Positions 1 to 64,000 of a stretch of DNA of 64,000 nt are shown piece by piece. The notes under the pieces were generated by a model. It was not told the DNA's origin. It saw only the letters and a list, made by a program, of their open reading frames with translations, and made no database searches. The first letter of the stretch is position 1; each line of letters opens with the position of its first letter. The position numbers and the translations under genes were made by a program. The DNA comes from Halobellus rufus (GTDB lineage: Archaea; Halobacteriota; Halobacteria; Halobacteriales; Haloferacaceae): NCBI RefSeq assembly GCF_000739575.1, contig NZ_BBJO01000039.1:1-64000 (forward strand). Reading direction: 5' to 3'.

Positions 1-487
1 CGTTTGGGCGTTCCGACGCCTCTACGAGTACGTCTCCTACAAAGCCCCTGAACAGGGGGTCTCCGTAGAGCAAGTCGAGCCGAACCACACGTCCCAACGC
101 TGTTCTCGAACAGACTGTGGGTTCACGCACGAGAACAACCGTCAGGGAGAACACTTCGAGTGCCAGAAGTGTGGTTATGAAGTGAACGCGGACTACAACG
201 GCGCGAAGAACATTGGCGTGCGATACGCCCGGAAGCGAACACACAGACTCCGTTCCTCGCCCAAGTCGGGGAGCGGAGACGCACTAGTAGACGTGCGTGT
301 GAATGGTGGGACGTTGAACGGTGAGAGTCACCAGCCTATTGCTGGCGACTAATTGCCGGGAGTCCACATCAAAGCCCCATCACCAGAAATCGAAGATTTC
401 TGGTTAGCAGTCAGAAGCTCCGCTTCTGACGACACCCTCAAGGACCGAGGCGCGTATGCGCCGAGGGAGTAGGGTGGGGTAGTTTAC
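1..487 (+). mobile_element. IS605/IS1341-type element, right part with guide-RNA end
   Basis: The tnpB tail is followed by two hairpins: CCAGAAATC/GATTTCTGG (383-403) and TCAGAAGC/GCTTCTGA (411-429). The terminal stretch ends in TAGTTTAC at about 487. The same 21-nt hairpin and a near-identical terminus (TAGTTCAC) close the tnpA-tnpB element ending at 25115, so the two belong to one subfamily. In these elements the right end is transcribed as the scaffold of the TnpB guide RNA. The host DNA just after it, from about 488, would be the guide. Confidence 0.7.
2..352 (+). CDS. tnpB: TnpB RNA-guided nuclease, C-terminal part (5' end outside window)
   Basis: The open frame runs in from the left edge and ends with TAA. 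It encodes the C-terminal zinc ribbon (two Cys pairs, SQRCSRTDC and FECQKCGY) followed by the RuvC-III motif [11 protein letters not shown], whose Asp is the last catalytic residue of the TnpB nuclease. After the zinc ribbon comes a tail of about 40 residues typical of haloarchaeal IS1341-type proteins. Family knowledge: TnpB is the ancestor of Cas12 and uses an RNA made from its own 3' end and the element's right end. The right-end hairpins at 383-403 and 411-429 follow directly. Whether the missing N-terminal part is intact cannot be judged. Confidence 0.85.
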
Positions 488-512
488 TCGTGAGGTTCCA
501 CCTGCATATCCA

Positions 513-1517
513 TCAGTTAGCCCGTTCCAGTGCCTCGATTGTTTCTTCAGCGAGGGTTACCACAAGTTCATCTGCTGGTTGCTCTTTCTGGGTTAATCCT
601 GCGCTCTGTCCTGCATAAAGCGGCAATTCTTCGACGGCCCCATCTATACTAGGGACTGCAAGCGAATCTTCATACCGACGTATCGGTGTGCCATCATCCG
701 TTTCTGCGACAATCTCACCCTCTCCCGGGCGATCGGCTTCTGGCTGTCCTGCCGCTTTCCAGTCCGCGACAGTCGCGTTTTCAAGTACTCGATGCGGCAC
801 ATCCGGCCAGCCTTCGTCGAAGAGAGACGAGTAGACCGTTTCGGTCTCATCCGCTTCGAGTACCCGCTGTCGATATAGTCGGTGGACGTGGGCTTCCTCC
901 GTTGCGAGAAACCGCGTGCCGAGCCACGCACCAGCGGCCCCGAGCGTGAGTACAGCGGCAATCCCACGCCCGTCTGCGATTCCGCCAGCCGCAATAACTG
1001 GTGTGTCAGGAACTGCATCAACTATACGTGGCACCAGTGGCAGTGTTGCAACCGTACTCTGCACGTGACCACCTGCTTCCCACCCCTGTGCAACGAGAAT
1101 ATCGACACCCGCATCAACGGCGGCTTTCGCCTCTGACGCATTCCCTACCGTCTGAAGAATAGTCCCGTCGTGCGAGTGTATTTGCTCAATATAGGGCGCG
1201 GCATCCCCGAATGAAAAGGAGAAGACATCAATTCCTTCGTCAAGACAGACCTGAACGTGTCTTTCCGTCGGAATGTCTTTTGCGTCTGAATCCGCAACAA
1301 TGTTCACCCCGAAAATACCATCCGTTCTGTGCTTCGTATCGGTGAGAATCTTGCGAGTCGCCTCTTCGTCTCGCCATGTGACAGCGAGCATTCCGAGTGC
1401 GCCAGCGTCAGCGACAGTAGCTGCCAGTGCGGGGCAGGTCGCGCTTCCAATCGGCGCTTGAACGATGGGAACGTCAAGACCGAGAGCATCAGTGAAAGCC
1501 GTGGTCAGTTGTGACAT
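513..1517 (-). CDS. Nitronate monooxygenase / 2-nitropropane dioxygenase family
   Basis: A 334-residue FMN-dependent TIM-barrel protein of the nitronate monooxygenase family, which oxidises alkyl nitronates to carbonyl compounds and nitrite. Visible family signs are the N-terminal PIVQAPIGSATCPALAA segment, the AQGWEAGGH motif near residues 145-152, and the phosphate-binding AAGGIADGRGIAAVLTLGA stretch near 175-195. The length matches the family. The stop lies only about 25 bp from the right end of the upstream TnpB element, so the insertion just missed its 3' end. It stands alone, with no operon partner visible. Family members with enoyl-reductase-like roles exist, so the substrate is not certain. 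Confidence 0.88.
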   Translation of the reverse strand: MSQLTTAFTDALGLDVPIVQAPIGSATCPALAATVADAGALGMLAVTWRDEEATRKILTDTKHRTDGIFGVNIVADSDAKDIPTERHVQVCLDEGIDVFSFSFGDAAPYIEQIHSHDGTILQTVGNASEAKAAVDAGVDILVAQGWEAGGHVQSTVATLPLVPRIVDAVPDTPVIAAGGIADGRGIAAVLTLGAAGAWLGTRFLATEEAHVHRLYRQRVLEADETETVYSSLFDEGWPDVPHRVLENATVADWKAAGQPEADRPGEGEIVAETDDGTPIRRYEDSLAVPSIDGAVEELPLYAGQSAGLTQKEQPADELVVTLAEETIEALERAN

Positions 1518-2064
1518 CGTGAATCAGTTAGAGATCTAATAGAAGAATTTTTGATTCTGTTGATACGTGAACACTCTGTCCTGATCGATTTCCTGTAGGT
1601 GTGGGAAACTCTTTTTAAGCGATTTCACACTTGAAGCAAAGAGATCCGGATAGGACACGCCACCTCGTGTCCGACCGGGCAATCGGTTATCAGTTCCGTC
1701 CTTTCGTGTCGTGGCTGCGATCGTCAGCATCACCAACCTTGCTTGGACACCCCAGATGGCGAGAAGTGGGAGCTACCTGCAGGGTGAAATTATTTAATGA
1801 TCGAAGCAAATTACAGAAGCGGGCACGACACCCGTGTCCGACCCGAGCAATCGGCCCCCGACGCCGTTTGCTTGGATTCGTGGCCGCGAAGGCATCATCA
1901 CGAGCCATATCGGGCTCCGTTCATCACCACAGTGGGCTCGTAACTTGCGGCCACGACCGGCCTGACTTCAGATAGTACACCGATTCATCTGAAGAGTCTG
2001 CGTTCGAATTGTTGAGGTGGGCATCGACAGACCGATTCACATTGAGCTATAAGAGCACGTCAGT
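1518..2064. other. Gene-free stretch with an imperfect tandem duplication
   Basis: No convincing protein is encoded here. The stretch contains two about 90-bp imperfect copies (from about 1633 and about 1803, period about 168 bp), each preceded by a TATA-like sequence; see the separate repeat entry. Reading frames are not conserved between the copies on either strand. Confidence 0.6.
1612..1900 (+). repeat. Two imperfect direct repeats, each behind a TATA-like box
   Basis: Copy 1 has GAAGCAAA at 1633, the core CGTGTCCGACCGGGCAATCG at 1666, and CGTGGCTGCGA at 1710. Copy 2 has GAAGCAAA at 1803, CGTGTCCGACCCGAGCAATC at 1833, and CGTGGCCGCGA at 1879. The internal spacings are nearly equal (33/44 and 30/46). 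TTTTTAAG lies just before copy 1 and TTATTTAA just before copy 2, where haloarchaeal TATA boxes would sit. Because the frames are not conserved, paired small RNAs are more likely than peptides; this is inference. Confidence 0.45.
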
Positions 2065-2829
2065 GTGAGCTCTGAGGACACCCACTCGCTGACGGAACAC
2101 GAGGTTGTTGAGTCGTTAGAACGGCTTGGTCTCTCGAACTATGCTGCGCAGGTGTTCGTTGCACTGCAGTTGTTCGGCCCAGGAACGACGAAGCAACTCA
2201 CAGAAGAAACGGCCGTCCCCCGATCACAAGTGTATGGCGCAGCTGAAGAGTTGATCAATCGCGGTCTCGTGGAGTTACAACAATCAACACCGAAGAAATA
2301 TCGGGCGGTAGATCTCTCAGCTGCGCGCCAGCAACTGCTTGATGCCCTCGAATCAGAAGCCGATCGTGCCTTTTCATTTCTCGAGACCAACCAACATAAC
2401 CGGTCGGCGGAGAATACCGATGAAGACGTCTGGCTTATACGGGGACGTGTTCCGATTCAAAATCGGGTTGTTGAGCTGCTTGAAGGGGCTGAGGAGTCCA
2501 TTGTCTGTGCGTTCTTTGATCCAACAGCCCTGTCCGAACCCATTGTGTCTCAGTTAGAACAGCAATCCAATACTGAAACCGCTGTTCGTGTTCTCTGTCC
2601 AAACGAATCGGTTGCAACTGTGCTTCGAGAGCTGGATGCTCTTGTCGTCGATCCCTCGATCGATGCAGCGATATTCGATGGTGTCGGCTGTGTCGTCCTC
2701 GTCGATAATCAGGCGTTTTTAGTGTCGACAACGACAGCAGAAACAACGACTCCCGACACTGCACTGTGGTCTGCTGAGACCGTTATTGCGCGGCTCTTTG
2801 TTGCGGTGCTTTCGGAAATTCTGCCGTGA
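2065..2829 (+). CDS. TrmB-family transcriptional regulator
   Basis: A 254-residue protein with an N-terminal winged helix of the TrmB type (residues about 10-85: LERLGLSNYAAQVFVALQ, then the recognition region AVPRSQVYGAAEELINRGLV). A C-terminal sensor-like domain follows (about 115-250) that resembles the phospholipase-D-like fold of TrmB regulators. Family members control sugar or metabolic genes in archaea. The start is a GTG; an in-frame stop (ctataa) lies just upstream and no better start follows. The tandem repeats at 1612-1900 lie upstream and could be its regulatory region or separate RNAs. The ligand and targets cannot be told from the sequence. Confidence 0.85.
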   Translation: MSSEDTHSLTEHEVVESLERLGLSNYAAQVFVALQLFGPGTTKQLTEETAVPRSQVYGAAEELINRGLVELQQSTPKKYRAVDLSAARQQLLDALESEADRAFSFLETNQHNRSAENTDEDVWLIRGRVPIQNRVVELLEGAEESIVCAFFDPTALSEPIVSQLEQQSNTETAVRVLCPNESVATVLRELDALVVDPSIDAAIFDGVGCVVLVDNQAFLVSTTTAETTTPDTALWSAETVIARLFVAVLSEILP

Positions 2830-2861
2830 ATTTCTTAGGAATATTCGAGGCCCGCATAGAA

Positions 2862-3101
2862 TTACTCTCTAGTGATATTTTGATCAGTGATGTATAATGC
2901 GTATGGTGTCACAGCGAGGACACCAAGAATAACGAAATACTCGATCCACATTTCACCAAATTGTGTTGTATCTAGTGTGATTATCCCGCCGTGAGTAATA
3001 GCGACGCCAAGTAAGAAACTAAACATAACACCGAGACCAATTAACTCCACAAGAACCACGAAAGCAGTGAGCCGTTTCAAAGACATACTCACAGCATACA
3101 T
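2862..3101 (-). CDS. Small two-helix membrane protein
   Basis: A 79-residue ORF with two clear hydrophobic segments (about residues 11-35 and 51-70) and a short charged tail. An internal start at residue 7 (MSLKRL) is equally plausible. I recognise no family. It lies convergent to the TrmB gene and has no operon partner. Hydrophobicity and composition favour a real small membrane protein over a chance frame, but support is limited. Confidence 0.5.
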   Translation of the reverse strand: MYAVSMSLKRLTAFVVLVELIGLGVMFSFLLGVAITHGGIITLDTTQFGEMWIEYFVILGVLAVTPYALYITDQNITRE

Positions 3102-3327
3102 CAGGATTCTCAGCTATTGTTATAGAGACCCAAGAGGCATCCCTGTGGGGTTATCTAGAAGAGGCGATGAATCACTCTGCTTGTCCTACTCGCTCAGCTA
3201 ACGTCAGTTATTTTTTGAGAGGAGGGCGTCCTGAGTCCAGACGCCAGAGTGTCCACTGAGAGCGCAGTCTCCAGAGGCAGGAAGAATTACTGCGTGAATC
3301 GTTCAGCCGTATAGTTCGTTCACACAC

Positions 3328-3346
3328 CAGAAACCGAAGGTTTCTG
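3328..3346. terminator. Hairpin, possible terminator or IS right-end relic
   Basis: CAGAAACC and GGTTTCTG form an 8-bp stem with a GAA loop, 39 bp past the stop of the minus-strand surface protein gene. The arrangement (stem, GAA loop) copies the right-end hairpins of the IS elements at 383-403 and 24939-24959, so it may be an IS relic that now acts as a terminator. Confidence 0.35.
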
Positions 3347-3384
3347 TGGACGCTGATTCGGAGTATCCTCCTCCTACTCCTACT

Positions 3385-5289
3385 TCACTGATTTTGTTGG
3401 TACCAGTATGCACCCCCACCAAGGGCGATGATCAGGATGAGGACGCCGATAAGCAACACCGGGCTCATCCCATCATCATCCTCAGGCTGGGGAGTCGACG
3501 TGGTTGGCTCCGGCTCGGTAGTCGGCTGCTCAGTAGTTGGTTGGTCAGTCGTTGGGTCCTCCGTAGTTGGAGTTTGCTGTTGGTACGTCACTGCGAATGG
3601 TGAGAAACTGTCAGTCTGGGCTTCGACGACAACCTCACCGTTATCCGAGACGACCGAAGTCTCAAGATCCCGCCACTGACCGTCGATGTAGTGCTCAATA
3701 ACCAACTCGTTGGGACTCACATCATCAGGCAATGCAGAGGATTGGACTGAAACCCGAACTGTCGCAGTCGAACCTTCAGCCGGGTCGGGGGCCGAAATGT
3801 CGACCGCGGCAACACGCGGACGTGTGGGTTCCGGTGTCCCTTCGGGGAGGTCAGTCAGTTCTTCGACGGTCACCTCACCGCTGACACCGGGATTCGTAAT
3901 CTCGACCTGACTGACACTCGTTCCACCAGAGAGCTGGGCTGTTGCAGTCCCATCGTCTCCAATCTGAGTCGTTACTCGGGTCGGCGTATCTGGCTCAGAT
4001 GGGTCAGCACTCCCACCGCCACCTGAACTTGGTGGGTCATCATCATCGTCATCGTCATCGTCTGCTTCGACGATCTCAATCGTTCCAGTGGCAGTGCTGA
4101 AATCATCGACTCCATCCCCTTGTGAGGCGTAGATGTATTGGTACTCTCCAGTGGACCAATTACTGTATGTCTCTACTGTGAGCGTCGTAGTATCCTCATC
4201 ACTTTCGACAGCGACCACAGAAGCATCAAGCGTTTCCGATTCTGTGGGCTCCGTATCTGGTACCGGTTGATTCGTTTCGTCAGCCACGAATTCGATGACA
4301 CTCGCAGCCGTGAAATTGCCGGATCGACGCTCGTCGCCAATGGTTGTCCCGGCCACTGTCACACTGCCATCTGCCTCAGCAACCCCGTTGACATACTCGA
4401 GATCGTGCTCAATATCGAGATTATCCGTCGATTGATCTTCGTCGAGTTCTCCCTCTAGGGTCAACGTTGTTTTTGACTCCGTGAAGGCCTCTTTATCATA
4501 GAGGACGAGCGAGTGATTAGTTTGGCCAGCATCAAGGTTAGACCCGACCTCGAAGTCGATATCTTCGCCACGTTCACTGCTCTCGGGGGCGTCGACGTCA
4601 GCGGCAGAAGCTTGAACCGTAGCTGCCTCAAGCCCGATGATATTCGCTTCGCCTGCGACTGAGATCTCCTGGTTATCGACTTCTAACCCTCCGTTTGTCT
4701 CCGGCTCTGCCAGCATAAACACATAGTGTCCGGAGCTCGGGGGGTCATATTCGTATGTGAGACTGCCATCCGACTCAAGTTCGACTGATTTCTCTTCGAA
4801 TGTCGCGTTTTCGTTGGCGTTCTCTGAGGTTAAGAGCTCGGTGAGTTCACCAACATCACCCATTGACGCAGAGACACTGTCACTAGTTGCGGTATCTGGT
4901 TCGAGTTTCGCGATAATTAGATCTGCATCAGTATCGAATTGGTTTGAGGTTGGATCAAAGGTTAACTCAATCTGTTCCTCACGGTCGAAGACCGAGAGGT
5001 AATCCTTATTTAACATCACGTCCCCGGGCGACTCATCCGCATTCACGAAGACCTCTTTGTTTTCTACGACGGTCCCAGATTGGCTCTGGTTCGTTCGAAG
5101 CGGAAAGATCGCTTCTTCCCAGACATCAACGTTTTCGGTCGCGTGGATCGTCTCATCCGAGGAGAGGCTGGCTGGGTCAGGTGAGGAATCGGCCCCAACC
5201 ACTGCAGCCCCTGCCACGGATGTACACATCAATATTATGACCAGAACAGCAGCTAGACTCCGTAAGCTACTGCTTAATCTATTTGGCAT
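3385..5289 (-). CDS. Secreted surface protein with PGF-pre-PGF domain and C-terminal membrane anchor
   Basis: About 634 residues counted from the ATG at 5289, chosen because a signal peptide begins there (MPNRLSSSLRSLAAVLVI, then an Ala-rich cleavage region). The N-terminal half is acidic and beta-rich, like haloarchaeal S-layer-type surface domains. An Asp run and Gly-Ser linker (about 430-450) precede a domain matching the PGF-pre-PGF family, ending in FSPFAVTY. A Thr/Pro/Glu repeat stalk (TTEDPTTDQPTTEQPTT) follows, then a single transmembrane helix. The end lacks a PGF motif, so anchoring is probably by the helix itself. It is divergent from the PGF-CTERM protein at 5397 and may share a regulatory region with it. 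Confidence 0.8.
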   Translation of the reverse strand: MPNRLSSSLRSLAAVLVIILMCTSVAGAAVVGADSSPDPASLSSDETIHATENVDVWEEAIFPLRTNQSQSGTVVENKEVFVNADESPGDVMLNKDYLSVFDREEQIELTFDPTSNQFDTDADLIIAKLEPDTATSDSVSASMGDVGELTELLTSENANENATFEEKSVELESDGSLTYEYDPPSSGHYVFMLAEPETNGGLEVDNQEISVAGEANIIGLEAATVQASAADVDAPESSERGEDIDFEVGSNLDAGQTNHSLVLYDKEAFTESKTTLTLEGELDEDQSTDNLDIEHDLEYVNGVAEADGSVTVAGTTIGDERRSGNFTAASVIEFVADETNQPVPDTEPTESETLDASVVAVESDEDTTTLTVETYSNWSTGEYQYIYASQGDGVDDFSTATGTIEIVEADDDDDDDDDPPSSGGGGSADPSEPDTPTRVTTQIGDDGTATAQLSGGTSVSQVEITNPGVSGEVTVEELTDLPEGTPEPTRPRVAAVDISAPDPAEGSTATVRVSVQSSALPDDVSPNELVIEHYIDGQWRDLETSVVSDNGEVVVEAQTDSFSPFAVTYQQQTPTTEDPTTDQPTTEQPTTEPEPTTSTPQPEDDDGMSPVLLIGVLILIIALGGGAYWYQQNQ

Positions 5290-5396
5290 ATGATACACGA
5301 GATATTCATATCGTATAATATTTTCGCCTAACTGGGAGATCGATCTTTCCAAAGGCACAAACTCTATATGAGTGACCAGAGGTTGAGGAAATACGG

Positions 5397-6470
5397 ATGG
5401 CCCATCGCGTCCCTGCGTTTTTGTTGGTTTTACTTGTTGTACTGTCCATCGCTATCGTGCCATTCGGTGGAGCTGCTCAGCAGTATAGTATCGCTGCATC
5501 GGATTCGACAGATACCGAAGAGCGAACGGTCACCGTCGATGGAACTGACTACCAAGTCGGGTCTGTTGGAACGGTGCCTGTAGACGGCTCACTTTCTGTC
5601 GATGTCGAAGCCCCAGAAGACACCCCTGTGCAGGTGAATCTATACAATAGCGATCGAGACATCGTGGAGTTCAAAGAACAATCTGGAAGCGGAGATGTGA
5701 CGTTCGAGATGGACGGCTTGACTCCGGGATCATACGTTCTTGTCCTCCAAAACGAAGATGACGGCGCGATTGAATCGATCCAGCCGGTGGTTGTTGCTGG
5801 CTGGGATGTGTCGTTATCTGCCTCGACGAACGCCGAGAATGAAATCGGACAGGGAGAGACGCTGTCTGTGACGGTATCGAGTGAGGAACACGAATCGATG
5901 CCCTCTCCAGAAGCCGTTGAAGTGGTCTTCACCCGAGATGACGAGGTCGTTTCCAGAACGGATGCCGAAAGTACCGGTGACGGCGAATATGAAGCAACAC
6001 TTGATTCGGATCGTGACACTGGATCATATCAGGTGTATGCGAATGTCCGAAACACGACGATGGTTGAAGATCGACACGAAGTTGTCGGTGTTTCTGACTC
6101 ACATCCGATCGAGATCGTTACCGATGCAGAAACCACTGAGGAGTCTGGATCGAATGGGCAAGGCCCAAGTCAGGGCTCAGGGGGAGGCCAAACTGGACCG
6201 GAGTCAACGACAACTGAGACCCCATCGACGTCCACAGTAACGCCTGAAACGACTACAACCACTAGTACCGACACGACGGATTCGGAAACACCAACTGATT
6301 CTGAAACAAACGCCACTACCACAACCTCAACATCGACTGAAAGCAGTGTGATCACTGCCTCCTCAGAAACGTCACCCGAAGATTCAACGGAAAATGCAAC
6401 ACCTGGATTCGGATTCTTGGCTGCGATGCTTGGAGTCGTAGGGTTCGTGCTGCTCTTCCAGAGACGATAG
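5397..6470 (+). CDS. Secreted surface protein with PGF-CTERM sorting signal
   Basis: A 357-residue protein with an N-terminal signal peptide (hydrophobic residues about 6-26), beta-rich acidic domains, and a Gly/Ser linker. A Thr/Ser/Glu stalk covers about residues 260-330. The C-terminal tripartite signal is TPGFGFLAAMLGVVGFVLLF followed by QRR. Family knowledge: PGF-CTERM proteins are cut and lipid-anchored by archaeosortase A at the cell surface. TATA-like CTATATG at 5364-5370 lies about 30 bp before the ATG, consistent with a nearly leaderless transcript. It is divergent from the larger surface protein gene, so the two may form one surface module. The ligand or role is unknown. Confidence 0.82.
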   Translation: MAHRVPAFLLVLLVVLSIAIVPFGGAAQQYSIAASDSTDTEERTVTVDGTDYQVGSVGTVPVDGSLSVDVEAPEDTPVQVNLYNSDRDIVEFKEQSGSGDVTFEMDGLTPGSYVLVLQNEDDGAIESIQPVVVAGWDVSLSASTNAENEIGQGETLSVTVSSEEHESMPSPEAVEVVFTRDDEVVSRTDAESTGDGEYEATLDSDRDTGSYQVYANVRNTTMVEDRHEVVGVSDSHPIEIVTDAETTEESGSNGQGPSQGSGGGQTGPESTTTETPSTSTVTPETTTTTSTDTTDSETPTDSETNATTTTSTSTESSVITASSETSPEDSTENATPGFGFLAAMLGVVGFVLLFQRR

Positions 6471-6475
6471 TTCAG

Positions 6476-7363
6476 CTACGTGGCTTGATTCTCGGTATCG
6501 GCGAATTCGGCCCACTCGATGGCGATGGTTGCTGTGTCCGCGTCGGTCCTCACCTGCTCGACGATCACTGGCGTATCGAGTCCACGGGCGAGGCCAACAG
6601 CAAGGAATGATTGGATCGGGTGATCAAACCGAGATACTGGACCGAACTGTGCGTCGGTGATCTCGAATATGAGTTGATGTTGTTCGGCGGTTATGTCCGT
6701 CTCGATTGCTGTCGCGAGCTCGAACCCCTCAACAAGTCCCTCAACAAGATGGGCACTCAGTGCCGCTGGTGTCTCGGGTAACGTCCCGGTATGAGTCTGT
6801 ACAAATTCGTCGACGAGCTGAGAGCCACTTGGCTGTAGTGCGATTCCCGTTGTTTGAGGTGAATCCCCAACGACAAATACGTTCGTGAGCGACTCCGGAA
6901 GATCAGTTGTGCTGCCTTCGGGAATGTAGAGTCGGCTACCCTCTTCGGTTTCTACGTAGATTCGGGTTCCGGAGAGGCCGAGTTCTCCCGAAATCTCGGT
7001 GAGATTCGCCGCAAGGGGCTCATAGATCGCTTCACCGATCTCAACGGGAATGAACTGCTCTGGGGTGAGATACCAGGTCAGTACTGCTGCAAAGGCTCCG
7101 ATTCCGGCGAGCGCAAACAGGAGTTGCTGGGCTGCCGTGATGACCACCCCCGCGCCGCCAGCCACGATGCTAACGCCTGCAAGGCCCATTGCTGTTCGAC
7201 GATAGGTGTTCTGCCGTGTGGTTTGATACTGCTCTCGGAGGCGTTGATTTTCCGCTTTGAGCGATGCAACCCGTTCAGTGAGTGTTTCAGCATCCGCTAC
7301 TTCTTCGGAATCCGATTCTGTCTCGTCGCGTTCGGCCGTTTGGTGAGAGTGATGGTGACTCAT
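6476..7363 (-). CDS. Coiled-coil membrane protein of the MoxR-DUF58 cluster
   Basis: About 295 residues from the ATG at 7363, which overlaps the previous stop as ATGA, so translation is probably coupled. It begins with a His-rich, acidic N-terminus, then a coiled coil (about residues 25-60). Two adjacent hydrophobic helices follow (about 60-105), then a soluble, probably extracytoplasmic, alpha/beta domain rich in acidic residues. I recognise no named family with certainty. It is the last gene of a three-gene minus-strand operon with the 162-residue membrane protein and the DUF58 protein, so a role in the same envelope complex is inferred. Confidence 0.72.
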   Translation of the reverse strand: MSHHHSHQTAERDETESDSEEVADAETLTERVASLKAENQRLREQYQTTRQNTYRRTAMGLAGVSIVAGGAGVVITAAQQLLFALAGIGAFAAVLTWYLTPEQFIPVEIGEAIYEPLAANLTEISGELGLSGTRIYVETEEGSRLYIPEGSTTDLPESLTNVFVVGDSPQTTGIALQPSGSQLVDEFVQTHTGTLPETPAALSAHLVEGLVEGFELATAIETDITAEQHQLIFEITDAQFGPVSRFDHPIQSFLAVGLARGLDTPVIVEQVRTDADTATIAIEWAEFADTENQAT

Positions 7364-7848
7364 TGGTCGGCTGTGAGTAATCCAAGGCTGAGTTGTTCGT
7401 ATCGGTGCCCAAGGTACAGAAGGACGCCTGCGGTGGCTGCGACACCCACAGTTGCGAGGATGATTCCGTTGGTTTGGACAAGTAGGAAGATGCCACTCGA
7501 ACCGACGGCAACCAAGCCCCCGACTCCGAACAGTGCACGCCATTGACGCAGCGTTCGAAAGTCCGCAGCGAGAAAGAGGATGGATGCTGCTTCAAGGAAA
7601 CCAATCGCCCAGAGGGGGAACGGCTCCGGGGTAAGGATCGCCCCCACGTGGAGTAGCAATATACCGAGTACTCCGCTGCCTCGGACTCCCACAACGAGTC
7701 CAGATAGAGCCACGAGACTACCGAGTGGACCTAGTACCACGCTCAGGCCGATGACAGCAAAAAGCGTGCCGCCGATCAGTGCGGTTGTGGCTCCTGTGAG
7801 CCGTTCCTGAGCGCCGACAGTGAGGCGCTGAAGCGTCGGACGCTGCAT
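7360..7848 (-). CDS. Polytopic membrane protein of the MoxR-DUF58 cluster
   Basis: A 162-residue very hydrophobic protein with about five predicted membrane segments. Its start overlaps the DUF58 stop by one base and its stop overlaps the next start, giving tight coupling on both sides. Haloarchaeal MoxR clusters commonly carry an uncharacterised membrane protein next to DUF58; I think this is that family (possibly DUF7519) but cannot confirm it. No catalytic motif is visible. Confidence 0.7.
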   Translation of the reverse strand: MQRPTLQRLTVGAQERLTGATTALIGGTLFAVIGLSVVLGPLGSLVALSGLVVGVRGSGVLGILLLHVGAILTPEPFPLWAIGFLEAASILFLAADFRTLRQWRALFGVGGLVAVGSSGIFLLVQTNGIILATVGVAATAGVLLYLGHRYEQLSLGLLTADQ

Positions 7849-9296
7849 TATGCATCCCTCCCATCGAGAGGCTGGGGACTGGAAGTTCGCCCGGCAGCGA
7901 AAACAGCCTGCATTCGCTCTCGTGGGGTGACTTCATACGCAGCAACCTGTGGAATCGAATCGAGTTCACGACGGAAGTCCTCGAAATCGAGATACTCGTC
8001 ATACATCGATTGGTCCGTCTGTTGTGTCTGCGGTGTGAAAAACGATGACGGAGTGACGAACACGGTCACGACCCCATCGTTTTTGGCTGCCATCTTCGCG
8101 GCTTCGATCGTTCGACGTGGATCCGTATCGTCAGTGAACAGAATGGTCCAACTATGTCGATTGTTTGTATCGACCGACCGACGCACCGCCTCGAATAACG
8201 GATCTTCAGCCAGTCGCTCGATATACGATCCCGGTTCAGCAAAATACGGCCGTAGTGTCCTCCCAAGGGAGGATGTTCTCCCTTCAAGTCGTTGTGCAAG
8301 ATGGCTAGCCTCTGCTGGACCTCGAGGCGCGGTTCGTGGGGATGGTGTGGGAGATGACTGCTCTGGTGTCAGGTTCTGAAGGGTCCAACGAATTCGATGA
8401 TACTGTGAGACCGTCTCTGCTGCAGTGTGTTGGATATGGAGTCCTTGGTCGTTGAGTACCGTCAGCGAGAGTGGGTCAGAAGCAGACTCAGCCAGTGTAA
8501 CAAATCCAAGTGCAACTTCACGGAGATACGCGAGTTTTGAACGGCCACGAGGTCCTACCCAGAGCGATTCACGAGCATCGACGAGCAATGCGATATCTTG
8601 AGTCGTTTCAGCTTCAAACTCCCGCACGTAGGGGTCATTCAACCGAGCAGTGGCCTTCCAGTCGATCCGCCCAACACTGTCTCCGGGGCGATACTCACGC
8701 AACTCTGCTACTTCGGTTCCACTGCCGATCTGTGCAGAGCGGTGCTCACCATATTGACCACCGTAGCGCTCGCCATACTGTCCGATATGGAGGTCCGTGG
8801 GAGCGGGTGTCTGGACTGTCACCGTCACACGTTGGTCGATCTCGAACGTTTCGGTCACTGAGCCGCTTGAATCCGTTACTGTGCAATTGATTGCTGGAAG
8901 CGAAAACCGCCCGGCAATCGGACACTCGACCTCGTGGAGCACATCCGTACGTGTCGTCCCCGACTCGAGTGTGAGCGTTTCCTCTGGTCCCTCAAGTCCA
9001 GGTCCATATGAGATCGAAAGAGAGACCGTTGCCTCTGTCGTTTCCTCACGTGTTGCTGTGATTGTCACTGGGAGGGTACCGCCACGAAGAGTCCGGTTTT
9101 CCGCAGCGCCGACATCGATGTTGAGGTTGTCTTTGACAGAGGTGAACTCGGATGTTGCTTGCCACTGAATAACGATACCGCCTGCCAGAATCGTCGTTGT
9201 TCCCACGAGGACGACTGGCCGTGCAGTAAGTGCGGCCCCACAGAGCAATGCGAGGAGGAGACCACCGACCGATCGCAACCGCCGTGTGGGGAGCAT
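7848..9296 (-). CDS. DUF58 domain protein (MoxR partner)
   Basis: Begins MLPTRRLRSVGG, the usual N-terminus of haloarchaeal DUF58 proteins, followed by two membrane helices. A beta-rich extracytoplasmic-like region follows, then the DUF58 signature (REYRPGDSVGRIDWKATARL...REFEAE) and a von Willebrand A-like region with DARESLWVG. An earlier in-frame start at 9365 would extend it by 23 residues. However, that stretch holds the TATA sequence of the divergent gene at 9384, so 9296 is preferred. DUF58 proteins act with MoxR AAA ATPases in assembly or activation of envelope complexes; the MoxR here is at 17804. It is first in its minus-strand operon. Confidence 0.85.
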   Translation of the reverse strand: MLPTRRLRSVGGLLLALLCGAALTARPVVLVGTTTILAGGIVIQWQATSEFTSVKDNLNIDVGAAENRTLRGGTLPVTITATREETTEATVSLSISYGPGLEGPEETLTLESGTTRTDVLHEVECPIAGRFSLPAINCTVTDSSGSVTETFEIDQRVTVTVQTPAPTDLHIGQYGERYGGQYGEHRSAQIGSGTEVAELREYRPGDSVGRIDWKATARLNDPYVREFEAETTQDIALLVDARESLWVGPRGRSKLAYLREVALGFVTLAESASDPLSLTVLNDQGLHIQHTAAETVSQYHRIRWTLQNLTPEQSSPTPSPRTAPRGPAEASHLAQRLEGRTSSLGRTLRPYFAEPGSYIERLAEDPLFEAVRRSVDTNNRHSWTILFTDDTDPRRTIEAAKMAAKNDGVVTVFVTPSSFFTPQTQQTDQSMYDEYLDFEDFRRELDSIPQVAAYEVTPRERMQAVFAAGRTSSPQPLDGRDA

Positions 9297-9364
9297 TACA
9301 AGCCCTTCTGCACCCCACCCATTGAATATTCTGCTCTCTCGGCTTCTTGGGTTTGAGAAGGACA

Positions 9365-9372
9365 TTTATATC
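9365..9372 (+). promoter_or_regulatory. TATA box for the DUF4129 gene
   Basis: TTTATATC lies 19 bp before the GTG at 9384 and about 26 bp before an alternative in-frame GTG at 9393. The spacing to 9393 fits a leaderless haloarchaeal transcript, so that GTG could be the true start. Confidence 0.45.
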
Positions 9373-9383
9373 ACCGGAGTAAT

Positions 9384-11540
9384 GTGACGATTGTGCGTAC
9401 ACCGTCGGCTGTGGACGTTTGTCTTCTCGTAGGTATCTGTCTCATTTGCAGCGGAAGCGTTACCGGGTTGGTCGCAGACCCTTCGGCACCTCAGGGTGAT
9501 GGGGTGGTTGTTGATCAGAGACAGGGACAGGGACCACAGTTCCAGCAGAACACTCCTGAGACGACGCCGATCCGTCACGAAAATCCCGAGAACGCGACCG
9601 AGGATGATTCGACGGCTGCACTGCAAGAGGCGCTTGCATCACGGCTTGGCCAACGGCTGGAACGGAGTAGCATCAATTTGAGTGAAGGACAGTATGAGCA
9701 AGCAGAAGCGGCACTTGGCGATGAGTACACACAACTACTCAGCCAATATGCTGACGTTTCTGAGGATGGAGATGGAACCTCCTCTGCAGAATCGTTCGAG
9801 CAAGCTCGTACCCAACAACAAACTGTTTCTGAGGAACTCTCTGAATACCAACGTACGTACCAAGCGTATCGTGAGGCGAAAGCAGCCGGGAATGAGACAC
9901 GAACACGTGCACTGGCTCGGGAACTGCTTGCGTTACAGAACGGACTCGAAGAAAACGTATCGGAACTGAATGGCACCTATACCGAAATTCAAACCTCCAC
10001 TGAAGTAGACGTCTCAACGGAACGCGACCGTCTCCAGTCGGTATCACAGAACGTCTCAGAGACGAGCACAGAAATCAGATCGGCTGAATTCACGTCGACA
10101 CAACTGTCTGTGCGCACAGAAGAGCCACACGGCTCGTTTATTGAGCCGATCGAGATCACCGGAGCACTTCGAACAGCTGATGGAGAGCCAATCGAATCGA
10201 GCACAGTCGCCATTTCAGTAGGCGAGCAGACACACTCAGTCCAAACGACTGAGCGTGGCTCATTTACCCTTTCGTATCGGCCAGTTACACACCCCGTGGA
10301 CCTCGAGACGGTCACAGTGGCGTATGAACCATCCAACGCCTCGCTGTATCTCGGGGCGAACGACACAATCAACGTCTCCGTATCACAAACTACTGCGACG
10401 GTCCAATTACAGAATGTGTCCGACAGCGCCGGGTTCAACGATCGTGTTACAGTCCGTGGTTCCGTCAGCGTGAACGGGACACCAGTAGGAAATCTCCCGT
10501 TGGAGGTTCAGCTCGACGAGGAAACTCTCAGTACGGGCACAACGATGCCTAATGGTTCGTTTGTAATTGATGGCCGAGTTGATGAGTCGCCTGCTGTAGG
10601 AGCACAGCCGCTCACGATTACGTCGTCACAGCAAAATCGGAGTATTGCTGTCTCATCTGCCAATACGACACTCGATATTGTGCAATACGAATCGACGCTG
10701 ACAGCGACTACATCTCCGGACGGCAACGAATCCATGCTGCTGTCTGGGCGGCTGAGTGGGCCTGAGAATCGATCATTGCCGGAGAAGACCCTGACCGTAC
10801 AGGCACACAACGAAACCGTCACAGAGCTGTCTACCGGTGCAGACGGCACATATGAACGTTCGATTGCACTCTCCAGGTTACCAGAAAACGCTTCGACACT
10901 TACCGTTCAGTATGCAGCGACGGACTCGAATCTCAATTCGGCTTCTGCAACCGCGACAGTCCCGCACAGAATGACAGCATCGGAGAGTGGTATCCTGACG
11001 ACGCTCCAACAACCACTGCCTGTACTCGTGATCGTTGGGACACTGCTCAGCCTCTCCGGGGGTGGCGTCTATGCATATCGGCAGCGGCGGACGACTCAGT
11101 CACAAACTGCGGAATCAGAGCAGACGACGACGTCCCACGAAGATGACACAACAGCCGATCAACCCACCGACGCAGACACGGACGTCGCGCTTTCGTCAGC
11201 GACTGCGGCGTTAGATCGCGGTGAAACCGATCAGGCTGTCGTGATGGCTTACACAGCAATTCGTGCCCAAATCGCCGATCACTATTCGGTGCCAACGCAG
11301 GCAACGCACTGGCAGTTCTATACTGCTGCTGTCGACAAAGACCTCCCAGTTCGCGCTGAGTTCGAGGAGCTCACCACCCGGTATGAGCAGGCACAGTATG
11401 CACCGGAGCCAGTTTCTACAGCAACGGCAGAGACAACAATTGAGACGGCAGCGAATATCGCCGACGGTCTTGACCCACAAACCAGCAACGCAGATACGTC
11501 GAGAGCTGACGGTTCGGTGGCGGAGTTGCGAACCGACTGA
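9384..11540 (+). CDS. Secreted/membrane DUF4129 domain protein
   Basis: 718 residues: an N-terminal hydrophobic signal (about 8-28), then a Gln/Glu-rich coiled-coil region (about 70-215). Several Ig-like beta repeats follow (about 230-530), then a transmembrane helix (about 540-562) and a C-terminal cytoplasmic DUF4129 domain (about 595-700: ALDRGETDQAVVMAYTAI...THWQFY). DUF4129 commonly occurs beside MoxR/DUF58 genes and near transglutaminase-like proteins. It is followed closely by the DUF1616 gene (30 bp to its ATG), suggesting one operon. A start at GTG 9393 is possible. The function is inferred to be structural or sensory in the envelope. Confidence 0.82.
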   Translation: MTIVRTPSAVDVCLLVGICLICSGSVTGLVADPSAPQGDGVVVDQRQGQGPQFQQNTPETTPIRHENPENATEDDSTAALQEALASRLGQRLERSSINLSEGQYEQAEAALGDEYTQLLSQYADVSEDGDGTSSAESFEQARTQQQTVSEELSEYQRTYQAYREAKAAGNETRTRALARELLALQNGLEENVSELNGTYTEIQTSTEVDVSTERDRLQSVSQNVSETSTEIRSAEFTSTQLSVRTEEPHGSFIEPIEITGALRTADGEPIESSTVAISVGEQTHSVQTTERGSFTLSYRPVTHPVDLETVTVAYEPSNASLYLGANDTINVSVSQTTATVQLQNVSDSAGFNDRVTVRGSVSVNGTPVGNLPLEVQLDEETLSTGTTMPNGSFVIDGRVDESPAVGAQPLTITSSQQNRSIAVSSANTTLDIVQYESTLTATTSPDGNESMLLSGRLSGPENRSLPEKTLTVQAHNETVTELSTGADGTYERSIALSRLPENASTLTVQYAATDSNLNSASATATVPHRMTASESGILTTLQQPLPVLVIVGTLLSLSGGGVYAYRQRRTTQSQTAESEQTTTSHEDDTTADQPTDADTDVALSSATAALDRGETDQAVVMAYTAIRAQIADHYSVPTQATHWQFYTAAVDKDLPVRAEFEELTTRYEQAQYAPEPVSTATAETTIETAANIADGLDPQTSNADTSRADGSVAELRTD

Positions 11541-11570
11541 CTTTTTGTCCCCGATCAGTTGGGTGTGAGT

Positions 11571-12611
11571 ATGGCTTCCGGGCACGATTGGCGACTCTTA
11601 CTTCCGAAGCAACTTCGTCAGTTGCCCGCAGATCTCAGTGCGGTCCTCATTTGGGTGCTCGTGACGAACATTGCGGTGTTCACGCCAGGACTTCAAGAGA
11701 CGCCACTTCGGATCATCGTCGGGTTGCCGTTGGTCCTCTTCGTGCCGGGATATGCGTTGATTGCTGCGCTCTTTCCAGAATCCTCCACACCGATCGACGA
11801 CCAAGAGGAGACATCCAACACAGACGCCGAGAATACGGGACTCCGAGACAGTGGGATCGATGGGATCGAACGCGTCGCGTTATCCTTCGGCCTCAGTATC
11901 GCCGTTGTTCCCTTATTGGGACTGATACTGAATTTCACGCCATTCGGCATCCGATTAGTTCCGATTATGGTGTCGGTCAGTGGGTTCACGCTTCTGCTGA
12001 CGGCGATTGCTGCTCAACGACGCTGGGAACTCCCGGCTGATGAGCAATTCCACGTCCCATACACAGAGTGGATTGCAGCCGCTCGAAGCGAATTACTTGA
12101 ACCAGATACTCGTGGTGATGCAGCACTCAATATCTTACTTGTCATCAGTATTCTGCTCGCCGTTGGGAGCGTCGGGTACGCCGTCGCAGTCCCACAGCAA
12201 GGTGAGAGTTTCTCGGAGTTTTACTTGCTCACTGAAGATGAAGACGGCGAATTAGTCGCAGATGGTTATCCAACAAACTTCACGGTTGGAGAATCTCGCT
12301 CACTGATCGTCGGGATCGGCAATCAGGAACACGAACGCGCTGAATACACCGTGTTGGTCGAACTCCATCGAGTCGAAACGACGAATAATTCCACGACAGT
12401 TCTTGAACGAGAGCGACTGAATCGGTTTGACCCTGCGGTTGCGCACAATACCACGTGGCACAACCCACATACTGTCTCACCAACGATGACCGGCGAGCGA
12501 CTTCGCTTAACATACCTGCTGTATCAAGGTGAGCCACCGCAAAATCCGTCCGTTGAGTCCGCATATCGGGAAGTTCACTTGTGGGTGAACGTAACGAGTC
12601 AGACAGAGTAG
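11571..12611 (+). CDS. DUF1616 membrane protein
   Basis: 346 residues from the ATG at 11571 (an upstream TTG at 11559 is less likely). It has two N-terminal membrane helices around the LVLFVPGYALIAALFPE signature of DUF1616. Two more helices and a helix near residue 190 precede a C-terminal beta-rich domain likely outside the cell. DUF1616 proteins are archaeal envelope proteins of unknown role, often found with MoxR clusters or glycan genes. It lies directly after the DUF4129 gene in the same direction. No enzymatic motif is visible. Confidence 0.82.
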   Translation: MASGHDWRLLLPKQLRQLPADLSAVLIWVLVTNIAVFTPGLQETPLRIIVGLPLVLFVPGYALIAALFPESSTPIDDQEETSNTDAENTGLRDSGIDGIERVALSFGLSIAVVPLLGLILNFTPFGIRLVPIMVSVSGFTLLLTAIAAQRRWELPADEQFHVPYTEWIAAARSELLEPDTRGDAALNILLVISILLAVGSVGYAVAVPQQGESFSEFYLLTEDEDGELVADGYPTNFTVGESRSLIVGIGNQEHERAEYTVLVELHRVETTNNSTTVLERERLNRFDPAVAHNTTWHNPHTVSPTMTGERLRLTYLLYQGEPPQNPSVESAYREVHLWVNVTSQTE

Positions 12612-12642
12612 CTCACTGGCTGTGGCCTATGCTGAAAACAGT

Positions 12643-12650
12643 TAAATAGA
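12643..12650 (+). promoter_or_regulatory. TATA box of the ABC exporter operon
   Basis: GTTAAATA lies about 31 bp before the ATG at 12678, placing transcription start only a few bases before the start codon. This supports a separate promoter for the three-gene exporter operon and the chosen start. Confidence 0.5.
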
Positions 12651-12677
12651 TCCTGTCACTCACTTGATTCAGACACG

Positions 12678-13412
12678 ATGGAAGAAGCCACCCAGATGTC
12701 GCCCTCCACACAAACACCGGTGGTTTCCTGTGCTGATGTAACCCGACAATACACACGCGGGTCCAGCTCCCGGTTTTCACGCCGTTCACATCCGACAGTG
12801 ACGGCACTTGATGAGGTCTCAGTAGATATCTACCCCGGAGAGTTCGTCGGAATCGCTGGGCCAAGCGGCAGCGGGAAATCAACTTTGCTGCATCTGTTGG
12901 CGGGCTTGGATACACCGACTGGTGGGGACGTCACGCTTGCTGGGACAGAAACGACAGGCCTCTCCGAACAGCGTCGCGCTCGCCTCAGATTGGCTCACGT
13001 CGGCATCGTCTTCCAACACTTCTACCTCCTGCCGTCGATTTCCGCTCGGAGCAACGTTGCACTCCCACTCGTCGAAGAGGGAATCGGGACGGCAACGCGT
13101 CGTGAGAAGGCCGTTGAACTACTCGAAGAGGTCGGGTTAGCCGACCGCACCGAGCACAAGCCAGGCCAGTTGAGTGGTGGAGAGCAACAACGGGTTGCGA
13201 TTGCTCGTGCGCTCGTAACTGATCCATCCGTATTGATTGCAGACGAGCCAACAGGCGAACTCGATACCGCAACGGGCGAGCAGATCATTCGGATGCTGAA
13301 CAGACATACTGATGGGCGAGCTGTCATCGTCGCCTCCCACGACGAACAAGTGCTCGAACAGACGGACCGTGTAATTCGACTGCGGGACGGCCAAGTTGAA
13401 AACGATGGGTAG
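12678..13412 (+). CDS. MacB/LolD-type ABC transporter ATPase
   Basis: A 244-residue nucleotide-binding subunit with Walker A GPSGSGKST (about residue 60), Q-loop region VFQHFYLLPSIS, signature LSGGEQQRVAIARAL, Walker B VLIADEPTGELD and the switch His in VIVASHDEQ. The SARSNVALPL context and the pairing with two FtsX-like permeases place it in the MacB/LolD mechanotransmission class. Such systems move lipoproteins, peptides or envelope material rather than small solutes. The stop overlaps the next ATG by 8 bp. The cargo is unknown; its place inside the MoxR-DUF58 region suggests envelope work. Confidence 0.93.
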   Translation: MEEATQMSPSTQTPVVSCADVTRQYTRGSSSRFSRRSHPTVTALDEVSVDIYPGEFVGIAGPSGSGKSTLLHLLAGLDTPTGGDVTLAGTETTGLSEQRRARLRLAHVGIVFQHFYLLPSISARSNVALPLVEEGIGTATRREKAVELLEEVGLADRTEHKPGQLSGGEQQRVAIARALVTDPSVLIADEPTGELDTATGEQIIRMLNRHTDGRAVIVASHDEQVLEQTDRVIRLRDGQVENDG

Positions 13413-14637
13413 GCGCCACCGGTACGTGGGGATACTCCGGTTAGCTGTTAGTCGCCTCTGGGGACGGCTCCGTCAAGGCGATGGACGGCAACTCCTCGTG
13501 AGCATCCTCGGAGTGGCCATTGCGATTATGGTGATGGTCACAGTCGGCGGCGTCGCGTTAGGGCTGACCTCACAATCGGCAATCCAAGGTGAAGACGTCG
13601 ATTACTGGATTGTCCCCGAAGATCGCACCGCATCGTCGATTGCAGTATCAGTTGATAGCGCACAGTTAGGTGGGACACACGCTGTGTCAGAACGGCTGAA
13701 TCGCAATCCGGAAGTTGCGTACGCAACCCCCGTATTATTGCAGGTACTCCAAGTGAACGCGCCCACATCGAATACCTCTGAATATCTCATCGTTGCTGGA
13801 GTCATTCCTGGTGAAGAAGATCGCGAGATCTTAGGGACTTCTACTGCGCCGTTGACGCCTGGCGATCCCCATTATGCGAACGGTTCCTACGATGGGCCGT
13901 GGACTGGGGAAGTCGTCGCCAGTGGGGCAGCTGCTGAGTTGTTAGAACTGGAGGAAGGAGATGCAGTCACGTTCCCTCGACAACAGTCGAATCGAACACT
14001 CCACGTAGAAAATGTCTCAGCTGGCAGTTACACGACCGGCGCAGGTCCACTCCCGGTCGTGTTGATGCATCAGAGCGAACTGCAGACGATGACGGACAGT
14101 ACGAACGGTGATCCGGCCGATCAGATCCTCGTGAGTACGACGAGGGCCGGAGTGAAATCACAGCTTGAAGACCTGTATCCACGAACGACCGTTATCGCGA
14201 AAGGCGGGGTGGCTGGCCAAGAAGTCTCGACGTCAAGTCTTCCAGTTGCGATCGCGGTGACCGCCCTGCTTACAGCGGTGGTTGTCGGGACGCTCTTTGT
14301 CGCGACGATGATGGGCTTGGAGTTACACGCGAACCGACGTCGCCTTGCAGTGCTCACAACGATCGGCTATCAAACTCGCTCGCGGGCCTTCCTCGTCGTG
14401 GCTGAAACATTTATTTTGACGCTGTGTGGAACCGTGTGTGGCATCCTGCTTGGGATTGGAGGGATTCAGCTCACCAATCTCCTCGCCGAACAGTACCTCG
14501 GCGTCCAGTCGGTGGCACTATTCGATCTACGGCTGGTACTTGCAGCCGGCATCGTCGCCACGATCATTGCTGTCTCAGCCTCCCTGTATCCGGTCTGGTT
14601 GACACGGCGGACGGATGTGTTGGAGGTGCTCGGCTAA
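13405..14637 (+). CDS. FtsX/MacB-like ABC permease (first)
   Basis: About 410 residues from the ATG at 13405, which overlaps the ATPase stop. One N-terminal membrane helix (LLVSILGVAIAIMVMVTVGG) is followed by a large extracytoplasmic MacB-PCD-like domain (about 60-275). Three C-terminal helices form the FtsX core. This is the standard four-helix MacB half-transporter layout. It is translationally coupled to the second permease by a TAATG overlap at 14635-14639, so the two probably form a heterodimer powered by the ATPase at 12678. Confidence 0.9.
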   Translation: MGRRHRYVGILRLAVSRLWGRLRQGDGRQLLVSILGVAIAIMVMVTVGGVALGLTSQSAIQGEDVDYWIVPEDRTASSIAVSVDSAQLGGTHAVSERLNRNPEVAYATPVLLQVLQVNAPTSNTSEYLIVAGVIPGEEDREILGTSTAPLTPGDPHYANGSYDGPWTGEVVASGAAAELLELEEGDAVTFPRQQSNRTLHVENVSAGSYTTGAGPLPVVLMHQSELQTMTDSTNGDPADQILVSTTRAGVKSQLEDLYPRTTVIAKGGVAGQEVSTSSLPVAIAVTALLTAVVVGTLFVATMMGLELHANRRRLAVLTTIGYQTRSRAFLVVAETFILTLCGTVCGILLGIGGIQLTNLLAEQYLGVQSVALFDLRLVLAAGIVATIIAVSASLYPVWLTRRTDVLEVLG

Positions 14638-15866
14638 TGCGGTTGCTTCGGAAACTTCGTGCGGTCATCGGAATTGCGATACAGCAGTTACGACACGATC
14701 GGGGCCGAACGGTACTTGCGGTGTTGGGAATCTGTTTGGCTGTCCTCTCGATGACGCTGCTTGGGAGTGTTGGACTCGGGGTGATCGAAACCGGTGAGGA
14801 GAAATTCGATGCCTCTGGACGAGATCTCTGGATTACCGGTGGACCAGTACAGCTCGCACCGGGGAGTGTCGGCGGATTCGAGAATACAGTATATGACGCA
14901 CACGAAATCTCTAGAGATATCGAACAGCGTGAGGATGTCAAAACAGCGGTTCCGATGGCATTCCAAACCGTATATGTCTCTGCGAACGGTTCGGAATTTG
15001 ATACCCTTATCGGAACCGGGGCTCCAGCCCGTGGTGGGTCTGTGCAAATCACCGAAGGAGAACCGTTCTCCGCACGAGATACGCATTACGCGGGGGGAGC
15101 ATATAATGGATCGATGACCTACGAGGTCGTCATCTCACCACAAACTGCCGAACAGTATGACGTCGGCGTCAACGATACGCTCTATATTGGCGGCTCAATC
15201 CGAGGTGCCGAGCGCAATGAATTCCGCGTCGTTGGCATCTCACCGACGTTCTCACAGTTCCTTGGGACACCAACCGTCGTGACGCATCTAAGTGAGCTAC
15301 AGGAACTTACCGGAACCACCAGCAATGATCAAGCGACGATGATCACCGTCGACGTCAGTGATGATGCATCAATCGCTGAAGTTGAAGCGGAGCTTCAAGA
15401 GACCTATCCGGAATACGACGTGCGGACGAATCGCGAGCAACTGCAAGCGACGCTTGAACGGCAAGCGGTCTTAATCGCAGCTGGCGGGAGTCTCGTCGTC
15501 CTTGCTGCCATCGCCGGCATCGCACTCACGACGAACCTGCTGCTCTCATTGGTGTATCAACAACGACGCACGCTCGCCGCGCTCCGTGCACAGGGTGCTG
15601 CGGCATCTACGCTCGTCGGCGTGATCGGTACCCAAGCGATCTTACTCGGCCTCGTCGGTGGGGTCCTTGGGGCAGTGGTGACGATTCCGGCGATCAACGT
15701 CCTCAATATCGTTGCCGAAACGGTAGTCGGATTCGAAGATGTCGTGAGCATCCAACCGTGGATCCTTCTCGGTGGAATTGCCATCGCGCTCGGAATCGGT
15801 ATTGTCGGCGCACTCGTGGCTGGCTGGCGCGTATCGCGGCTCTCCCCACTCGAACAACTTGGGTGA
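14637..15866 (+). CDS. FtsX/MacB-like ABC permease (second)
   Basis: 409 residues from the ATG at 14637; a longer open frame from 14424 lies inside the previous gene and is discarded. It has the same architecture as its neighbour: N-terminal helix, extracytoplasmic domain (about 50-270) and three C-terminal helices, ending in the RVSRLSPLEQLG type of tail usual for MacB permeases. The two permeases share low but recognisable similarity, so they look like an old duplication forming a heterodimer. It is the last gene of the operon. Confidence 0.9.
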   Translation: MRLLRKLRAVIGIAIQQLRHDRGRTVLAVLGICLAVLSMTLLGSVGLGVIETGEEKFDASGRDLWITGGPVQLAPGSVGGFENTVYDAHEISRDIEQREDVKTAVPMAFQTVYVSANGSEFDTLIGTGAPARGGSVQITEGEPFSARDTHYAGGAYNGSMTYEVVISPQTAEQYDVGVNDTLYIGGSIRGAERNEFRVVGISPTFSQFLGTPTVVTHLSELQELTGTTSNDQATMITVDVSDDASIAEVEAELQETYPEYDVRTNREQLQATLERQAVLIAAGGSLVVLAAIAGIALTTNLLLSLVYQQRRTLAALRAQGAAASTLVGVIGTQAILLGLVGGVLGAVVTIPAINVLNIVAETVVGFEDVVSIQPWILLGGIAIALGIGIVGALVAGWRVSRLSPLEQLG

Positions 15867-15871
15867 GGGAC

Positions 15872-16435
15872 CTAGAGATCGTCGGATACTGGTGGATCTT
15901 GGGCTGGCTCTGACTCGAAGAGGAGATCTTTGATCCCTGGCATCCCATCATACACCCACACGAGGATGGATATCACTGCGAGGATGAGTCCGGCGAATAC
16001 CTGTGGCGTGAGTTCGAGTGTGAGGAAAAACTCGATGAAACTTCGTGAGTCTCCAGTTGGAACGGGCGTCAGCGGCCAGAGCAGATAGCCCAATCCGACA
16101 TAGTCCCCAGTTATTGCCGGCCCGATTCCATCGCCAATCACGTGAGAAAGATATCCGATTCCAAACGCGGTGGTCAGCGCCCGCTGATCGGGATACTGAA
16201 ACAGTACCCAGAGCACGCCCACTAGCAGTATCAATGTAAAAAGCGAATGACTGAGACTTCGGCCATAGGGGAGGATCGAGACCGTCCACGAGAGTGGTTT
16301 ATCGATCAGATCCGGAAACTGCGTGCCGAATCCAAGGGCGAAAACCGACAACCCCACTGGCGGCCGACCAACAGCGTGCCGCGAATACAGTGAGTACAAT
16401 AGATACCCAAACGCAGCGTGTCCCCACGGTAACAT
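15872..16435 (-). CDS. Membrane-bound metal-dependent hydrolase, YdjM/DUF457-like
   Basis: 187 residues from the ATG at 16435 (MLPWGHAAFGYLLYSL); an upstream extension is rich in Lys/Arg and unlikely. It has four to five membrane helices with conserved polar residues of the family: H6 near the start, FPDLIDKP, SLSHSLF and YLSHVIGDG, which probably bind metal. Family proteins are annotated as membrane-bound metal-dependent hydrolases, but the substrate is not known. It is convergent with the ABC exporter operon. Related proteins occur at 28647 (weaker) and 53523. Confidence 0.8.
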   Translation of the reverse strand: MLPWGHAAFGYLLYSLYSRHAVGRPPVGLSVFALGFGTQFPDLIDKPLSWTVSILPYGRSLSHSLFTLILLVGVLWVLFQYPDQRALTTAFGIGYLSHVIGDGIGPAITGDYVGLGYLLWPLTPVPTGDSRSFIEFFLTLELTPQVFAGLILAVISILVWVYDGMPGIKDLLFESEPAQDPPVSDDL

Positions 16436-16554
16436 CGATTGATGTGTGGCTATGTGAACATATAGGCCCGTCGTTCGAGCTCTCGTTTTCTTTCTTTTTC
16501 TCCATTTCTTTTGCATCCGATACCTTGGTAAGGGACGGGTGAGGTATCGTGTGT

Positions 16555-16833
16555 ATGGCCATTGCGCACCGATTACGGTTCGTTCACGCGACGGTGGCGT
16601 GGGGACTCGGTGCCGTGCTCATTTTAACTCTCTTAGAGGCACTTTCGTATGAACTCCTGTTTGTGACGACGCTCATCGGATTTCTCGTGATTACGGAACT
16701 GACCGCCCCATTTTCGATTTCACCAGCGTGGCGCCGCCGACTCCTGTATGTAATCGTCCTTGGCCTTGCGGTCTTTGGATATATTGTTGTGCGACGCATC
16801 CTCGAAATCCTCCCTCCGGGAGTGATCGGCTAA
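16555..16833 (+). CDS. Small membrane protein before DUF4350
   Basis: 92 residues from the ATG at 16555 (a GTG at 16549 would add two residues), with three predicted membrane segments. Its TAA is followed immediately by the ATG of the DUF4350 gene, so both are surely one operon. Small membrane proteins are usual at this place in haloarchaeal MoxR clusters; I cannot assign a firm family. Confidence 0.72.
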   Translation: MAIAHRLRFVHATVAWGLGAVLILTLLEALSYELLFVTTLIGFLVITELTAPFSISPAWRRRLLYVIVLGLAVFGYIVVRRILEILPPGVIG

Positions 16834-17733
16834 ATGGATCTTCGAACACTCCTCACTCCACGTGCCCTCCTGTGGACACTCGTCGCTGTCTTGTGTGTGG
16901 TCTTGTTGGTGACTGCGAGTACGTCGACGGCTGCATTCAGCGTGTTCAATCCCTCGTGGGATGGGGCCTCCGGCGTCCAAACAGCGGCCGAAGAGGAGGG
17001 AATCGAAACGCAGGTTGCGCAGTCAACGGCCGTCTATGACGAGGTCGAGCCCAACGAAACCGTCGCTGTTGTGATCGGGCCTCAAGAGCGGTATACGCCA
17101 GCGGAACTCGCCTCCATTCGAGCATTCGTTGATCAGGGTGGGACGCTCATTGTTGCCGATGATTTCGGCGACGGGAACCAACTTCTCAGTGGAGTTGGTG
17201 TCGAAGCACGATTGGATGGTCGACTCCTCCGGGATCCCCGGAATTATGAAGGTACGACTGCGATGCCGATTGCGACAGTCGTCACAAATGACTCTGCTGT
17301 GTCGGTAGCTGAGTCAGTTCAGTTGAATCACGGAACTGTCGTTGAGGAACCGACTGGAACCGTTCTCGCCCGAAGTTCGGAATTCTCCTATCTAGATAGT
17401 GATCGCGACGGGGAAATCGATGAGACCGAATCGATTGAGTCGTATCCGGTTGCCGTCCGTGAGGAATTCGGTACTGGAGCGGTCATCACAGTCAGCGATG
17501 GCAGCCTCTTCATCAATGCAATGCTTGAGCGCGCTGACAACGACGCCTTCACTCGAGGCCTCCTTACGGAATCATCACTTGTCGTACTCGACACCACTCA
17601 TACATCTGCAACGCCACCGCTGCACGCCGCACTGTTGGCCCTTCGTTCGAGTACACTGCTCCAAGGGGCCCTTCTCCTGCTGTTGGGTGTGGTGGGATAT
17701 CTGCTCCCCACGGTATCTCGCGCTTTTCGGTGA
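16834..17733 (+). CDS. DUF4350 domain protein
   Basis: 299 residues with an N-terminal membrane helix (about 12-32), a DUF4350 domain and a C-terminal helix (about 275-295). The domain is a class-I glutamine-amidotransferase-like/GATase1 fold, here LASIRAFVDQGGTLIVADDFGDGNQLL near residues 90-115. The FNPSWDGASGVQTAAEEEGI segment is the usual start of this domain in haloarchaeal clusters. It sits between a small membrane protein and MoxR, all on the plus strand, supporting a functional link to MoxR-DUF58. The catalytic role is unknown. Confidence 0.86.
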   Translation: MDLRTLLTPRALLWTLVAVLCVVLLVTASTSTAAFSVFNPSWDGASGVQTAAEEEGIETQVAQSTAVYDEVEPNETVAVVIGPQERYTPAELASIRAFVDQGGTLIVADDFGDGNQLLSGVGVEARLDGRLLRDPRNYEGTTAMPIATVVTNDSAVSVAESVQLNHGTVVEEPTGTVLARSSEFSYLDSDRDGEIDETESIESYPVAVREEFGTGAVITVSDGSLFINAMLERADNDAFTRGLLTESSLVVLDTTHTSATPPLHAALLALRSSTLLQGALLLLLGVVGYLLPTVSRAFR

Positions 17734-17803
17734 CTCGAAGCCGCCTCAAGTTGGAGTGGCATTTCCGGGGGATTGACATTCTAGAGTCTCTTCGATAGCC
17801 CCA

Positions 17804-18769
17804 ATGACAGCGCCCGCGGATGTTCATACGGCAATTCAAGACGAAGTTGAGAAACTTCTGATCGGCAATGATGAAGTCATTGAGGGGCTCACGATTGCAT
17901 TGTTAACGCGTGGGCACGTGCTCTTAGAGGGAGTTCCAGGGGTGGCAAAGACGACGGTGGCCAATATTTTCGCGCGAGCGAGCGGGTTGGAGTACTCACG
18001 CGTGCAGATGACACCCGATATTCTCCCTGCGGACATTACCGGAACAGAAGTGTATCGACAGCCGACTGGGGAGTTTGAACTCCAGCGTGGGCCAGTTTTT
18101 GCGAACGTTGTGGTAGCTGACGAAATCAATCGGGCGACGCCGAAAACCCAGAGTGCACTGCTGGAGGCGATGCAGGAACGACAAGTGACGATCAATGGAC
18201 GTACACTCTCGTTGCCAGACCCATTCATCGTGGTTGCCACACAGAACCCAATCGAAATGGAAGGCACCTACGAGCTACCGGAGGCCCAGAAAGACCGATT
18301 TATGCTTAAATACAATATCGACGTCCTTCCACGTGATCTCGAAAAGCAAGTGCTCGATCGATTCGACACAGAGCCAGACCTAACGCCCGAAGCGCTCGAG
18401 CAAGTCATCACCCAAGAACAGCTCACGACCGCTCGGGAGACTGTCCGAGCAGTCTACATAAGCGAGCCGGTCAAACAGTATCTGCTTGACATCGTAGCTG
18501 AAACACGAGAGGCTTCAGAGATCGCCCACGGTGCGTCGACGCGTGCGTCGCTTGCGCTGATGAATGCAAGTAAGGCCTATGCGGCGATTCACGAGCGCGA
18601 TTACGTAATTCCTGACGATGTCTTGGAGTTAGCTGTGTCTGTCCTCCAACATCGGCTTGTGTTGACGACTGAAGCAGAACTGAGCGAACAACCCGTTGCA
18701 AGCCTCCTTGAAGAACTCATCTCGACAGTACCCGTCCCAGAAGTCAACACAGCAGAACTGACAAGCTGA
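17804..18769 (+). CDS. MoxR-family AAA+ ATPase
   Basis: 321 residues with Walker A GVPGVAKT (43-50), Walker B VVVADEINRA, the MoxR signature LLEAMQERQVTI, sensor-1 IVVATQNPIEMEGTY and the C-terminal lid with HGASTRASLALMNAS. The length is typical. MoxR ATPases act as chaperone-like motors for protein complexes and work with DUF58/VWA partners. The DUF58, DUF4129, DUF4350 and DUF1616 genes nearby complete the set. It is preceded by a 70-bp gap after DUF4350, so it may be in the same operon. Confidence 0.93.
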   Translation: MTAPADVHTAIQDEVEKLLIGNDEVIEGLTIALLTRGHVLLEGVPGVAKTTVANIFARASGLEYSRVQMTPDILPADITGTEVYRQPTGEFELQRGPVFANVVVADEINRATPKTQSALLEAMQERQVTINGRTLSLPDPFIVVATQNPIEMEGTYELPEAQKDRFMLKYNIDVLPRDLEKQVLDRFDTEPDLTPEALEQVITQEQLTTARETVRAVYISEPVKQYLLDIVAETREASEIAHGASTRASLALMNASKAYAAIHERDYVIPDDVLELAVSVLQHRLVLTTEAELSEQPVASLLEELISTVPVPEVNTAELTS

Positions 18770-18854
18770 GCGTACGTGGATCACTGACAGGCAGGGTGGG
18801 GTATGCGCTCGTATCTCTATCATTTAACACGTAGTAGTTCGTGGGAGCAACCAA

Positions 18855-19838
18855 ATGGTCAATGCATCACCCTCCGAAGCACCCTCCAACTCGGAGTCAC
18901 ACTCCGAAGACACACCCGAGCCATCCGGTGTGCGCGACCGAATGCTTAGCATCTACCGGACATACATCGGTGAACCAAACCAAGAGCGTGATATCTATCT
19001 TGGATTCGGATTGTTTTTCGCCGGTGTCACACTCGGCATAGTCGGACTCGCACTGTACGTCCACAGTAGCTCTCAACCCCCCGGCTCAGAGTTATTCTGG
19101 CAGTCACGAACTATGGCGTTTGTTGCTGGGACGCTCGGCTTGCCAGCTGCAATCTTGAGCATCGTCGTGTTGCTCCCCGTTGGTCGGCAAACACTCATCA
19201 CTGGTATTGTCGGGGCCATCTTCTGCGTCATTGCAGCAGGCATTCTGATCAACGCATATCCGTCTCAGTGGTCAACTGAAGCCACGATTGACGGGGGTGT
19301 TCGGATGATCTCCGTCTATGCGTTTGGCTTGATCTTGTTATCGGTCGCAACAGGAACGGCGCTCGTTGCACAGTATATTGAACGTGCAGCACCACAATCA
19401 GAAACCGTAGACGGAGGAGACACCACAACGGAAGCCAACACAGCCACCGACTCCGACGTTACCGATGACCAGGTTGAAGCCGACATCTCTGCAGCGCTCG
19501 ACGATACTGAACTGTCGTGGGGTGGAGTCGAGAAACAGCCGAATACGAAACGACTGAAACTTAATACCTCAACGGGGACAGACGCGGAAATTGAGCGTGC
19601 AGACCCACGTAATGTGGAGGCCACGACGACACGGTCGAAAGGAGATAGTGTCGATGATGCCGTGGATGGATTACGACGCCTCCAAGGTGGAGAGACGAAC
19701 ACCCAGCGAGGAACGAGTACTGAGGATCAAGTGGCAGCACTCACTGAGTTCCGCGAGGAACAAGAAACAGAGGCTGTCGAAACTGGAGTGGACGAATCGA
19801 GCGGTCTAACCGGTCGTATTCGGAAGTTCTTCTTTTGA
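18855..19838 (+). CDS. Haloarchaeal four-helix membrane protein with disordered tail
   Basis: 327 residues: an acidic Ser-rich N-terminus, four predicted membrane helices (about 55-185), then a long acidic, Thr-rich cytoplasmic tail with a conserved short end RIRKFFF. The organisation resembles a conserved haloarchaeal family annotated as DUF7139/permease; I hold this with moderate certainty. It lies downstream of MoxR in the same direction with an 85-bp gap, and an IS element follows 25 bp after its stop. No enzymatic motif is visible. Confidence 0.72.
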   Translation: MVNASPSEAPSNSESHSEDTPEPSGVRDRMLSIYRTYIGEPNQERDIYLGFGLFFAGVTLGIVGLALYVHSSSQPPGSELFWQSRTMAFVAGTLGLPAAILSIVVLLPVGRQTLITGIVGAIFCVIAAGILINAYPSQWSTEATIDGGVRMISVYAFGLILLSVATGTALVAQYIERAAPQSETVDGGDTTTEANTATDSDVTDDQVEADISAALDDTELSWGGVEKQPNTKRLKLNTSTGTDAEIERADPRNVEATTTRSKGDSVDDAVDGLRRLQGGETNTQRGTSTEDQVAALTEFREEQETEAVETGVDESSGLTGRIRKFFF

Positions 19839-19862
19839 GGTTTCGTTGCTTTTTGAGTGTCA

Positions 19863-21352
19863 GTAACCCACGACTGACGTCGTGGGCTTCCACCTTGTCT
19901 ATCTTTCTACGAGGAGAGAATCCCGGCGTTTACGCCGGGGGTGAATCCGACAACGCTGACACAGGCCTCTCACCGATGGCAGACTGGATATTCCACGCTA
20001 ATCTATACCATTAAGTAAGCGTATTTACATAGCCTATGTATGGCGATTAAGGCCACACGCACCTACGTTGGTTCCATCAAGAACCACCAACAGGTTTGCG
20101 ATGGCCTTGATTCGCTCGGAGACTCCGCCTCCAAAATTTGGAACGTCGCGCGATGGACAGCTGACCGCATCTGGGACGCAAGCGGCGAGATCCCGAACGG
20201 GAGTGTGCTGAAATCGTATATGAAGAACCAGCCGTGCTGGAAAGATTTGAACGCACAATCCAGTCAGAAAGTCATCGAAGAACTTTCCGACGCTTTCCAC
20301 TCGTGGTTCGATCTGCGACACAAGTTCGATGAGGCGAATCCGCCCGGCTACCGCAAGCACGGCGCCACTCGGCCCAAGAGTACGGTGACGTTCAAAGAAG
20401 ATGGGTTCGAACACGACCCTGAGAACAACCGCGTCCGACTCTCAAAGGGGTCGAATCTGAAAGAACACTTCTCTGACTTCCTGCTCTGTGAGTACCAGAC
20501 TCGTCCAGACGTTGACCTCTCAGAAGTCAACAGCGTCCAGAATGTTCGTGCCGTCTGGACTGGTGAGAGATGGGAACTCCACTTCGTCTGTAAAGTCGAA
20601 CTCGAAACAGCGGATTCGGCTGGCGACGAGGTCGCGGGGATCGACCTCGGCATCACTAACGTTGCTACAGTCGCGTTCCCCGACGAATACGTGCTGTACC
20701 CCGGCAACTCGCTCAAAGAAGACAAACACTACTTCACCAGAGCCGAGTACGACACCGAGGGAGAGAATGGCCCCTCAGAGAAGTCGAGGTGGGCACGTCG
20801 GAAACTCTCCGATCGTGAGACACACTTCTACCACACACTGACGGACACCATCATCACGGAGTGTGTCGAACGCGGTGTTGGCACGCTCGCGGTGAGTTGG
20901 CCTGAAGACGTTCGAGAGTCAGACTGGGGTACAACGGGGAATAAGAAACTACACTCGTGGGCGTTCGACCGCATCTACCAGTACCTCGAATACAAAGGCG
21001 AGATGCGCGGTGTCGAGGTACTGAAAGAAAACGAGTGGAACACCTCGAAAACGTGTTCGGCGTGTGGAGACGACACGAGATCGAACCGCGTCGAACGTGG
21101 GCTGTACGTCTGCTCGTCGTGTGGGTTGGTCGGGAACGCGGATTGTAACGGGGCGGAGAATATGCGTCAGAAGATAACTCCGAGTCCTCACGGTGAGGAT
21201 AGGAGTAACGGCTGTGTGGCACAGCCATCGACATACTTGTTCGACCGCGAGAACGGGACGTTCAAAACGAGAGAACAGGCCGTGTCGTAGACCAGCAAAT
21301 ATCCCACCTGCGGTACGGGAAGCCTCGCCGTTTACGGCGAGGAGGATGTCAC
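19863..21352 (+). mobile_element. IS1341-type element (tnpB only) with left and right hairpins
   Basis: The left end has CCCACGAC-TGAC-GTCGTGGG (19867-19886) and CCCGGCG-TTTA-CGCCGGG (19922-19939). The right end has CCTCGCCG-TTTA-CGGCGAGG (21323-21342) and closes in GGAGGATGTCAC at about 21352. A single intact tnpB lies between and no tnpA is present, so it would need a transposase in trans. The tnpA at 23396 or 62164 could supply it, if compatible. Confidence 0.75.
20040..21290 (+). CDS. tnpB: TnpB RNA-guided nuclease (IS1341 type)
   Basis: A 416-residue TnpB. The N-terminal wedge/helical region is followed by RuvC-I GIDLGITN (Asp202), a RuvC-II region with TLAVSWPEDVRE (acidic residue in the PED position), the bridge KLHSWAFDRIYQYLEYKGEM, zinc ribbon CSACG...CSSCG and RuvC-III NADCNGAENM. 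All parts are present, so it looks intact. Its last 30 codons overlap the sequence that gives the guide-RNA scaffold. The same tail is preserved at 57566-57650 on the minus strand in a decayed copy. A guide starting at about 21353 (cagcgaatctag) would match the empty donor site. Confidence 0.88.
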   Translation: MAIKATRTYVGSIKNHQQVCDGLDSLGDSASKIWNVARWTADRIWDASGEIPNGSVLKSYMKNQPCWKDLNAQSSQKVIEELSDAFHSWFDLRHKFDEANPPGYRKHGATRPKSTVTFKEDGFEHDPENNRVRLSKGSNLKEHFSDFLLCEYQTRPDVDLSEVNSVQNVRAVWTGERWELHFVCKVELETADSAGDEVAGIDLGITNVATVAFPDEYVLYPGNSLKEDKHYFTRAEYDTEGENGPSEKSRWARRKLSDRETHFYHTLTDTIITECVERGVGTLAVSWPEDVRESDWGTTGNKKLHSWAFDRIYQYLEYKGEMRGVEVLKENEWNTSKTCSACGDDTRSNRVERGLYVCSSCGLVGNADCNGAENMRQKITPSPHGEDRSNGCVAQPSTYLFDRENGTFKTREQAVS

Positions 21353-21538
21353 CAGCGAATCTAGACGAGTCCCGCAGAGCTTGGTTCAGAGCGAGTGGCC
21401 AGCGTGAGAGACACCAACAGCTGGGGTGTGTCCAACACAACGAAGAGAGATGTGTGTTAATTCACAGGGGTAATCATAGCACAAATCTGCGTTAAAGTTA
21501 CGGGTAGATTTTTTTCCACTGAGTGTGAGGGGACGCCT

Positions 21539-22576
21539 ATGGCACAAGGGCTAGACGTAGGGACGATGAACCTTCTTTCCGCACGACAGGATGGCGACGA
21601 GACCGTTTTCGTTCAACAACGGAACTCCTTCGTTGAAATCGAGTACAGCGATATGGCCGAGCAAATGCTCTCGCGGAGCGATGTCCTTCACATCCGAAAG
21701 GACAATCAAGTGTATATTGTCGGCGATGACGCGCTAAACTTCGCGAACATCTTCAACGAAGAGACGCGCCGCCCGATGCAAGCGGGAATCCTCTCCAGCG
21801 ACGAACAGTCTGCCATTCCGATGATCAAACTCATCACGGAACAAGTCGTTGGCGACCCAAAATACAACGATGAACTCCTCTATTTCTCCGTTCCTGCGGA
21901 TCCAATCGATGACGATACCTCGACGTTATACCACCAGAAGACGATTGAATCCCTCCTTGCAGATATGGGCTATCAACCCGAGCCGATCAACGAAGGAATG
22001 GCAGTCATTTACTCTGAACTCGCAAACCGGGAGTTCACCGGACTCGGAATTAGTTTCGGTGCGGGAATGACGAACGTGTGTCTGTCATACTATGCGGTCC
22101 CCGTGATGAAATTCTCGATTGCACGGGGCGGTGACTGGATTGACGAACAGGCCGCGAAAGCCACGGGGACGCCAGTGGATAAGGTCACCTCTGTGAAAGA
22201 AGAAGACTTCTCATTAGACTTCGAGACCGACGTCGGCGGTGTCGAAGGCGCACTCAGCATTTATTATGACAACCTGCTCGATTACGTGATCGAGAACCTC
22301 ATCAAAGAGGTGGATGAGGAAGACGTCGAAGAAGGTCTTGATGTCCCTGTTGTTGTGACGGGTGGGACCTCGAGTCCTGACGGCTTCGAGGCGCTCTTTG
22401 AGGAACGACTCAACGAAGCGAACATCCCCTTCTCGATTAGTGACGTTCGACAAGCAGAGAATCCACTCTACAGTGTTGCACAAGGGGCACTCGTTGCAGC
22501 CCGCTCTGAAGAACAACGATCCGCTCAAGCGCAAGTGACAGAGGACGCCGCCGAGGAGGAAGCCCAAACGGACTAG
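21539..22576 (+). CDS. Haloarchaeal actin homologue, salactin/volactin type
   Basis: A 345-residue protein of the actin/Hsp70/ParM fold: phosphate-1 loop [12 protein letters not shown] (residues 4-15), a middle [30 protein letters not shown] block (connect-1 and phosphate-2), an adenosine-type GGTSSPDGF motif, and an acidic C-terminal tail. The N-terminal half strongly resembles the salactin of Halobacterium and the related volactin of Haloferax, dynamic filament proteins of haloarchaeal cells. I identify it from memory of those sequences. The IS element ends about 185 bp upstream, and a T-rich tract (21505-21517) precedes the start. An encoded zinc-ribbon protein is convergent. Confidence 0.85.
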
Positions 22577-22582
22577 GCCTGC

Positions 22583-23005
22583 TCACTCACTATTTTCAGC
22601 GGTATCGGTATCATCATCGCTATCGTCATCGTCATTTTGATCGTTCGAATCCGCCACAGTGGATTTCCTGGCGGTTTGGTCGTTCTCAGTCTCGGTTTGC
22701 GAGTGACTACGAAGAACAGTACTCACAGATACCCCACTCTCCTCCAGTGAGATCTCAGCACTCCCGTCGCGTTCGGTGGGTACCTCCACACTCGCAGTTC
22801 GCACGTTCGTCGTTCCATCACGGAGCGAGCCCACAACGCGCTCGAACCGCTCAAAGGCGTGATCCCACGACTCCACAGGTGGCAGGTCGTCGCGGTGTGA
22901 GGCGGGCACATCAGCATACCCGCAGTTTTCACACACGACAGCGACTGATTTGGTATCGGGGAGGGCATACGCAGTGAGTTCTGTCTCACAGCGCGGACAA
23001 TCCAT
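22583..23005 (-). CDS. Zinc-ribbon protein with acidic tail
   Basis: 140 residues. The N-terminal ribbon has two Cys pairs, CPRCETELTAY and CENCGY (CxxC at residues 3-6 and 30-33), which would bind one zinc. A short helical segment (VESWDHAFERFERVVGSL) and a very acidic, disordered tail follow, ending in DDDDSDDDTDTAENSE. Such small ribbons in haloarchaea are usually DNA- or RNA-binding accessory proteins, but the target is unknown. It is convergent with the actin homologue, with stops 6 bp apart. Confidence 0.75.
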   Translation of the reverse strand: MDCPRCETELTAYALPDTKSVAVVCENCGYADVPASHRDDLPPVESWDHAFERFERVVGSLRDGTTNVRTASVEVPTERDGSAEISLEESGVSVSTVLRSHSQTETENDQTARKSTVADSNDQNDDDDSDDDTDTAENSE

Positions 23006-23395
23006 AGCGGCCCTTCGATAGCGATCATCTTGAACGTTCCCGCTTTCTGTGGTCGCTGTCGGCCCTTTGAGTAGCGCCGAACAAATCGGGTTTTGACAAA
23101 GCCATCTATTTACATTGTCGTGAGAATTGGCTTGTCGATGCCCTCCACGATCAAAGACACTGTCTATAGCTGAATTGAGGCGCTAAGCCCCCTTCCTCAG
23201 CGAGCGCCGACCTAACGGGAGGCGCGAGCAGGGAGGGGATACAGCGTTGACGAGACGCTTCGCGTCTCGTCCGCACACGAGAGCTTTGCTCTCGTGAACG
23301 CCGCACAGTTCTCATACACGATTCGATGGCAGTCCCACAGACCCACGCAATCACAACGGTTTTGCAGTAGGGTGGCATAGAATTAACCGAACCCA

Positions 23396-23803
23396 ATGGA
23401 ATACGACCTCGATTCGGGAGCACATTCGACGTACTCCCTGCACTACCACCTGATACTCACCACGAAGTATCGGCGCGGAGTGCTAACCGAGGAACGAACC
23501 CAATTCATTCACGAGGTCATCAGCGGGTTCACGGACAACTACGGCGTCGAACTGACGAACCTTGACGGAGAGGACGACCACGTACACATCCTCTTCCGAG
23601 CGAAGCCGACCACAGACCTCGTGAAATTCATCAACACGGTCAAGGGCGCGACCGCCCGCCGTATCCGTAACGAGTACGCGGACGAACTCAAGACCGAACT
23701 GTGGGGCGACTCGTTCTGGAACGACTCGTATTGCCTCATCTCGACAGGGCAGGTGTCGCTGGATGTGCTGAAACAGTACGTCGAAGACCAGCGGGATAGC
23801 TGA
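23396..23803 (+). CDS. tnpA: IS200/IS605 Y1 transposase TnpA
   Basis: A 135-residue HUH single-strand transposase: HUH motif in DDHVHILF (His62, His64) and catalytic Tyr in VLKQYVEDQ (Tyr128), the normal length and layout. It cuts and joins the palindromic element ends as single-stranded DNA. The stop overlaps the tnpB ATG (TGATG), so the two were translationally coupled. It appears intact although the linked tnpB is broken, so it could still move this element or act on other elements of the same subfamily (window start). Confidence 0.92.
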   Translation: MEYDLDSGAHSTYSLHYHLILTTKYRRGVLTEERTQFIHEVISGFTDNYGVELTNLDGEDDHVHILFRAKPTTDLVKFINTVKGATARRIRNEYADELKTELWGDSFWNDSYCLISTGQVSLDVLKQYVEDQRDS

Positions 23804-25100
23804 TGTACTACGCCTACAAGTACCGCCTCAAGCCGTCCGACGCCCATCGCGAGGAGTTGGACCGCCACCGCGATATTTGTCGACAACTCTACAACCACAC
23901 GCTCTACCGTCTCAACGAGTACCAAGACGAGCACGGCGAACTGCCGTCTATGACCACGCTTCGGTCGAAAATCCCCGACCTGAAGAAGTGGTGGGATGGC
24001 CTCTCCGACGTGTACTCGAAGGTTCTCCAAACCGTCGTAGAACGCCTGTTCGACAACCTCAACGCTCTCTCCAAACTCAAGAAGAACGGCTACGGCGTCG
24101 GTCAACTCAAGTGGAAGCCGCCACGGGAGTTCCGCAGTTTCACGTACAGTCAGTCTGGCTTCAAGCTCGACAAGAAGGGCGGTCAGACTGTCCTGTCTCT
24201 CTCGAAACTCGCAGACATACCGATTCGGCTCCACCGCGCCATCCCCGACGACGCGAAGCTCAAACAGGTCACGGTCAAGAAGGAACCGACGGGCGAGTGG
24301 TTCGCCACCTTCGGCGTCCAAATGGACCGTGAACCGCCCGAACCGCCTGAGAATCCCGAGAATTGCGTCGGTATTGACGTGGGGATTCTCAAGTACGCCC
24401 ACGACACCGACGGCACGGCGGTCGGGTCGCTCGACCTCTCCGCCGAACGCGAACGCTTGGAACGCGAGCAACGGAAGCTCTCGCGGAAGGAACACGGGTC
24501 AAACAACTACGAGAATCAACGGCGTCGAGTCGCAGAATGTCACGCCGACCTCCGACGGAAGCGCCGCGACTTCCTCCACAAACTCTCGAACTACTACGCT
24601 CGGGAGTACGACCTCGTAGCCGTCGAAGACTGAACGTGAAGGAAATGATGAGGTCGCCGTCGAACAGCCGCAACACGGCGTCCGCCGCGTGGCGGACGTT
24701 TCTCTCGTTGCTCGAATACAAGTGCGACCGTGAAGGGACGCACTTTGTCGCCGTAGACCCGAGAGGGACGACGAAAGAGTGTGCGTCCTGCGGTGTCAAG
24801 ACGGACAAACCGCTGTGGGTCCGTGAACACTCCTGTCCCGCCTGCGGGTTTGAGGCGGACAGGGACGCGAACGCGGCGTGGAACATTCTCTCTCGCGGCC
24901 TCGAAGATGTAGGAGTGGGACACTCCGAATCAACGTCCCCAGAAATCGAAGATTTCTGGTGTGCGGACGAATCGCGTAGCGATTCGTCAACGCCTGTGGA
25001 GACTGCATTCCCTGTGGATACGTCTGTATCTGCAAAGCGCGTCGTGGAAACAGGAAGCCCTTCCCTCAAGGAGCGAACGGCGTCAGCCGTGAGCGAGTAG
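23803..25100 (+). pseudogene. tnpB: TnpB interrupted by a single-base frameshift
   Basis: The first frame (23803-24633, 276 residues) contains the N-terminal part and RuvC-I CVGIDVGILKY, and ends ...LVAVED then TGA. Continuing in another frame from about 24634 gives LNVKEMMRSPSNSRNTAS, then the zinc ribbon CASCG...CPACG and RuvC-III FEADRDANAAWNIL. The text GAAGACTGAACGTGAAG would read VEDLNVKE if one C were present after GAC. So one base is missing immediately after the RuvC-II Glu-Asp. Both halves are otherwise well preserved, implying a recent loss. A recoded (programmed) shift cannot be excluded but no slippery heptamer is obvious. Confidence 0.85.
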
Positions 25101-25146
25101 GGGAGGGTAGTTCACTGAGCCCTCTGGGAGGACTCACGCAATTGTA

Positions 25147-25377
25147 ATGTTCGCTGGCGCACTTGTTATGATGAGTATTTTCATCTACTACGACTTGCTA
25201 CGCGATGGGTCCGCCATCAGTTCGCTAATTATGGCGATCGGATTCGCGCTGTCAGGACTCGCTGAATCGCTTCCAACGGATCAACGACGGATTGCAGGCG
25301 GATTGCGTGTCTCTGCGATTCTCCTGTTACTCGGGCTCCTGAGCCTGACTATCGTTGCACCTGAAGTGCTTTTTTGA
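25147..25377 (+). CDS. Small membrane protein downstream of an IS end
   Basis: 76 residues with two or three hydrophobic helices (about 3-18, 23-40, 52-74) and a polar PTDQRR loop. The start lies only 31 bp after the IS right end, so its native promoter or first codons may have been removed by insertion. I recognise no family. Composition supports a real membrane protein, possibly a remnant. Confidence 0.45.
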   Translation: MFAGALVMMSIFIYYDLLRDGSAISSLIMAIGFALSGLAESLPTDQRRIAGGLRVSAILLLLGLLSLTIVAPEVLF

Positions 25378-25469
25378 GCTGAGTAGTTGCTGTGTTCACA
25401 TAGATTCCCACCTGAGACAGCCGGCTGATGAGGGTTGCGAAGCTAGTGATGGCAGCGCATTCTAAAACC

Positions 25470-25520
25470 TTCGAGGGCGAGTTCCCCGACCCACCGGGGT
25501 CGGGGGTGAAGCCCGACACC
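25470..25520. repeat. Solitary IS left-end hairpin
   Basis: CCCCGACCC-ACCG-GGGTCGGGG at 25485-25506 is followed by GTGAAGCCCGACA. The IS1341-type left end at 19922 has the same plan (hairpin, then GTGAATCCGACA). No transposon gene accompanies it, so it looks like a solo end left by a deletion, at the point where the PanB-like gene is cut. Confidence 0.45.
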
Positions 25521-25525
25521 CGGCC

Positions 25526-25873
25526 TAATATTCTGTCTCCTCGATATACCGTTCAACTACTTCTTCCGACACCGCTCCTGTCGTTCCCACGTAATTTCAC
25601 GGCATTTGCCCCTGCTTCCTTCATAAATTTGCCTGCATTCTTGACCGATTCTTCGACCGAGGTTCCATATGATAAGAATTGCATATCGCCAATTACCATA
25701 GCATCCTCTACCGCCCGGTCAACTGCCGCTGTATTCGACAACGCTTCTTGAAGCGTAACCGGTATCGTGTCATCATATCCTAAGTGTTTGTCGCCGGCAC
25801 CATCCCCTACGAGAATCATATCAACACCCCCCTTATCGACTTGCCGGGCGATCGGTGCATCATATGAAGTCAT
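25526..25873 (-). pseudogene. Truncated PanB-like (ketopantoate hydroxymethyltransferase family) gene
   Basis: From the ATG at 25873 it reads MTSYDAPIARQVDKGGVD, ILVGDGAGD, LGYDDTIPVT, VIGDMQFLSYG and EAGANAVKL. This follows the first 100 residues of 3-methyl-2-oxobutanoate hydroxymethyltransferase, including the metal-ligand regions VGD and GDM. After AVKLRG the frame breaks; a shifted frame gives GTTGAVSEEVVERYIEETEY and stops at 25526. The rest of the usual about 260 residues is missing, and a solo IS end follows. Its start overlaps the upstream glycosyltransferase stop by 14 bp, so it was part of a coupled operon. A relation to PEP-mutase-type enzymes acting on sugar-pathway substrates is possible. 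Confidence 0.65.
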
Positions 25874-26720
25874 TATTGACAAACACTCGTTGTCCAAATT
25901 GACTCAATTCGCTACGGTCAACCGTGATGTTGTAGTAATCCTCTATCTCGGATAGACTCATTGAACATCGATCAATCGCGTTGTGGAGATCTTGTTTCCG
26001 CTCAAACCCTGAAGGAGCGTCGTATCGCTCTTGATTTAGAGATTTAAAATACGCCGGAACCAACATAAGTGAATAGAGAACGGCGGCAGGTAGACTCCAA
26101 TTATCCCAAATGTACTGTGCTAAACTCCAAAATGAGATACCAGCTCGAAGGTCTACAATCTGATTCTCGTACATCAACTTCACTTGGTCGACCGAAGTGT
26201 AGTTGTATCCGATTGACTCGTAGAACGGTTTATGATCAAGCCAGATGATTGCATCGTTGGCAAACAGCCGGCGCCAAAAGTCTTGATCCTCTCCCCATCC
26301 TAGCGACCGGTACGGGATAGACAATAACAACTCTCTCGGCGCGATATTGATTGAGTTTCCTTTGAGATAGAATTGTCTATCTATTTGACTATCCAATTCC
26401 TTAAAAATGAACACAAAATCTTGAATGCCGTCTCCATACACGTCATCGGTATCTAACGACTCCAAAATATAATCACCTTTCGCCACCTCAAAACTTTGAT
26501 TTCTCGCCTCGGCAAGATTGCTGTTGTCACCGATGACAACCCTGAGCTTTTCGTATTCGGATTCAAGACGATTCAAAATTGAAAGTGAACCATCGGTCGA
26601 CCCGTCATCAACGACCACCATCTCGAATCGGTCGTCAAGTTGGTTCAGAATGGAGCGCAACGACTCCTCAACCGTATCCGCCATATTATAATTACAAACG
26701 CAGACAGAGTATTTTACCAT
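25860..26720 (-). CDS. Family 2 glycosyltransferase
   Basis: About 286 residues from the ATG at 26720 (MVKYSVCVCNYN); an upstream start at 26756 is less typical. GT-A fold features: VCVCNYNMADTVEESLRS, the nucleotide-binding VVVDDGSTDGS (about 36-46), NLAEARNQSF, and the acidic metal motif LESLDTDDVY. The middle and C-terminal parts contain GWGEDQDFWRRLF, a typical acceptor-side motif, then a possible helix near residue 210. It is AT-rich compared with the left part of the window. The stop region overlaps a PanB-like gene. Sugar and acceptor are unknown; surface glycan synthesis is inferred. Confidence 0.86.
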   Translation of the reverse strand: MVKYSVCVCNYNMADTVEESLRSILNQLDDRFEMVVVDDGSTDGSLSILNRLESEYEKLRVVIGDNSNLAEARNQSFEVAKGDYILESLDTDDVYGDGIQDFVFIFKELDSQIDRQFYLKGNSINIAPRELLLSIPYRSLGWGEDQDFWRRLFANDAIIWLDHKPFYESIGYNYTSVDQVKLMYENQIVDLRAGISFWSLAQYIWDNWSLPAAVLYSLMLVPAYFKSLNQERYDAPSGFERKQDLHNAIDRCSMSLSEIEDYYNITVDRSELSQFGQRVFVNNDFI

Positions 26721-26762
26721 TACCTGATCCAACGGTCGAATTGAAAAAAAACGCATCGGTCA

Positions 26763-27062
26763 CTATACCCACGCCCCGCTACGGAACACATACTTCACGT
26801 TGTTCGTGGTGTCCACAACTGCTGCCCCTTCGTAACCGGAACCGTTCCAAGCCCCAGTGCTGTTCGGATCGCCTGCGTTCTCCCCCCATCCGTTTTCGAT
26901 CATCCGTGTCCCTGTGTCGTTGACTTTCGACGTTTCATCTTCGGCAGTGATCGTATTGGTGTTGACCTCCACATGCTCGCCGACGACGCGGATGAAGTCG
27001 TTCAAGTAGCCCTTACCGGCGAAGTTGCCACTCTCTGAGTGACTTCCGGCATATCCGGACTC
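26763..27062 (-). pseudogene. C-terminal remnant of a repetitive surface or viral-type protein
   Basis: An open frame of about 100 codons without a proper start (TTG at 27005) ends in GAAVVDTTNNVKYVFRSGAWV. It is rich in Gly, Asn, Thr and beta-forming residues and looks like the distal part of a beta-helix or tail-fibre-like protein, preceded by a stop codon at its upstream edge. It is probably what remains of a larger gene. The assignment is weak; I recognise the composition, not a family. Confidence 0.4.
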
Positions 27063-27195
27063 TCACAGGATATGTCATAAGTGTCTTCTGTCCAGTGTGT
27101 GCGCGAAAGTTTACGCGGGTGGTTCGGTCAGTGTGTGAGAATCTGTCGTGACAAGAACGCGAGGCCCCCCGCGTAAAATACAGGATGGTGGCGAT

Positions 27196-27822
27196 ATGAG
27201 TCAAGGTATGCCAACTGTTACGATTACCGACGCCCAACTCGCTGCACTTGAGGATATTCAGGGGGATCTCGAAGCGGCATACATTGACACGTACGGGCAT
27301 ATCAGACCGCAAGATGCGATGCAATATTTACTCGATACCTACACGCCACCAGCAGAACAACACCAAACGGACACGAACGCGTATGAGATCATCGCCGAAG
27401 CGGAGTTCCCCCAACTTCAACGCGTCGCAGCCGACGTCGATGAGGTTCCTGGGAGTGGGATCGAGAGTGCAACAATGCGTGGAATGTTACTTACGACGCT
27501 CGGCGTCGACGAATTCGCCGCCCGGTTGCAGAACCACGCGACGGCCGACGGCGAGACCGAATCGGATGATGAATCGGGTGGCGCCCACGAAGAGACGACC
27601 GATTCCGCGGCAGAATCGGATCCGGAGGATACCAGCAGTGAGCCCGCAGGTGAATCCGATTCGATACTCTCGGCTGCAAATCAGTTACTCGAAACACACA
27701 GTAAGAAGTGGCGTGAAGCCTCTGGTTCTGAGGAACCGTATGAGGTAGAGCTCCCGGATGGGACCGCCGTCGCTGCTCGCACAAAAGACGATGTGCGCCA
27801 ACTGCTGTTCAAGCACTATTGA
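27196..27822 (+). CDS. Acidic haloarchaeal protein of unknown function
   Basis: 208 residues from the ATG at 27196, which has a purine-rich AGGATGGTGGCG before it; a longer frame from 27148 lacks support. The N-terminal domain (about 10-55) is helical with a YLLDTYTPP end. A middle helical domain is followed by an acidic Glu/Ser/Asp linker (about 118-165). A conserved-looking C-terminal block (ANQLLETHSKKWREA...ELPDGTAVAARTKDDVRQLLFKHY) completes it. No catalytic motif is visible and I recognise no family. It is flanked by a broken gene and a G-rich spacer. Confidence 0.6.
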   Translation: MSQGMPTVTITDAQLAALEDIQGDLEAAYIDTYGHIRPQDAMQYLLDTYTPPAEQHQTDTNAYEIIAEAEFPQLQRVAADVDEVPGSGIESATMRGMLLTTLGVDEFAARLQNHATADGETESDDESGGAHEETTDSAAESDPEDTSSEPAGESDSILSAANQLLETHSKKWREASGSEEPYEVELPDGTAVAARTKDDVRQLLFKHY

Positions 27823-28143
27823 GAGACACAAACAGACCGCCCACAGCGTGATAGCCCAGCAGCTCTACTTGTAAAAGGCGAGGGGGGGGGAAAGGGTAGA
27901 GGAACGGGGACCTACGAACACCAGATCGCACTCGGTGTGATCCCGATCCTCAGTTGATCGATGCAAGAGCAGTAATAAACCTTTTTTGGAATCTGTTGAG
28001 CGATCGGCACGTGTGAGATGAAAGGCGAGCCACGTTCCACATAGCGCTATGAAAAGCCGGAGGCCGCTGCTGGCTTCTGTACATACGAATCAGTTTGGAG
28101 CTTCCGGTAACATTTACTAGTGTCAACACAGATGGGTCACCGT

Positions 28144-28389
28144 ATGGATTCGGTCCTCGCATCTACCCTCCAAGACTGCTATGTAATGACAACCGACGGG
28201 GTCGGGCTCGGGACACTCGAGCAGATCTCGATGGACACAGACACAGGTGAGCTCAAACACCTCCACATTGATCTTGATGGTGAGGAAACTGGTGGCTTCC
28301 ATCGGATCGAAGAGGGCAATTTGCTCGTGCCTGCACACCGAATCAAATCAAAACAGGAGTACCTCCTCGTCAAACCACCACGAACGTGA
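28144..28389 (+). CDS. PRC-barrel domain protein
   Basis: 81 residues from the ATG at 28144 (other in-frame starts at 28120 and 28132). It consists of one PRC-barrel domain: SVLASTLQDCYVMTTDGVGLGTLEQISMD, then LKHLHIDLDGEE and VPAHRIKSKQEYLLVK. Small haloarchaeal PRC-barrel proteins include the CdpB family that works with SepF in cell division; this one is shorter and more divergent, so that role is only a possibility. A perfect inverted repeat at 28411-28430 follows the stop. Confidence 0.75.
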   Translation: MDSVLASTLQDCYVMTTDGVGLGTLEQISMDTDTGELKHLHIDLDGEETGGFHRIEEGNLLVPAHRIKSKQEYLLVKPPRT

Positions 28390-28410
28390 GCGAGTAGCGG
28401 AACGTACAAT

Positions 28411-28430
28411 CGTCACGGGTGCCCGTGACG
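28411..28430. terminator. Perfect inverted repeat after the PRC-barrel gene
   Basis: CGTCACGGG-TG-CCCGTGACG is a 9-bp perfect stem with a 2-base loop, 22 bp past the stop codon. It could be a transcription terminator or an operator of the following gene. No run of T follows immediately, so either role is open. Confidence 0.4.
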
Positions 28431-28646
28431 GTCTCTCGATTCTTTGGTTGGGCAAGTGTCGTAATCGTGGACACAGACCTCCTGAGGAGCACCGCTCTCG
28501 GGTTCTTCACCATCCAGACAAGCACCGAGGCATCTCAGTTCGAGGTGCAGAGACTGACTCACAATCAGCCATCCGTCGTGGTTTCGCTCAATGGGTGCAC
28601 CCACCGAGCAACGCTTTTTGGGGTGCTCGGGCGTATCAATACGTGA

Positions 28647-29438
28647 ATGGCCCCCGCAATCGCGCATTTCCTCGTCGGTGCGTCCCTCCTATTATTCGGT
28701 ATTGCCCCGTTCATCCTCCGGTATGGAATCGACCGCGCGTATATGCTCTGGGTGATTCCAGTCGGTGGGATCTGGGGGATCGCCCCCGACTTCCATCATA
28801 TCGCACCGTTCGGACGCGAGACGCTGTATGCGTTCCACAACTCCTCGTGGGTCGAGCTATTCGCGCTTCACTACACCCTCGATCGGACGACGATTCGGTT
28901 GTTGTATCACGAGAGCATTTTCGCCGCGATTGCGTTGTTTCTCATCGCGATTGGGGCCGTGTGGTTCTCTGAATCAGTCCGAACTGCTGGAGATGGGGCT
29001 GCGAGCAATTCCAATCGACTGCGAACCCGTGGCATTGCAACTGTCGGTGCTGCTGGAATGGCCACCCTCACGCTCGGTGTGCTAGTGAGTGTGCAGGAGC
29101 TGTTGTCGACTGTGGCACTCTTGCATACCACATCAGGAGTCCTCGCCGGCGGAATCATTGTCATCGCCTATGGACTTGCTGGCGGCGTTGTGTGGGGCCT
29201 CGGTCTCGAAATAGCGCTAAGTGAGACCGCTGTTCGGGATCCCCTCGAAACCGCGAAACTCGGAAGCGTTGAAGGCGTCATCGCGTGGCTTCTCGGCGTT
29301 GTGGGTGTGATGCCGCTGCTTACGGACGTCGGCTTCCCGTTACTTCATCTGGGGAGCCTCATCGCACTCCTCGGGTATGGGGTCGTCTTTGGAGTCATCT
29401 ACGGCGTTCTCCGTGGTTCCTTCCAATCGAGGTCCTGA
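28647..29438 (+). CDS. Multi-helix membrane protein, hydrolase-like N-terminus
   Basis: 263 residues with about seven predicted membrane segments. The N-terminal PAIAHFLVGASLLLFG and WGIAPDFHHIAPFG carry the His and Asp spacing seen in membrane-bound metal-dependent hydrolases (YdjM/DUF457), but the remaining sequence is unlike them. A long Ala/Gly-rich C-terminal half contains four helices. It has no operon partner. The function is unknown; a distant relation to the genes at 15872 and 53523 is inferred from the N-terminus only. Confidence 0.72.
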   Translation: MAPAIAHFLVGASLLLFGIAPFILRYGIDRAYMLWVIPVGGIWGIAPDFHHIAPFGRETLYAFHNSSWVELFALHYTLDRTTIRLLYHESIFAAIALFLIAIGAVWFSESVRTAGDGAASNSNRLRTRGIATVGAAGMATLTLGVLVSVQELLSTVALLHTTSGVLAGGIIVIAYGLAGGVVWGLGLEIALSETAVRDPLETAKLGSVEGVIAWLLGVVGVMPLLTDVGFPLLHLGSLIALLGYGVVFGVIYGVLRGSFQSRS

Positions 29439-29749
29439 GGCACTTCGTCGTGGTGATGGGTCGTACACAGTCGCGATGCGGAGTTGTAGCCGTACTCGTT
29501 CAGCCAGTATCCAGTTACTTGTCATTATATGAGATGATATCAAGATTAGTAGTTAGTACTTGTACCGGGTGGATAACGGTTGTACCTCTGTTATTCTACT
29601 CTTCAATAGAATCTCATTTGTGAAAAACACGTTAAGAATGAATATCCTCTCAAACAATTTGGAGATCTCGTGGTGCTGATCAAGCAGCCACCTGTACTTC
29701 TATGGGGGGTGAGAGGAATGGTCCAATTGAATTCGTATAGCGGTGGGCC
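29439..29749. other. Intergenic stretch without a recognisable gene
   Basis: About 310 bp between the membrane protein and an IS5-type transposase remnant. No conserved frame, hairpin or repeat stands out. Confidence 0.5.
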
Positions 29750-30168
29750 TCATTGTTTGACGGCTTGTTCGACGTTGTCGACGTCTTCAGCGAGCATAAT
29801 GTCCCTGGACTGACGATCCCAACCTCGCGTTCGAGCGAAAGAGTGCTCGATTCCCGAATTCACTGTTTCGCAGATAGAAACCTGATTGTAGAGATTATGT
29901 AGGGTTATTTTTGATTCGCGCGTTGAGTGCGTGATGGCTGGGAAGGCGTAAAATTTAATTATCGATATGATACTTTCAGCGCAGAATTCTTCGTGGAAGC
30001 CCATATCATCGTAGCCCTTTTCGGCGGCGAGGCTCCCTAAGTCGCCCCCTAATGTGCAGGGCGATATGTGGATCGACGCTCATCCCGTGTTACCACTCGT
30101 ACTGCAAGGGGTCTCATTAACCCCGTCGTAGGCACTATCGGCGAGAATCGCGTCTTGAACAGTCTATA
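29750..30168 (-). pseudogene. IS5-type transposase remnant
   Basis: Frame pieces read on the minus strand: VQDAILADSAYDGVNET, then (other frame) SLAAEKGYDDMGFHEEF, and YNQVSICETVNSGIEHSFARTRGW near the 3' end. These match the DDE catalytic part and the C-terminal Y-(2)-R(3)-E(6)-K-like region of haloarchaeal IS5-family (ISH-type) transposases. There is an in-frame stop and the N-terminus is gone. It marks the left border of the AT-rich glycan island. Confidence 0.6.
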
Positions 30169-30379
30169 CCTTATTTCACCGCTTAAGATAGTGATTCAAC
30201 AATCGTATAAACGAGCTCATTTTTACACAACTCTCTATTGTTAATAATCCGCTACCTTTATCAGCAATTACTCAAACCATCTATTAGACAGAAGAATTGG
30301 TAGGCTAACAACTCCCACCCGTGAGGTGGCTACCACTTTCAGGTAGATGCGAGAGTGTTCGTCTATCGGTATCGATTGT

Positions 30380-31708
30380 ATGTCATATAATTCAATAAAT
30401 ACTCGATCACGGGACGAATCGAAGGGGGCACAATTCAGGGTTTCAGTGGTCGGCCTCGGGTATGTTGGTCTCCCTCTTGCTGTCGGCTTTGATCGTGCCG
30501 GTCACGAGGTTCGGGGCTACGACATCTCACAGTCAACAGTCGATCGCCTTCAGCGCGGGGTGGATCCAACGAAAGACGTCGGCGATAGACCTATTCAGGA
30601 AAGCGATATCACATTCGGAACGGACCCATCGCTAATTGACGGCGCTGACTTCGTCGTAGTTACGGTCCCGACGCCGATCACAGACGAGAACGACCCGAAC
30701 CTCGATTTCGTTGAGGCAGCTGCTGAAACGGTCGGGCAACATATGACTGCGGATACCATCGTCGTTCTCGAATCGACGGTGTTCCCAGGTGCGACACGTG
30801 AGGTCTTTGCTCCGACTATCGAGAAAGCATCGGGATTCACACTCGGCCAAGAGTTCTCAGTTGGGTACTCACCTGAGCGACTCGTTCCCGGTGACGATAA
30901 ACACAGCCTCGAAAAAGTCGTTAAGATCGTCAGTGGGTATGACGACGAAACACTAGCTGAGCTCGTCAAACTCTACGAGTCCATCGTCGACGCTGGCGTG
31001 CACAAAGCGGCGTCGCTGGAAGTCGCGGAAGCGGCCAAGTGTATCGAAAATGTTCAACGTGACGTAAATATCGCGCTAATCAACGAGCTGTCGGTTGCGT
31101 GCGACCGGCTCGGTATCGACTCGAACGCGGTGCTGGAGGCGGCTGGGACGAAGTGGAACTTCCACGATTACCGTCCGGGGCTCGTAGGTGGTCACTGCAT
31201 TCCTGTCGATCCGTTCTTCTTCATCTACCAGTCGAAGAAGAACGGCTTCGACCCGGAGTTAATCGAGACTGCGCGCGACGTGAACGAGTATATGCCCAAA
31301 CACGTCGCGAAGAAGACGGTTAAGGGTCTCAACCAAGCTGGGAAGGTGCTCAAAGAGAGTCGGGTTCTAGTACTTGGCTTAACGTACAAGCCGAACGTCG
31401 AAGATATTCGGACGTCGGCGATTGACGGAACAATTGAGCACTTGGAAGAGTACGATATCGAAGTGGTCGGCCACGACCCGTATGCGCGAGATGACGCGCT
31501 CCGTGGCGAGTTCGAGATTGAGGTCGCCAGTGAACTCACCTTCGAGGAGTATGACGCGGTGATTCTGGGCGCTGGGCATGATGAGTATGACGAGATCGAT
31601 TTCGAGGAACTCACGTCGGAGCTTGCGGGTGAACCCGTTGTGATCGACACGGAGGGAGCCTTCGAAAGAGAGGCAAGGGACTTCGACGTGTATTACGACA
31701 GGATTTAG
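30380..31708 (+). CDS. Nucleotide-sugar dehydrogenase (UDP-uronate forming, WecC/AglM-like)
   Basis: About 442 residues from the ATG at 30380; an earlier ATG at 30347 gives 11 more. The Rossmann start is RVSVVGLGYVGLPLAVGF. The NAD-site VVTVPTP, the central EVAEAAKCIENVQRDVNIALINEL helix and the catalytic Cys in GLVGGHCIPVDP are all present, with C-terminal VLVLGLTYKPNVEDIRTSA. This is the UDP-glucose/UDP-ManNAc dehydrogenase family, oxidising C6 twice to a uronic acid. The motif FHDYRPGLVGGHC fits the WecC/TviB branch acting on N-acetyl sugars. It is followed at once by a GT2 gene (ATG directly after its TAG), so one operon. It probably supplies an activated uronic acid to the surface glycan. 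Confidence 0.9.
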   Translation: MSYNSINTRSRDESKGAQFRVSVVGLGYVGLPLAVGFDRAGHEVRGYDISQSTVDRLQRGVDPTKDVGDRPIQESDITFGTDPSLIDGADFVVVTVPTPITDENDPNLDFVEAAAETVGQHMTADTIVVLESTVFPGATREVFAPTIEKASGFTLGQEFSVGYSPERLVPGDDKHSLEKVVKIVSGYDDETLAELVKLYESIVDAGVHKAASLEVAEAAKCIENVQRDVNIALINELSVACDRLGIDSNAVLEAAGTKWNFHDYRPGLVGGHCIPVDPFFFIYQSKKNGFDPELIETARDVNEYMPKHVAKKTVKGLNQAGKVLKESRVLVLGLTYKPNVEDIRTSAIDGTIEHLEEYDIEVVGHDPYARDDALRGEFEIEVASELTFEEYDAVILGAGHDEYDEIDFEELTSELAGEPVVIDTEGAFEREARDFDVYYDRI

Positions 31709-32956
31709 ATGTACCGTGATCATACGGTCGGCGTCGTTATCCCCGCGTACAACGAAGAGGGTTTCATCGGTGACGTGATCCGGGAGATGCCGGAGTACGT
31801 CGATCGGATGTATGTCGTCGACGACTGCTCCACGGACGGCACGTGGACAGAAGTGATAGAAGCTGCTCGCACTGATCGTGAGGCGCTCGGCCTTGACGAA
31901 CCCGCTGAAAAGGGACGCATCGCCGTCACCGACGGCGGTGAATCGCTTGCAGACCGCGCTATATGTCATAATATGATTGGTCGAGTTGTACCCATCAAGC
32001 ACAAGCAGAACCTTGGCGCTGGTGGGGCGATCAAAACGGGGTATTTGGCTGCGCGTGAGGAAGAGATGGACGTGACGGCAACTGTCGACGGCGATGGCCA
32101 AATGGATCTGTCCCAGATGAAGAAGTTGCTCAACCCCATCGTTGAAGGTAACGCCGATTACGCGAAAGGGAACCGGCTCCTGTACAAGGAGTATCGGAAA
32201 GAAATGCCGAAGTTCCGCTTTCTGGGGAACTCCATCCTGACGTTCCTCACGAAGATCGCTAGTGGGTACTGGAAGACGATGGATCCACAGAACGGGTACA
32301 CCGCAATCTCCGGATACGCATTGAATAACGTGGGAATTGAGACGATGTACGAATACTACGGCTACTGTAACGATCTCTTAGTGAAACTGAACACGAAGGG
32401 AATGCGCGTTGCCGACGTTGCGATGCCCGCCGTGTACGGTAACGAGGCCAGCAGTATCCAGTACTCGACATACATACGGAAGGTGAGCGCGATGCTGCTG
32501 CAGAACTTCCTGTGGCGGTTAAAGATGAAGTACCTTATGTTGGATTTCCACCCGCTGGCACTGTTCTACTTGTTTGGCGCAGCGATGGCTGGACTGGGAC
32601 TGCTTGGAGGTGGCTGGTCGCTGTTCGCGAAGGTCGTTCTCGGTGACCCGCTGTTCGTGCGGGCGACATCAAGTCTGTTGCTGTTCAGCGTCGGGAGTAT
32701 GTTCATTATGTTCGCGATGCTGTTCGATATGCAGGTGAATGAGAGTCAAGAGGTGCAGGACGAGAGTAGAATATGGAGATTATATTCACAATCCAGCACC
32801 CTGCTCATGTCCATCTATTCAGGAACGCTATTCAGGAACTCAAGGAAGAGGGACACCAAGTCTCTGTATACGCGCGTAACAAGGACATCGCGATCGAACT
32901 TCTCAAGGCTTATGACATTGACTACACTGTACTTGCTGGTGATGCTGACTCCTTAG
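31709..32956 (+). CDS. Family 2 glycosyltransferase (dolichol-phosphate sugar synthase-like) with aberrant C-terminus
   Basis: Starts VVIPAYNEEGFIGDVIREMP, with VVDDCSTDGT and TATVDGDGQMD (metal-binding DxD) and two C-terminal membrane helices near residues 285-345. This matches AglJ/DPM1-like transferases that load a sugar on dolichol phosphate. Normal relatives end just after a MLFDMQVN-type segment. Here the frame goes on from about 32750 and runs 184 bp inside the next gene, ending in a Ser/Thr/Leu-rich tail of about 70 residues with no family likeness. Base composition drops sharply at the same place. The native 3' end seems to have been replaced by recombination. The enzyme core is complete. 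Confidence 0.85.
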   Translation: MYRDHTVGVVIPAYNEEGFIGDVIREMPEYVDRMYVVDDCSTDGTWTEVIEAARTDREALGLDEPAEKGRIAVTDGGESLADRAICHNMIGRVVPIKHKQNLGAGGAIKTGYLAAREEEMDVTATVDGDGQMDLSQMKKLLNPIVEGNADYAKGNRLLYKEYRKEMPKFRFLGNSILTFLTKIASGYWKTMDPQNGYTAISGYALNNVGIETMYEYYGYCNDLLVKLNTKGMRVADVAMPAVYGNEASSIQYSTYIRKVSAMLLQNFLWRLKMKYLMLDFHPLALFYLFGAAMAGLGLLGGGWSLFAKVVLGDPLFVRATSSLLLFSVGSMFIMFAMLFDMQVNESQEVQDESRIWRLYSQSSTLLMSIYSGTLFRNSRKRDTKSLYTRVTRTSRSNFSRLMTLTTLYLLVMLTP

Positions 32957-33795
32957 GCAAACTGGCAGCTGTGCAAGCAAAATACGAATTTCGATTGGCT
33001 AAGGAAGCTTGGCGTATCAAACCTAATGTGATGGTTGCAATGGGTGAGCCCGCCGTCGCACATATCGCTAAACTTGTTGGCGCTCGTAGCCTCATCTTCA
33101 CTGATACGGAAATTGGGACTCTCCAGAACAAGCTCGCGTTTCCTTTCGCAGATCGGATCTATACTCCCGACTGCTATCAAGACAATATCGGACCGAAACA
33201 AGTCCGCTATCCTGGATATCACGAGCTTGCATATCTGCATCCCAATCGCTTTACGCCTGATCCCTCAGTTGTAGAGGGACTTGGAATTGATCCTAACGAA
33301 AAGTTCGTTGTACTTCGATTAGTAGCGTGGAACGCTGCACACGACGTCGGTCATAGCGGTTTTTCTGACCCTCAAGAAGTGGTTGATCAACTAGAATCCA
33401 CTGGTGCCCGTGTACTGGTCACTGCTGAGACCGACGTTGCCGATCAGTTGGACTCATACAGATTAGATATCTCTCCAGAAAACATTCATCACGTGCTTTA
33501 CTACTCGAATCTCTTTGTTGGGGAAAGTGCGACAATGGCTACCGAAAGTGCTGTACTTGGGACACCAGCGATTTTTGTCTCTTCTACAAGACGTGGCTAT
33601 ACCAATGAGTTGGAGGACAAATACCGGATGGTGTTTACTTATTCGGATGATGACCGGCACATAAAAGGAATCGTGAAGGCTGTAGAACTTCTTCGACAGA
33701 CAGACGATAAACAATGGAAGAAAAAGAGAAATGAAATACTTGATGAAAAAATCGATACTAGTGATTTTATCCTTGAGCAGGTTAAGAAGTGGTAA
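32773..33795 (+). CDS. DUF354 domain protein
   Basis: 340 residues beginning MEIIFTIQHPAHVHLFRNAI, the standard DUF354 opening. Typical blocks are AMGEPAVAHIAKLVGA, DRIYTPDCYQ, LRLVAWNAAHDVG and the late GESATMATESAVLGTPAIFVS. The family has a GT-B fold like UDP-GlcNAc 2-epimerase and occurs in archaeal polysaccharide clusters, but its reaction is not established. The start lies inside the preceding GT2 frame. It is AT-richer than the two genes to its left, so the mosaic border lies at its start. Confidence 0.88.
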   Translation: MEIIFTIQHPAHVHLFRNAIQELKEEGHQVSVYARNKDIAIELLKAYDIDYTVLAGDADSLGKLAAVQAKYEFRLAKEAWRIKPNVMVAMGEPAVAHIAKLVGARSLIFTDTEIGTLQNKLAFPFADRIYTPDCYQDNIGPKQVRYPGYHELAYLHPNRFTPDPSVVEGLGIDPNEKFVVLRLVAWNAAHDVGHSGFSDPQEVVDQLESTGARVLVTAETDVADQLDSYRLDISPENIHHVLYYSNLFVGESATMATESAVLGTPAIFVSSTRRGYTNELEDKYRMVFTYSDDDRHIKGIVKAVELLRQTDDKQWKKKRNEILDEKIDTSDFILEQVKKW

Positions 33796-33886
33796 TCCAT
33801 TCACTGATGAAGTGGTAGCCGTATTCGCCTGAATGGCCATTTCAGATACTGAGGTAGAAAAAGTATTATAATCTATTAATAAAAAT

Positions 33887-35059
33887 ATGAAAGGAACATA
33901 CGATTTAATTGTTGAGACGGCTTACGAAGGAATTTCACTTTTGAATAAGCAAGGTGCAGCACCGGCTGGACACAATGGTCCATACAACGATCCTGAATCA
34001 CCCGTGAGAAATACCTCACATTGGGTGGTCACGTTTTCAAAAGCTTATGACATCACAGGAGACAGTGTATTTCGGGACGCTATAGCGGATGCGATTGGCT
34101 ATTTACTTTCTGAAAACATTAGACCAAATGAGTGTACCTATCATTGTCGAAGTGCTGATGGGAAGGATTCGTGTAACGGATTAATTGGCCAAGCTTGGGC
34201 GATCGAAGGACTGGTCGCCGCGGCAAATCAAGGAATTAAGCCGGACCGTGCTCTTGAAGTTGCTAAGGAAGTATTCACTGCCCATCCATTCCATACTGAC
34301 GTTGGTTTATGGAGAACAGTTGAACCGACTGGTGAAATAAAACGATTTGATTTGACATATAACCACCAGCTTTGGTTCGCTGCTGCTGGTGCTCAGCTAG
34401 CTGATGCAGGCATAACAGTGGTAAACAAACAGGTTCAGAGGTTTGTTGAGCGAATTGAAGAACTCACAGATGTGAATTCTGAGGGAAGGATTCGACACCC
34501 ACTACGTCCCAAATATAGTGCTTCAGAGTATTTTTCCTATCTAAATTCACCTGAACGCTTTTGGCTATTCGCTCCAACTGTGTTACACGCGTTATCTATG
34601 ATTGCTAAAACTCGACGTGAGAATTTACTTGAGAAGGCTTGGGGATATCATTCGTTCAATCTTCACGCTCTCGCTATTCTTGCGGAACATTATCCCTCTT
34701 CGCCTATTTGGGACTCAAATATGATACGTCAAACAGTAAATCTAATCTTAACTAAAAAATACCAAACAAAAGTATATTACAATAAGTATGGGTATTCGTA
34801 TAATCCTACAGGAATCGAAAATGCATACGCTCTAGAGGCGTTCGGAGAAAATGAAAATCGTAATCATCAGCGATTGTGGCTGGAAAAACAACTGAGAGAA
34901 TGTTATAATACTGGAAAGAGATTAATGACTAACAAGACACCAGATCCAGCCACCCATGCTGCTCGAATTTATGAACTAACTTACCTTCCTGATATCGAAG
35001 TCAACTTAACGTCAGAAGGAGATAGTGAAGGCCCAATCGTTACCGATAGTACGGTATGA
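33887..35059 (+). CDS. AglQ-like glycan-processing protein
   Basis: 390 residues of alpha/alpha-toroid type. The opening GAAPAGHNGPYNDPESPVRNTSHW resembles haloarchaeal proteins of the agl N-glycosylation cluster, named AglQ in Haloferax, where the protein is needed for proper pentasaccharide assembly. Repeated helical pairs with Trp/His pockets follow (LTYNHQLWFAAAGAQLAD, YHSFNLHALAILAEHYP). It is convergent with a GT2 gene 6 bp away and downstream of DUF354. Assignment to AglQ is from memory of the family and is moderately firm; glycosidase activity is not shown by any single motif. Confidence 0.72.
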   Translation: MKGTYDLIVETAYEGISLLNKQGAAPAGHNGPYNDPESPVRNTSHWVVTFSKAYDITGDSVFRDAIADAIGYLLSENIRPNECTYHCRSADGKDSCNGLIGQAWAIEGLVAAANQGIKPDRALEVAKEVFTAHPFHTDVGLWRTVEPTGEIKRFDLTYNHQLWFAAAGAQLADAGITVVNKQVQRFVERIEELTDVNSEGRIRHPLRPKYSASEYFSYLNSPERFWLFAPTVLHALSMIAKTRRENLLEKAWGYHSFNLHALAILAEHYPSSPIWDSNMIRQTVNLILTKKYQTKVYYNKYGYSYNPTGIENAYALEAFGENENRNHQRLWLEKQLRECYNTGKRLMTNKTPDPATHAARIYELTYLPDIEVNLTSEGDSEGPIVTDSTV

Positions 35060-35065
35060 CAGATG

Positions 35066-35959
35066 CTACTGATCTCGAAGCATTGTAATCAGTCCTACAA
35101 GAGTACCTAAAATTTGAGCTAGGTAACAAATCGCACCTACTGCAACTATTGTTGTCGAGACCGACTCGTTATCGTTCGTGCTGGAATCGACGCTCGCACT
35201 ATCTGTGCCAAATGTTTTTACGATCTTCATTGGGAACGCAAGTAGTCCTGAAAGAATGGCCTCTAACGTATTCTTACCATTTACTTTCCAGATTTTTGGC
35301 CGTCCTTTGCCAACACGATACTGTTTTCGGACCAAAGATTGAAACCGTTTGGCAGGATAATAAACTTCCGCGTTCGCGCAGTATATAAGTTTAAAACCTT
35401 TTTTGGTAGCCTTCCCAGTCCAGAGAACGTCGCCTCCTGAACGGACGTTCTCTGAAAACATCCCAATTGAATCAATTACTTCTCTTTTGAAAAATAGATT
35501 TCCAGTCTTTGCTACATCTCTTTCACGAATGTTCTGCTTCATTTGGACATTCCCTTTTGAATCATAAATCTCGGCAGGAGTAGGATCGTCTCCCAACTCG
35601 AACGTCACTTGTCCTCCGACGAGGTCGGTCATTTCGTCATCAAAACATTCGATACCCGCTTCAAGCCAATTATCGACCGGAATACACGTCGCATCTAATA
35701 AAGCAATAATATTCCCTTGAGACTGTTTGATACCAGTGTTTCGAGCGGCATAGGGACTTTGAATATCGGTCTCCTCGTACCCTTGGAACGGAGAGTCTGC
35801 GATCACTTCAGGAGTTCGGTCCGTCGACCCGTTATCGACAATGAGAACTTCGTAATGCTCGTCGGGGTACGTCTGCCGTTGAAGAGCCTCGAGAACCTTT
35901 TCTAGTCTATCTGCTCCGTTATATACAGGGATAATGATGGACACGAATGGGGGTGACAT
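35066..35959 (-). CDS. Family 2 glycosyltransferase
   Basis: 297 residues from the ATG at 35959 (MSPPFVSIIIPVYNGADRLE). GT-A motifs: LIVDNGSTDRTPEV, AARNTGIKQSQGNIIALLDATCIP (the DxT replaces DxD), and a later LFFKREVIDSIGMFSEN...GGDVLWTGKATKKGF acceptor block. A C-terminal hydrophobic segment near residues 265-290 may hold it on the membrane. It resembles haloarchaeal AglE/AglG/AglI-type enzymes that add single sugars to dolichol-linked glycans. It is convergent with the AglQ-like gene. Sugar not known. Confidence 0.88.
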   Translation of the reverse strand: MSPPFVSIIIPVYNGADRLEKVLEALQRQTYPDEHYEVLIVDNGSTDRTPEVIADSPFQGYEETDIQSPYAARNTGIKQSQGNIIALLDATCIPVDNWLEAGIECFDDEMTDLVGGQVTFELGDDPTPAEIYDSKGNVQMKQNIRERDVAKTGNLFFKREVIDSIGMFSENVRSGGDVLWTGKATKKGFKLIYCANAEVYYPAKRFQSLVRKQYRVGKGRPKIWKVNGKNTLEAILSGLLAFPMKIVKTFGTDSASVDSSTNDNESVSTTIVAVGAICYLAQILGTLVGLITMLRDQ

Positions 35960-36360
35960 ATCTTGAAAAGAGAGGATGCCGTACAAAAACAGTTATCGTT
36001 TAGATGTATGGTAATTGGTAAATCAATAGACAGTACCAATACTGTAGCTAGACAGTCCTTGAATATTGGATCCTAAATTCCCAAATCCAGATTCGTGAGT
36101 TCTTCGAGTTACCCCCGGTATTTTTAACTATGCAAAAACATCATCTTCGACCATCATATATAATAATTGATATTTATTTTGTAGGCTGCTGACCAGCTCA
36201 AAGATTTAGGTAATTCTCCACAACAGCTATCACCCCTGAAGCGGGTAAATTAGAGTATAAATCACCCAATCTTTTGACCGCCTCATCGTTTAACTTTATC
36301 GCTACACTACGCGTAACTCAACCACAAGATTTGTGTGGTAGTTGTACAAACATTTGATAT
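35960..36360. other. AT-rich intergenic stretch with a long direct repeat copy
   Basis: No gene is seen. It contains the first copy (36211-36310) of a 100-bp repeat, whose second copy is at 44110-44209. An imperfect palindrome (CAACCACA...TGTGGTAGTTG, near 36319-36344) lies just before the asparagine-synthase-like gene and may be part of its control region. Confidence 0.5.
36211..36310 (+). repeat. 100-bp direct repeat, left copy
   Basis: About 83 of 100 positions match 44110-44209. The best-kept block is CTTTTGACCGCCTCATC, preceded by GAGTATAAA and GCTATCACC. The pair encloses the asn-synthase-like, flippase, neuC, neuA and neuB genes, so it may be the footprint of insertion or recombination of that cassette. 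Confidence 0.6.
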
Positions 36361-37827
36361 ATGTACAATTTTAGGAATCAATACATCCTGACCACGGAAA
36401 GCGATGTAATTTCGCCGCTAGAGGGATTCAAAAGCAATGATATTGGAAATTACGTCAGTTACACGTCACCAGTACTACCCGTCTCCGTTGCAGAAAATAC
36501 ACGAATGATTGGGATCATTGGGGATATATTTGATCCGGACTCTCCCTCAGATAGCAACAAACAAATTGCATATCAGTTATCGAGGATAGAGGATTTTGAG
36601 GATCTATTAACCGAACTGCAACGATACACTGGTAGATATGTCGTTATTTCGCTGACGCCCAGCCGTACAGTCGTCATACCGGATGCCTGTTGTATGCGGC
36701 GTGTACTGTATACCGATGACTGTACTACGTTTACGTCATCACCAAAGCTATTCTTGGAAGGTTTCGGGCTTGAACCATCGATATCCGATCAGGTCCGCGA
36801 GTTCGTCTCGGTAGAGGAATTCGACGCAGCACGAAACAAATTTATTGGCACGCAGACGATTGACTCACGGTTAACCCAACTGCTCCCGAACTATTATTTG
36901 AACATCTCTGAACAATCGGCAATTAGACGGCCGCTTTCGTTACCAAATGTTACGAGAGGCGACGTACCAGAGATGATACTTGAATCACTGCGTGGGAGTT
37001 TCCAAGCTATCTCAAATAGATATGACCTTTCTATTCCACTAACTGCCGGATGGGACTCGAGGCTCTTGTTAGCGGCAAGCCTTAATTTAACAGATGAACC
37101 ATTATATTACACATTTATCCGTGACTATTCATTAACTCACTGTGACTTTGATGTCCCACTCCAGTTCTCGCGGATGTTTGATCTCAATTACCAGATTGTC
37201 CGTCCGTGTGAGTTAACTGATGAGTTTAAGAGTGAGATGGAACAGTCTTATCTCCGTCCACGATTTCGTCCTCAAACCCGGAATATCCAAAATCACTATT
37301 ACAGCAGTGTACAAGAGGGCGTTGACATTACTGGGAACGTCGGAGAAATTTTGCGTGGATACTACGCCCTTCCGAGTGAGCGAACAACTCCGCCATCGAT
37401 GGCAGGTCTGTTATCTCTCCAAGACCAACCGCTTGCCATTGATGCGCTAACAGAGTGGCTCGGGGACGCGAACGGGTACGCACAAGAGTATGGGATCCCA
37501 TTGCTTGACCTTCTCTACTGGGAGATAAAGATGGGTAGTTGGGGCGCGAGATCGTCCTATGAAAAAGATATCTCGATTGAGGAGATATCCCCATTTAATA
37601 ATATCAATTTGTTATTATTCGGACTTTCAACAGCCCGTGAGGAGCGAGAGCCCCCGGACTACCAGCTCTGCCAAGATATTGTGGGGCTGGTTGACGATAG
37701 GCTTTTGTCTGAGCCAATTAATCCACCGAACTCTACTGTCGAACGGTTAGAACAAATCGGGGAGAATTTGTCGAGAAAGTTTGAGACAGTATACAAACTG
37801 AAACAAATCTACCGGAACTATAATTAA
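36361..37827 (+). CDS. Asparagine-synthase-like protein (ATP-pyrophosphatase type)
   Basis: 488 residues. The C-terminal half has the PP-loop SIPLTAGWDSRLLLAA (near residue 225-240) and later GNVGEILRGYY, typical of the AsnB synthase domain that adenylates a carboxylate. The N-terminal half resembles the glutaminase-like domain but starts MYNF, without the Cys that must follow Met for glutamine hydrolysis, so ammonia must come from elsewhere or the product differs. Relatives in glycan clusters amidate uronic acids (WbpS-like). The uronate dehydrogenase at 30380 would supply such a substrate. AT-rich, apparently acquired DNA. Confidence 0.8.
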   Translation: MYNFRNQYILTTESDVISPLEGFKSNDIGNYVSYTSPVLPVSVAENTRMIGIIGDIFDPDSPSDSNKQIAYQLSRIEDFEDLLTELQRYTGRYVVISLTPSRTVVIPDACCMRRVLYTDDCTTFTSSPKLFLEGFGLEPSISDQVREFVSVEEFDAARNKFIGTQTIDSRLTQLLPNYYLNISEQSAIRRPLSLPNVTRGDVPEMILESLRGSFQAISNRYDLSIPLTAGWDSRLLLAASLNLTDEPLYYTFIRDYSLTHCDFDVPLQFSRMFDLNYQIVRPCELTDEFKSEMEQSYLRPRFRPQTRNIQNHYYSSVQEGVDITGNVGEILRGYYALPSERTTPPSMAGLLSLQDQPLAIDALTEWLGDANGYAQEYGIPLLDLLYWEIKMGSWGARSSYEKDISIEEISPFNNINLLLFGLSTAREEREPPDYQLCQDIVGLVDDRLLSEPINPPNSTVERLEQIGENLSRKFETVYKLKQIYRNYN

Positions 37828-38847
37828 TATATTTTGAATATCTTTGGAAGGACATAAAGGCTGCTTGTGATGTCTTTTTACAGACTCACAGTACTACATT
37901 TGACTGATTTGTTGAATCTGATGACGACACGGGAGTTCTTGAGAGACCGCTCCCCAACTCTTCCGAAACTGACGCCCTTTAAATGAGCTTTCTCAGCCAG
38001 TACTTGCTGCCAGAAATAATCTAGAAGAAACCCAATATGAGAAACTCACCAGAGTAGCCGTTCTCCCCTCACTATGGCGACCAATCCTATGCCTTCTACA
38101 GATTCAAAAGAGCAATCCACGCTATCGATATGGGAATTCTTTCGAACGACTGATACAGCTTGGGGATGCAGGAAATGTCGTTCTTTCCAGCTGTAACAAG
38201 CCACAAAAGCTATTCATCTCACTCAACTAGCTACGTTTTTGCAGTACGTCACACCCTTATGAACACTCAAAAAGCAGCGTGACATACTTCTAGCTGGGAA
38301 AATCGGTCACCAGTCAAATCACTTACCGCTGTTGGACTAGCGAACAGTGCTTTTGAGCCAGAAACACGACTTGTATAACGAAGCGGAAGGGAAAAGTTAG
38401 TTACGTTCGGCTCTTTCCATTTGCTTTCAACTTCAGAGCGACACTATCCTCTCGATTTCTGCAGATTCAATAAAATATGTGTCTTGGTACTGACAGAAGC
38501 GCACAGACAGTAGTATTAATCATCGATCTAGATCATTGCTTCATCAAACGCAACGTGATCCGGCTCTTGCTCCTAGTTGGCTTAATTCCTGCTTTTTGTA
38601 GCAGTTGTAGACAGCCAATCGACACCGAATCTCTCAAGTCCTGTGGTGGTATTCGAAAGTATAGATCAGTAAAATGTGGCCGAATATTAGCTTCATCGCC
38701 CACCTTGGTGTCGCCGCTCGGGTATTATCCAGTTCGACTGGAAGGTATTTAAGAATCCAAGTTTAGGTAATTGATGAAGAGCAAGCTCACACAATATGAT
38801 GATGATCTCATACGCACCCTTAGTATCTTAGAAATACGATATTTAGT
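37828..38847. other. 1-kb AT-rich stretch without an intact gene
   Basis: No frame here has family likeness; the longest open stretch, 38477-38752, lacks recognisable motifs. The region is between the asparagine-synthase-like and flippase genes and may hold fully decayed mobile DNA, but I could not identify any piece. Confidence 0.5.
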
Positions 38848-40266
38848 ATGGAACTTCGTAAAACGACCCTTATTGTATTTATATCCAAAATCTTTGGCTC
38901 TATATTTACATTCATTGCCACTATTTATTTTGCTCGTCGCCTAGGGGCTAGCATATTAGGCCAGTATTATACAATAATAGCGTTGCTAGCTTGGCTAACA
39001 CTTGTTGGTGAGAGTGGAATATTAAACGCAATTCGAAAGAGGGTAAGTGAGAGGCAAGGACAATACGCCTACATCACCGCAGGTATAATCATTGTCACGG
39101 TTATTTCTATATCAACTGCAGTAATATTAATTATATTTCGAGATCTAATTAATCGTTACGTTGGAAGTAATGTTACATATCTCCTGACTATATTAGTGTT
39201 TTTCAGATTAATGGGTTCATTCATACAGGTTGCGCTAGATGGTCAGGATCTAGTACATATTTCAGGGATACTACAATCGTTTCGTCAAGCGGCCCAAACA
39301 GTCATACAGTTGCTCTTCATAATACTGGGGATTGGTCTTCTTGGCTTATTATATGGCATATTACTATCTCTGGTGATTACTATACCGTTGGGATTATACT
39401 TCCTAAAATTTAGGTTAGAAATGCCAAGAAAACGCCATATATACAGCTTAGTCGACTATGCTAAGTATTCTTGGCTCGGGCGAATTAAATCTAAATCGTT
39501 TAGACAATCAGACATAATTATTCTAGGTATGTTTGCATCATCGGAGACAGTCGGAATCTATTCAATTGGGTGGACGGTGGCTGCTTTTTTCCACTTTTTC
39601 AGTTCCTCGATAAGTAAATCTGTATTCCCTAGATTAAGTAATATTTCCAGCAATGGATCGGTAAACTCTTCAGCGGACATAATCACACTTTCGATGGGAT
39701 ACTCTGGGTTATTTGCATTTCCTGGTTTAGTTGGTGGATTTATTCTGCGGCATAAGCTTTTACAGGTATATGGGGCTGAATTTGTTAACGCTTCAGAAGT
39801 TCTTGTTATCTTGATTGGGTCTGTTCTTCTATATAGCTTCTATACCCAGTGTGTAAACGGATTAGCAGGTATCAACCGCCCAGATCTCTCTTTCAACTCG
39901 AATGCTGTGTTTATTACCTCAAATATAATTCTCAATCTCATTTTGGGATGGAAATTTGGGATGATCGGCGTTGCCACGGCATCTCTGATTTCGATACTTA
40001 TCGGACTTCTATTCGCCTATTGGACACTTTCTAAAATAGTAAGAATCAGTTTCCCATCTCGAATTATTATGAAACAGATAATTTCTTCAGTTATAATGGG
40101 GGCTGTTGTTTATATCCTAAGTATTTCTAATTTTGTTAGCGAGATTACCAACAATAATCTTCTGAATATAATTGCGTTGGTTTTAGTTGGGGCCTTAATT
40201 TATTTTACTATTCTTCTGTATATGTCCGAAGATTTAAGATCAGGACATTTAGACGGTATTTACTAA
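38848..40266 (+). CDS. Oligosaccharide flippase (Wzx/AglR-like)
   Basis: 472 residues with about 13-14 predicted membrane helices and few charged residues. It begins RKTTLIVFISKIFGSIFTFIATIYFARRLG, the usual opening of polysaccharide transport proteins of the MOP superfamily, with the late LVNPILGW-like segment SNIILNLILGWKFGMIGVATASLIS. It should flip a lipid-linked glycan across the membrane. It lies in the nonulosonic acid cassette, so its cargo may carry that sugar. Very AT-rich compared with the window ends. Confidence 0.9.
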   Translation: MELRKTTLIVFISKIFGSIFTFIATIYFARRLGASILGQYYTIIALLAWLTLVGESGILNAIRKRVSERQGQYAYITAGIIIVTVISISTAVILIIFRDLINRYVGSNVTYLLTILVFFRLMGSFIQVALDGQDLVHISGILQSFRQAAQTVIQLLFIILGIGLLGLLYGILLSLVITIPLGLYFLKFRLEMPRKRHIYSLVDYAKYSWLGRIKSKSFRQSDIIILGMFASSETVGIYSIGWTVAAFFHFFSSSISKSVFPRLSNISSNGSVNSSADIITLSMGYSGLFAFPGLVGGFILRHKLLQVYGAEFVNASEVLVILIGSVLLYSFYTQCVNGLAGINRPDLSFNSNAVFITSNIILNLILGWKFGMIGVATASLISILIGLLFAYWTLSKIVRISFPSRIIMKQIISSVIMGAVVYILSISNFVSEITNNNLLNIIALVLVGALIYFTILLYMSEDLRSGHLDGIY

Positions 40267-40532
40267 TGTTATTGTGTTTAATTAACCCTATTAGACGAGG
40301 ATCTGTCTCATTATTAGTAATTCTATAGTTGATTAATTAGATTCATAAGTAATCATCATATATGGTCAATTTGTCGGATAATTACCTATCCTACTATCGT
40401 TTGGCTAGACCAGCGCTGTTGCTATTATGAAGGCTAAAACGTTCAATTGGGTTGGCGTATCCGTCATCTAATGTTTTCCTTCGTTGGACGTTATGGCAAC
40501 TTTTAGTATTCTCTACTTTTGACTCTTCGGTA

Positions 40533-41711
40533 ATGTCTAACCGCGTAGCTGCAGTCGTTACATCTCGATCACAATACGCGCGGGTGAAAACTGCGCTTCA
40601 AGCACTAAATGACGATGACCGGATTGACTTTTATCTAATTGTCTCCGGGGGGGCTTTGGTTCACCGTTTCGGGGATATATCAGACATTATGGAAGATGCG
40701 GGATTGGAGATCGATAAAAAAATTCACACGCTGTTAGAAGCTGGTGAACCCGTCGCTCAAGCAAAAACAACGGGAATGGGGCTTGTTGAGTATGCGACAG
40801 CGTTTGAAGAGTTTAATCCAGATGTGATGTTGACCAGCGGTGATCGGCACGAAACAATGGCGAGTACACTTGCGGCATCGTATCTGAACATCCCTGTAGT
40901 TCACTTAGAGGGGGGAGAGGTCACCGGATCCATTGATGATAAAGTTCGCCACGCTACTACGAAGATGGCTGATTACCATCTGGTTTCAACTGATCGGAGT
41001 AAAAAAATTGTCCGACAGCTCGGTGAACCTGCTAATCGAATTTATCGGACTGGGTGTCCGTCGATAGAATTAGCTGAACAGATCATCCAAGAAGGAAGAG
41101 ATTCGTATGACCCGCAAACTGAGTATGGTGGGGTAGGAGATACGGTTGATGTTTCTCAAGATTATATTGTTGTTCAGTATCATCCACTACCCACAGAGTA
41201 TGAATCAAACTATGATAAGACGCAAGAACTGATCCGGGCTTACGAGCAATTAGATGTACAAGCATTCTGGTTCTGGCCCAATATGGATGCTGGTACTGAT
41301 CAGGTATCGAAAGCTATGCGAGAGTACCGTGAACAGCAAAATCCTGAGGGGGTTCGATTTTTCATTAGCCTCGATCCGAATGATTACCTGACGCTGGTTA
41401 AGAACGCTACGTGTATGGTGGGGAATTCGAGTGTCGGTATACGAGAGTGCTCTTACTTCGGTGTCTCGACAGTCAACATTGGGGAAAGACAGCAATCACG
41501 TGAGCGTGGCCCGAATGTTTTGGACGTTGACTGCAATGCCAATGAGATCGCTGCCGGGATCAGAACTCAACTACAGCAGGGGTCGTATCCTCAATCGACA
41601 ATCTACGGAAATGGGAATGCTGCACAGAAAATAACAGATACAATTGCTGAGCTCGAACCTGAGTTGAAGCCCCCAATGACGCCAGATTTACTGGGATACC
41701 ACGGAGAGTGA
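40533..41711 (+). CDS. neuC: UDP-GlcNAc 2-epimerase, hydrolysing (NeuC/LegG family)
   Basis: 392 residues from the ATG at 40533, where the family's opening MSNRVAAVVTSRSQYARVK begins; a longer frame from 40452 is discarded. GT-B epimerase motifs: TSGDRHETMA, HLEGGEVTGSIDDKVRHATTKMADYH, RIYRTGCPSIE and MVGNSSVGIRECS. The enzyme releases UDP and inverts C2, giving ManNAc (NeuC) or the 2,4-diacetamido analogue (LegG). These two cannot be told apart by eye. No bacillosamine-forming dehydratase or aminotransferase is seen in the window, which slightly favours ManNAc. It is the first of three tightly spaced genes neuC-neuA-neuB. Confidence 0.9.
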   Translation: MSNRVAAVVTSRSQYARVKTALQALNDDDRIDFYLIVSGGALVHRFGDISDIMEDAGLEIDKKIHTLLEAGEPVAQAKTTGMGLVEYATAFEEFNPDVMLTSGDRHETMASTLAASYLNIPVVHLEGGEVTGSIDDKVRHATTKMADYHLVSTDRSKKIVRQLGEPANRIYRTGCPSIELAEQIIQEGRDSYDPQTEYGGVGDTVDVSQDYIVVQYHPLPTEYESNYDKTQELIRAYEQLDVQAFWFWPNMDAGTDQVSKAMREYREQQNPEGVRFFISLDPNDYLTLVKNATCMVGNSSVGIRECSYFGVSTVNIGERQQSRERGPNVLDVDCNANEIAAGIRTQLQQGSYPQSTIYGNGNAAQKITDTIAELEPELKPPMTPDLLGYHGE

Positions 41712-41716
41712 TACTA

Positions 41717-42409
41717 ATGACAGAATCAAACGTTCTCGGGCTAATCCCCGCTCGCGGTGGGTCGAAAGGAGTTCCACGTAAGAACATCTCTGAATTAGCT
41801 GGGACCCCGCTTATTACTCACTCAATCCAAGCAGGACGTGAGGCTACTGCAATCGATTCAGTAGTTGTTTCTACTGATGACGAAGATATTGCCGCAGTAG
41901 CAGAATCGCACGGGGCGAGAGTCCCCTTTATGCGTCCGGATGAATTGGCAACTGATGAGGCTCCGACAGCACCTGTAATCACCCATACCTTGGAAACACT
42001 TCACGACGCGGGTGAAGAGTACGATGCGTTTGTGTTACTCCAGCCAACGTCACCGCTTCGGACAGCAACCCATATTGACGAATCATACTCGCTTTACGAA
42101 GAATCTGACGCAGACTCTGTAATTTCAGTGTATCCGACGTACGATATCCGTCTGGAACGCACGCCCGAGGGTGCCAAGAAGTTGAATTATACTGACGCAG
42201 CCAAACGAAGACAGGATCGAGCCCCAGAATACGTGATTAACGGCGCGATATACGTAAACGGTGTTGAACAATTTCTTCAGACAAAGGAGACGATCGCAGG
42301 CATAACGAAAATGTACGAGATGACGGAACGAGAGTCAGTAGATATTGACACACCGTTTGATCTATGGTTGGCCGAACAAATTCTAACGGAGTGGACGACA
42401 TATGATTGA
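41717..42409 (+). CDS. neuA: CMP-nonulosonic acid synthetase (NeuA/LegF family)
   Basis: 230 residues from the ATG at 41717. The nucleotidyltransferase motif GLIPARGGSKGVPRKNISEL, then VVVSTDDEDIAAVAESHGA, LLQPTSPLRTATHIDES and a late YVNGVEQF/VDIDTPFDLWLAE tail are the standard blocks of acylneuraminate cytidylyltransferases. It couples CTP and a nonulosonic acid to give the CMP-sugar. It starts 5 bp after neuC stops and overlaps neuB by 8 bp, so the three are cotranscribed. The specific sugar (Neu5Ac, legionaminic or other) is not shown. Confidence 0.92.
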   Translation: MTESNVLGLIPARGGSKGVPRKNISELAGTPLITHSIQAGREATAIDSVVVSTDDEDIAAVAESHGARVPFMRPDELATDEAPTAPVITHTLETLHDAGEEYDAFVLLQPTSPLRTATHIDESYSLYEESDADSVISVYPTYDIRLERTPEGAKKLNYTDAAKRRQDRAPEYVINGAIYVNGVEQFLQTKETIAGITKMYEMTERESVDIDTPFDLWLAEQILTEWTTYD

Positions 42410-43424
42410 AATTGAAGGCACGAAGATCGGAACCGGACACCGTCCGTATATTATTGCTGAAGTTGGGATTAACGCTCGAAACGATCTGACACTTGCGAAA
42501 CGGTTCATAGAGATAGCTGCAGATGCTGGCGCAGATGCGGTTAAATTCCAGACGCACATCGCAGACGCAGAGATGGTTGAGTCGGAGATGAGAACAATCG
42601 ATGCAGGTGAAGTATATGATACAGTAGCGGACTGTGAATGGTCAATTGACGAGCATCAAGAACTTCAGTCTCACGCAGAAATGCATAATGTGACGTTCCT
42701 TTCCACATCGTTTTCGACAGAGGCGGTCGATATACTGGACGAAATTGACGTTCCGGCGATTAAGATTGGATCAGGTGAAATGAATAACCGGGAGTTGCTG
42801 GAATATGCTGCCAGTACAGGCAAGCCGTTGTTAGTCTCAACAGGTATGAATACTCTTGATGAGATCAAAGCAACTTGTGAGTTTTTGGATAACGTAGCAA
42901 GTCAGTATGCACTTTTTTATTGTGTTTCAGCATATCCGACAACGGCTGCCGATTTTGATTTTAAAACAATCGAGACTTTGGAAGAGATGGGAAATGTGCC
43001 TGTTGGATTTTCGGATCACTCGACTGGGGTTGAAGCAGCAAAAGTAGCTATCGGGAACGGTGCAGCGCTTATCGAGAAGCACTTCACGCTTGATCGACGC
43101 CTCCCTGGACCTGATCAAGAAGTCTCTATCGAACCCAAGGAATTGAGCGACTTGTGTGAATTTGCCAGATTGTATGATTGGACTTCAAGCAAGAAGGACG
43201 AATTGGATGACGAAGAAGTTGAAATAAAGCAGTGGGCTCAGCATAGTATTGTTACGACACAATATATTGAACAGGGTGAACAACTGACAAAAGAAAATAT
43301 CACTACGAAACGACCTGGTACAGGGGTTCCTGCAGATGAGTTCTTTAACGTGTTAGGGAAACAGGTGGAAACATCGATTTCGGGTGATGTCGTAATTAAC
43401 AACGAGGATATTAGGTGGGACTGA
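42402..43424 (+). CDS. neuB: Nonulosonic acid synthase (NeuB family)
   Basis: 340 residues with the TIM-barrel blocks of sialic acid synthase: IIAEVGINARNDLTLAKR, DAVKFQTH, IKIGSGEMNNRELLEY, LVSTGMNTLDEI, GFSDHSTGVEAAKVA and IEKHFTLDRRLPGPDQ. A C-terminal antifreeze-type SAF domain (about 285-338) is present. It condenses PEP with ManNAc or an analogue. It overlaps neuA by 8 bp. In archaea, legionaminic acid synthesis by a homologous set is known from Halorubrum. No ancillary leg genes are adjacent here. The stop is followed by a transposase relic on the other strand. Confidence 0.93.
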   Translation: MIEIEGTKIGTGHRPYIIAEVGINARNDLTLAKRFIEIAADAGADAVKFQTHIADAEMVESEMRTIDAGEVYDTVADCEWSIDEHQELQSHAEMHNVTFLSTSFSTEAVDILDEIDVPAIKIGSGEMNNRELLEYAASTGKPLLVSTGMNTLDEIKATCEFLDNVASQYALFYCVSAYPTTAADFDFKTIETLEEMGNVPVGFSDHSTGVEAAKVAIGNGAALIEKHFTLDRRLPGPDQEVSIEPKELSDLCEFARLYDWTSSKKDELDDEEVEIKQWAQHSIVTTQYIEQGEQLTKENITTKRPGTGVPADEFFNVLGKQVETSISGDVVINNEDIRWD

Positions 43425-43442
43425 GCGTGTCATATACCCAAC

Positions 43443-44050
43443 TCATAGCTTGAGCTTCCAACGTCTTGGATTGTCTCTTCGTTCGTAGTTAGTGATTGCA
43501 ATGACGACCCAGAGACACAGCCCAATGCACACTTCTGTTCGTACGTGAACGCGCCCGAGGTCGCAGCCCTTGCAGGAATCGTTGGTTCGCTTGACTCCTG
43601 TATACCGGTCGTATGTCTCTTCTAGGATGGATTGCCCGATTTGAACGTCTTTTCTATGTTTCTCAACACGGTCTTTGACTCTGTACTTGATATCTTTCCG
43701 TTCGTTAGTGTTGCGCGAGTTATATTGGGCGACTCGCACGGCCTCCTGCTGGATACAGAGTCGTGTCAGCAAAAATGTCGTAGGCTGGCCTCCAAGCATC
43801 CAGATTAGCGTTTTAACGTCAAGCACGTCACTCGGACGCGCATCGCCGTCTCTTGAGATGTCTGCTTGGCTAGTGTGAAATTTGTCGCCAGAATCTTTGC
43901 GCCGGTTGAGACGATTGTACAGCCGAATCGGTAGATAAATAAACTGATTCTATGGGAAGGCGAACGCTTGCAACCAATTTTCAGCGGTACTCGGCTCAAT
44001 ATAGATGAACGTATACCGAGACAGTATCTGAAAGTGATAATCAAGGTAGA
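43443..44050 (-). pseudogene. IS-type transposase C-terminal remnant with terminal inverted-repeat-like end
   Basis: The minus-strand frame ends CKGCDLGRVHVRTEVCIGLC, then LWVVIAITNYERRDNPRR, resembling the C-terminal block of ISH-type DDE transposases, with SILEETYDRYTGVKRTN before it. The catalytic core is absent. The stretch to about 44050 holds an end-like sequence (AACGCTTGCAACCAATTTTC near 43963), matched imperfectly at about 50571. It borders the nonulosonic cassette. Confidence 0.55.
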
Positions 44051-44688
44051 TGGTGCTGGATACCGAGTTTCATCACTGACTCGAGTGTCTTCTCCCGCTC
44101 CAGAGGAACTAACTCTCTACAACCGCTATCACCGGTGAAGCGGGGAAAAGTGAGTATAAACCACCCGATCTTTTGACCGCCTCATCCTTCGACCTTATCT
44201 CTACACTGCCTGTGATCGGAGAAATTGTCCCGATCAAAGCCGAAGTGTCACAACCGTCAACTATGAACTCCAGTCAATTCGGGGTTTCAGGGAGCTGTGG
44301 ACGTCTTCGGTCCGAAAAAATGGATGACGGCATAAATCCAGCGGACAAACTCACCGCTGGCGGGCTCGACCTGACACTGCTCAACGAAGTCAAGGGTACG
44401 ATCTCTATGCAATATTCGGTCTCTTCGACTTCACCCTTCTAAACTGGTGATCTCGTGAGATAAGATCGCTATTCACTACATCAGATGCGACCACAATTTG
44501 ATCGCTGAGATGAGAACCGGGTTGAAATCTCGAGGATGGGTTAGCAGGTACCGTCTAACACTAGCTGTAGGCTTTTTTATATACTACTCTGTCTATGAAT
44601 AGATGTAACCGTTCGCCATCAATCCGATGTATATCCGTCCTAGTAAATCGATTGCTTTCTCACCGCTGTGTCCCACGAATCAAGACCT
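44051..44688. other. Intergenic stretch carrying the second copy of the 100-bp repeat
   Basis: No gene is supported; the open frame 44173-44442 has no family likeness and overlaps the repeat at 44110-44209. Remaining sequence shows nothing recognisable. Confidence 0.5.
44110..44209 (+). repeat. 100-bp direct repeat, right copy
   Basis: Matches 36211-36310 at about 83% over its length, including GCTATCACC, GAGTATAAA and CTTTTGACCGCCTCATC. It is in the same orientation, 7.9 kb away. Confidence 0.6.
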
Positions 44689-46095
44689 TCATCGCTTTAC
44701 TCGCTGTGTGTCACGAATTCGAACCAACTCCTCGAGAATATTCGCAACTGAATCCGACTTGAAAAACCGCTCGTGATCAAATTGGTTCGTGGCGCTCGAC
44801 CCCAACTGTCTGGCCAGCTCGTCAATGTCCCTGACCATCGAAGCTGTCCCATCTTCCACGAGGGGCTGGAGCACGTCTGCGTCGTCCGCCTCGAACACGA
44901 ACGTCTGGAGATCGAAACAGAGCCCTTCGTACACCGCCGTCGATCCGACGCCGATCTGTGCGCTCGATTCCGCGAAGAGCCGGTAGAGTGGCGGCTCGGA
45001 CTCGTCGATTATCTGTATATCTGACTCTACAAGCCAAGGATATTCAATCTCCCACCGATCGTACTCGCCCGGATGCAGTTTGTAGACAACCTCGTGATCG
45101 ACCCTATCGTCTTCGTGAACCTTCAAGGCGAACTGCGAGAGTTCGCGACCGATCGTTCCCTGTGAAATGAACAGGAGCTGTTCAGACGGTTCTATATCGT
45201 CGTATCTGTCAAGTTGCTCTTCAAGATACGGGTAGCCGACAGGGATTATGCGGTCGTCGGGAATCGGAAACCGAGTGTTCTCGTTCCAGAACGCGCCAAA
45301 CGTGAGGAGGTAATCGGGAAACGTTGTCTTGATCTTGTCGTCTGGATAGGAGTATCCGAAGTGGTGATCGTGGATTACGCCGTGCTGGAGTTCGACGACT
45401 GGAATTTCCTTTCGTTTACAGGCCTCGATGAGCGTTTTATTTTCATATGAGACGAGGACGACCACCACCTCTGGATTAACTCGTTCCAATAGTCGTTCGT
45501 ACCATGGAAGCGTTATGTTCCGGATATGGAGTGCTTCTCGAGCTTCTAAGACGATATCGACCTCGACGTCGAAGCGTCGCCGAATCTCCGCTTCGACATC
45601 TCGAAGTTGGGAGATGATGTCGTCGGGGAGCGATGGAGAGCGAAGACCGAGTTTCTGTTGGAGAGTTCCTCCATATTTTATGAGTTCAAGATAGCGGAGG
45701 TTTTCCGTCTTGGCAGGAATCCGGTGGGACAGGAGGTATGGCATCTCCAAGTGGATGTAGTCGAGTTTGCCCTGTTCGTGGATCGGATCGCAGTAGATAT
45801 CCCACCAATATCCGTCCTCCTCGAGTTTTCTGCGTTGATGACCAATAAAGAGGAAGTTATGTTCGCCAGTGAAATACGGATTTCTGTGAATGATGTTTTT
45901 CAGCCATAATCCGAAGCCGTGGACGTAGTCTTTCAATTTGTCTTTCTGTGTGTGTGCTTGGCCGCGGCCTTTTTTTTGGGCGATCTCTCGGAATACGCTG
46001 ATGCGTATTCGTTCCCAGAGGAATGTCTGATTGATCTGTACTGAAAATAGGTCTAGTTCTTTTTCAAGCAACTCGAATTTATATTTAATATTCAT
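44689..46095 (-). CDS. GT-B-type transferase, candidate nonulosonic acid or capsule transferase
   Basis: 468 residues starting MNIKYKFELLEKELDLF. The first 200 residues are helical and basic. The second half has a GT-B pattern: VELQHGVIHDHHFGYSYP, DYLLTFGAFWNE, LLFISQGTIGRELSQFA, the HP motif VVYKLHPGEYDRW, and SSAQIGVGSTAVYEGLCF. An HP pair and a Ser-rich motif before a late helix recur in bacterial sialyltransferases and Kdo transferases (capsule families), whose donors are CMP-sugars. With neuABC next door, a CMP-nonulosonate donor is a reasonable inference, not proven. AT content is lower than in its minus-strand partners. Confidence 0.6.
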   Translation of the reverse strand: MNIKYKFELLEKELDLFSVQINQTFLWERIRISVFREIAQKKGRGQAHTQKDKLKDYVHGFGLWLKNIIHRNPYFTGEHNFLFIGHQRRKLEEDGYWWDIYCDPIHEQGKLDYIHLEMPYLLSHRIPAKTENLRYLELIKYGGTLQQKLGLRSPSLPDDIISQLRDVEAEIRRRFDVEVDIVLEAREALHIRNITLPWYERLLERVNPEVVVVLVSYENKTLIEACKRKEIPVVELQHGVIHDHHFGYSYPDDKIKTTFPDYLLTFGAFWNENTRFPIPDDRIIPVGYPYLEEQLDRYDDIEPSEQLLFISQGTIGRELSQFALKVHEDDRVDHEVVYKLHPGEYDRWEIEYPWLVESDIQIIDESEPPLYRLFAESSAQIGVGSTAVYEGLCFDLQTFVFEADDADVLQPLVEDGTASMVRDIDELARQLGSSATNQFDHERFFKSDSVANILEELVRIRDTQRVKR

Positions 46096-47763
46096 ATGAC
46101 CACTTACATTTACTAGTTGGTATCCGAGGGAAATTGTGCTCTTTTATGTTTTTCATAGTTTTCTATGTCTCGTTTGTGAATACCTCTGTGGGATGAATTC
46201 CTGCGATCGATTCCTTCGAGACATCACGAGGTAATGTTGAGCTGGTCTGAAGAATAACCTTATCTTTGATTCTAACTCTAGGAAGAGTTATCACACGTAA
46301 TTCTATCCAGAAGTCATTATAAATTGTAGTATCACACTCTAGACGTATGTTACTGCAGGAATGGTCCTGCCCATAGTCATATTGTAACTTTGAGCCATTA
46401 TGGATCAGCCGTTTCTGAATTTAACCCGTTAGAAAGAATACTCCGAACATCGGAAAATGGTCTTGTGTTTCCATATATTACAAGTGCTTTTACTTATCAA
46501 AATTTAATTACTTATTGGATGACATTTTATCTTAGAAATTGACGACAGCTTCGTCCGCTGAAAATTCAGCATAGTTTTGAAAATCCTTTTTTACGCCGTC
46601 GCAAGGGTCATCACCCTCGATGAATAGTACATTAACCCCGTTTCCGGAAATGCTCTGTTAGTCTCATTGATCACATCTGAGGATCTGGATAGCTCTTGAC
46701 AAGGATCATTTTGTTTCGGTCAACAAAATGCTTTCGCAGTTTTTCACGCTCTAAATGATAAATATCAACGTTCACTACGTCACAGTTGAAATTCCGACAC
46801 CAAAGATATAGTTTTCTACCCCTCGCCGTACCAATCTCCAACCACGACTGCGCTCGTACAGCGAAGCAGAGTGAGCGCTTCACAACCAAATTCAAAGTTC
46901 GGTCATAGAGGAATGATTATAGAGGGTATCGTCGATTCTGACGTTGTGCGTGTGGTCGTACGGAGGAAGACACGGCGGTTGATCAGTGGTCTGATCCTGA
47001 AGTCTCGTAATCTTTTACGAAGAGATTGCTTGTCATAGCCGTTATTGACGGCGAAAGATCACATCGCCCGCATTTTAGTGGTCGATCTACTCGGCAAGAT
47101 CAGCGTCGCTTTTTCCCGATGAGTTGATCGAGCTTCTGAACACGGTAGCTGAATCGCTGGCAGTAGTGGTGTGATCGCTGCCAAGCGTTCGTAGAACGTG
47201 ATGTCGATTGCGCCGTGCTCAGGAAGATCGTACAGCTGCGCCGACTGACGCGGCAGCACTCGACAGACGCTCATACTGATTCGGTCGAACGCCTTAGACG
47301 ACTGGACGGCGACAATGATAGGCGGCTGAAGCCAATCCCCTCGGTTATTTCCAGTATCTGTTTGAGCAGGTCAATCGTCATCTAATAAGATGTGTGGAGA
47401 AACCCGGAGACTATGGAGAGAAACGAGGGCGTAGTCGGTGGATCTGCTGCCCCGGAAGGCGGAGGATTTGCCTCGATCGCCAGTAACTCTTTGAGCAACC
47501 GGCACAAATTCGCCGAGTAAGCAGGATATTTGGGTCGTATACAACTGAAGTCTCTCGCATCAACTCCATTGATTTAGCGATATTCAGCTGCTGTATTCGA
47601 TTCGACATACTACTGAGTGTTAGCCGGCACTGAGCAACTGCCCGCTAGTCAATATAATAGGCTGACCCACAACCGACCTACAGTAGAAAGCCGGACTATG
47701 TTATAGTTGTTAAACTGTAATCTAACTCTACTTCGAGTTATATTTGATATACCCCTCATAATA
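46096..47763. other. 1.7-kb intergenic stretch with degraded transposase
   Basis: Only decayed mobile DNA is recognisable (see the remnant at 46680-47608). The first 580 bp are AT-rich and without visible genes. Confidence 0.5.
46680..47608 (-). pseudogene. Heavily decayed IS5-type (ISH) transposase
   Basis: Pieces in several minus-strand frames follow the order of an ISH transposase: DLPEHGAIDITFYERLAA (before the first catalytic Asp region), then the C-terminal RSLCFAVRAQSWLEIGTARG with LYLWCRNFNCDVVNV. Many frameshifts and stops separate them. The C-terminal block is the same region preserved at 29750-30168, so related insertions sit at both sides of the island. Confidence 0.5.
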
Positions 47764-48327
47764 TTAGTGGAAACTCCCTTCCGATTTTAGTTTGTTGTAA
47801 TGTTCCATATCCCGGTACCGAATTATTTCAGCCGGATTTCCACCTACGATCGCGCCCTTAGGAACATCAGAAACGACTGTAGCACCTGCTTGGATAATTG
47901 CCCCTTCCTCAACCTTCACACCAGGAATTACAGTTACTTCGGCGCCAAACCATACATTGTCCCCGATATGTACATCTTTATTTATGTAAGTATTGCCATA
48001 CGGAATTGCATCTCCCCGATCAAAATTATGATTTTGTGCAATTATCCGGCACGAAGGGCCTGAATGGAAATTGTCTCCGATTGTAACTTTACCACCCCCA
48101 GAGATGTTCATTCCGTTAAAATGGACATTGCTCCCAATATGTGTGTTTGATGATACGTAGCTTTTATGATTCACCATTAGACCATCTTTTACCTCCTCTG
48201 CGGTTAGCTTAATTAGAGTGGTGTAGTATAGTTTGATAGCCTTCCTTCGTTTGTTCATAATTGCATTATACACATATTTTATGAATGTTATAATAACAGT
48301 CCGAATTTCTTGACTCTTCATAACCAT
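47764..48327 (-). CDS. Hexapeptide-repeat acetyltransferase
   Basis: 187 residues. After a hydrophobic N-terminal helix come left-handed beta-helix repeats (SNTHIGSNVHFNGM, GKVTIGDNFHSG, DVHIGDNVWFGAEVTVIPGVKVEEGAIIQAGATVV) and the family end VPKGAIVGGNPAEIIRYR. Catalytic His is probably in IIAQNHNFDRG. Such enzymes O- or N-acetylate sugars; NeuD-like or LPS O-acetyltransferases are similar. It lies in the minus-strand group with the CMAH-like gene and may acetylate the nonulosonic sugar or another residue of the glycan. Very AT-rich. Confidence 0.86.
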   Translation of the reverse strand: MVMKSQEIRTVIITFIKYVYNAIMNKRRKAIKLYYTTLIKLTAEEVKDGLMVNHKSYVSSNTHIGSNVHFNGMNISGGGKVTIGDNFHSGPSCRIIAQNHNFDRGDAIPYGNTYINKDVHIGDNVWFGAEVTVIPGVKVEEGAIIQAGATVVSDVPKGAIVGGNPAEIIRYRDMEHYNKLKSEGSFH

Positions 48328-48377
48328 ATCTTATTGTATCCCTTATATTCAAATTTGGCATAGTTCTAGGTATTTAA

Positions 48378-50369
48378 TCATAGAGTGTTATGGTATGTGG
48401 TGATCGTGTCCTTTCCATTAGTATAAATACTAGATTGTGATCTTACTGGAATCGACTCCTTGGGAAACGGACCTCGAATCGTCACTTCGGCATCGTTATA
48501 CTGAAGCAATATTAGGTTACTTTCTGTGTATATGTATTCCCTAGATATGTGTAAACCACTTCTCATATTTACCACAAGCTCTCCAGACTGATATTCTAGC
48601 CTCTGTGCAGAGGCATTTAGTCCATACTTTCGTTCAAATATGGGTATAATTCGGTTATCGCCATACAGTACCCTTGAATTGGCATATCTCACCACAAAGT
48701 CAATCATCTGTTCTTCTGACTGTTCTATGGTGAACCTTTCATCGGTTGGTGCATTGGATAGGGGACCATCAGGTGCACCTCGATCGGTACCCCCCATTAC
48801 TGTTATATATGGGATGAGAATTAAAATTAACACAGCAATTCCGATATTTGATTTACTACTCTTGGAAATTATACCTGTATATAATATGCTTACACCAAGT
48901 CCACCTGGGATAACCAAAACAACGTACAAAAACGGAAGCCACCTTGTAGATATAAACAGATCTGCATCAACTAAAGGAGCTACAAACGTGAATCCAGATA
49001 ATACGGCGATCGGAATGCCAGTTCCAAGGGCAATTAGCGTCGATTGGTGATTATTGCCTCTGAGTAAGGTCACGGATCCAGTAGTTGCTAACGCAAATAG
49101 TACAGCTGTGCCAAATACAGTAATAATGGAATGCGATGGAGCCCCAGTCACGGCGAAGCCCAGTTCCGAAATATCTAGTGCAATTTCGGGTCTTTTGGCG
49201 GAATCTACTAGTAAAGTGGTGTAGATGCGGTTCACAGCGAATTCAAAGAATGTTCTAGAGGAATTGGGTCCAAGATATTTCATCGTACTAAAGTATGTTA
49301 TATATAATATATATAAAGATAAACATACATATGCAGACTTCATTACAATTTTAGTTGTGGAAAATTTCCACATACTTACGGCAACACCCAAAAATATACA
49401 CAGTGTAGATATCACAACGATAAATGGTGTAATCTGATGCGCTAATAAGATAGCAATGAATGATATTCCCAATATTGGCAAGTACTTACTAAGACCGGAA
49501 GTGAAGTATGCTGACAATGAATATAAGAAAATAATAAACAATAGTAACCCCATCAGGGTTGGTTGGGGCTGAACGCCATAAAATATAAATTCGCTTGAAG
49601 TCAGCAACAGTGTCACAGCCAAACCAGCAGATACCTTATCAACCCACAATTTCGACACCGAGTACAAAAGGAGGGAGGCTAATATCACAGTAACGGGTAA
49701 ATAATATATGAGTAGAGAATTATGAACGGTGACATTTAGAATGTTGCTGACCGAGGCCATATTGACGTAGTGTAAAGGTGTATACCAGTATCTGTTTGTT
49801 AGTAGTATTTCAGTAGAGATAGTCCCACTATTCAATACAGATTGAGTGACTCTTTGGTGCCAAAAAATGTCATTTCCTATGAGGAATTCGCTCGAATAAA
49901 TTATCTGACTGTAATGCGAAATTGATGTTACTGAGGATAAGATGATACCAAACAGTGGGTGATATGTTATTGTAATAATTCCCGGGATAATATACACCCC
50001 AGCCGTCAGTATGTGTATGAGGAATCCCCTTGATAATCCGTTTATGTAGTAAATATTTATGATACATATGTGGATAAGTATATATAATGTAACCAAGCAT
50101 TTTAATCTAAAACGCGAAATCCTAAGTTCACCTATTATATCCCTCGAATTAAGACCCCGATCTGGCTCATTATATACCAATACATATGATGATAGAATGC
50201 CGACCAATATTGCACTGGGGATTGTAAGAGTATATGGATTTGTGATATAAAAAGATAGTATAATCCCAGTGACTGATACAGCCAGTATTGTTAATATAAA
50301 TAAATTATCAATTCTTGAGCTAGAAGGCTTGGGCTTTTTATTAAATATTCTAGTTGAATTATTTTTCAT
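48378..50369 (-). CDS. Large polytopic membrane protein, GT-C-like
   Basis: 663 residues: about 13 predicted membrane helices, then a soluble domain of about 130 residues at the C-terminus. An acidic motif in an early external loop (SSEFLIGNDIFWHQRVTQSV) resembles the catalytic loop of GT-C lipid-sugar transferases. The topology (many helices plus C-terminal domain) is shared by such enzymes and by O-antigen-like polymerases. I cannot choose between these. It is AT-rich, between the CMAH-like gene (270 bp) and the acetyltransferase (50 bp), in one direction, so it probably belongs to the same glycan pathway. Confidence 0.7.
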   Translation of the reverse strand: MKNNSTRIFNKKPKPSSSRIDNLFILTILAVSVTGIILSFYITNPYTLTIPSAILVGILSSYVLVYNEPDRGLNSRDIIGELRISRFRLKCLVTLYILIHICIINIYYINGLSRGFLIHILTAGVYIIPGIITITYHPLFGIILSSVTSISHYSQIIYSSEFLIGNDIFWHQRVTQSVLNSGTISTEILLTNRYWYTPLHYVNMASVSNILNVTVHNSLLIYYLPVTVILASLLLYSVSKLWVDKVSAGLAVTLLLTSSEFIFYGVQPQPTLMGLLLFIIFLYSLSAYFTSGLSKYLPILGISFIAILLAHQITPFIVVISTLCIFLGVAVSMWKFSTTKIVMKSAYVCLSLYILYITYFSTMKYLGPNSSRTFFEFAVNRIYTTLLVDSAKRPEIALDISELGFAVTGAPSHSIITVFGTAVLFALATTGSVTLLRGNNHQSTLIALGTGIPIAVLSGFTFVAPLVDADLFISTRWLPFLYVVLVIPGGLGVSILYTGIISKSSKSNIGIAVLILILIPYITVMGGTDRGAPDGPLSNAPTDERFTIEQSEEQMIDFVVRYANSRVLYGDNRIIPIFERKYGLNASAQRLEYQSGELVVNMRSGLHISREYIYTESNLILLQYNDAEVTIRGPFPKESIPVRSQSSIYTNGKDTITTYHNTL

Positions 50370-50639
50370 AGTGTAGAATATTGTTCAGACAGGTTGTATG
50401 GTAACGACTTACCAGTTAACGGCGCTATGATTTGCATACCATATTAATTTTTGCTTAGTGAAGCGCGAGTTTAACTATTGCTTGAAGACGTTGTAACATT
50501 AGTGTGAATATTTTAGTAATATAGTAGGGGTGAACACAAAAGGATTACTAGATGATTCCATACGAAGACAAACGCTTGGAGCTAATTTTCGACGGTGTTT
50601 GCTTCGGCGGTGCTGAAACAATTTGATAACTGTTTGGTA
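50370..50639. other. Intergenic stretch with an IS-end-like sequence
   Basis: Contains AACGCTTGGAGCTAATTTTC at about 50571, imperfectly matching the end-like sequence near 43963. No gene is seen. Confidence 0.35.
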
Positions 50640-52517
50640 TTAATAGCTAACAATATGTGAATTTGACACTCTCGCTTCCAATTCATCAACGAGTTGTTGG
50701 GCTTGGTCAGGATTTAGACCATGGATTCGAGCAGCCTCGATGATGTCTTCTCCAATTCCCTGCGGGCAACCGGCACAGTGCAGGCCATATGTTGCGAGAA
50801 TATCTTGAATATCTTCTTTTTCCACTAAGTCAGCTATCGTCGTGCCTGTGAGTTCAGTCTCAATATCGTATCGATCAGCGATACGCATAGTGTCATTACG
50901 TGCTTCCCAAGGTGCGTGTAGAAGACGCCAAAACTCAAGGTTGTACTCATCGGGATGACGGTCAAAATCACACCAATATCCGATATGTATATCATCCCAC
51001 GATCGGTCATTTCGGACTACATACTGCACCAGTTCGACTGGACACGACATACTGACGTGGTTTTCTGCCTCAAATTCTCCAATTGAGACAGGTCCATCAG
51101 TTATCAGATATTCAACATCACCATTGGTAATATGAATTATTGAGTTTAGATTCTTGTCCTCACCAGTTAGTGAGAGGGTTAGTGCGAAATCTTCAATTTT
51201 AGACACTAATTCGGAATCATTTAACGATTCGAAGTATGCTTCCAGCTCATTATGTGTCAAATCAATCGATTTATTCACAACGGGTTCCTGCGATTCAAAG
51301 GTGTTTTGAAGGTACTGTTCTTTGAATTCCTCGTCAAAGAACTGTTCTCGGTTCGGTCGCCGGTCAACCCTGTCATTTTGGCCATACCAAACTTCTCCCG
51401 GTAGGAGATCTAGGACAGTCACTTTGTGGTCATCAAGATATTCCACAACGTCGGATGGTCGGTTCTTTTCCATCAGATCCCGATACCGATTATGCTTGGG
51501 TTGAATGAGCTCAAAGAATTTGGCAAAGGGAAGGAAATAGTCGGCATCAAACATATCTACCAGCTGTTCACACTGTCGGAGGCACTGTTCATTTCGCTCC
51601 TTAATCATCTGCTTCTTATGTTCTACATCAAGGTGACTCCACGTAATTGGATATCCTGACGCACCAAAAGCAAATCCAGCAGCTATTAGATCGGCGTCTG
51701 GAATCGCTCTATTAACTTTCCAGTTGACTCCTGCGTCATTAAAATTTAGAATCTTGAACCCGCCACAATTCAGTGCGAGAATGCTGTCGTTCCATGTTGA
51801 ATTCGATTTGAAACAGACGGCTTCCACATCATCTGCAAGTTCATACGGCGTGTCCGTCGGTAAGCTATGGACGTTCTCAAAACCTATATCGTGGAGTCGG
51901 GTAGACAAACGCCTATAATTAAGCTCAGGGACATAAATCGGTGTCTCATTATGGAAGTGGTCAAGAGTTCGAGGGTGGAGATGATCTGGATGCTCGTGAG
52001 TAATCCAAATGGCGTCTGTTTCTGATGTTACAGCGGTGATATCACAAGTAGGGGGAGGGTATTGAGTCCAAGAGTCAAGAAACGCTGGACCATCAAGCCA
52101 AGGGTCAGTTACGAGTCTGAATCCGTTGTATTCTATTGATAATGTAGCGTGTGATAGTAGATTGATTCTTGGGGGTAGAGATTTATCATTCGATACGTTG
52201 AAATCTAATGTTGCGTCTACTTGAGGAAGGTCAGCATAGAGGTGACCATCTTGATGATTCAAATCATAAGTAGATAATGACTCGTTTGGGACTGTCGTCG
52301 AGTCTCCTGTCTCAGGATCGAACTCCCACTGATGTCGTGGACAACGAAGACACTCTTCATTGGCCACTTCAACAACACTTCCTTGGTGGGGACACTCTGA
52401 TGAGAAAATAATTGGATCACCATCGGGGTTCCGACTGATAATATATTCTCGTCCACTAATCTTCACAGACTGCGGTAAGTTCTTAAGAAGCGAATCCGGT
52501 CCGATACGAGTGCTCAT
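50640..52517 (-). CDS. CMP-sialic acid hydroxylase (CMAH)-like Rieske protein with DUF1858-like C-terminus
   Basis: 625 residues from the ATG at 52517. The N-terminal Rieske [2Fe-2S] domain has Cys42-x-His44 and Cys59-x2-His62. A metallo-beta-lactamase-type domain follows with TDPWLDGPAFLDSW and THEHPDHLHPRTL (His174-x-His176-x-Asp178-His179). These line up with mouse CMAH blocks FDPWLIGPAF, ISHLHSDHLSYPTL, ILNTVDC, GGASGFPMTFSG, PFAGYF and IRHVVKNGLLWDELYIG, in order along the whole length. CMAH turns CMP-Neu5Ac into CMP-Neu5Gc with an external electron donor. Beyond the usual end comes a DUF1858-like domain with LHCAGCP (Cys581, Cys584). It stands in the same island as neuABC. The substrate is inferred. 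Confidence 0.85.
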   Translation of the reverse strand: MSTRIGPDSLLKNLPQSVKISGREYIISRNPDGDPIIFSSECPHQGSVVEVANEECLRCPRHQWEFDPETGDSTTVPNESLSTYDLNHQDGHLYADLPQVDATLDFNVSNDKSLPPRINLLSHATLSIEYNGFRLVTDPWLDGPAFLDSWTQYPPPTCDITAVTSETDAIWITHEHPDHLHPRTLDHFHNETPIYVPELNYRRLSTRLHDIGFENVHSLPTDTPYELADDVEAVCFKSNSTWNDSILALNCGGFKILNFNDAGVNWKVNRAIPDADLIAAGFAFGASGYPITWSHLDVEHKKQMIKERNEQCLRQCEQLVDMFDADYFLPFAKFFELIQPKHNRYRDLMEKNRPSDVVEYLDDHKVTVLDLLPGEVWYGQNDRVDRRPNREQFFDEEFKEQYLQNTFESQEPVVNKSIDLTHNELEAYFESLNDSELVSKIEDFALTLSLTGEDKNLNSIIHITNGDVEYLITDGPVSIGEFEAENHVSMSCPVELVQYVVRNDRSWDDIHIGYWCDFDRHPDEYNLEFWRLLHAPWEARNDTMRIADRYDIETELTGTTIADLVEKEDIQDILATYGLHCAGCPQGIGEDIIEAARIHGLNPDQAQQLVDELEARVSNSHIVSY

Positions 52518-52966
52518 TCTTGGATGGAGCAAAGAATTCAGTTACAATTATTCTTTGGGAAGTCTCCAAAGCCGTGAACGACGTAGGCATAGTTCACGGT
52601 CCATCTGACCTCAAACCAGTTAGGGATCTGCGGACGGTTTTCATATGTCATATAAACCGGCCGAAATAGAGACTGAATTACTCGGCGGTGACTACTAAAA
52701 TGAATGACCAAATTCAAATCTGAATTTGAGAATTCAGGACCATTTACCGAGGACTGTAAAGCGCTTCGGTCAGCCTTGATCGGACGATATTCGGCAGCAG
52801 ACTCCGGACAAACGATCACAACGACTCACCACACAGTTTCTCTACCCCATAGATGATGTTGTGATAAGATGGACAGCGTTCTCTCATCAGTACATAATTT
52901 CTCTGATAGAATTGTGTCATAACGTTGCTAACCAACTAATAGCGTGAAACTCGAAGCAGGAACACA
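52518..52966. other. Intergenic stretch at the right border of the glycan island
   Basis: A minus-strand frame (52538-52819, ending RWTVNYAYVVHGFGDFPKNN) is open but lacks a recognised family; it could be a relic of a longer gene. GC rises sharply to the right of about 52950, marking the end of the island. Confidence 0.4.
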
Positions 52967-53530
52967 ATGGAGAGGAGACAGTGGCTTCGATTCCTCACAC
53001 TAGGTATTCTCGTTGTCGGGTTACTCGGTGTTTGCATTGGGTTCGGCGCGCTGGAGCCGAATCCGAGCGAGGGCCGGTACCCTGACGTGGCGATGGTTGG
53101 CGAGCACCCCGACCAAGTGCTACACCAAGACGTGATGGTCACAGGGACAGTGGTGAACACTGCGCCGGGTCGTCTTACCGTTCCGTATACGACCGTTTCG
53201 AATGGGGACGTTCTCGATCGAACGATCACGATCACCCTTCGTGACCTCCCACAGTCAATTCGGGAGGGTGACCGGGTCCAAGTGTTCGGAACCCTCACTG
53301 ACGATCGGACCGTTCGCGTCACTCGAATGGTGACGGTACCATCGCGAAATATCGGTTATATGTACGCAATATCCTTCCTCGCTGGACTCTGGACGCTGTC
53401 ACGAATCGTCCGACACTGGCGATTCGATCGAGCCCAACAGGCGCTAATCCCTCGAACTTCCCCGCTCAGACTCCGAGACCGACTGAACCACGTGCGCAAT
53501 GGACGCGAGATGGAGGACCGGGATGCCTGA
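52967..53530 (+). CDS. Two-helix membrane protein with OB-fold-like domain
   Basis: 187 residues: N-terminal helix (about 8-28), then a beta-rich domain (QDVMVTGTVVNTAPGRLTV...VQVFGTLTDDRTVRVTRMVTV) with the spacing of an OB fold, a second helix (about 130-145) and a basic tail. It overlaps the next gene by 8 bp, so both are coupled. Haloarchaeal proteins of this kind are uncharacterised. GC and codon use are those of the backbone, in contrast to the island on the left. Confidence 0.7.
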   Translation: MERRQWLRFLTLGILVVGLLGVCIGFGALEPNPSEGRYPDVAMVGEHPDQVLHQDVMVTGTVVNTAPGRLTVPYTTVSNGDVLDRTITITLRDLPQSIREGDRVQVFGTLTDDRTVRVTRMVTVPSRNIGYMYAISFLAGLWTLSRIVRHWRFDRAQQALIPRTSPLRLRDRLNHVRNGREMEDRDA

Positions 53531-54008
53531 CCTGTTGACCCACGCGTTGCTCGGCTATGCGGTCGGACTCGTGCTCTCGTGGCGATACGCGTGGCTTGAT
53601 GCTCGCTATGTGACTGTCGTGATGACGGGGACGTTCGTTCCGGATCTCGCGAAAATCGCGCTCGTGGTTCCGGGCGAAGCCATAACCGCTCTGTGGGCAG
53701 TGCCATTCAGTTGGAGCGGGCTCCATACTGCGGGTGGGGCGTTTTTGGCAGTACTCATCGGTGTCTTCATCGTCGACATCCCGTATCGGCGACGCGTCGG
53801 CGGGCTACTCGGGCTCGGTGCGGCAACACACCTAGTCGCTGATGCCGCTTTGCTCAAAGCGTCGGGACATTCTTATCCTTTGTTGTGGCCGGTGTCGACA
53901 GTCGCCCCGCGAACCCCTGGGCTATACTTGAGCACCGACGTGTGGCCAGCTGTCGTCGCAGTTGTCATCGTCCTTGGACTGACACTCGTCGATCACCGCT
54001 GGATGTAA
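53523..54008 (+). CDS. Membrane-bound metal-dependent hydrolase, YdjM/DUF457-like
   Basis: 161 residues from the ATG at 53523 (MPDLLTHALLGYAVGL), inside the end of the previous gene. Four to five helices carry the family residues: H7 near the start, FVPDLAKI, WSGLHTAGG and THLVADAAL. Same family as 15872-16435. The substrate is unknown. Confidence 0.8.
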   Translation: MPDLLTHALLGYAVGLVLSWRYAWLDARYVTVVMTGTFVPDLAKIALVVPGEAITALWAVPFSWSGLHTAGGAFLAVLIGVFIVDIPYRRRVGGLLGLGAATHLVADAALLKASGHSYPLLWPVSTVAPRTPGLYLSTDVWPAVVAVVIVLGLTLVDHRWM

Positions 54009-54023
54009 GCTGCAGATCGCTAT

Positions 54024-54179
54024 CTGCCCCACTGTTCGCGGATGTCGAGTCGCAACACGTACAGGACGAGGGTTAAGACGACAGCTGACGAAGAGCAGAC
54101 TCGGGAGCCGTTGCTCCACTACGAAAACGATCACCAACAGCGGAAGCACGGCGACGATGAAATGCTCCAACGGAAGCAT
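54024..54179 (-). pseudogene. Frameshifted short membrane-protein relic
   Basis: On the minus strand MLPLEHFIVAVLPLLVIVFV is followed, after a one-base frame change near 54096, by SAVVLTLVLYVLRLDIREQW and a stop. The pieces look like the first and last helices of a small hydrolase-like membrane protein with the middle lost. Support is limited to hydrophobicity and the opening motif. Confidence 0.35.
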
Positions 54180-54426
54180 AGCCGATATCGTCGACGCCGA
54201 CTAATGAAAGTGGACGCCTCGGGGAATGCAGTTATCGGCACCGGTAACGCTTCACACGCGATCGACGTCCCTGTAGACAGAGGTATGTGACCGTGAGGAA
54301 GTGAATCGCAGCTGTCGGGATGGCGAAGACCTCGAAATCGTTACGATGTCATTCTCATCACCGTGACTCCGTCGGAGTGCCCCGGTGACCCAAGAGCTAT
54401 GCATCCCGCCCGAGTTCGACTCAGCA

Positions 54427-55590
54427 ATGAAAGCTGTCGTGCTGGCGGCCGGCAAGGGCAGACGGTTGTGGCCACTTACAGAGAATCGCCCGAAGCCGAT
54501 GATTCCCGTCGCGAATCGCCCAATTTTAGAACACGTCATCGACGCACTCGACGGCGCAGCCGTCGACGAAGTCATTCTCGTCGTCGGATCGAACCGCGAA
54601 CGGATTCAAAATTACTTCCAGGACGGCCAAGACTGGGAGCTCGACATCTCGTATGTGGTCCAAGAGCAACAACTCGGGACGGGGCACGCGTTGCTTCAAG
54701 CAGAAGCACAGATCGGCGATTCCTTCATTGCGATGAATGGTGATCGGATCATTGACGCGGCGCTTATCGAGCGCGTCTGGGACCGTCATCAAGAAACCGG
54801 CGACCCCGTCTTGAGCGTCACGCGGGTTGAGGAGCCGAGCCGCTACGGCGTCGTCGAACTCGACGGTGAGATGGTCTCGAGTCTCGAAGAGAAACCACTT
54901 CCACAGCTTACGACGTCTGAATATATCAACACCGGCGTGTACGCGTTCGAGCCCGACATCTTCGCGGCGATTCGACAGACCGAAGGAACGGGCGAACAGG
55001 CACTCACCGATACACTCACTAGATACATCGACGACCAGCGACTCCGTGCAGTCACCTACCGTGGGATGTGGCTCGACGTCTCCGAGCCGTGGGATCTACT
55101 CGAAATGAACGACTCGCTGATCGCTTATGAGGGTCCATCGGGAACTGACCCTGCGAGAGTCGACGACTCTGCGGTCGTCGCAGAGGCCGCAATTGTGGGC
55201 GAGGGCGTCTCTGTTCATCCGCAGGCAGCTGTCCTCCGCGGCGTCACACTCGGGGACAACGTCAGCGTCGGGCCGGGCGTCGTGTTAGAAAATGCAGTAA
55301 TTTTATCTGACGTGACACTAAAGGCTGGAGCAGTAGTGACAGACTGTATCGTCGGCGCCAACACCACTATTGGACCCAACACCACCGTCGAAGGCGGCAG
55401 TACAGACGTCGTCCTCAACGAGAGGGTATATCACGACGTCACCTTCGGGGGACTGCTGGGTGATAATGTCGACGTCGGTGGCAACGTCACCATCACGCCG
55501 GGATCCATCGTCGGCAACGATGCACACATCGGGAGTGCAGCGTTGGTATCGGGGCGCATCGACGACAGTACGCACGTCGAACGGGGCTAA
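54427..55590 (+). CDS. Bifunctional sugar-1-phosphate nucleotidylyltransferase/acetyltransferase (GlmU-like)
   Basis: 387 residues from the ATG at 54427 (MKAVVLAAGKGRRLWPLTEN); a frame from 54385 adds 14 residues. The N-terminal nucleotidyltransferase domain has the GxGxRxxPxTxxxPKPM pattern, IAMNGDRI and EEPSRYGVVELDG. The C-terminal half (about 240-385) is a left-handed beta-helix with hexapeptide repeats, as in archaeal GlmU-type enzymes that make UDP-GlcNAc from GlcN-1-P. It is followed after 3 bp by glmS, so the pair supplies UDP-GlcNAc, the substrate of the NeuC-type enzyme. A glucose- or other sugar-1-P specificity cannot be excluded. Confidence 0.88.
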   Translation: MKAVVLAAGKGRRLWPLTENRPKPMIPVANRPILEHVIDALDGAAVDEVILVVGSNRERIQNYFQDGQDWELDISYVVQEQQLGTGHALLQAEAQIGDSFIAMNGDRIIDAALIERVWDRHQETGDPVLSVTRVEEPSRYGVVELDGEMVSSLEEKPLPQLTTSEYINTGVYAFEPDIFAAIRQTEGTGEQALTDTLTRYIDDQRLRAVTYRGMWLDVSEPWDLLEMNDSLIAYEGPSGTDPARVDDSAVVAEAAIVGEGVSVHPQAAVLRGVTLGDNVSVGPGVVLENAVILSDVTLKAGAVVTDCIVGANTTIGPNTTVEGGSTDVVLNERVYHDVTFGGLLGDNVDVGGNVTITPGSIVGNDAHIGSAALVSGRIDDSTHVERG

Positions 55591-55593
55591 CGT

Positions 55594-57396
55594 ATGTGTG
55601 GAATTACTGGTTATATTGGTACTGAACCGGCCGGTCGCATCGTCCATCAAGGACTCAAAAACCTCGAATACAGAGGCTACGACTCTGCAGGGATTGCGCT
55701 GGCCGGCGAGACAGTATCGGTCTATAAGACCGAAGGCGAGGTGGACGAACTGCCAGTTCCCGCCCAAAACGACGTCGCCTGCGGAATCGGCCATACCCGC
55801 TGGAGTACCCACGGGGAACCGACCGAGACGAACGCCCATCCGCATACCGACTGCTCGGGTGACGTCGCGGTCGTCCACAATGGGATCATTGAAAACTACG
55901 AAGAACTGAAAGCTGCTCTCCGCGACCAACACATCTTCAAAAGTGACACCGACACCGAGGTCATCCCCCATCTCATCGAAAATCACCTCGCCGATGACGT
56001 CTCACTGCTCACGGCCGTCCAGCGAACGACTGCCCAACTCGAGGGGAGCTTCGCGATCGCGGTGACTGCTGCCGGTCACGACGGCGTCGTCGTCGCACGA
56101 GAGGACAGCCCACTGCTGGTCGGCCACGGCGAGAACGCGACATTCATCGGAAGCGACGCAACCGCGTTCATCGAGCACACAGATCAAGTAACCTACCTTG
56201 AATCTGGGGACATTGCTCGGCTGACACGCGAGGACATCGAGATCTACAACGCCGGCGAACCGGTTACGCGAGAAATCGAAACCCTCGAGTGGGACGCCGA
56301 AGCGGCCGGCAAGAGCGGCTATGAGCATTATATGCTCAAGGAGATACACGAACAGCCACGGGCGCTCCGGCAGGCGATCTCCGGGCGCATCGACGAACTC
56401 GCCACGAGCGTCGATCTCGATATCGACCTTCCAGCGGAATATCTGCGCTCGATCGAAGAAATCCAGATCGTAGCGTGCGGGACGTCGTATCACGCCGGCT
56501 TGTATGCGAAGGAACTCCTCGAAGCACACGCCGGCGTTCGCGTGACGGTGCATATCGCAAGCGAGTATGAGTTCGGTGGGGATCGTGATCCGTGGCGTAC
56601 GATGGTCGTTGCGATCACCCAAAGTGGCGAGACTGCCGATACGCTCTCTGCCCTGCGGAACGCAAAGCGCGCCGGGGCGCGAACGCTCGCCGTGACGAAC
56701 ACGTTAGGAAGTACGGTGACGCGGGATGCGGACGATACGGTGTTTATTCGTGCCGGGCCCGAAATTGGGGTCGCCGCGACGAAAACGTTTGTCTCCCAAG
56801 TGGCGACAGCGACGCTGCTGACTGTGCATCTGGGACAAGTCCGTCAATCCATTACGTCCCAAACGACGACAGAACTACTCGAAAGCTTGCGTGATCTTCC
56901 AGGGGCTGTCCAACAAATTCTCGATCGGGAAGCTACGATCAAGGACGCGGCCGAGACGTACGCCGATAGTGAGTCCTTCTTTTATATTGGTCGGCAGGCA
57001 GGGTATCCCGTAGCGCTCGAAAGCGCGCTCAAACTCAAAGAGATCTCGTATGATCACGCCGAAGGCTTTGCTGCTGGTGAATTAAAGCACGGGCCATTGG
57101 CGCTCGTCACCCCTGAGACGCCCGTTATTGCACTTCTCACGAACGCGAGCGCCGCCGAGAAGACGCTGAATAATGTTAATGAGGTCGAATCCCGTGGGGC
57201 GCCCGTCATCGGGGTAACGAGTGATCCGGCAGCGACGAGTCACGTCGACACGACGTTTGACATTCCCGAGTGTGGGCCACTCGAGCCCGTCGTCGCGAAC
57301 GTCGCTCTTCAACTGTTCGCATACTACGTAGCCGATGCGAAAGATCGGGCAATCGATAAACCACGGAATCTCGCGAAAAGCGTGACAGTCGAGTGA
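55594..57396 (+). CDS. glmS: Glutamine-fructose-6-phosphate aminotransferase (isomerising)
   Basis: 600 residues, the usual length. Catalytic Cys follows the initiator Met (MCGITGYIG), with GLKNLEYRGYDSAGIAL and CGIGHTRWSTHG in the class-II glutaminase half. The two SIS domains of the isomerase half carry VACGTSYHAG, AITQSGETADTLSALRNA and LKEISYDHAEGFAAGELKHGPLALV. It makes GlcN-6-P from fructose-6-P and glutamine, the first step to UDP-GlcNAc. It is coupled to the GlmU-like gene and placed next to the glycan island. Confidence 0.96.
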   Translation: MCGITGYIGTEPAGRIVHQGLKNLEYRGYDSAGIALAGETVSVYKTEGEVDELPVPAQNDVACGIGHTRWSTHGEPTETNAHPHTDCSGDVAVVHNGIIENYEELKAALRDQHIFKSDTDTEVIPHLIENHLADDVSLLTAVQRTTAQLEGSFAIAVTAAGHDGVVVAREDSPLLVGHGENATFIGSDATAFIEHTDQVTYLESGDIARLTREDIEIYNAGEPVTREIETLEWDAEAAGKSGYEHYMLKEIHEQPRALRQAISGRIDELATSVDLDIDLPAEYLRSIEEIQIVACGTSYHAGLYAKELLEAHAGVRVTVHIASEYEFGGDRDPWRTMVVAITQSGETADTLSALRNAKRAGARTLAVTNTLGSTVTRDADDTVFIRAGPEIGVAATKTFVSQVATATLLTVHLGQVRQSITSQTTTELLESLRDLPGAVQQILDREATIKDAAETYADSESFFYIGRQAGYPVALESALKLKEISYDHAEGFAAGELKHGPLALVTPETPVIALLTNASAAEKTLNNVNEVESRGAPVIGVTSDPAATSHVDTTFDIPECGPLEPVVANVALQLFAYYVADAKDRAIDKPRNLAKSVTVE

Positions 57397-57806
57397 CGGT
57401 TATATGTAGGTGTTCTTGAGGACGAGCCTCTCACCACGGCAGCATATTGGAGCTGGTTTTCTCAGTGGTGGCCACTTGACATCCTCCCGCGCCTGAAGAC
57501 GCGGGAATCCCACGGTATCGCACCGGCGATTTGGGATAATGTGGTTTACGACGTGACCTGTTCTTGAGGTGCGAACGCACCAGTTTCATTGTCAAACAGG
57601 AACGTCGAAGGCTGTGCCAACCAGCCGTTACTCCTATTCACCGACAGATTCGGTGAATTTCGTTCCGTATACCTCCTCTACACCTGAAGCACGAGACGGT
57701 TATCGTCGAACCGATTGTCTGAATTCTGCGAGCGAGCGAAGTGTAACAGGAAATCGAAACTCTCCGCTGGTATTATGACGTTGGGCGTTGACCCAACACG
57801 TAAGGG
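57397..57806. other. Stretch between glmS and the toxin-like gene, holding an IS relic
   Basis: Contains the decayed TnpB tail and right end described separately (57478-57650). The remainder has no recognised gene. Confidence 0.55.
57478..57650 (-). mobile_element. Solo TnpB tail plus IS right end (possible stand-alone guide RNA)
   Basis: Minus-strand reading gives SNGWLAQPSTFLFDNETGAF then APQEQVTS and a stop. This matches the TnpB at 20040, whose tail reads SNGCVAQPSTYLFDRENGTF then KTREQAVS. After it comes the hairpin at 57486-57505 (CCCGCG arms), identical to the right-end hairpin at 63831-63850, and the terminus GGAGGATGTCAAG. No catalytic part remains. In this family the region spanning the tnpB 3' end and right end is the guide-RNA scaffold, so it may still be expressed. 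Confidence 0.6.
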
Positions 57807-58124
57807 ATGGCCCAAAAGCCTGTCTTCCAGTACACCCACGTTGAGGCCGGTCTCGTCGAGAACGTTGTGCTCCGAGCGACTGAGACCACCGAGACCTACC
57901 CATCGGGCTGGAAGTACACGCTTCATTTGGGAACCCTCGAGGACCTAACTCTCATCCGCTACGACAACGCTCACGAAGACACGAAAGGCCACGAACTCCA
58001 CACCGCTGCCGGTGGGATCGATGACGTCGATTTCTCGGGGATGGAGGAGTTGCTCGTGGATTTCTGGGCGAGCGCAGACGAGTACTGGGACGCCGCTGGC
58101 GGCGAACCACCACGGCCCTACTAA
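57807..58124 (+). CDS. TumE-like toxin (DUF6516 family)
   Basis: 105 residues: an LVENVVLRATETTETYPSGW beginning, then YTLHLGTLEDLTLIRYDNAHEDTKGHELH and DFSGMEELLVDFWASADEYW. This pattern matches DUF6516, the toxin of the TumE/TumA toxin-antitoxin type common in haloarchaea. The family is reported to be an RNA-cleaving toxin. It is followed after 38 bp by a helix-turn-helix antitoxin-like gene. It sits next to an IS relic, as such modules often do. Confidence 0.75.
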   Translation: MAQKPVFQYTHVEAGLVENVVLRATETTETYPSGWKYTLHLGTLEDLTLIRYDNAHEDTKGHELHTAAGGIDDVDFSGMEELLVDFWASADEYWDAAGGEPPRPY

Positions 58125-58162
58125 CGCACACCAACCAACATCACGACCACCTCAACGCGACT

Positions 58163-58585
58163 ATGACCACACTCCACATCACCGTCGGCGATCGAGAACA
58201 GCTCCGTGAGGACGCACTACAGTTCGTCCAGGCCGCCGAGGACGGCGGTCTCGACGAACAGGAGAGGAAGGTGACGCTGCAGTTCGGGAGCTACGACGAT
58301 CTCGTTGAAAGTCTCACACCGCTGCGCTTGGAACTCATCCAAGCGATTGCCGAGCACGGCCCCGAGAGTATGCGGGAGGCCGCCCGCCTCGTGGATCGTG
58401 ATATCTCCGACGTCCACTCGGATCTGAAACAACTAGAGGTGCTCGGCATCCTCGAACTCGAAGCGGGCGGGTCCGGTGGCGCGATGCAGCCTGTCGTCCC
58501 GTTTGACCGGATCGAGATGCACATCGATTACCCACTCGTCGAAGGCGTCGACATCGATGGCGACAGTGCGCCGGCGAGCGCATAG
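58163..58585 (+). CDS. TumA-like antitoxin with winged helix (HVO_A0114 family)
   Basis: 140 residues. The C-terminal two-thirds contain a winged-helix domain: LIQAIAEHGPESMREAARLVDRDISDVHSDLKQLEVLGILEL (about residues 55-97). The N-terminus (about 1-45) likely binds the toxin. It matches the haloarchaeal HVO_A0114 DNA-binding family, partner of DUF6516 toxins. It should neutralise the upstream toxin and repress the operon. Confidence 0.75.
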   Translation: MTTLHITVGDREQLREDALQFVQAAEDGGLDEQERKVTLQFGSYDDLVESLTPLRLELIQAIAEHGPESMREAARLVDRDISDVHSDLKQLEVLGILELEAGGSGGAMQPVVPFDRIEMHIDYPLVEGVDIDGDSAPASA

Positions 58586-58730
58586 AATCGCTCCTACATG
58601 GGTATGTCAGTCAACTGCTTTCGCGTGCGGTAGGCGCTCTCGGATGCCTTTGAGCTGCTCGAACAATGTGTATACAGTCGTTCTCACGGACTTCCTCTAC
58701 GGCAATCGAGAGCGCCCTGCGTGATCACGC

Positions 58731-59150
58731 TCACGCTGTTTCGATCGGCGCTTCGAGATCGACGAATACACACGCGTACTCATCGGACCACTCAGCTTCA
58801 TACTGGATCGTCTGCTCCGGAAGAAGACCCCACGAACGCAACATGCGCTTACAACTGAATCGACCGCCACTTCGCTCTCGCTGGAACCGATACGCATAGA
58901 CGAGTTCCTCTGGAGCGAACTGCTCGAATGAGAGACCGGCCTCCGCAGCCGTTATTCGACCTGTCTGTGAAACCGGGGTGAGGATGAGCGCCTGTATTGC
59001 GTCGGCCCACAGCAAAACCACACCCGCCTGTGGGTCGCTCGTTTCGACGCCGGTATCGAAGTGCTGGCTCACAACCGGCTCATTCGGCCGAACCGTTCCG
59101 TCCGGAGCGATCGAAACGCGGTCGTCGGTGACCTGTCTGTGTGAGCGCAT
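58731..59150 (-). CDS. Uncharacterised haloarchaeal protein
   Basis: 139 residues, acidic and mixed alpha/beta, with QAGVVLLWADAIQALILTP, then FQRERSGGRFSCKRMLRSWG and EWSDEYACVFVDLEAP. No family is recognised. It lies 29 bp downstream of the 780-residue protein gene, so it probably belongs to the same operon and process. Confidence 0.6.
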   Translation of the reverse strand: MRSHRQVTDDRVSIAPDGTVRPNEPVVSQHFDTGVETSDPQAGVVLLWADAIQALILTPVSQTGRITAAEAGLSFEQFAPEELVYAYRFQRERSGGRFSCKRMLRSWGLLPEQTIQYEAEWSDEYACVFVDLEAPIETA

Positions 59151-59179
59151 CGGCGTGGAATCGATGTGGATCTCGGTCG

Positions 59180-61522
59180 TTACTCGTCGGCGTCCGGATC
59201 TGGATTGTCTCCCGATTCGGGTTCACCCGGCGTCTCGTTCAGCGCCATCGCACGATCCTCCAGCCCGTAGATCAGCGGCTCTTTGAGCACGTCTGCGGGC
59301 TCGACGTCGAATTCCTCGGGGAACTGCGGTGTGGTCTCCAGCCCCGGCGTTGTGGGCGCGATGAGTCCCCGATCATACCGGAACGTGAGATTATCATAGA
59401 ACTTTTCTTTGCCGGTGTCCGTCGAATTCGCCCGCCGGGTCGTATAATCCTGTCTGTGTTCCCCGTAGATGTTCTTTGCGGGCGGGCCGAAGGAACTCAG
59501 CGAGCCGATCCACTGCCGGATGAAGGGCCGACACTCATCTTCCCAGATGCGTTCGCCCTGTTTCGAGATCGTAAAGGTGCTAAAGGCGTCTTCGTGGCTT
59601 CGCTCGTGGCGTTCGGTCGCCTGTGGGCTGTCCCATTTCGCCGTGATTTCGTGGTGGACGAGCTGGTGGTCCGCATCATCATACGAGTAGATCGAATCGA
59701 CGAACTGCAGGTGTGCGAGATCTACCGGGCGATGCGGTGCTTTGAGTTTGGTTCGCGTGAGGTCATCGGCGCTCGCATACGTGTGGAGTCGCGCTCCATC
59801 GGCGGCTTCGACAACATACGTTTTCTCGCCGGCCTCTTCGATCGTATAGAGTCGCGGAAGATTGAACTCGAACTCGCTAAGGGGTGCCGTGGCCGGCCCC
59901 CGCGCTAACACCTCCCCGTCGTGACGGAGGACATACTCGTTATCCCACGTGAGCCACCAGCGTGCTTCTGAGATACCCTCCGGGAGCAACAGCGTCGCCC
60001 CATCGACGGTGATCGTGCTCGTGGTGTTATGTACTAGCGTCTCCGTCTCGCCGAGCTGTTTCATCGGCTTTGCGAGTTTGTTGACCGCCCAGTTGACGGC
60101 AGTCGTCGCAGACTTGGGCGTCCCATCGTCGTCGAGACCCGGATCCATCACGACGATCGTCTGATAGCCCCACATCGCCTGCCGCGTCACGTTCGTAAAG
60201 AGATTCGCCGCTTTCGATTTCGTGGATGACTCGACTTCGACCGCGAGGATCTCACCTGAGGGCGTTTGAATCCATAGATCCGGACGTGACTCGGTGTTTT
60301 CTCTGGGAATATAGACGTTACAGCCCTGTTCGCGGAACGTCCGGGCGGCGATTTTGATGATCCCCCAGTGGCGGGCTGTCCCGTCGTTGGCCGTACTCCG
60401 CGTCGCGGTCGCGATGGCATCGTCCTCCTCGGGATCGGAATCGATCGAGACCTCCAGCGGTTTGGGTTCGAGATACTCCGGCTGCTGTGTGAGCGTCTCG
60501 AGATCCATGACGGTTTTGCCGGGAACTCGTTGCCACATATCCACAGTCGGCTGGACACCTCCGAGGCCGACGAAATGGCCGAGATCGCGTTCACGAAGCA
60601 TCAGACTCGTGTACGCACAGGTGTGATCATAGAGGTCGTCGGCCCCATACCGTCCGCGCAGGAGTTCGATATATTCCTGGTTGCCCGAGAGCAGCGGCCG
60701 AATCTCCTCGAGTGTCTCCACCGGCGCATCTCCCCGCACGAGCAGCTGGCCGTCCCACGGGCTGATGCCGACCGTCTCGCGGAAGACCGAAATATTCGAG
60801 GCGACACCCAACTCCGAGAAGACATCGGTCGGATCGTGCGGATGGCCATCTTCGACGAGGCGTTTGAGATCGGCAGTTGTCGTAAGCTGATAGTCCGGAT
60901 CGAACAGTGCGATCCGGACGACGACCTGATACTCGTATGCTTCCGGCAGTTTCGTTGGTTGGCGTCGGATATGACAGTAATACAGGAAGGGTTCGTTCCG
61001 AAACTCCTCGAGGAATGCCAGTACATCCGCGTTCGAAACGTTCTCACGCGGGGCGACGGTCTGTTTGTTTTCCATAACGAGCCGGAACGTCGTCACGGGC
61101 TCGGTGCCGAACCCACCGAAGGAAAACGTCCCAACCGTCGGTGACAGCGAGTCCGGCAGGTGTTCTTCGAGTGCCTTGACAGTCGTTTTCAGCGGTTCCG
61201 AAAGCCACTCGCCGTCGGCACTGACGTCGTTCAGCCCCGCTTGTTGCTCTTCGAGCAGTTTCGGCGAATGCGGATGAAGGCCGACGATAACCCCCTCCGG
61301 GTGGTTATACATAAAATATCCCAGGTGGTCGATCGGTAACTGGCTGCTGTAGAGGTCTCGGATGGCCAGTGTCATTCGATTCGGGCCTGTCGTGAGTCGA
61401 TCAGCCATTGACGCGTCGACGTCGACGAAGGCTACGTTATCGCGGTCGAACCGTGTCGATGTCTGTCGCCTGATGGGCAGTTGCAGTCGATCCGTGGGTG
61501 TGGATGAGGGGTGGATTGACAT
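59180..61522 (-). CDS. Large protein with PD-(D/E)XK nuclease-like domain
   Basis: 780 residues. The first 340 have no named family; they contain FRLVMENKQTVAPRENVSNA, then VRIALFDPDYQLTT and YTSLMLRERDLGHFVGLGG, reminiscent of the N-terminal part of plasmid/ICE proteins. A central block (about 388-470) reads IKIAARTFREQGCNVYIPRE, then SRPDLWIQTPSGEILAVEVE and SSTKSKAANLFTNVTRQAMW. Its D-x(n)-ExE pattern and helix order fit a PD-(D/E)XK nuclease (restriction/Holliday-junction type). The last 250 residues are acidic. Low-complexity CCACACC repeats precede the ATG. A defence or mobile-element role is inferred. Confidence 0.6.
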   Translation of the reverse strand: MSIHPSSTPTDRLQLPIRRQTSTRFDRDNVAFVDVDASMADRLTTGPNRMTLAIRDLYSSQLPIDHLGYFMYNHPEGVIVGLHPHSPKLLEEQQAGLNDVSADGEWLSEPLKTTVKALEEHLPDSLSPTVGTFSFGGFGTEPVTTFRLVMENKQTVAPRENVSNADVLAFLEEFRNEPFLYYCHIRRQPTKLPEAYEYQVVVRIALFDPDYQLTTTADLKRLVEDGHPHDPTDVFSELGVASNISVFRETVGISPWDGQLLVRGDAPVETLEEIRPLLSGNQEYIELLRGRYGADDLYDHTCAYTSLMLRERDLGHFVGLGGVQPTVDMWQRVPGKTVMDLETLTQQPEYLEPKPLEVSIDSDPEEDDAIATATRSTANDGTARHWGIIKIAARTFREQGCNVYIPRENTESRPDLWIQTPSGEILAVEVESSTKSKAANLFTNVTRQAMWGYQTIVVMDPGLDDDGTPKSATTAVNWAVNKLAKPMKQLGETETLVHNTTSTITVDGATLLLPEGISEARWWLTWDNEYVLRHDGEVLARGPATAPLSEFEFNLPRLYTIEEAGEKTYVVEAADGARLHTYASADDLTRTKLKAPHRPVDLAHLQFVDSIYSYDDADHQLVHHEITAKWDSPQATERHERSHEDAFSTFTISKQGERIWEDECRPFIRQWIGSLSSFGPPAKNIYGEHRQDYTTRRANSTDTGKEKFYDNLTFRYDRGLIAPTTPGLETTPQFPEEFDVEPADVLKEPLIYGLEDRAMALNETPGEPESGDNPDPDADE

Positions 61523-62163
61523 CTGTCAGGTGTGGGTGTGGGTGTGTGGATGTGGTTCGTGCCGTCTATTGGTGAGAGCGTGAACCGCCGGTCGTTGTTC
61601 GGGTCTCCGTGTTTCCTCGAAGCGGTGGGGAACCAATGCTCCTGAGGAGACACCGTGTGTCCACTACGAGCAGAGTTGTCCCGCTGATATCGCAGCGGTG
61701 CGATCGTGCTCAGCTGTGGATTGAGCGGCGTGCGCATCCTATGGCATCGGAATCACCATCTTGCCGGTCGCCGCTTGCAGGCGTAAATGCTGCCGCGCTG
61801 GCGACTTCCAAACGTTTCGAGGCAAACACACAGGTTACACCACCGACGCGAGGCGAGTGACCACCCTTTGCGCGGAGAGTGACAGCAACTACACGAGGTG
61901 ACTACGACCAACTACACAGGAACGTTCCCACCCGCGACGCAAGGTGACTGACGTACATTGCGCAAGATATTTCCACCAACTACGCGGGCTAACACGGAGA
62001 ACCCAACTCAGAACGATTGATAAAGATACGAGCGCATACCCCCGTCTTTAGGCGGGGGTCAAGCGGACAATAGCCGACACACCCACCGACGACGCGATGG
62101 CTGGATTTCCTACCGTTCTATCAGTAGTATTAATACGTCAGCAGACTATAGTGTGTGATACGG
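61523..62163. other. Repeat-rich non-coding stretch before the IS element
   Basis: No gene is supported. It holds short CCACACC-type repeats (61529-61555), iteron-like repeats (61843-61995) and the IS left-end hairpin (62038-62059), each listed separately. Confidence 0.6.
61843..61995 (+). repeat. Iteron-like short direct repeats
   Basis: CAACTACACGAGG (61889), CAACTACACAGGA (61910) and CAACTACGCGGGC (61978) recur. CGACGCGAGGCGAGTGAC (about 61845) and CGACGCAAGGTGACTGAC (about 61934) form a second pair, followed by TTTGCGCGGAG and ATTGCGCAAGA. The arrangement looks like protein-binding iterons or an old duplicated promoter. Confidence 0.45.
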
Positions 62164-62553
62164 ATGAAGACCACACGGCATACGACCTACAACCTCAACT
62201 ACCACATAGTGTGGTTGCCGAAGTACCGCAACTCGGTACTCGTCAACGAGGTCGCTGACCGTGTGCGGACCATCCTCCACGAAATCGCCGACAACAAGGG
62301 CGTCGAAATTCTTGACCTCACCGTCCAGTCTGATCACGTTCACCTGTTCGTCAGTAGTCCACCCAAGAACGAACCGGCACTCCTCGCCAACTGGTTCAAG
62401 GGTATCTCCTCGCGCAAGTACAACCACCGATACGCCGACTACGATGGTGAGAAAATCGGATGGGCGCGAGGGTATTACGCAGGAACCGCTGGACACGTTT
62501 CCAGCGAGACTGTCGAGAACTACATCCAGCAACACAAGGAGGGCGATTCGTGA
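62164..62553 (+). CDS. tnpA: IS200/IS605 Y1 transposase TnpA
   Basis: 129 residues from the ATG at 62164 (a GTG at 62155 is in frame upstream). The HUH motif is in SDHVHLFV (His58, His60) and the catalytic Tyr in TVENYIQQH (Tyr120). Length and motifs are normal. It overlaps the tnpB GTG by 4 bp, so translation is coupled. It differs from the TnpA at 23396 and serves the right-end type CCCGCGTCTTCAGGCGCGGG. Confidence 0.93.
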   Translation: MKTTRHTTYNLNYHIVWLPKYRNSVLVNEVADRVRTILHEIADNKGVEILDLTVQSDHVHLFVSSPPKNEPALLANWFKGISSRKYNHRYADYDGEKIGWARGYYAGTAGHVSSETVENYIQQHKEGDS

Positions 62554-63788
62554 CCGAACTCACGAAGACGCTCGAACTCAAGCTTGTGGACCCGAACGCC
62601 CACAAGCGGCGGAAACTCCGAGAGACACGAAAGGCATACCGGCACGCCCTCCAAGACGCCTTCAACCAGAACTGTACCACACAGACCGAAGCGAACGACG
62701 TGGTGGTCACCTACAATCTGAGCGGGTACGCGAAGAACGCGCTCAAGAAGTACGTCCCGCAACTCACGACGACCTACAATGCGGGCGACCTACACGACGA
62801 CCACCCTGTTCGGTTCACCAACGAGGGGCTACGGCTCGACCACAAGCCCGAGAACGCTATCGAGTGGTACGTCAAGATCCCGCATCACGAGGACTACCAC
62901 CTCTGGCTGCCAGCACAGCCGAATCCCGAACAACGAGACTGGCTCGAAGCGGTGAACGCTGGCGACGCGGAGATGGGAGAGAGTCGGTTGTTCGAGCGAG
63001 AGGGGACGTGGTTCCTCCACGTCACCGCTACTCGCGAGGTAAAGAAACGCTCCGGGGCGTCTGCCGAGAAACGGACACCTATCGGAGTGGACATCGGGGA
63101 AGCGTCACTCGTCACGGTGTGTCACCGCGACGACCACGGTTCTCCGACAACGCCCCAACTGTGGGCCGACGAGGGCAAGACTGTCCGTCGGCTCCGCAAG
63201 ACCTACTTCACCGCCAAGCGCCGACTCCAGACGCGCGGAAGCGAGCGTATCGCGGAGTCCTTCGGTGACGACCTGTGGAACCAGATCGACGACGTGTTCC
63301 ACCGGGTCACCCGCGAGGTCGTGGAGTACGCCGAATCCGTCGAGAACCCCGTTCTTGTTCTGGAAGACTTGACCTACATACGGGAGTCAATGGACTACGG
63401 CGAGTATATGAACCGACGCCTCCACGGATGGGGATTCGCCAAACTCAACGCACAGATACGCTACAAGGCCGTCGAGAAGGGAATCCCCATTGAGACGGTG
63501 AACCCGTGCAACACATCGAAGGAGTGCCACGCGTGCGGTGAAATAGGATACCGTTCACAGCAGGCGACGTTCAAGTGTACGAACGACACTTGCTGGATGG
63601 GTGAGTACCAAGCGGACGTGAACGGGGCGATAAACATCGCAGACCGCTACCTCAGCGGAGAGAGCTATTCAAGAGAACACACGGATGGCGATGACTCGGC
63701 TGAGGACGGGGGGCGTTTGACCGCCCCACAAGACACCCACGCCGATGCTGAGACCCAGCAAGAGACGCGTGGAACGTATGCGTCTTGA
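62550..63788 (+). CDS. tnpB: TnpB RNA-guided nuclease
   Basis: 412 residues from the GTG at 62550, which overlaps the tnpA stop; an open frame upstream in tnpA is discarded. RuvC-I is GVDIGEASLV, RuvC-II VLVLEDLTYIRE, zinc ribbon CHACGEIGY and CTNDTCW, and RuvC-III EYQADVNGAINIADRY, so all three catalytic acids are present. The last 40 codons are Asp/Glu/Thr-rich. The predicted guide begins after about 63861 in the PIN-domain-like gene. Confidence 0.93.
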   Translation: MTELTKTLELKLVDPNAHKRRKLRETRKAYRHALQDAFNQNCTTQTEANDVVVTYNLSGYAKNALKKYVPQLTTTYNAGDLHDDHPVRFTNEGLRLDHKPENAIEWYVKIPHHEDYHLWLPAQPNPEQRDWLEAVNAGDAEMGESRLFEREGTWFLHVTATREVKKRSGASAEKRTPIGVDIGEASLVTVCHRDDHGSPTTPQLWADEGKTVRRLRKTYFTAKRRLQTRGSERIAESFGDDLWNQIDDVFHRVTREVVEYAESVENPVLVLEDLTYIRESMDYGEYMNRRLHGWGFAKLNAQIRYKAVEKGIPIETVNPCNTSKECHACGEIGYRSQQATFKCTNDTCWMGEYQADVNGAINIADRYLSGESYSREHTDGDDSAEDGGRLTAPQDTHADAETQQETRGTYAS

Positions 63789-63856
63789 AACCAGAGGGCC
63801 ACGCTCGGCCTGAAATCCCATGGTGGGATTCCCGCGTCTTCAGGCGCGGGAGGAGG

Positions 63857-64000
63857 TCAACAGCTGTCCAAGAACTCGTTCAGCTCTTGGAATTGCTCCG
63901 CAGAGAGAATGATCTCGGTGTCGAACGCATCGAATCGCTCGAAGTCGTCGTCGATCGTCAATACGGTGTTCACCCCTTCGGTGATCGCTATCTGTGCGTA
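63857..64000 (-). CDS. PIN-domain-like toxin, C-terminal end (start outside window)
   Basis: The minus-strand frame from the right edge reads AQIAITEGVNTVLTIDDDFE, then RFDAFDTEIILSAEQFQELN and EFLDSC, stopping at 63857. The TVLTIDDDFER block is the late acidic motif of VapC-type PIN ribonucleases, where the Asp residues bind metal. The stop codon lies in the terminal sequence of the IS right end, so the insertion may have changed the last residues. Upstream antitoxin not visible. Confidence 0.65.
   Translation of the reverse strand, partial: YAQIAITEGVNTVLTIDDDFERFDAFDTEIILSAEQFQELNEFLDSC

Follow-up and report, generated by a model that had tools for sequence, protein, structure and literature searches.

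The stretch of DNA analyzed here (64,000 nucleotides from Halobellus rufus, in the following called the window) carries on its (+) strand three consecutive genes for nonulosonic acid synthesis and activation: neuC (40533..41711), coding for a hydrolysing UDP-GlcNAc 2-epimerase (TIGR03568, 350.7 bits with a cut-off of 235.9), neuA (41708..42409), coding for a CMP-nonulosonate synthetase (PF02348, 2.8e-22; TIGR03584, 3.2e-47, below the cut-off of that model), and neuB (42402..43424), coding for a nonulosonate synthase (PF03102, 2.4e-70; TIGR03569, 310 bits, below its cut-off). On the (-) strand there is an intact open reading frame with an ATG start codon and a length of 468 amino acids (44692..46095, the stop codon extending to 44689), which codes for the candidate CMP-nonulosonate transferase. 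As described in the initial annotation of this DNA, the gene faces neuC-neuA-neuB (40533-43424) in convergent orientation across a decayed transposase gene. This relic (about 43467-44014, (-) strand) was delimited with tblastn by its identity of 50-53% to transposases in the loci L077, L087, and L027. Intact transposases in relatives are up to 53% identical to it, and a 72% identical DNA copy of the relic is present elsewhere in the genome (G000).

A second decayed stretch (46096-47763) separates the transferase gene from an acyltransferase gene at 47764 and holds the remnant of a hexapeptide acyltransferase (about 46133-46366) together with transposase scraps. Upstream of neuC a Wzx-type flippase is encoded (38848..40266, (+) strand; PF01943, 2.6e-13), which is not specific to genomes with NeuB and would likely export a lipid-linked glycan. 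Further upstream in the locus lies the gene of a DUF354 (PF04007) protein (32773-33795, (+) strand) with a weak match to BFO_1060, a second GT-B-like protein. Adjoining the glycan locus, a single protein (50640-52532, (-) strand) combines a Rieske domain, a metallo-beta-lactamase fold and DUF1858, which is a striking combination.

No homolog of LegB or PseB scoring above the cut-off was found anywhere in the assembly, which is 95% complete; the best match reached 51 bits, compared with 323 bits for the protein of locus L025. Since NeuC, NeuA, and NeuB are present in the window and no LegB or PseB homolog passes the cut-off, the nonulosonate of this locus is most likely Neu5Ac or a close relative.

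Fold and conserved residues of the candidate transferase

The open reading frame is under purifying selection, with a dN/dS of 0.13-0.14 relative to its two closest homologs. Searches against Pfam and NCBIfam did not assign the protein to any family, in agreement with the earlier remark that no close family could be named. When the PDB was searched by sequence, neither the protein nor its A1 profile gave a meaningful match, and the broader A3 profile retrieved only UDP-GlcNAc 2-epimerases (E 0.004). The family was without a match in the plasmid and phage collections, PHROGs gave no useful match, and the hits in a library of viral folds were limited to an epimerase and glycosyltransferases of a generic kind. 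Homologs are encoded in 21 of 197 relatives and in 42 of 391 genomes of the haloarchaeal class, fragments being counted.

Several members of the family weakly match DUF6716 as well as BFO_1060 (NF046086) and surf_polysacc (TIGR04396). The similarity to the latter two models is C-terminal and reaches at best 33.5 bits, compared with cut-offs of 200 and 125; the window protein itself matches neither. We rejected BFO_1060 as a proof of nonulosonate transferase function, the model having 365 positions compared with the 445 amino acids of GtfS and the DUF354 protein of the window matching it weakly too. Two very divergent members (L094:10959-12368(-) and L098:5758-7572(-)), which are 14-17% identical to the window protein and are encoded beside complete neuC-neuA-neuB genes, score 53-90 bits on TIGR04396/BFO_1060, above the matches of the main family.

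An AlphaFold2 model computed from the homolog alignment (pLDDT 90.3, pTM 0.90) displays a GT-B fold, so that the protein is predicted to be built from the two facing Rossmann-like domains of this glycosyltransferase superfamily, as the initial annotation had supposed. The full-length model superimposes over residues 77-467 with many GT-B enzymes at Z 16-19. With Foldseek and VIA the UDP-GlcNAc 2-epimerases rank first, followed by MurG, MGD1, and TarL among many other GT-B enzymes; the top match is 1f6d (16% identity, Z 19.1, 4.2 Å over 318 residues). When profiles were compared, that of the candidate family matched the NeuC profile with an E value of 4e-7 and a probability of 93%, confined to residues 199-464. 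Among the fold matches listed for the full model and for the C-terminal domain the sialyltransferase families GT38, GT52, and GT80 are absent and the matches are generic GT-B enzymes; these families were also not matched in a Pfam search of 19 members nor in the PDB sequence search. When only the donor domain was searched, CMP and CDP users (TagF, KpsC 6mgb, WaaA and the capsule multienzyme 8a0m/8a0c solved with CMP) came up mixed with UDP and dTDP users, in a result crowded by receptor entries carrying a glycogen-synthase fusion domain. As judged from the predicted model, the fold and profile comparisons would define the fold and the superfamily, not the donor.

TagF and TarL being among the fold matches, the protein might be a CDP-glycerol or CDP-ribitol phosphotransferase, and the divergent relative in L098 indeed scores 46.5 bits (3.3e-12) on PF04464, over the cut-off of 22.1. 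The window protein, however, does not match PF04464, only one of 19 members does so weakly (E 0.0029), and such a function leaves the tie to NeuB described below unexplained. We regard it as hardly probable at all. A confident match to a family using UDP or CDP-glycerol donors had been named at the outset as evidence against a CMP donor. The window protein is free of such a match, although one divergent relative passes the PF04464 cut-off and the nearest folds are those of epimerases. The sequence matches place the family in a broad GT-B group, of which PF04464 and the epimerases are part as well.

The HP motif LHPGEYDRW (residues 340-348, 45052..45078, (-) strand) is followed by the Ser-rich motif SSAQIGVGSTAVYEG (residues 377-391, 44923..44967, (-) strand), in the order first noted and with conservation across 45 homologs: H341-P342, S385, and E390 are invariant (45/45) and T386 is found in 44 of 45. 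This conservation and the purifying selection imply that the motif pair is not there by chance. Q237, G239, G267, G287, and S311 are likewise invariant in the alignment of 19 homologs and in its extension to 45 members. Q237 and G239 belong to a QHG motif (residues 237-239, 45379..45387, (-) strand), whose H238, present in 44 of 45 members, is a candidate active-site His. Less conserved is the D/E-D/E-G-like motif EDGYWWD (residues 93-99, 45799..45819, (-) strand). EDG occupies positions 93-95 in most haloarchaeal members, with D94 in 34 and G95 in 33 of 41 members, and is missing in the most divergent members of the 45-member extension; D99 is conserved more than D94 and G95.

The motif pair had been taken as a sign of a sialyl or Kdo transferase. 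The NeuC protein encoded next door has an invariant HP motif too, together with GNSSVGIRE, and the pair of HP and S/T...E is therefore not specific to sialyltransferases. Since the pair is also present in GT-B enzymes of other kinds, and since conservation of the D/E-D/E-G motif is partial, we dropped the argument from the motifs alone. In epimerase-type GT-B enzymes a Glu holds the ribose of UDP. E390 aligns with this residue in NeuC, which suggests a ribose contact for E390, and S385/T386 may contact the phosphate.

The best fold matches being NeuC and WecB (PF02350; Z about 19 at 4.2 Å over 318 residues), we also considered that the protein is not a transferase and acts as a NeuC/LegG/PseG-like epimerase or hydrolase of nonulosonate synthesis. 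Some loci would have room for such an enzyme: in the 20 kb read of L032, L042, and L082, for example, neuA and neuB are seen without a NeuC or a PseG. The window, however, has its own complete NeuC, and LegG is present in L025 and PseG in L026, so that this function would be redundant in those loci. In addition, the identity to NeuC/WecB is 12-18%, the window protein matches neither PF02350 nor TIGR03568, and the profile match to NeuC is limited to residues 199-464. An epimerase or hydrolase function is thus very improbable in our view.

Association with NeuB across genomes and pathways

The co-occurrence with nonulosonate genes, which the initial annotation had proposed as a check, was analyzed in two overlapping samples (197 relatives and 391 genomes of the haloarchaeal class), NeuB being scored as a match to PF03102. 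Among the relatives NeuB is present in 19 of 20 genomes bearing the family, compared with 38 of 197 overall (p about 5e-15; one genome with a 28-residue fragment of the family is left out of this count), and the one family-bearing genome without NeuB, G055, is an assembly of 62% completeness. In the class all 37 genomes with an intact member possess NeuB, compared with 78 of 391 overall (p 2.4e-30). These genome-level p-values ignore shared ancestry. At the genus level, which allows for ancestry only in part, the 23 genera with the family all fall inside the 42 of 86 genera with NeuB (p 9e-10). The near-exclusive co-occurrence goes along with physical clustering: neuB lies less than 14 kb away on the same contig in 34 of the 37 genomes, mostly at a distance of a few kilobases, 38 kb away in one and on another contig in two. 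In G244 the remnants of the family gene and of neuB are found side by side. Two controls from the window locus, the Wzx flippase (p 0.48) and a 663-aa membrane protein (p 0.83), show no association with NeuB.

The family accompanies different nonulosonate pathways. In the window and in L027, L028, L031, and L035 it is found with NeuC, NeuA, and NeuB only, in L025 with LegB/LegC and a formyltransferase, and in L026, L038, and L044 with PseG and SpsF. Outside the haloarchaeal class, in the same phylum, seven loci gave matches, two of them weak (L131 and L133); neuB or a Leg cluster is located within 10 kb in six of the seven, four of these six also carry neuA, and the seventh is a contig of 5.7 kb. 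In one outside-class locus, L128, the family gene is located 148 bp upstream of the gene of the oligosaccharyltransferase AglB on the same strand (9226-13236(+)), an arrangement which suggests co-transcription of the family gene with N-glycosylation. AglB is also present in L027 and L031, and its proximity suggests that the transferase is tied to N-glycosylation.

In the first 22 loci, which were selected by the family (22/22), the next most recurrent transferase cluster, a GT4-like one, is present in nine. A sulfatase-like gene recurs in eight of these loci (L024, L025, L026 and five others), about 10 kb or less from the transferase gene.

A gene could also track NeuB by adding another sugar of the same glycan. 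The main rival to a nonulosonate transferase is indeed a glycosyltransferase using a UDP-activated hexose or HexNAc, which would build the acceptor next to the nonulosonate or elongate from it. The nearest folds belong to UDP users such as the UDP-GlcNAc 2-epimerases and MurG, and the match between the profile of the family and that of the window's NeuC type (E 4e-7) points in the same direction; both stand against the CMP reading. In favor of the rival, E390 is aligned with the Glu binding the ribose of UDP. The family is, however, retained in loci of the Neu, Leg, and Pse types that differ in their other glycosyltransferases, in haloarchaea and in other archaea. A common acceptor-building sugar is therefore less likely than one nonulosonate step, and we consider a UDP-sugar transferase improbable.

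The family is absent from about half of the genomes with NeuB and is consequently not the sole solution for the attachment of nonulosonates in these genomes. Some haloarchaeal genomes without the family encode related proteins close to neuB (L099:4620-6017(-), L103:15901-17301(+), L100:3256-4593(+), and L097:13717-15087(-)). Three tested proteins of this set match PF05159 (KpsS/Capsule_synth), and such related proteins are also encoded in the family-positive loci L024 and L040. These KpsS-like proteins near neuB may be an alternative nonulosonate transferase.

Proposed function and relation to characterized transferases

A function as CMP-nonulosonate transferase would, we propose, explain why a single transferase family goes with NeuB in different lineages and with different types of pathway, and the two controls do not. 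It is likely, in our assessment, that the window protein has this activity and represents an uncharacterized archaeal GT-B family, the CMP donor being what we infer. The earlier suggestion of a CMP donor and of an archaeal sialyltransferase-like class thus gains weight from the strong tie to the genes of CMP-nonulosonate synthesis, and for the donor itself it stays a proposal.

The protein would be a cytoplasmic GT-B enzyme moving nonulosonic acid from the CMP donor onto a lipid-linked surface glycan or N-glycan. At the window locus this sugar would most likely be of the Neu5Ac type, made by NeuC and NeuB and activated by NeuA, and it would probably cap the glycan before the neighboring flippase exports it. 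The C-terminal domain would bind the donor, with H341 of the HP motif and S385/T386 stabilizing the phosphate of CMP and with the ribose held by E390. The catalytic base would be either acidic (D94 or D99) or H238. We infer in this scheme that CMP is the leaving group, and likewise the identity of the nonulosonate, of its acceptor and of the catalytic base, the type of linkage, and the stage at which the enzyme acts.

This assignment of residues resembles that in the polysialyltransferase MhPST, where the phosphate of CMP is bound by H291 (HP motif) together with S339 and T340 and the ribose by E323, and where E153 from the D/E-D/E-G motif serves as the base (PMC5517516). Both are GT-B enzymes in which an S-T pair follows the His of the HP motif, 48 residues later in MhPST and 44 residues later here. 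The ribose Glu of MhPST, however, precedes the S-T pair, whereas the invariant E390 of the archaeal family comes after it. More generally, the HP motif and the subsequent S-S/T pair of GT38, GT52, and GT80 (MhPST, PmST1) are shared, though not specific, and the D/E-D/E-G motif is not invariant in the archaeal family.

The nearest characterized comparators, known to us by description, are KpsS1 of GT118 (PMC12887879) and GtfS of Tannerella forsythia (PMC6388019). GtfS and TFUB4_00887 are pseudaminic and legionaminic acid transferases (PMC6388019). They are like the archaeal protein in their length of about 440-470 amino acids, their description as GT-B enzymes (PMC6120980), their location in a CMP-nonulosonate cluster, the HP motif, and an S-layer protein glycan. 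By description only, they differ in having DXD and D/E-D/E-G motifs, in acting on an O-glycan and in being bacterial. The KpsC/KpsS-type Kdo and pseudaminic acid transferases (GT99, GT107, and GT118; PF05159) are GT-B enzymes with CMP-ulosonate donors too, and KpsC 6mgb is among the donor-domain fold matches, but the window protein does not match PF05159.

A more far-reaching proposal seems to us evenly balanced between right and wrong. The proteins could constitute a family of their own at the CAZy level, made up of archaeal CMP-nonulosonate transferases. Apart from a lone GT29-like sequence identified previously (PMC5811610), these would be the first in Archaea; they would use Neu-, Leg-, or Pse-type donors depending on the species and would have spread via the transfer of whole nonulosonate cassettes, the donor of the window protein being CMP-Neu5Ac itself.

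In Halorubrum sp. PV6, legionaminic acid was reported in 2018 as part of an archaeal N-glycan, its transferase yet to be identified (PMC6137143). The family gene of L025 stands beside the genes LegC-LegB-LegF-LegG-formyltransferase-NeuD-x-LegI, the same order as that of the legionaminic acid genes HrrPV6_1046-1053 of PV6 (PMC6137143), the two being compared by gene order alone. For the attachment of sialic-acid-like nine-carbon sugars to archaeal surface glycans, the family described here is a strong candidate. It offers a concrete candidate for the missing archaeal legionaminic acid transferase, with an association tested against controls and with conserved residues to mutate. If the assignment is true, the archaeal nonulosonate pathway would be completed and a salt-tolerant transferase gained. 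In PV6, legionaminic acid is also the capping sugar on a viral spike protein and apparently takes part in virus binding, so that the enzyme would bear on virus-host recognition as well.
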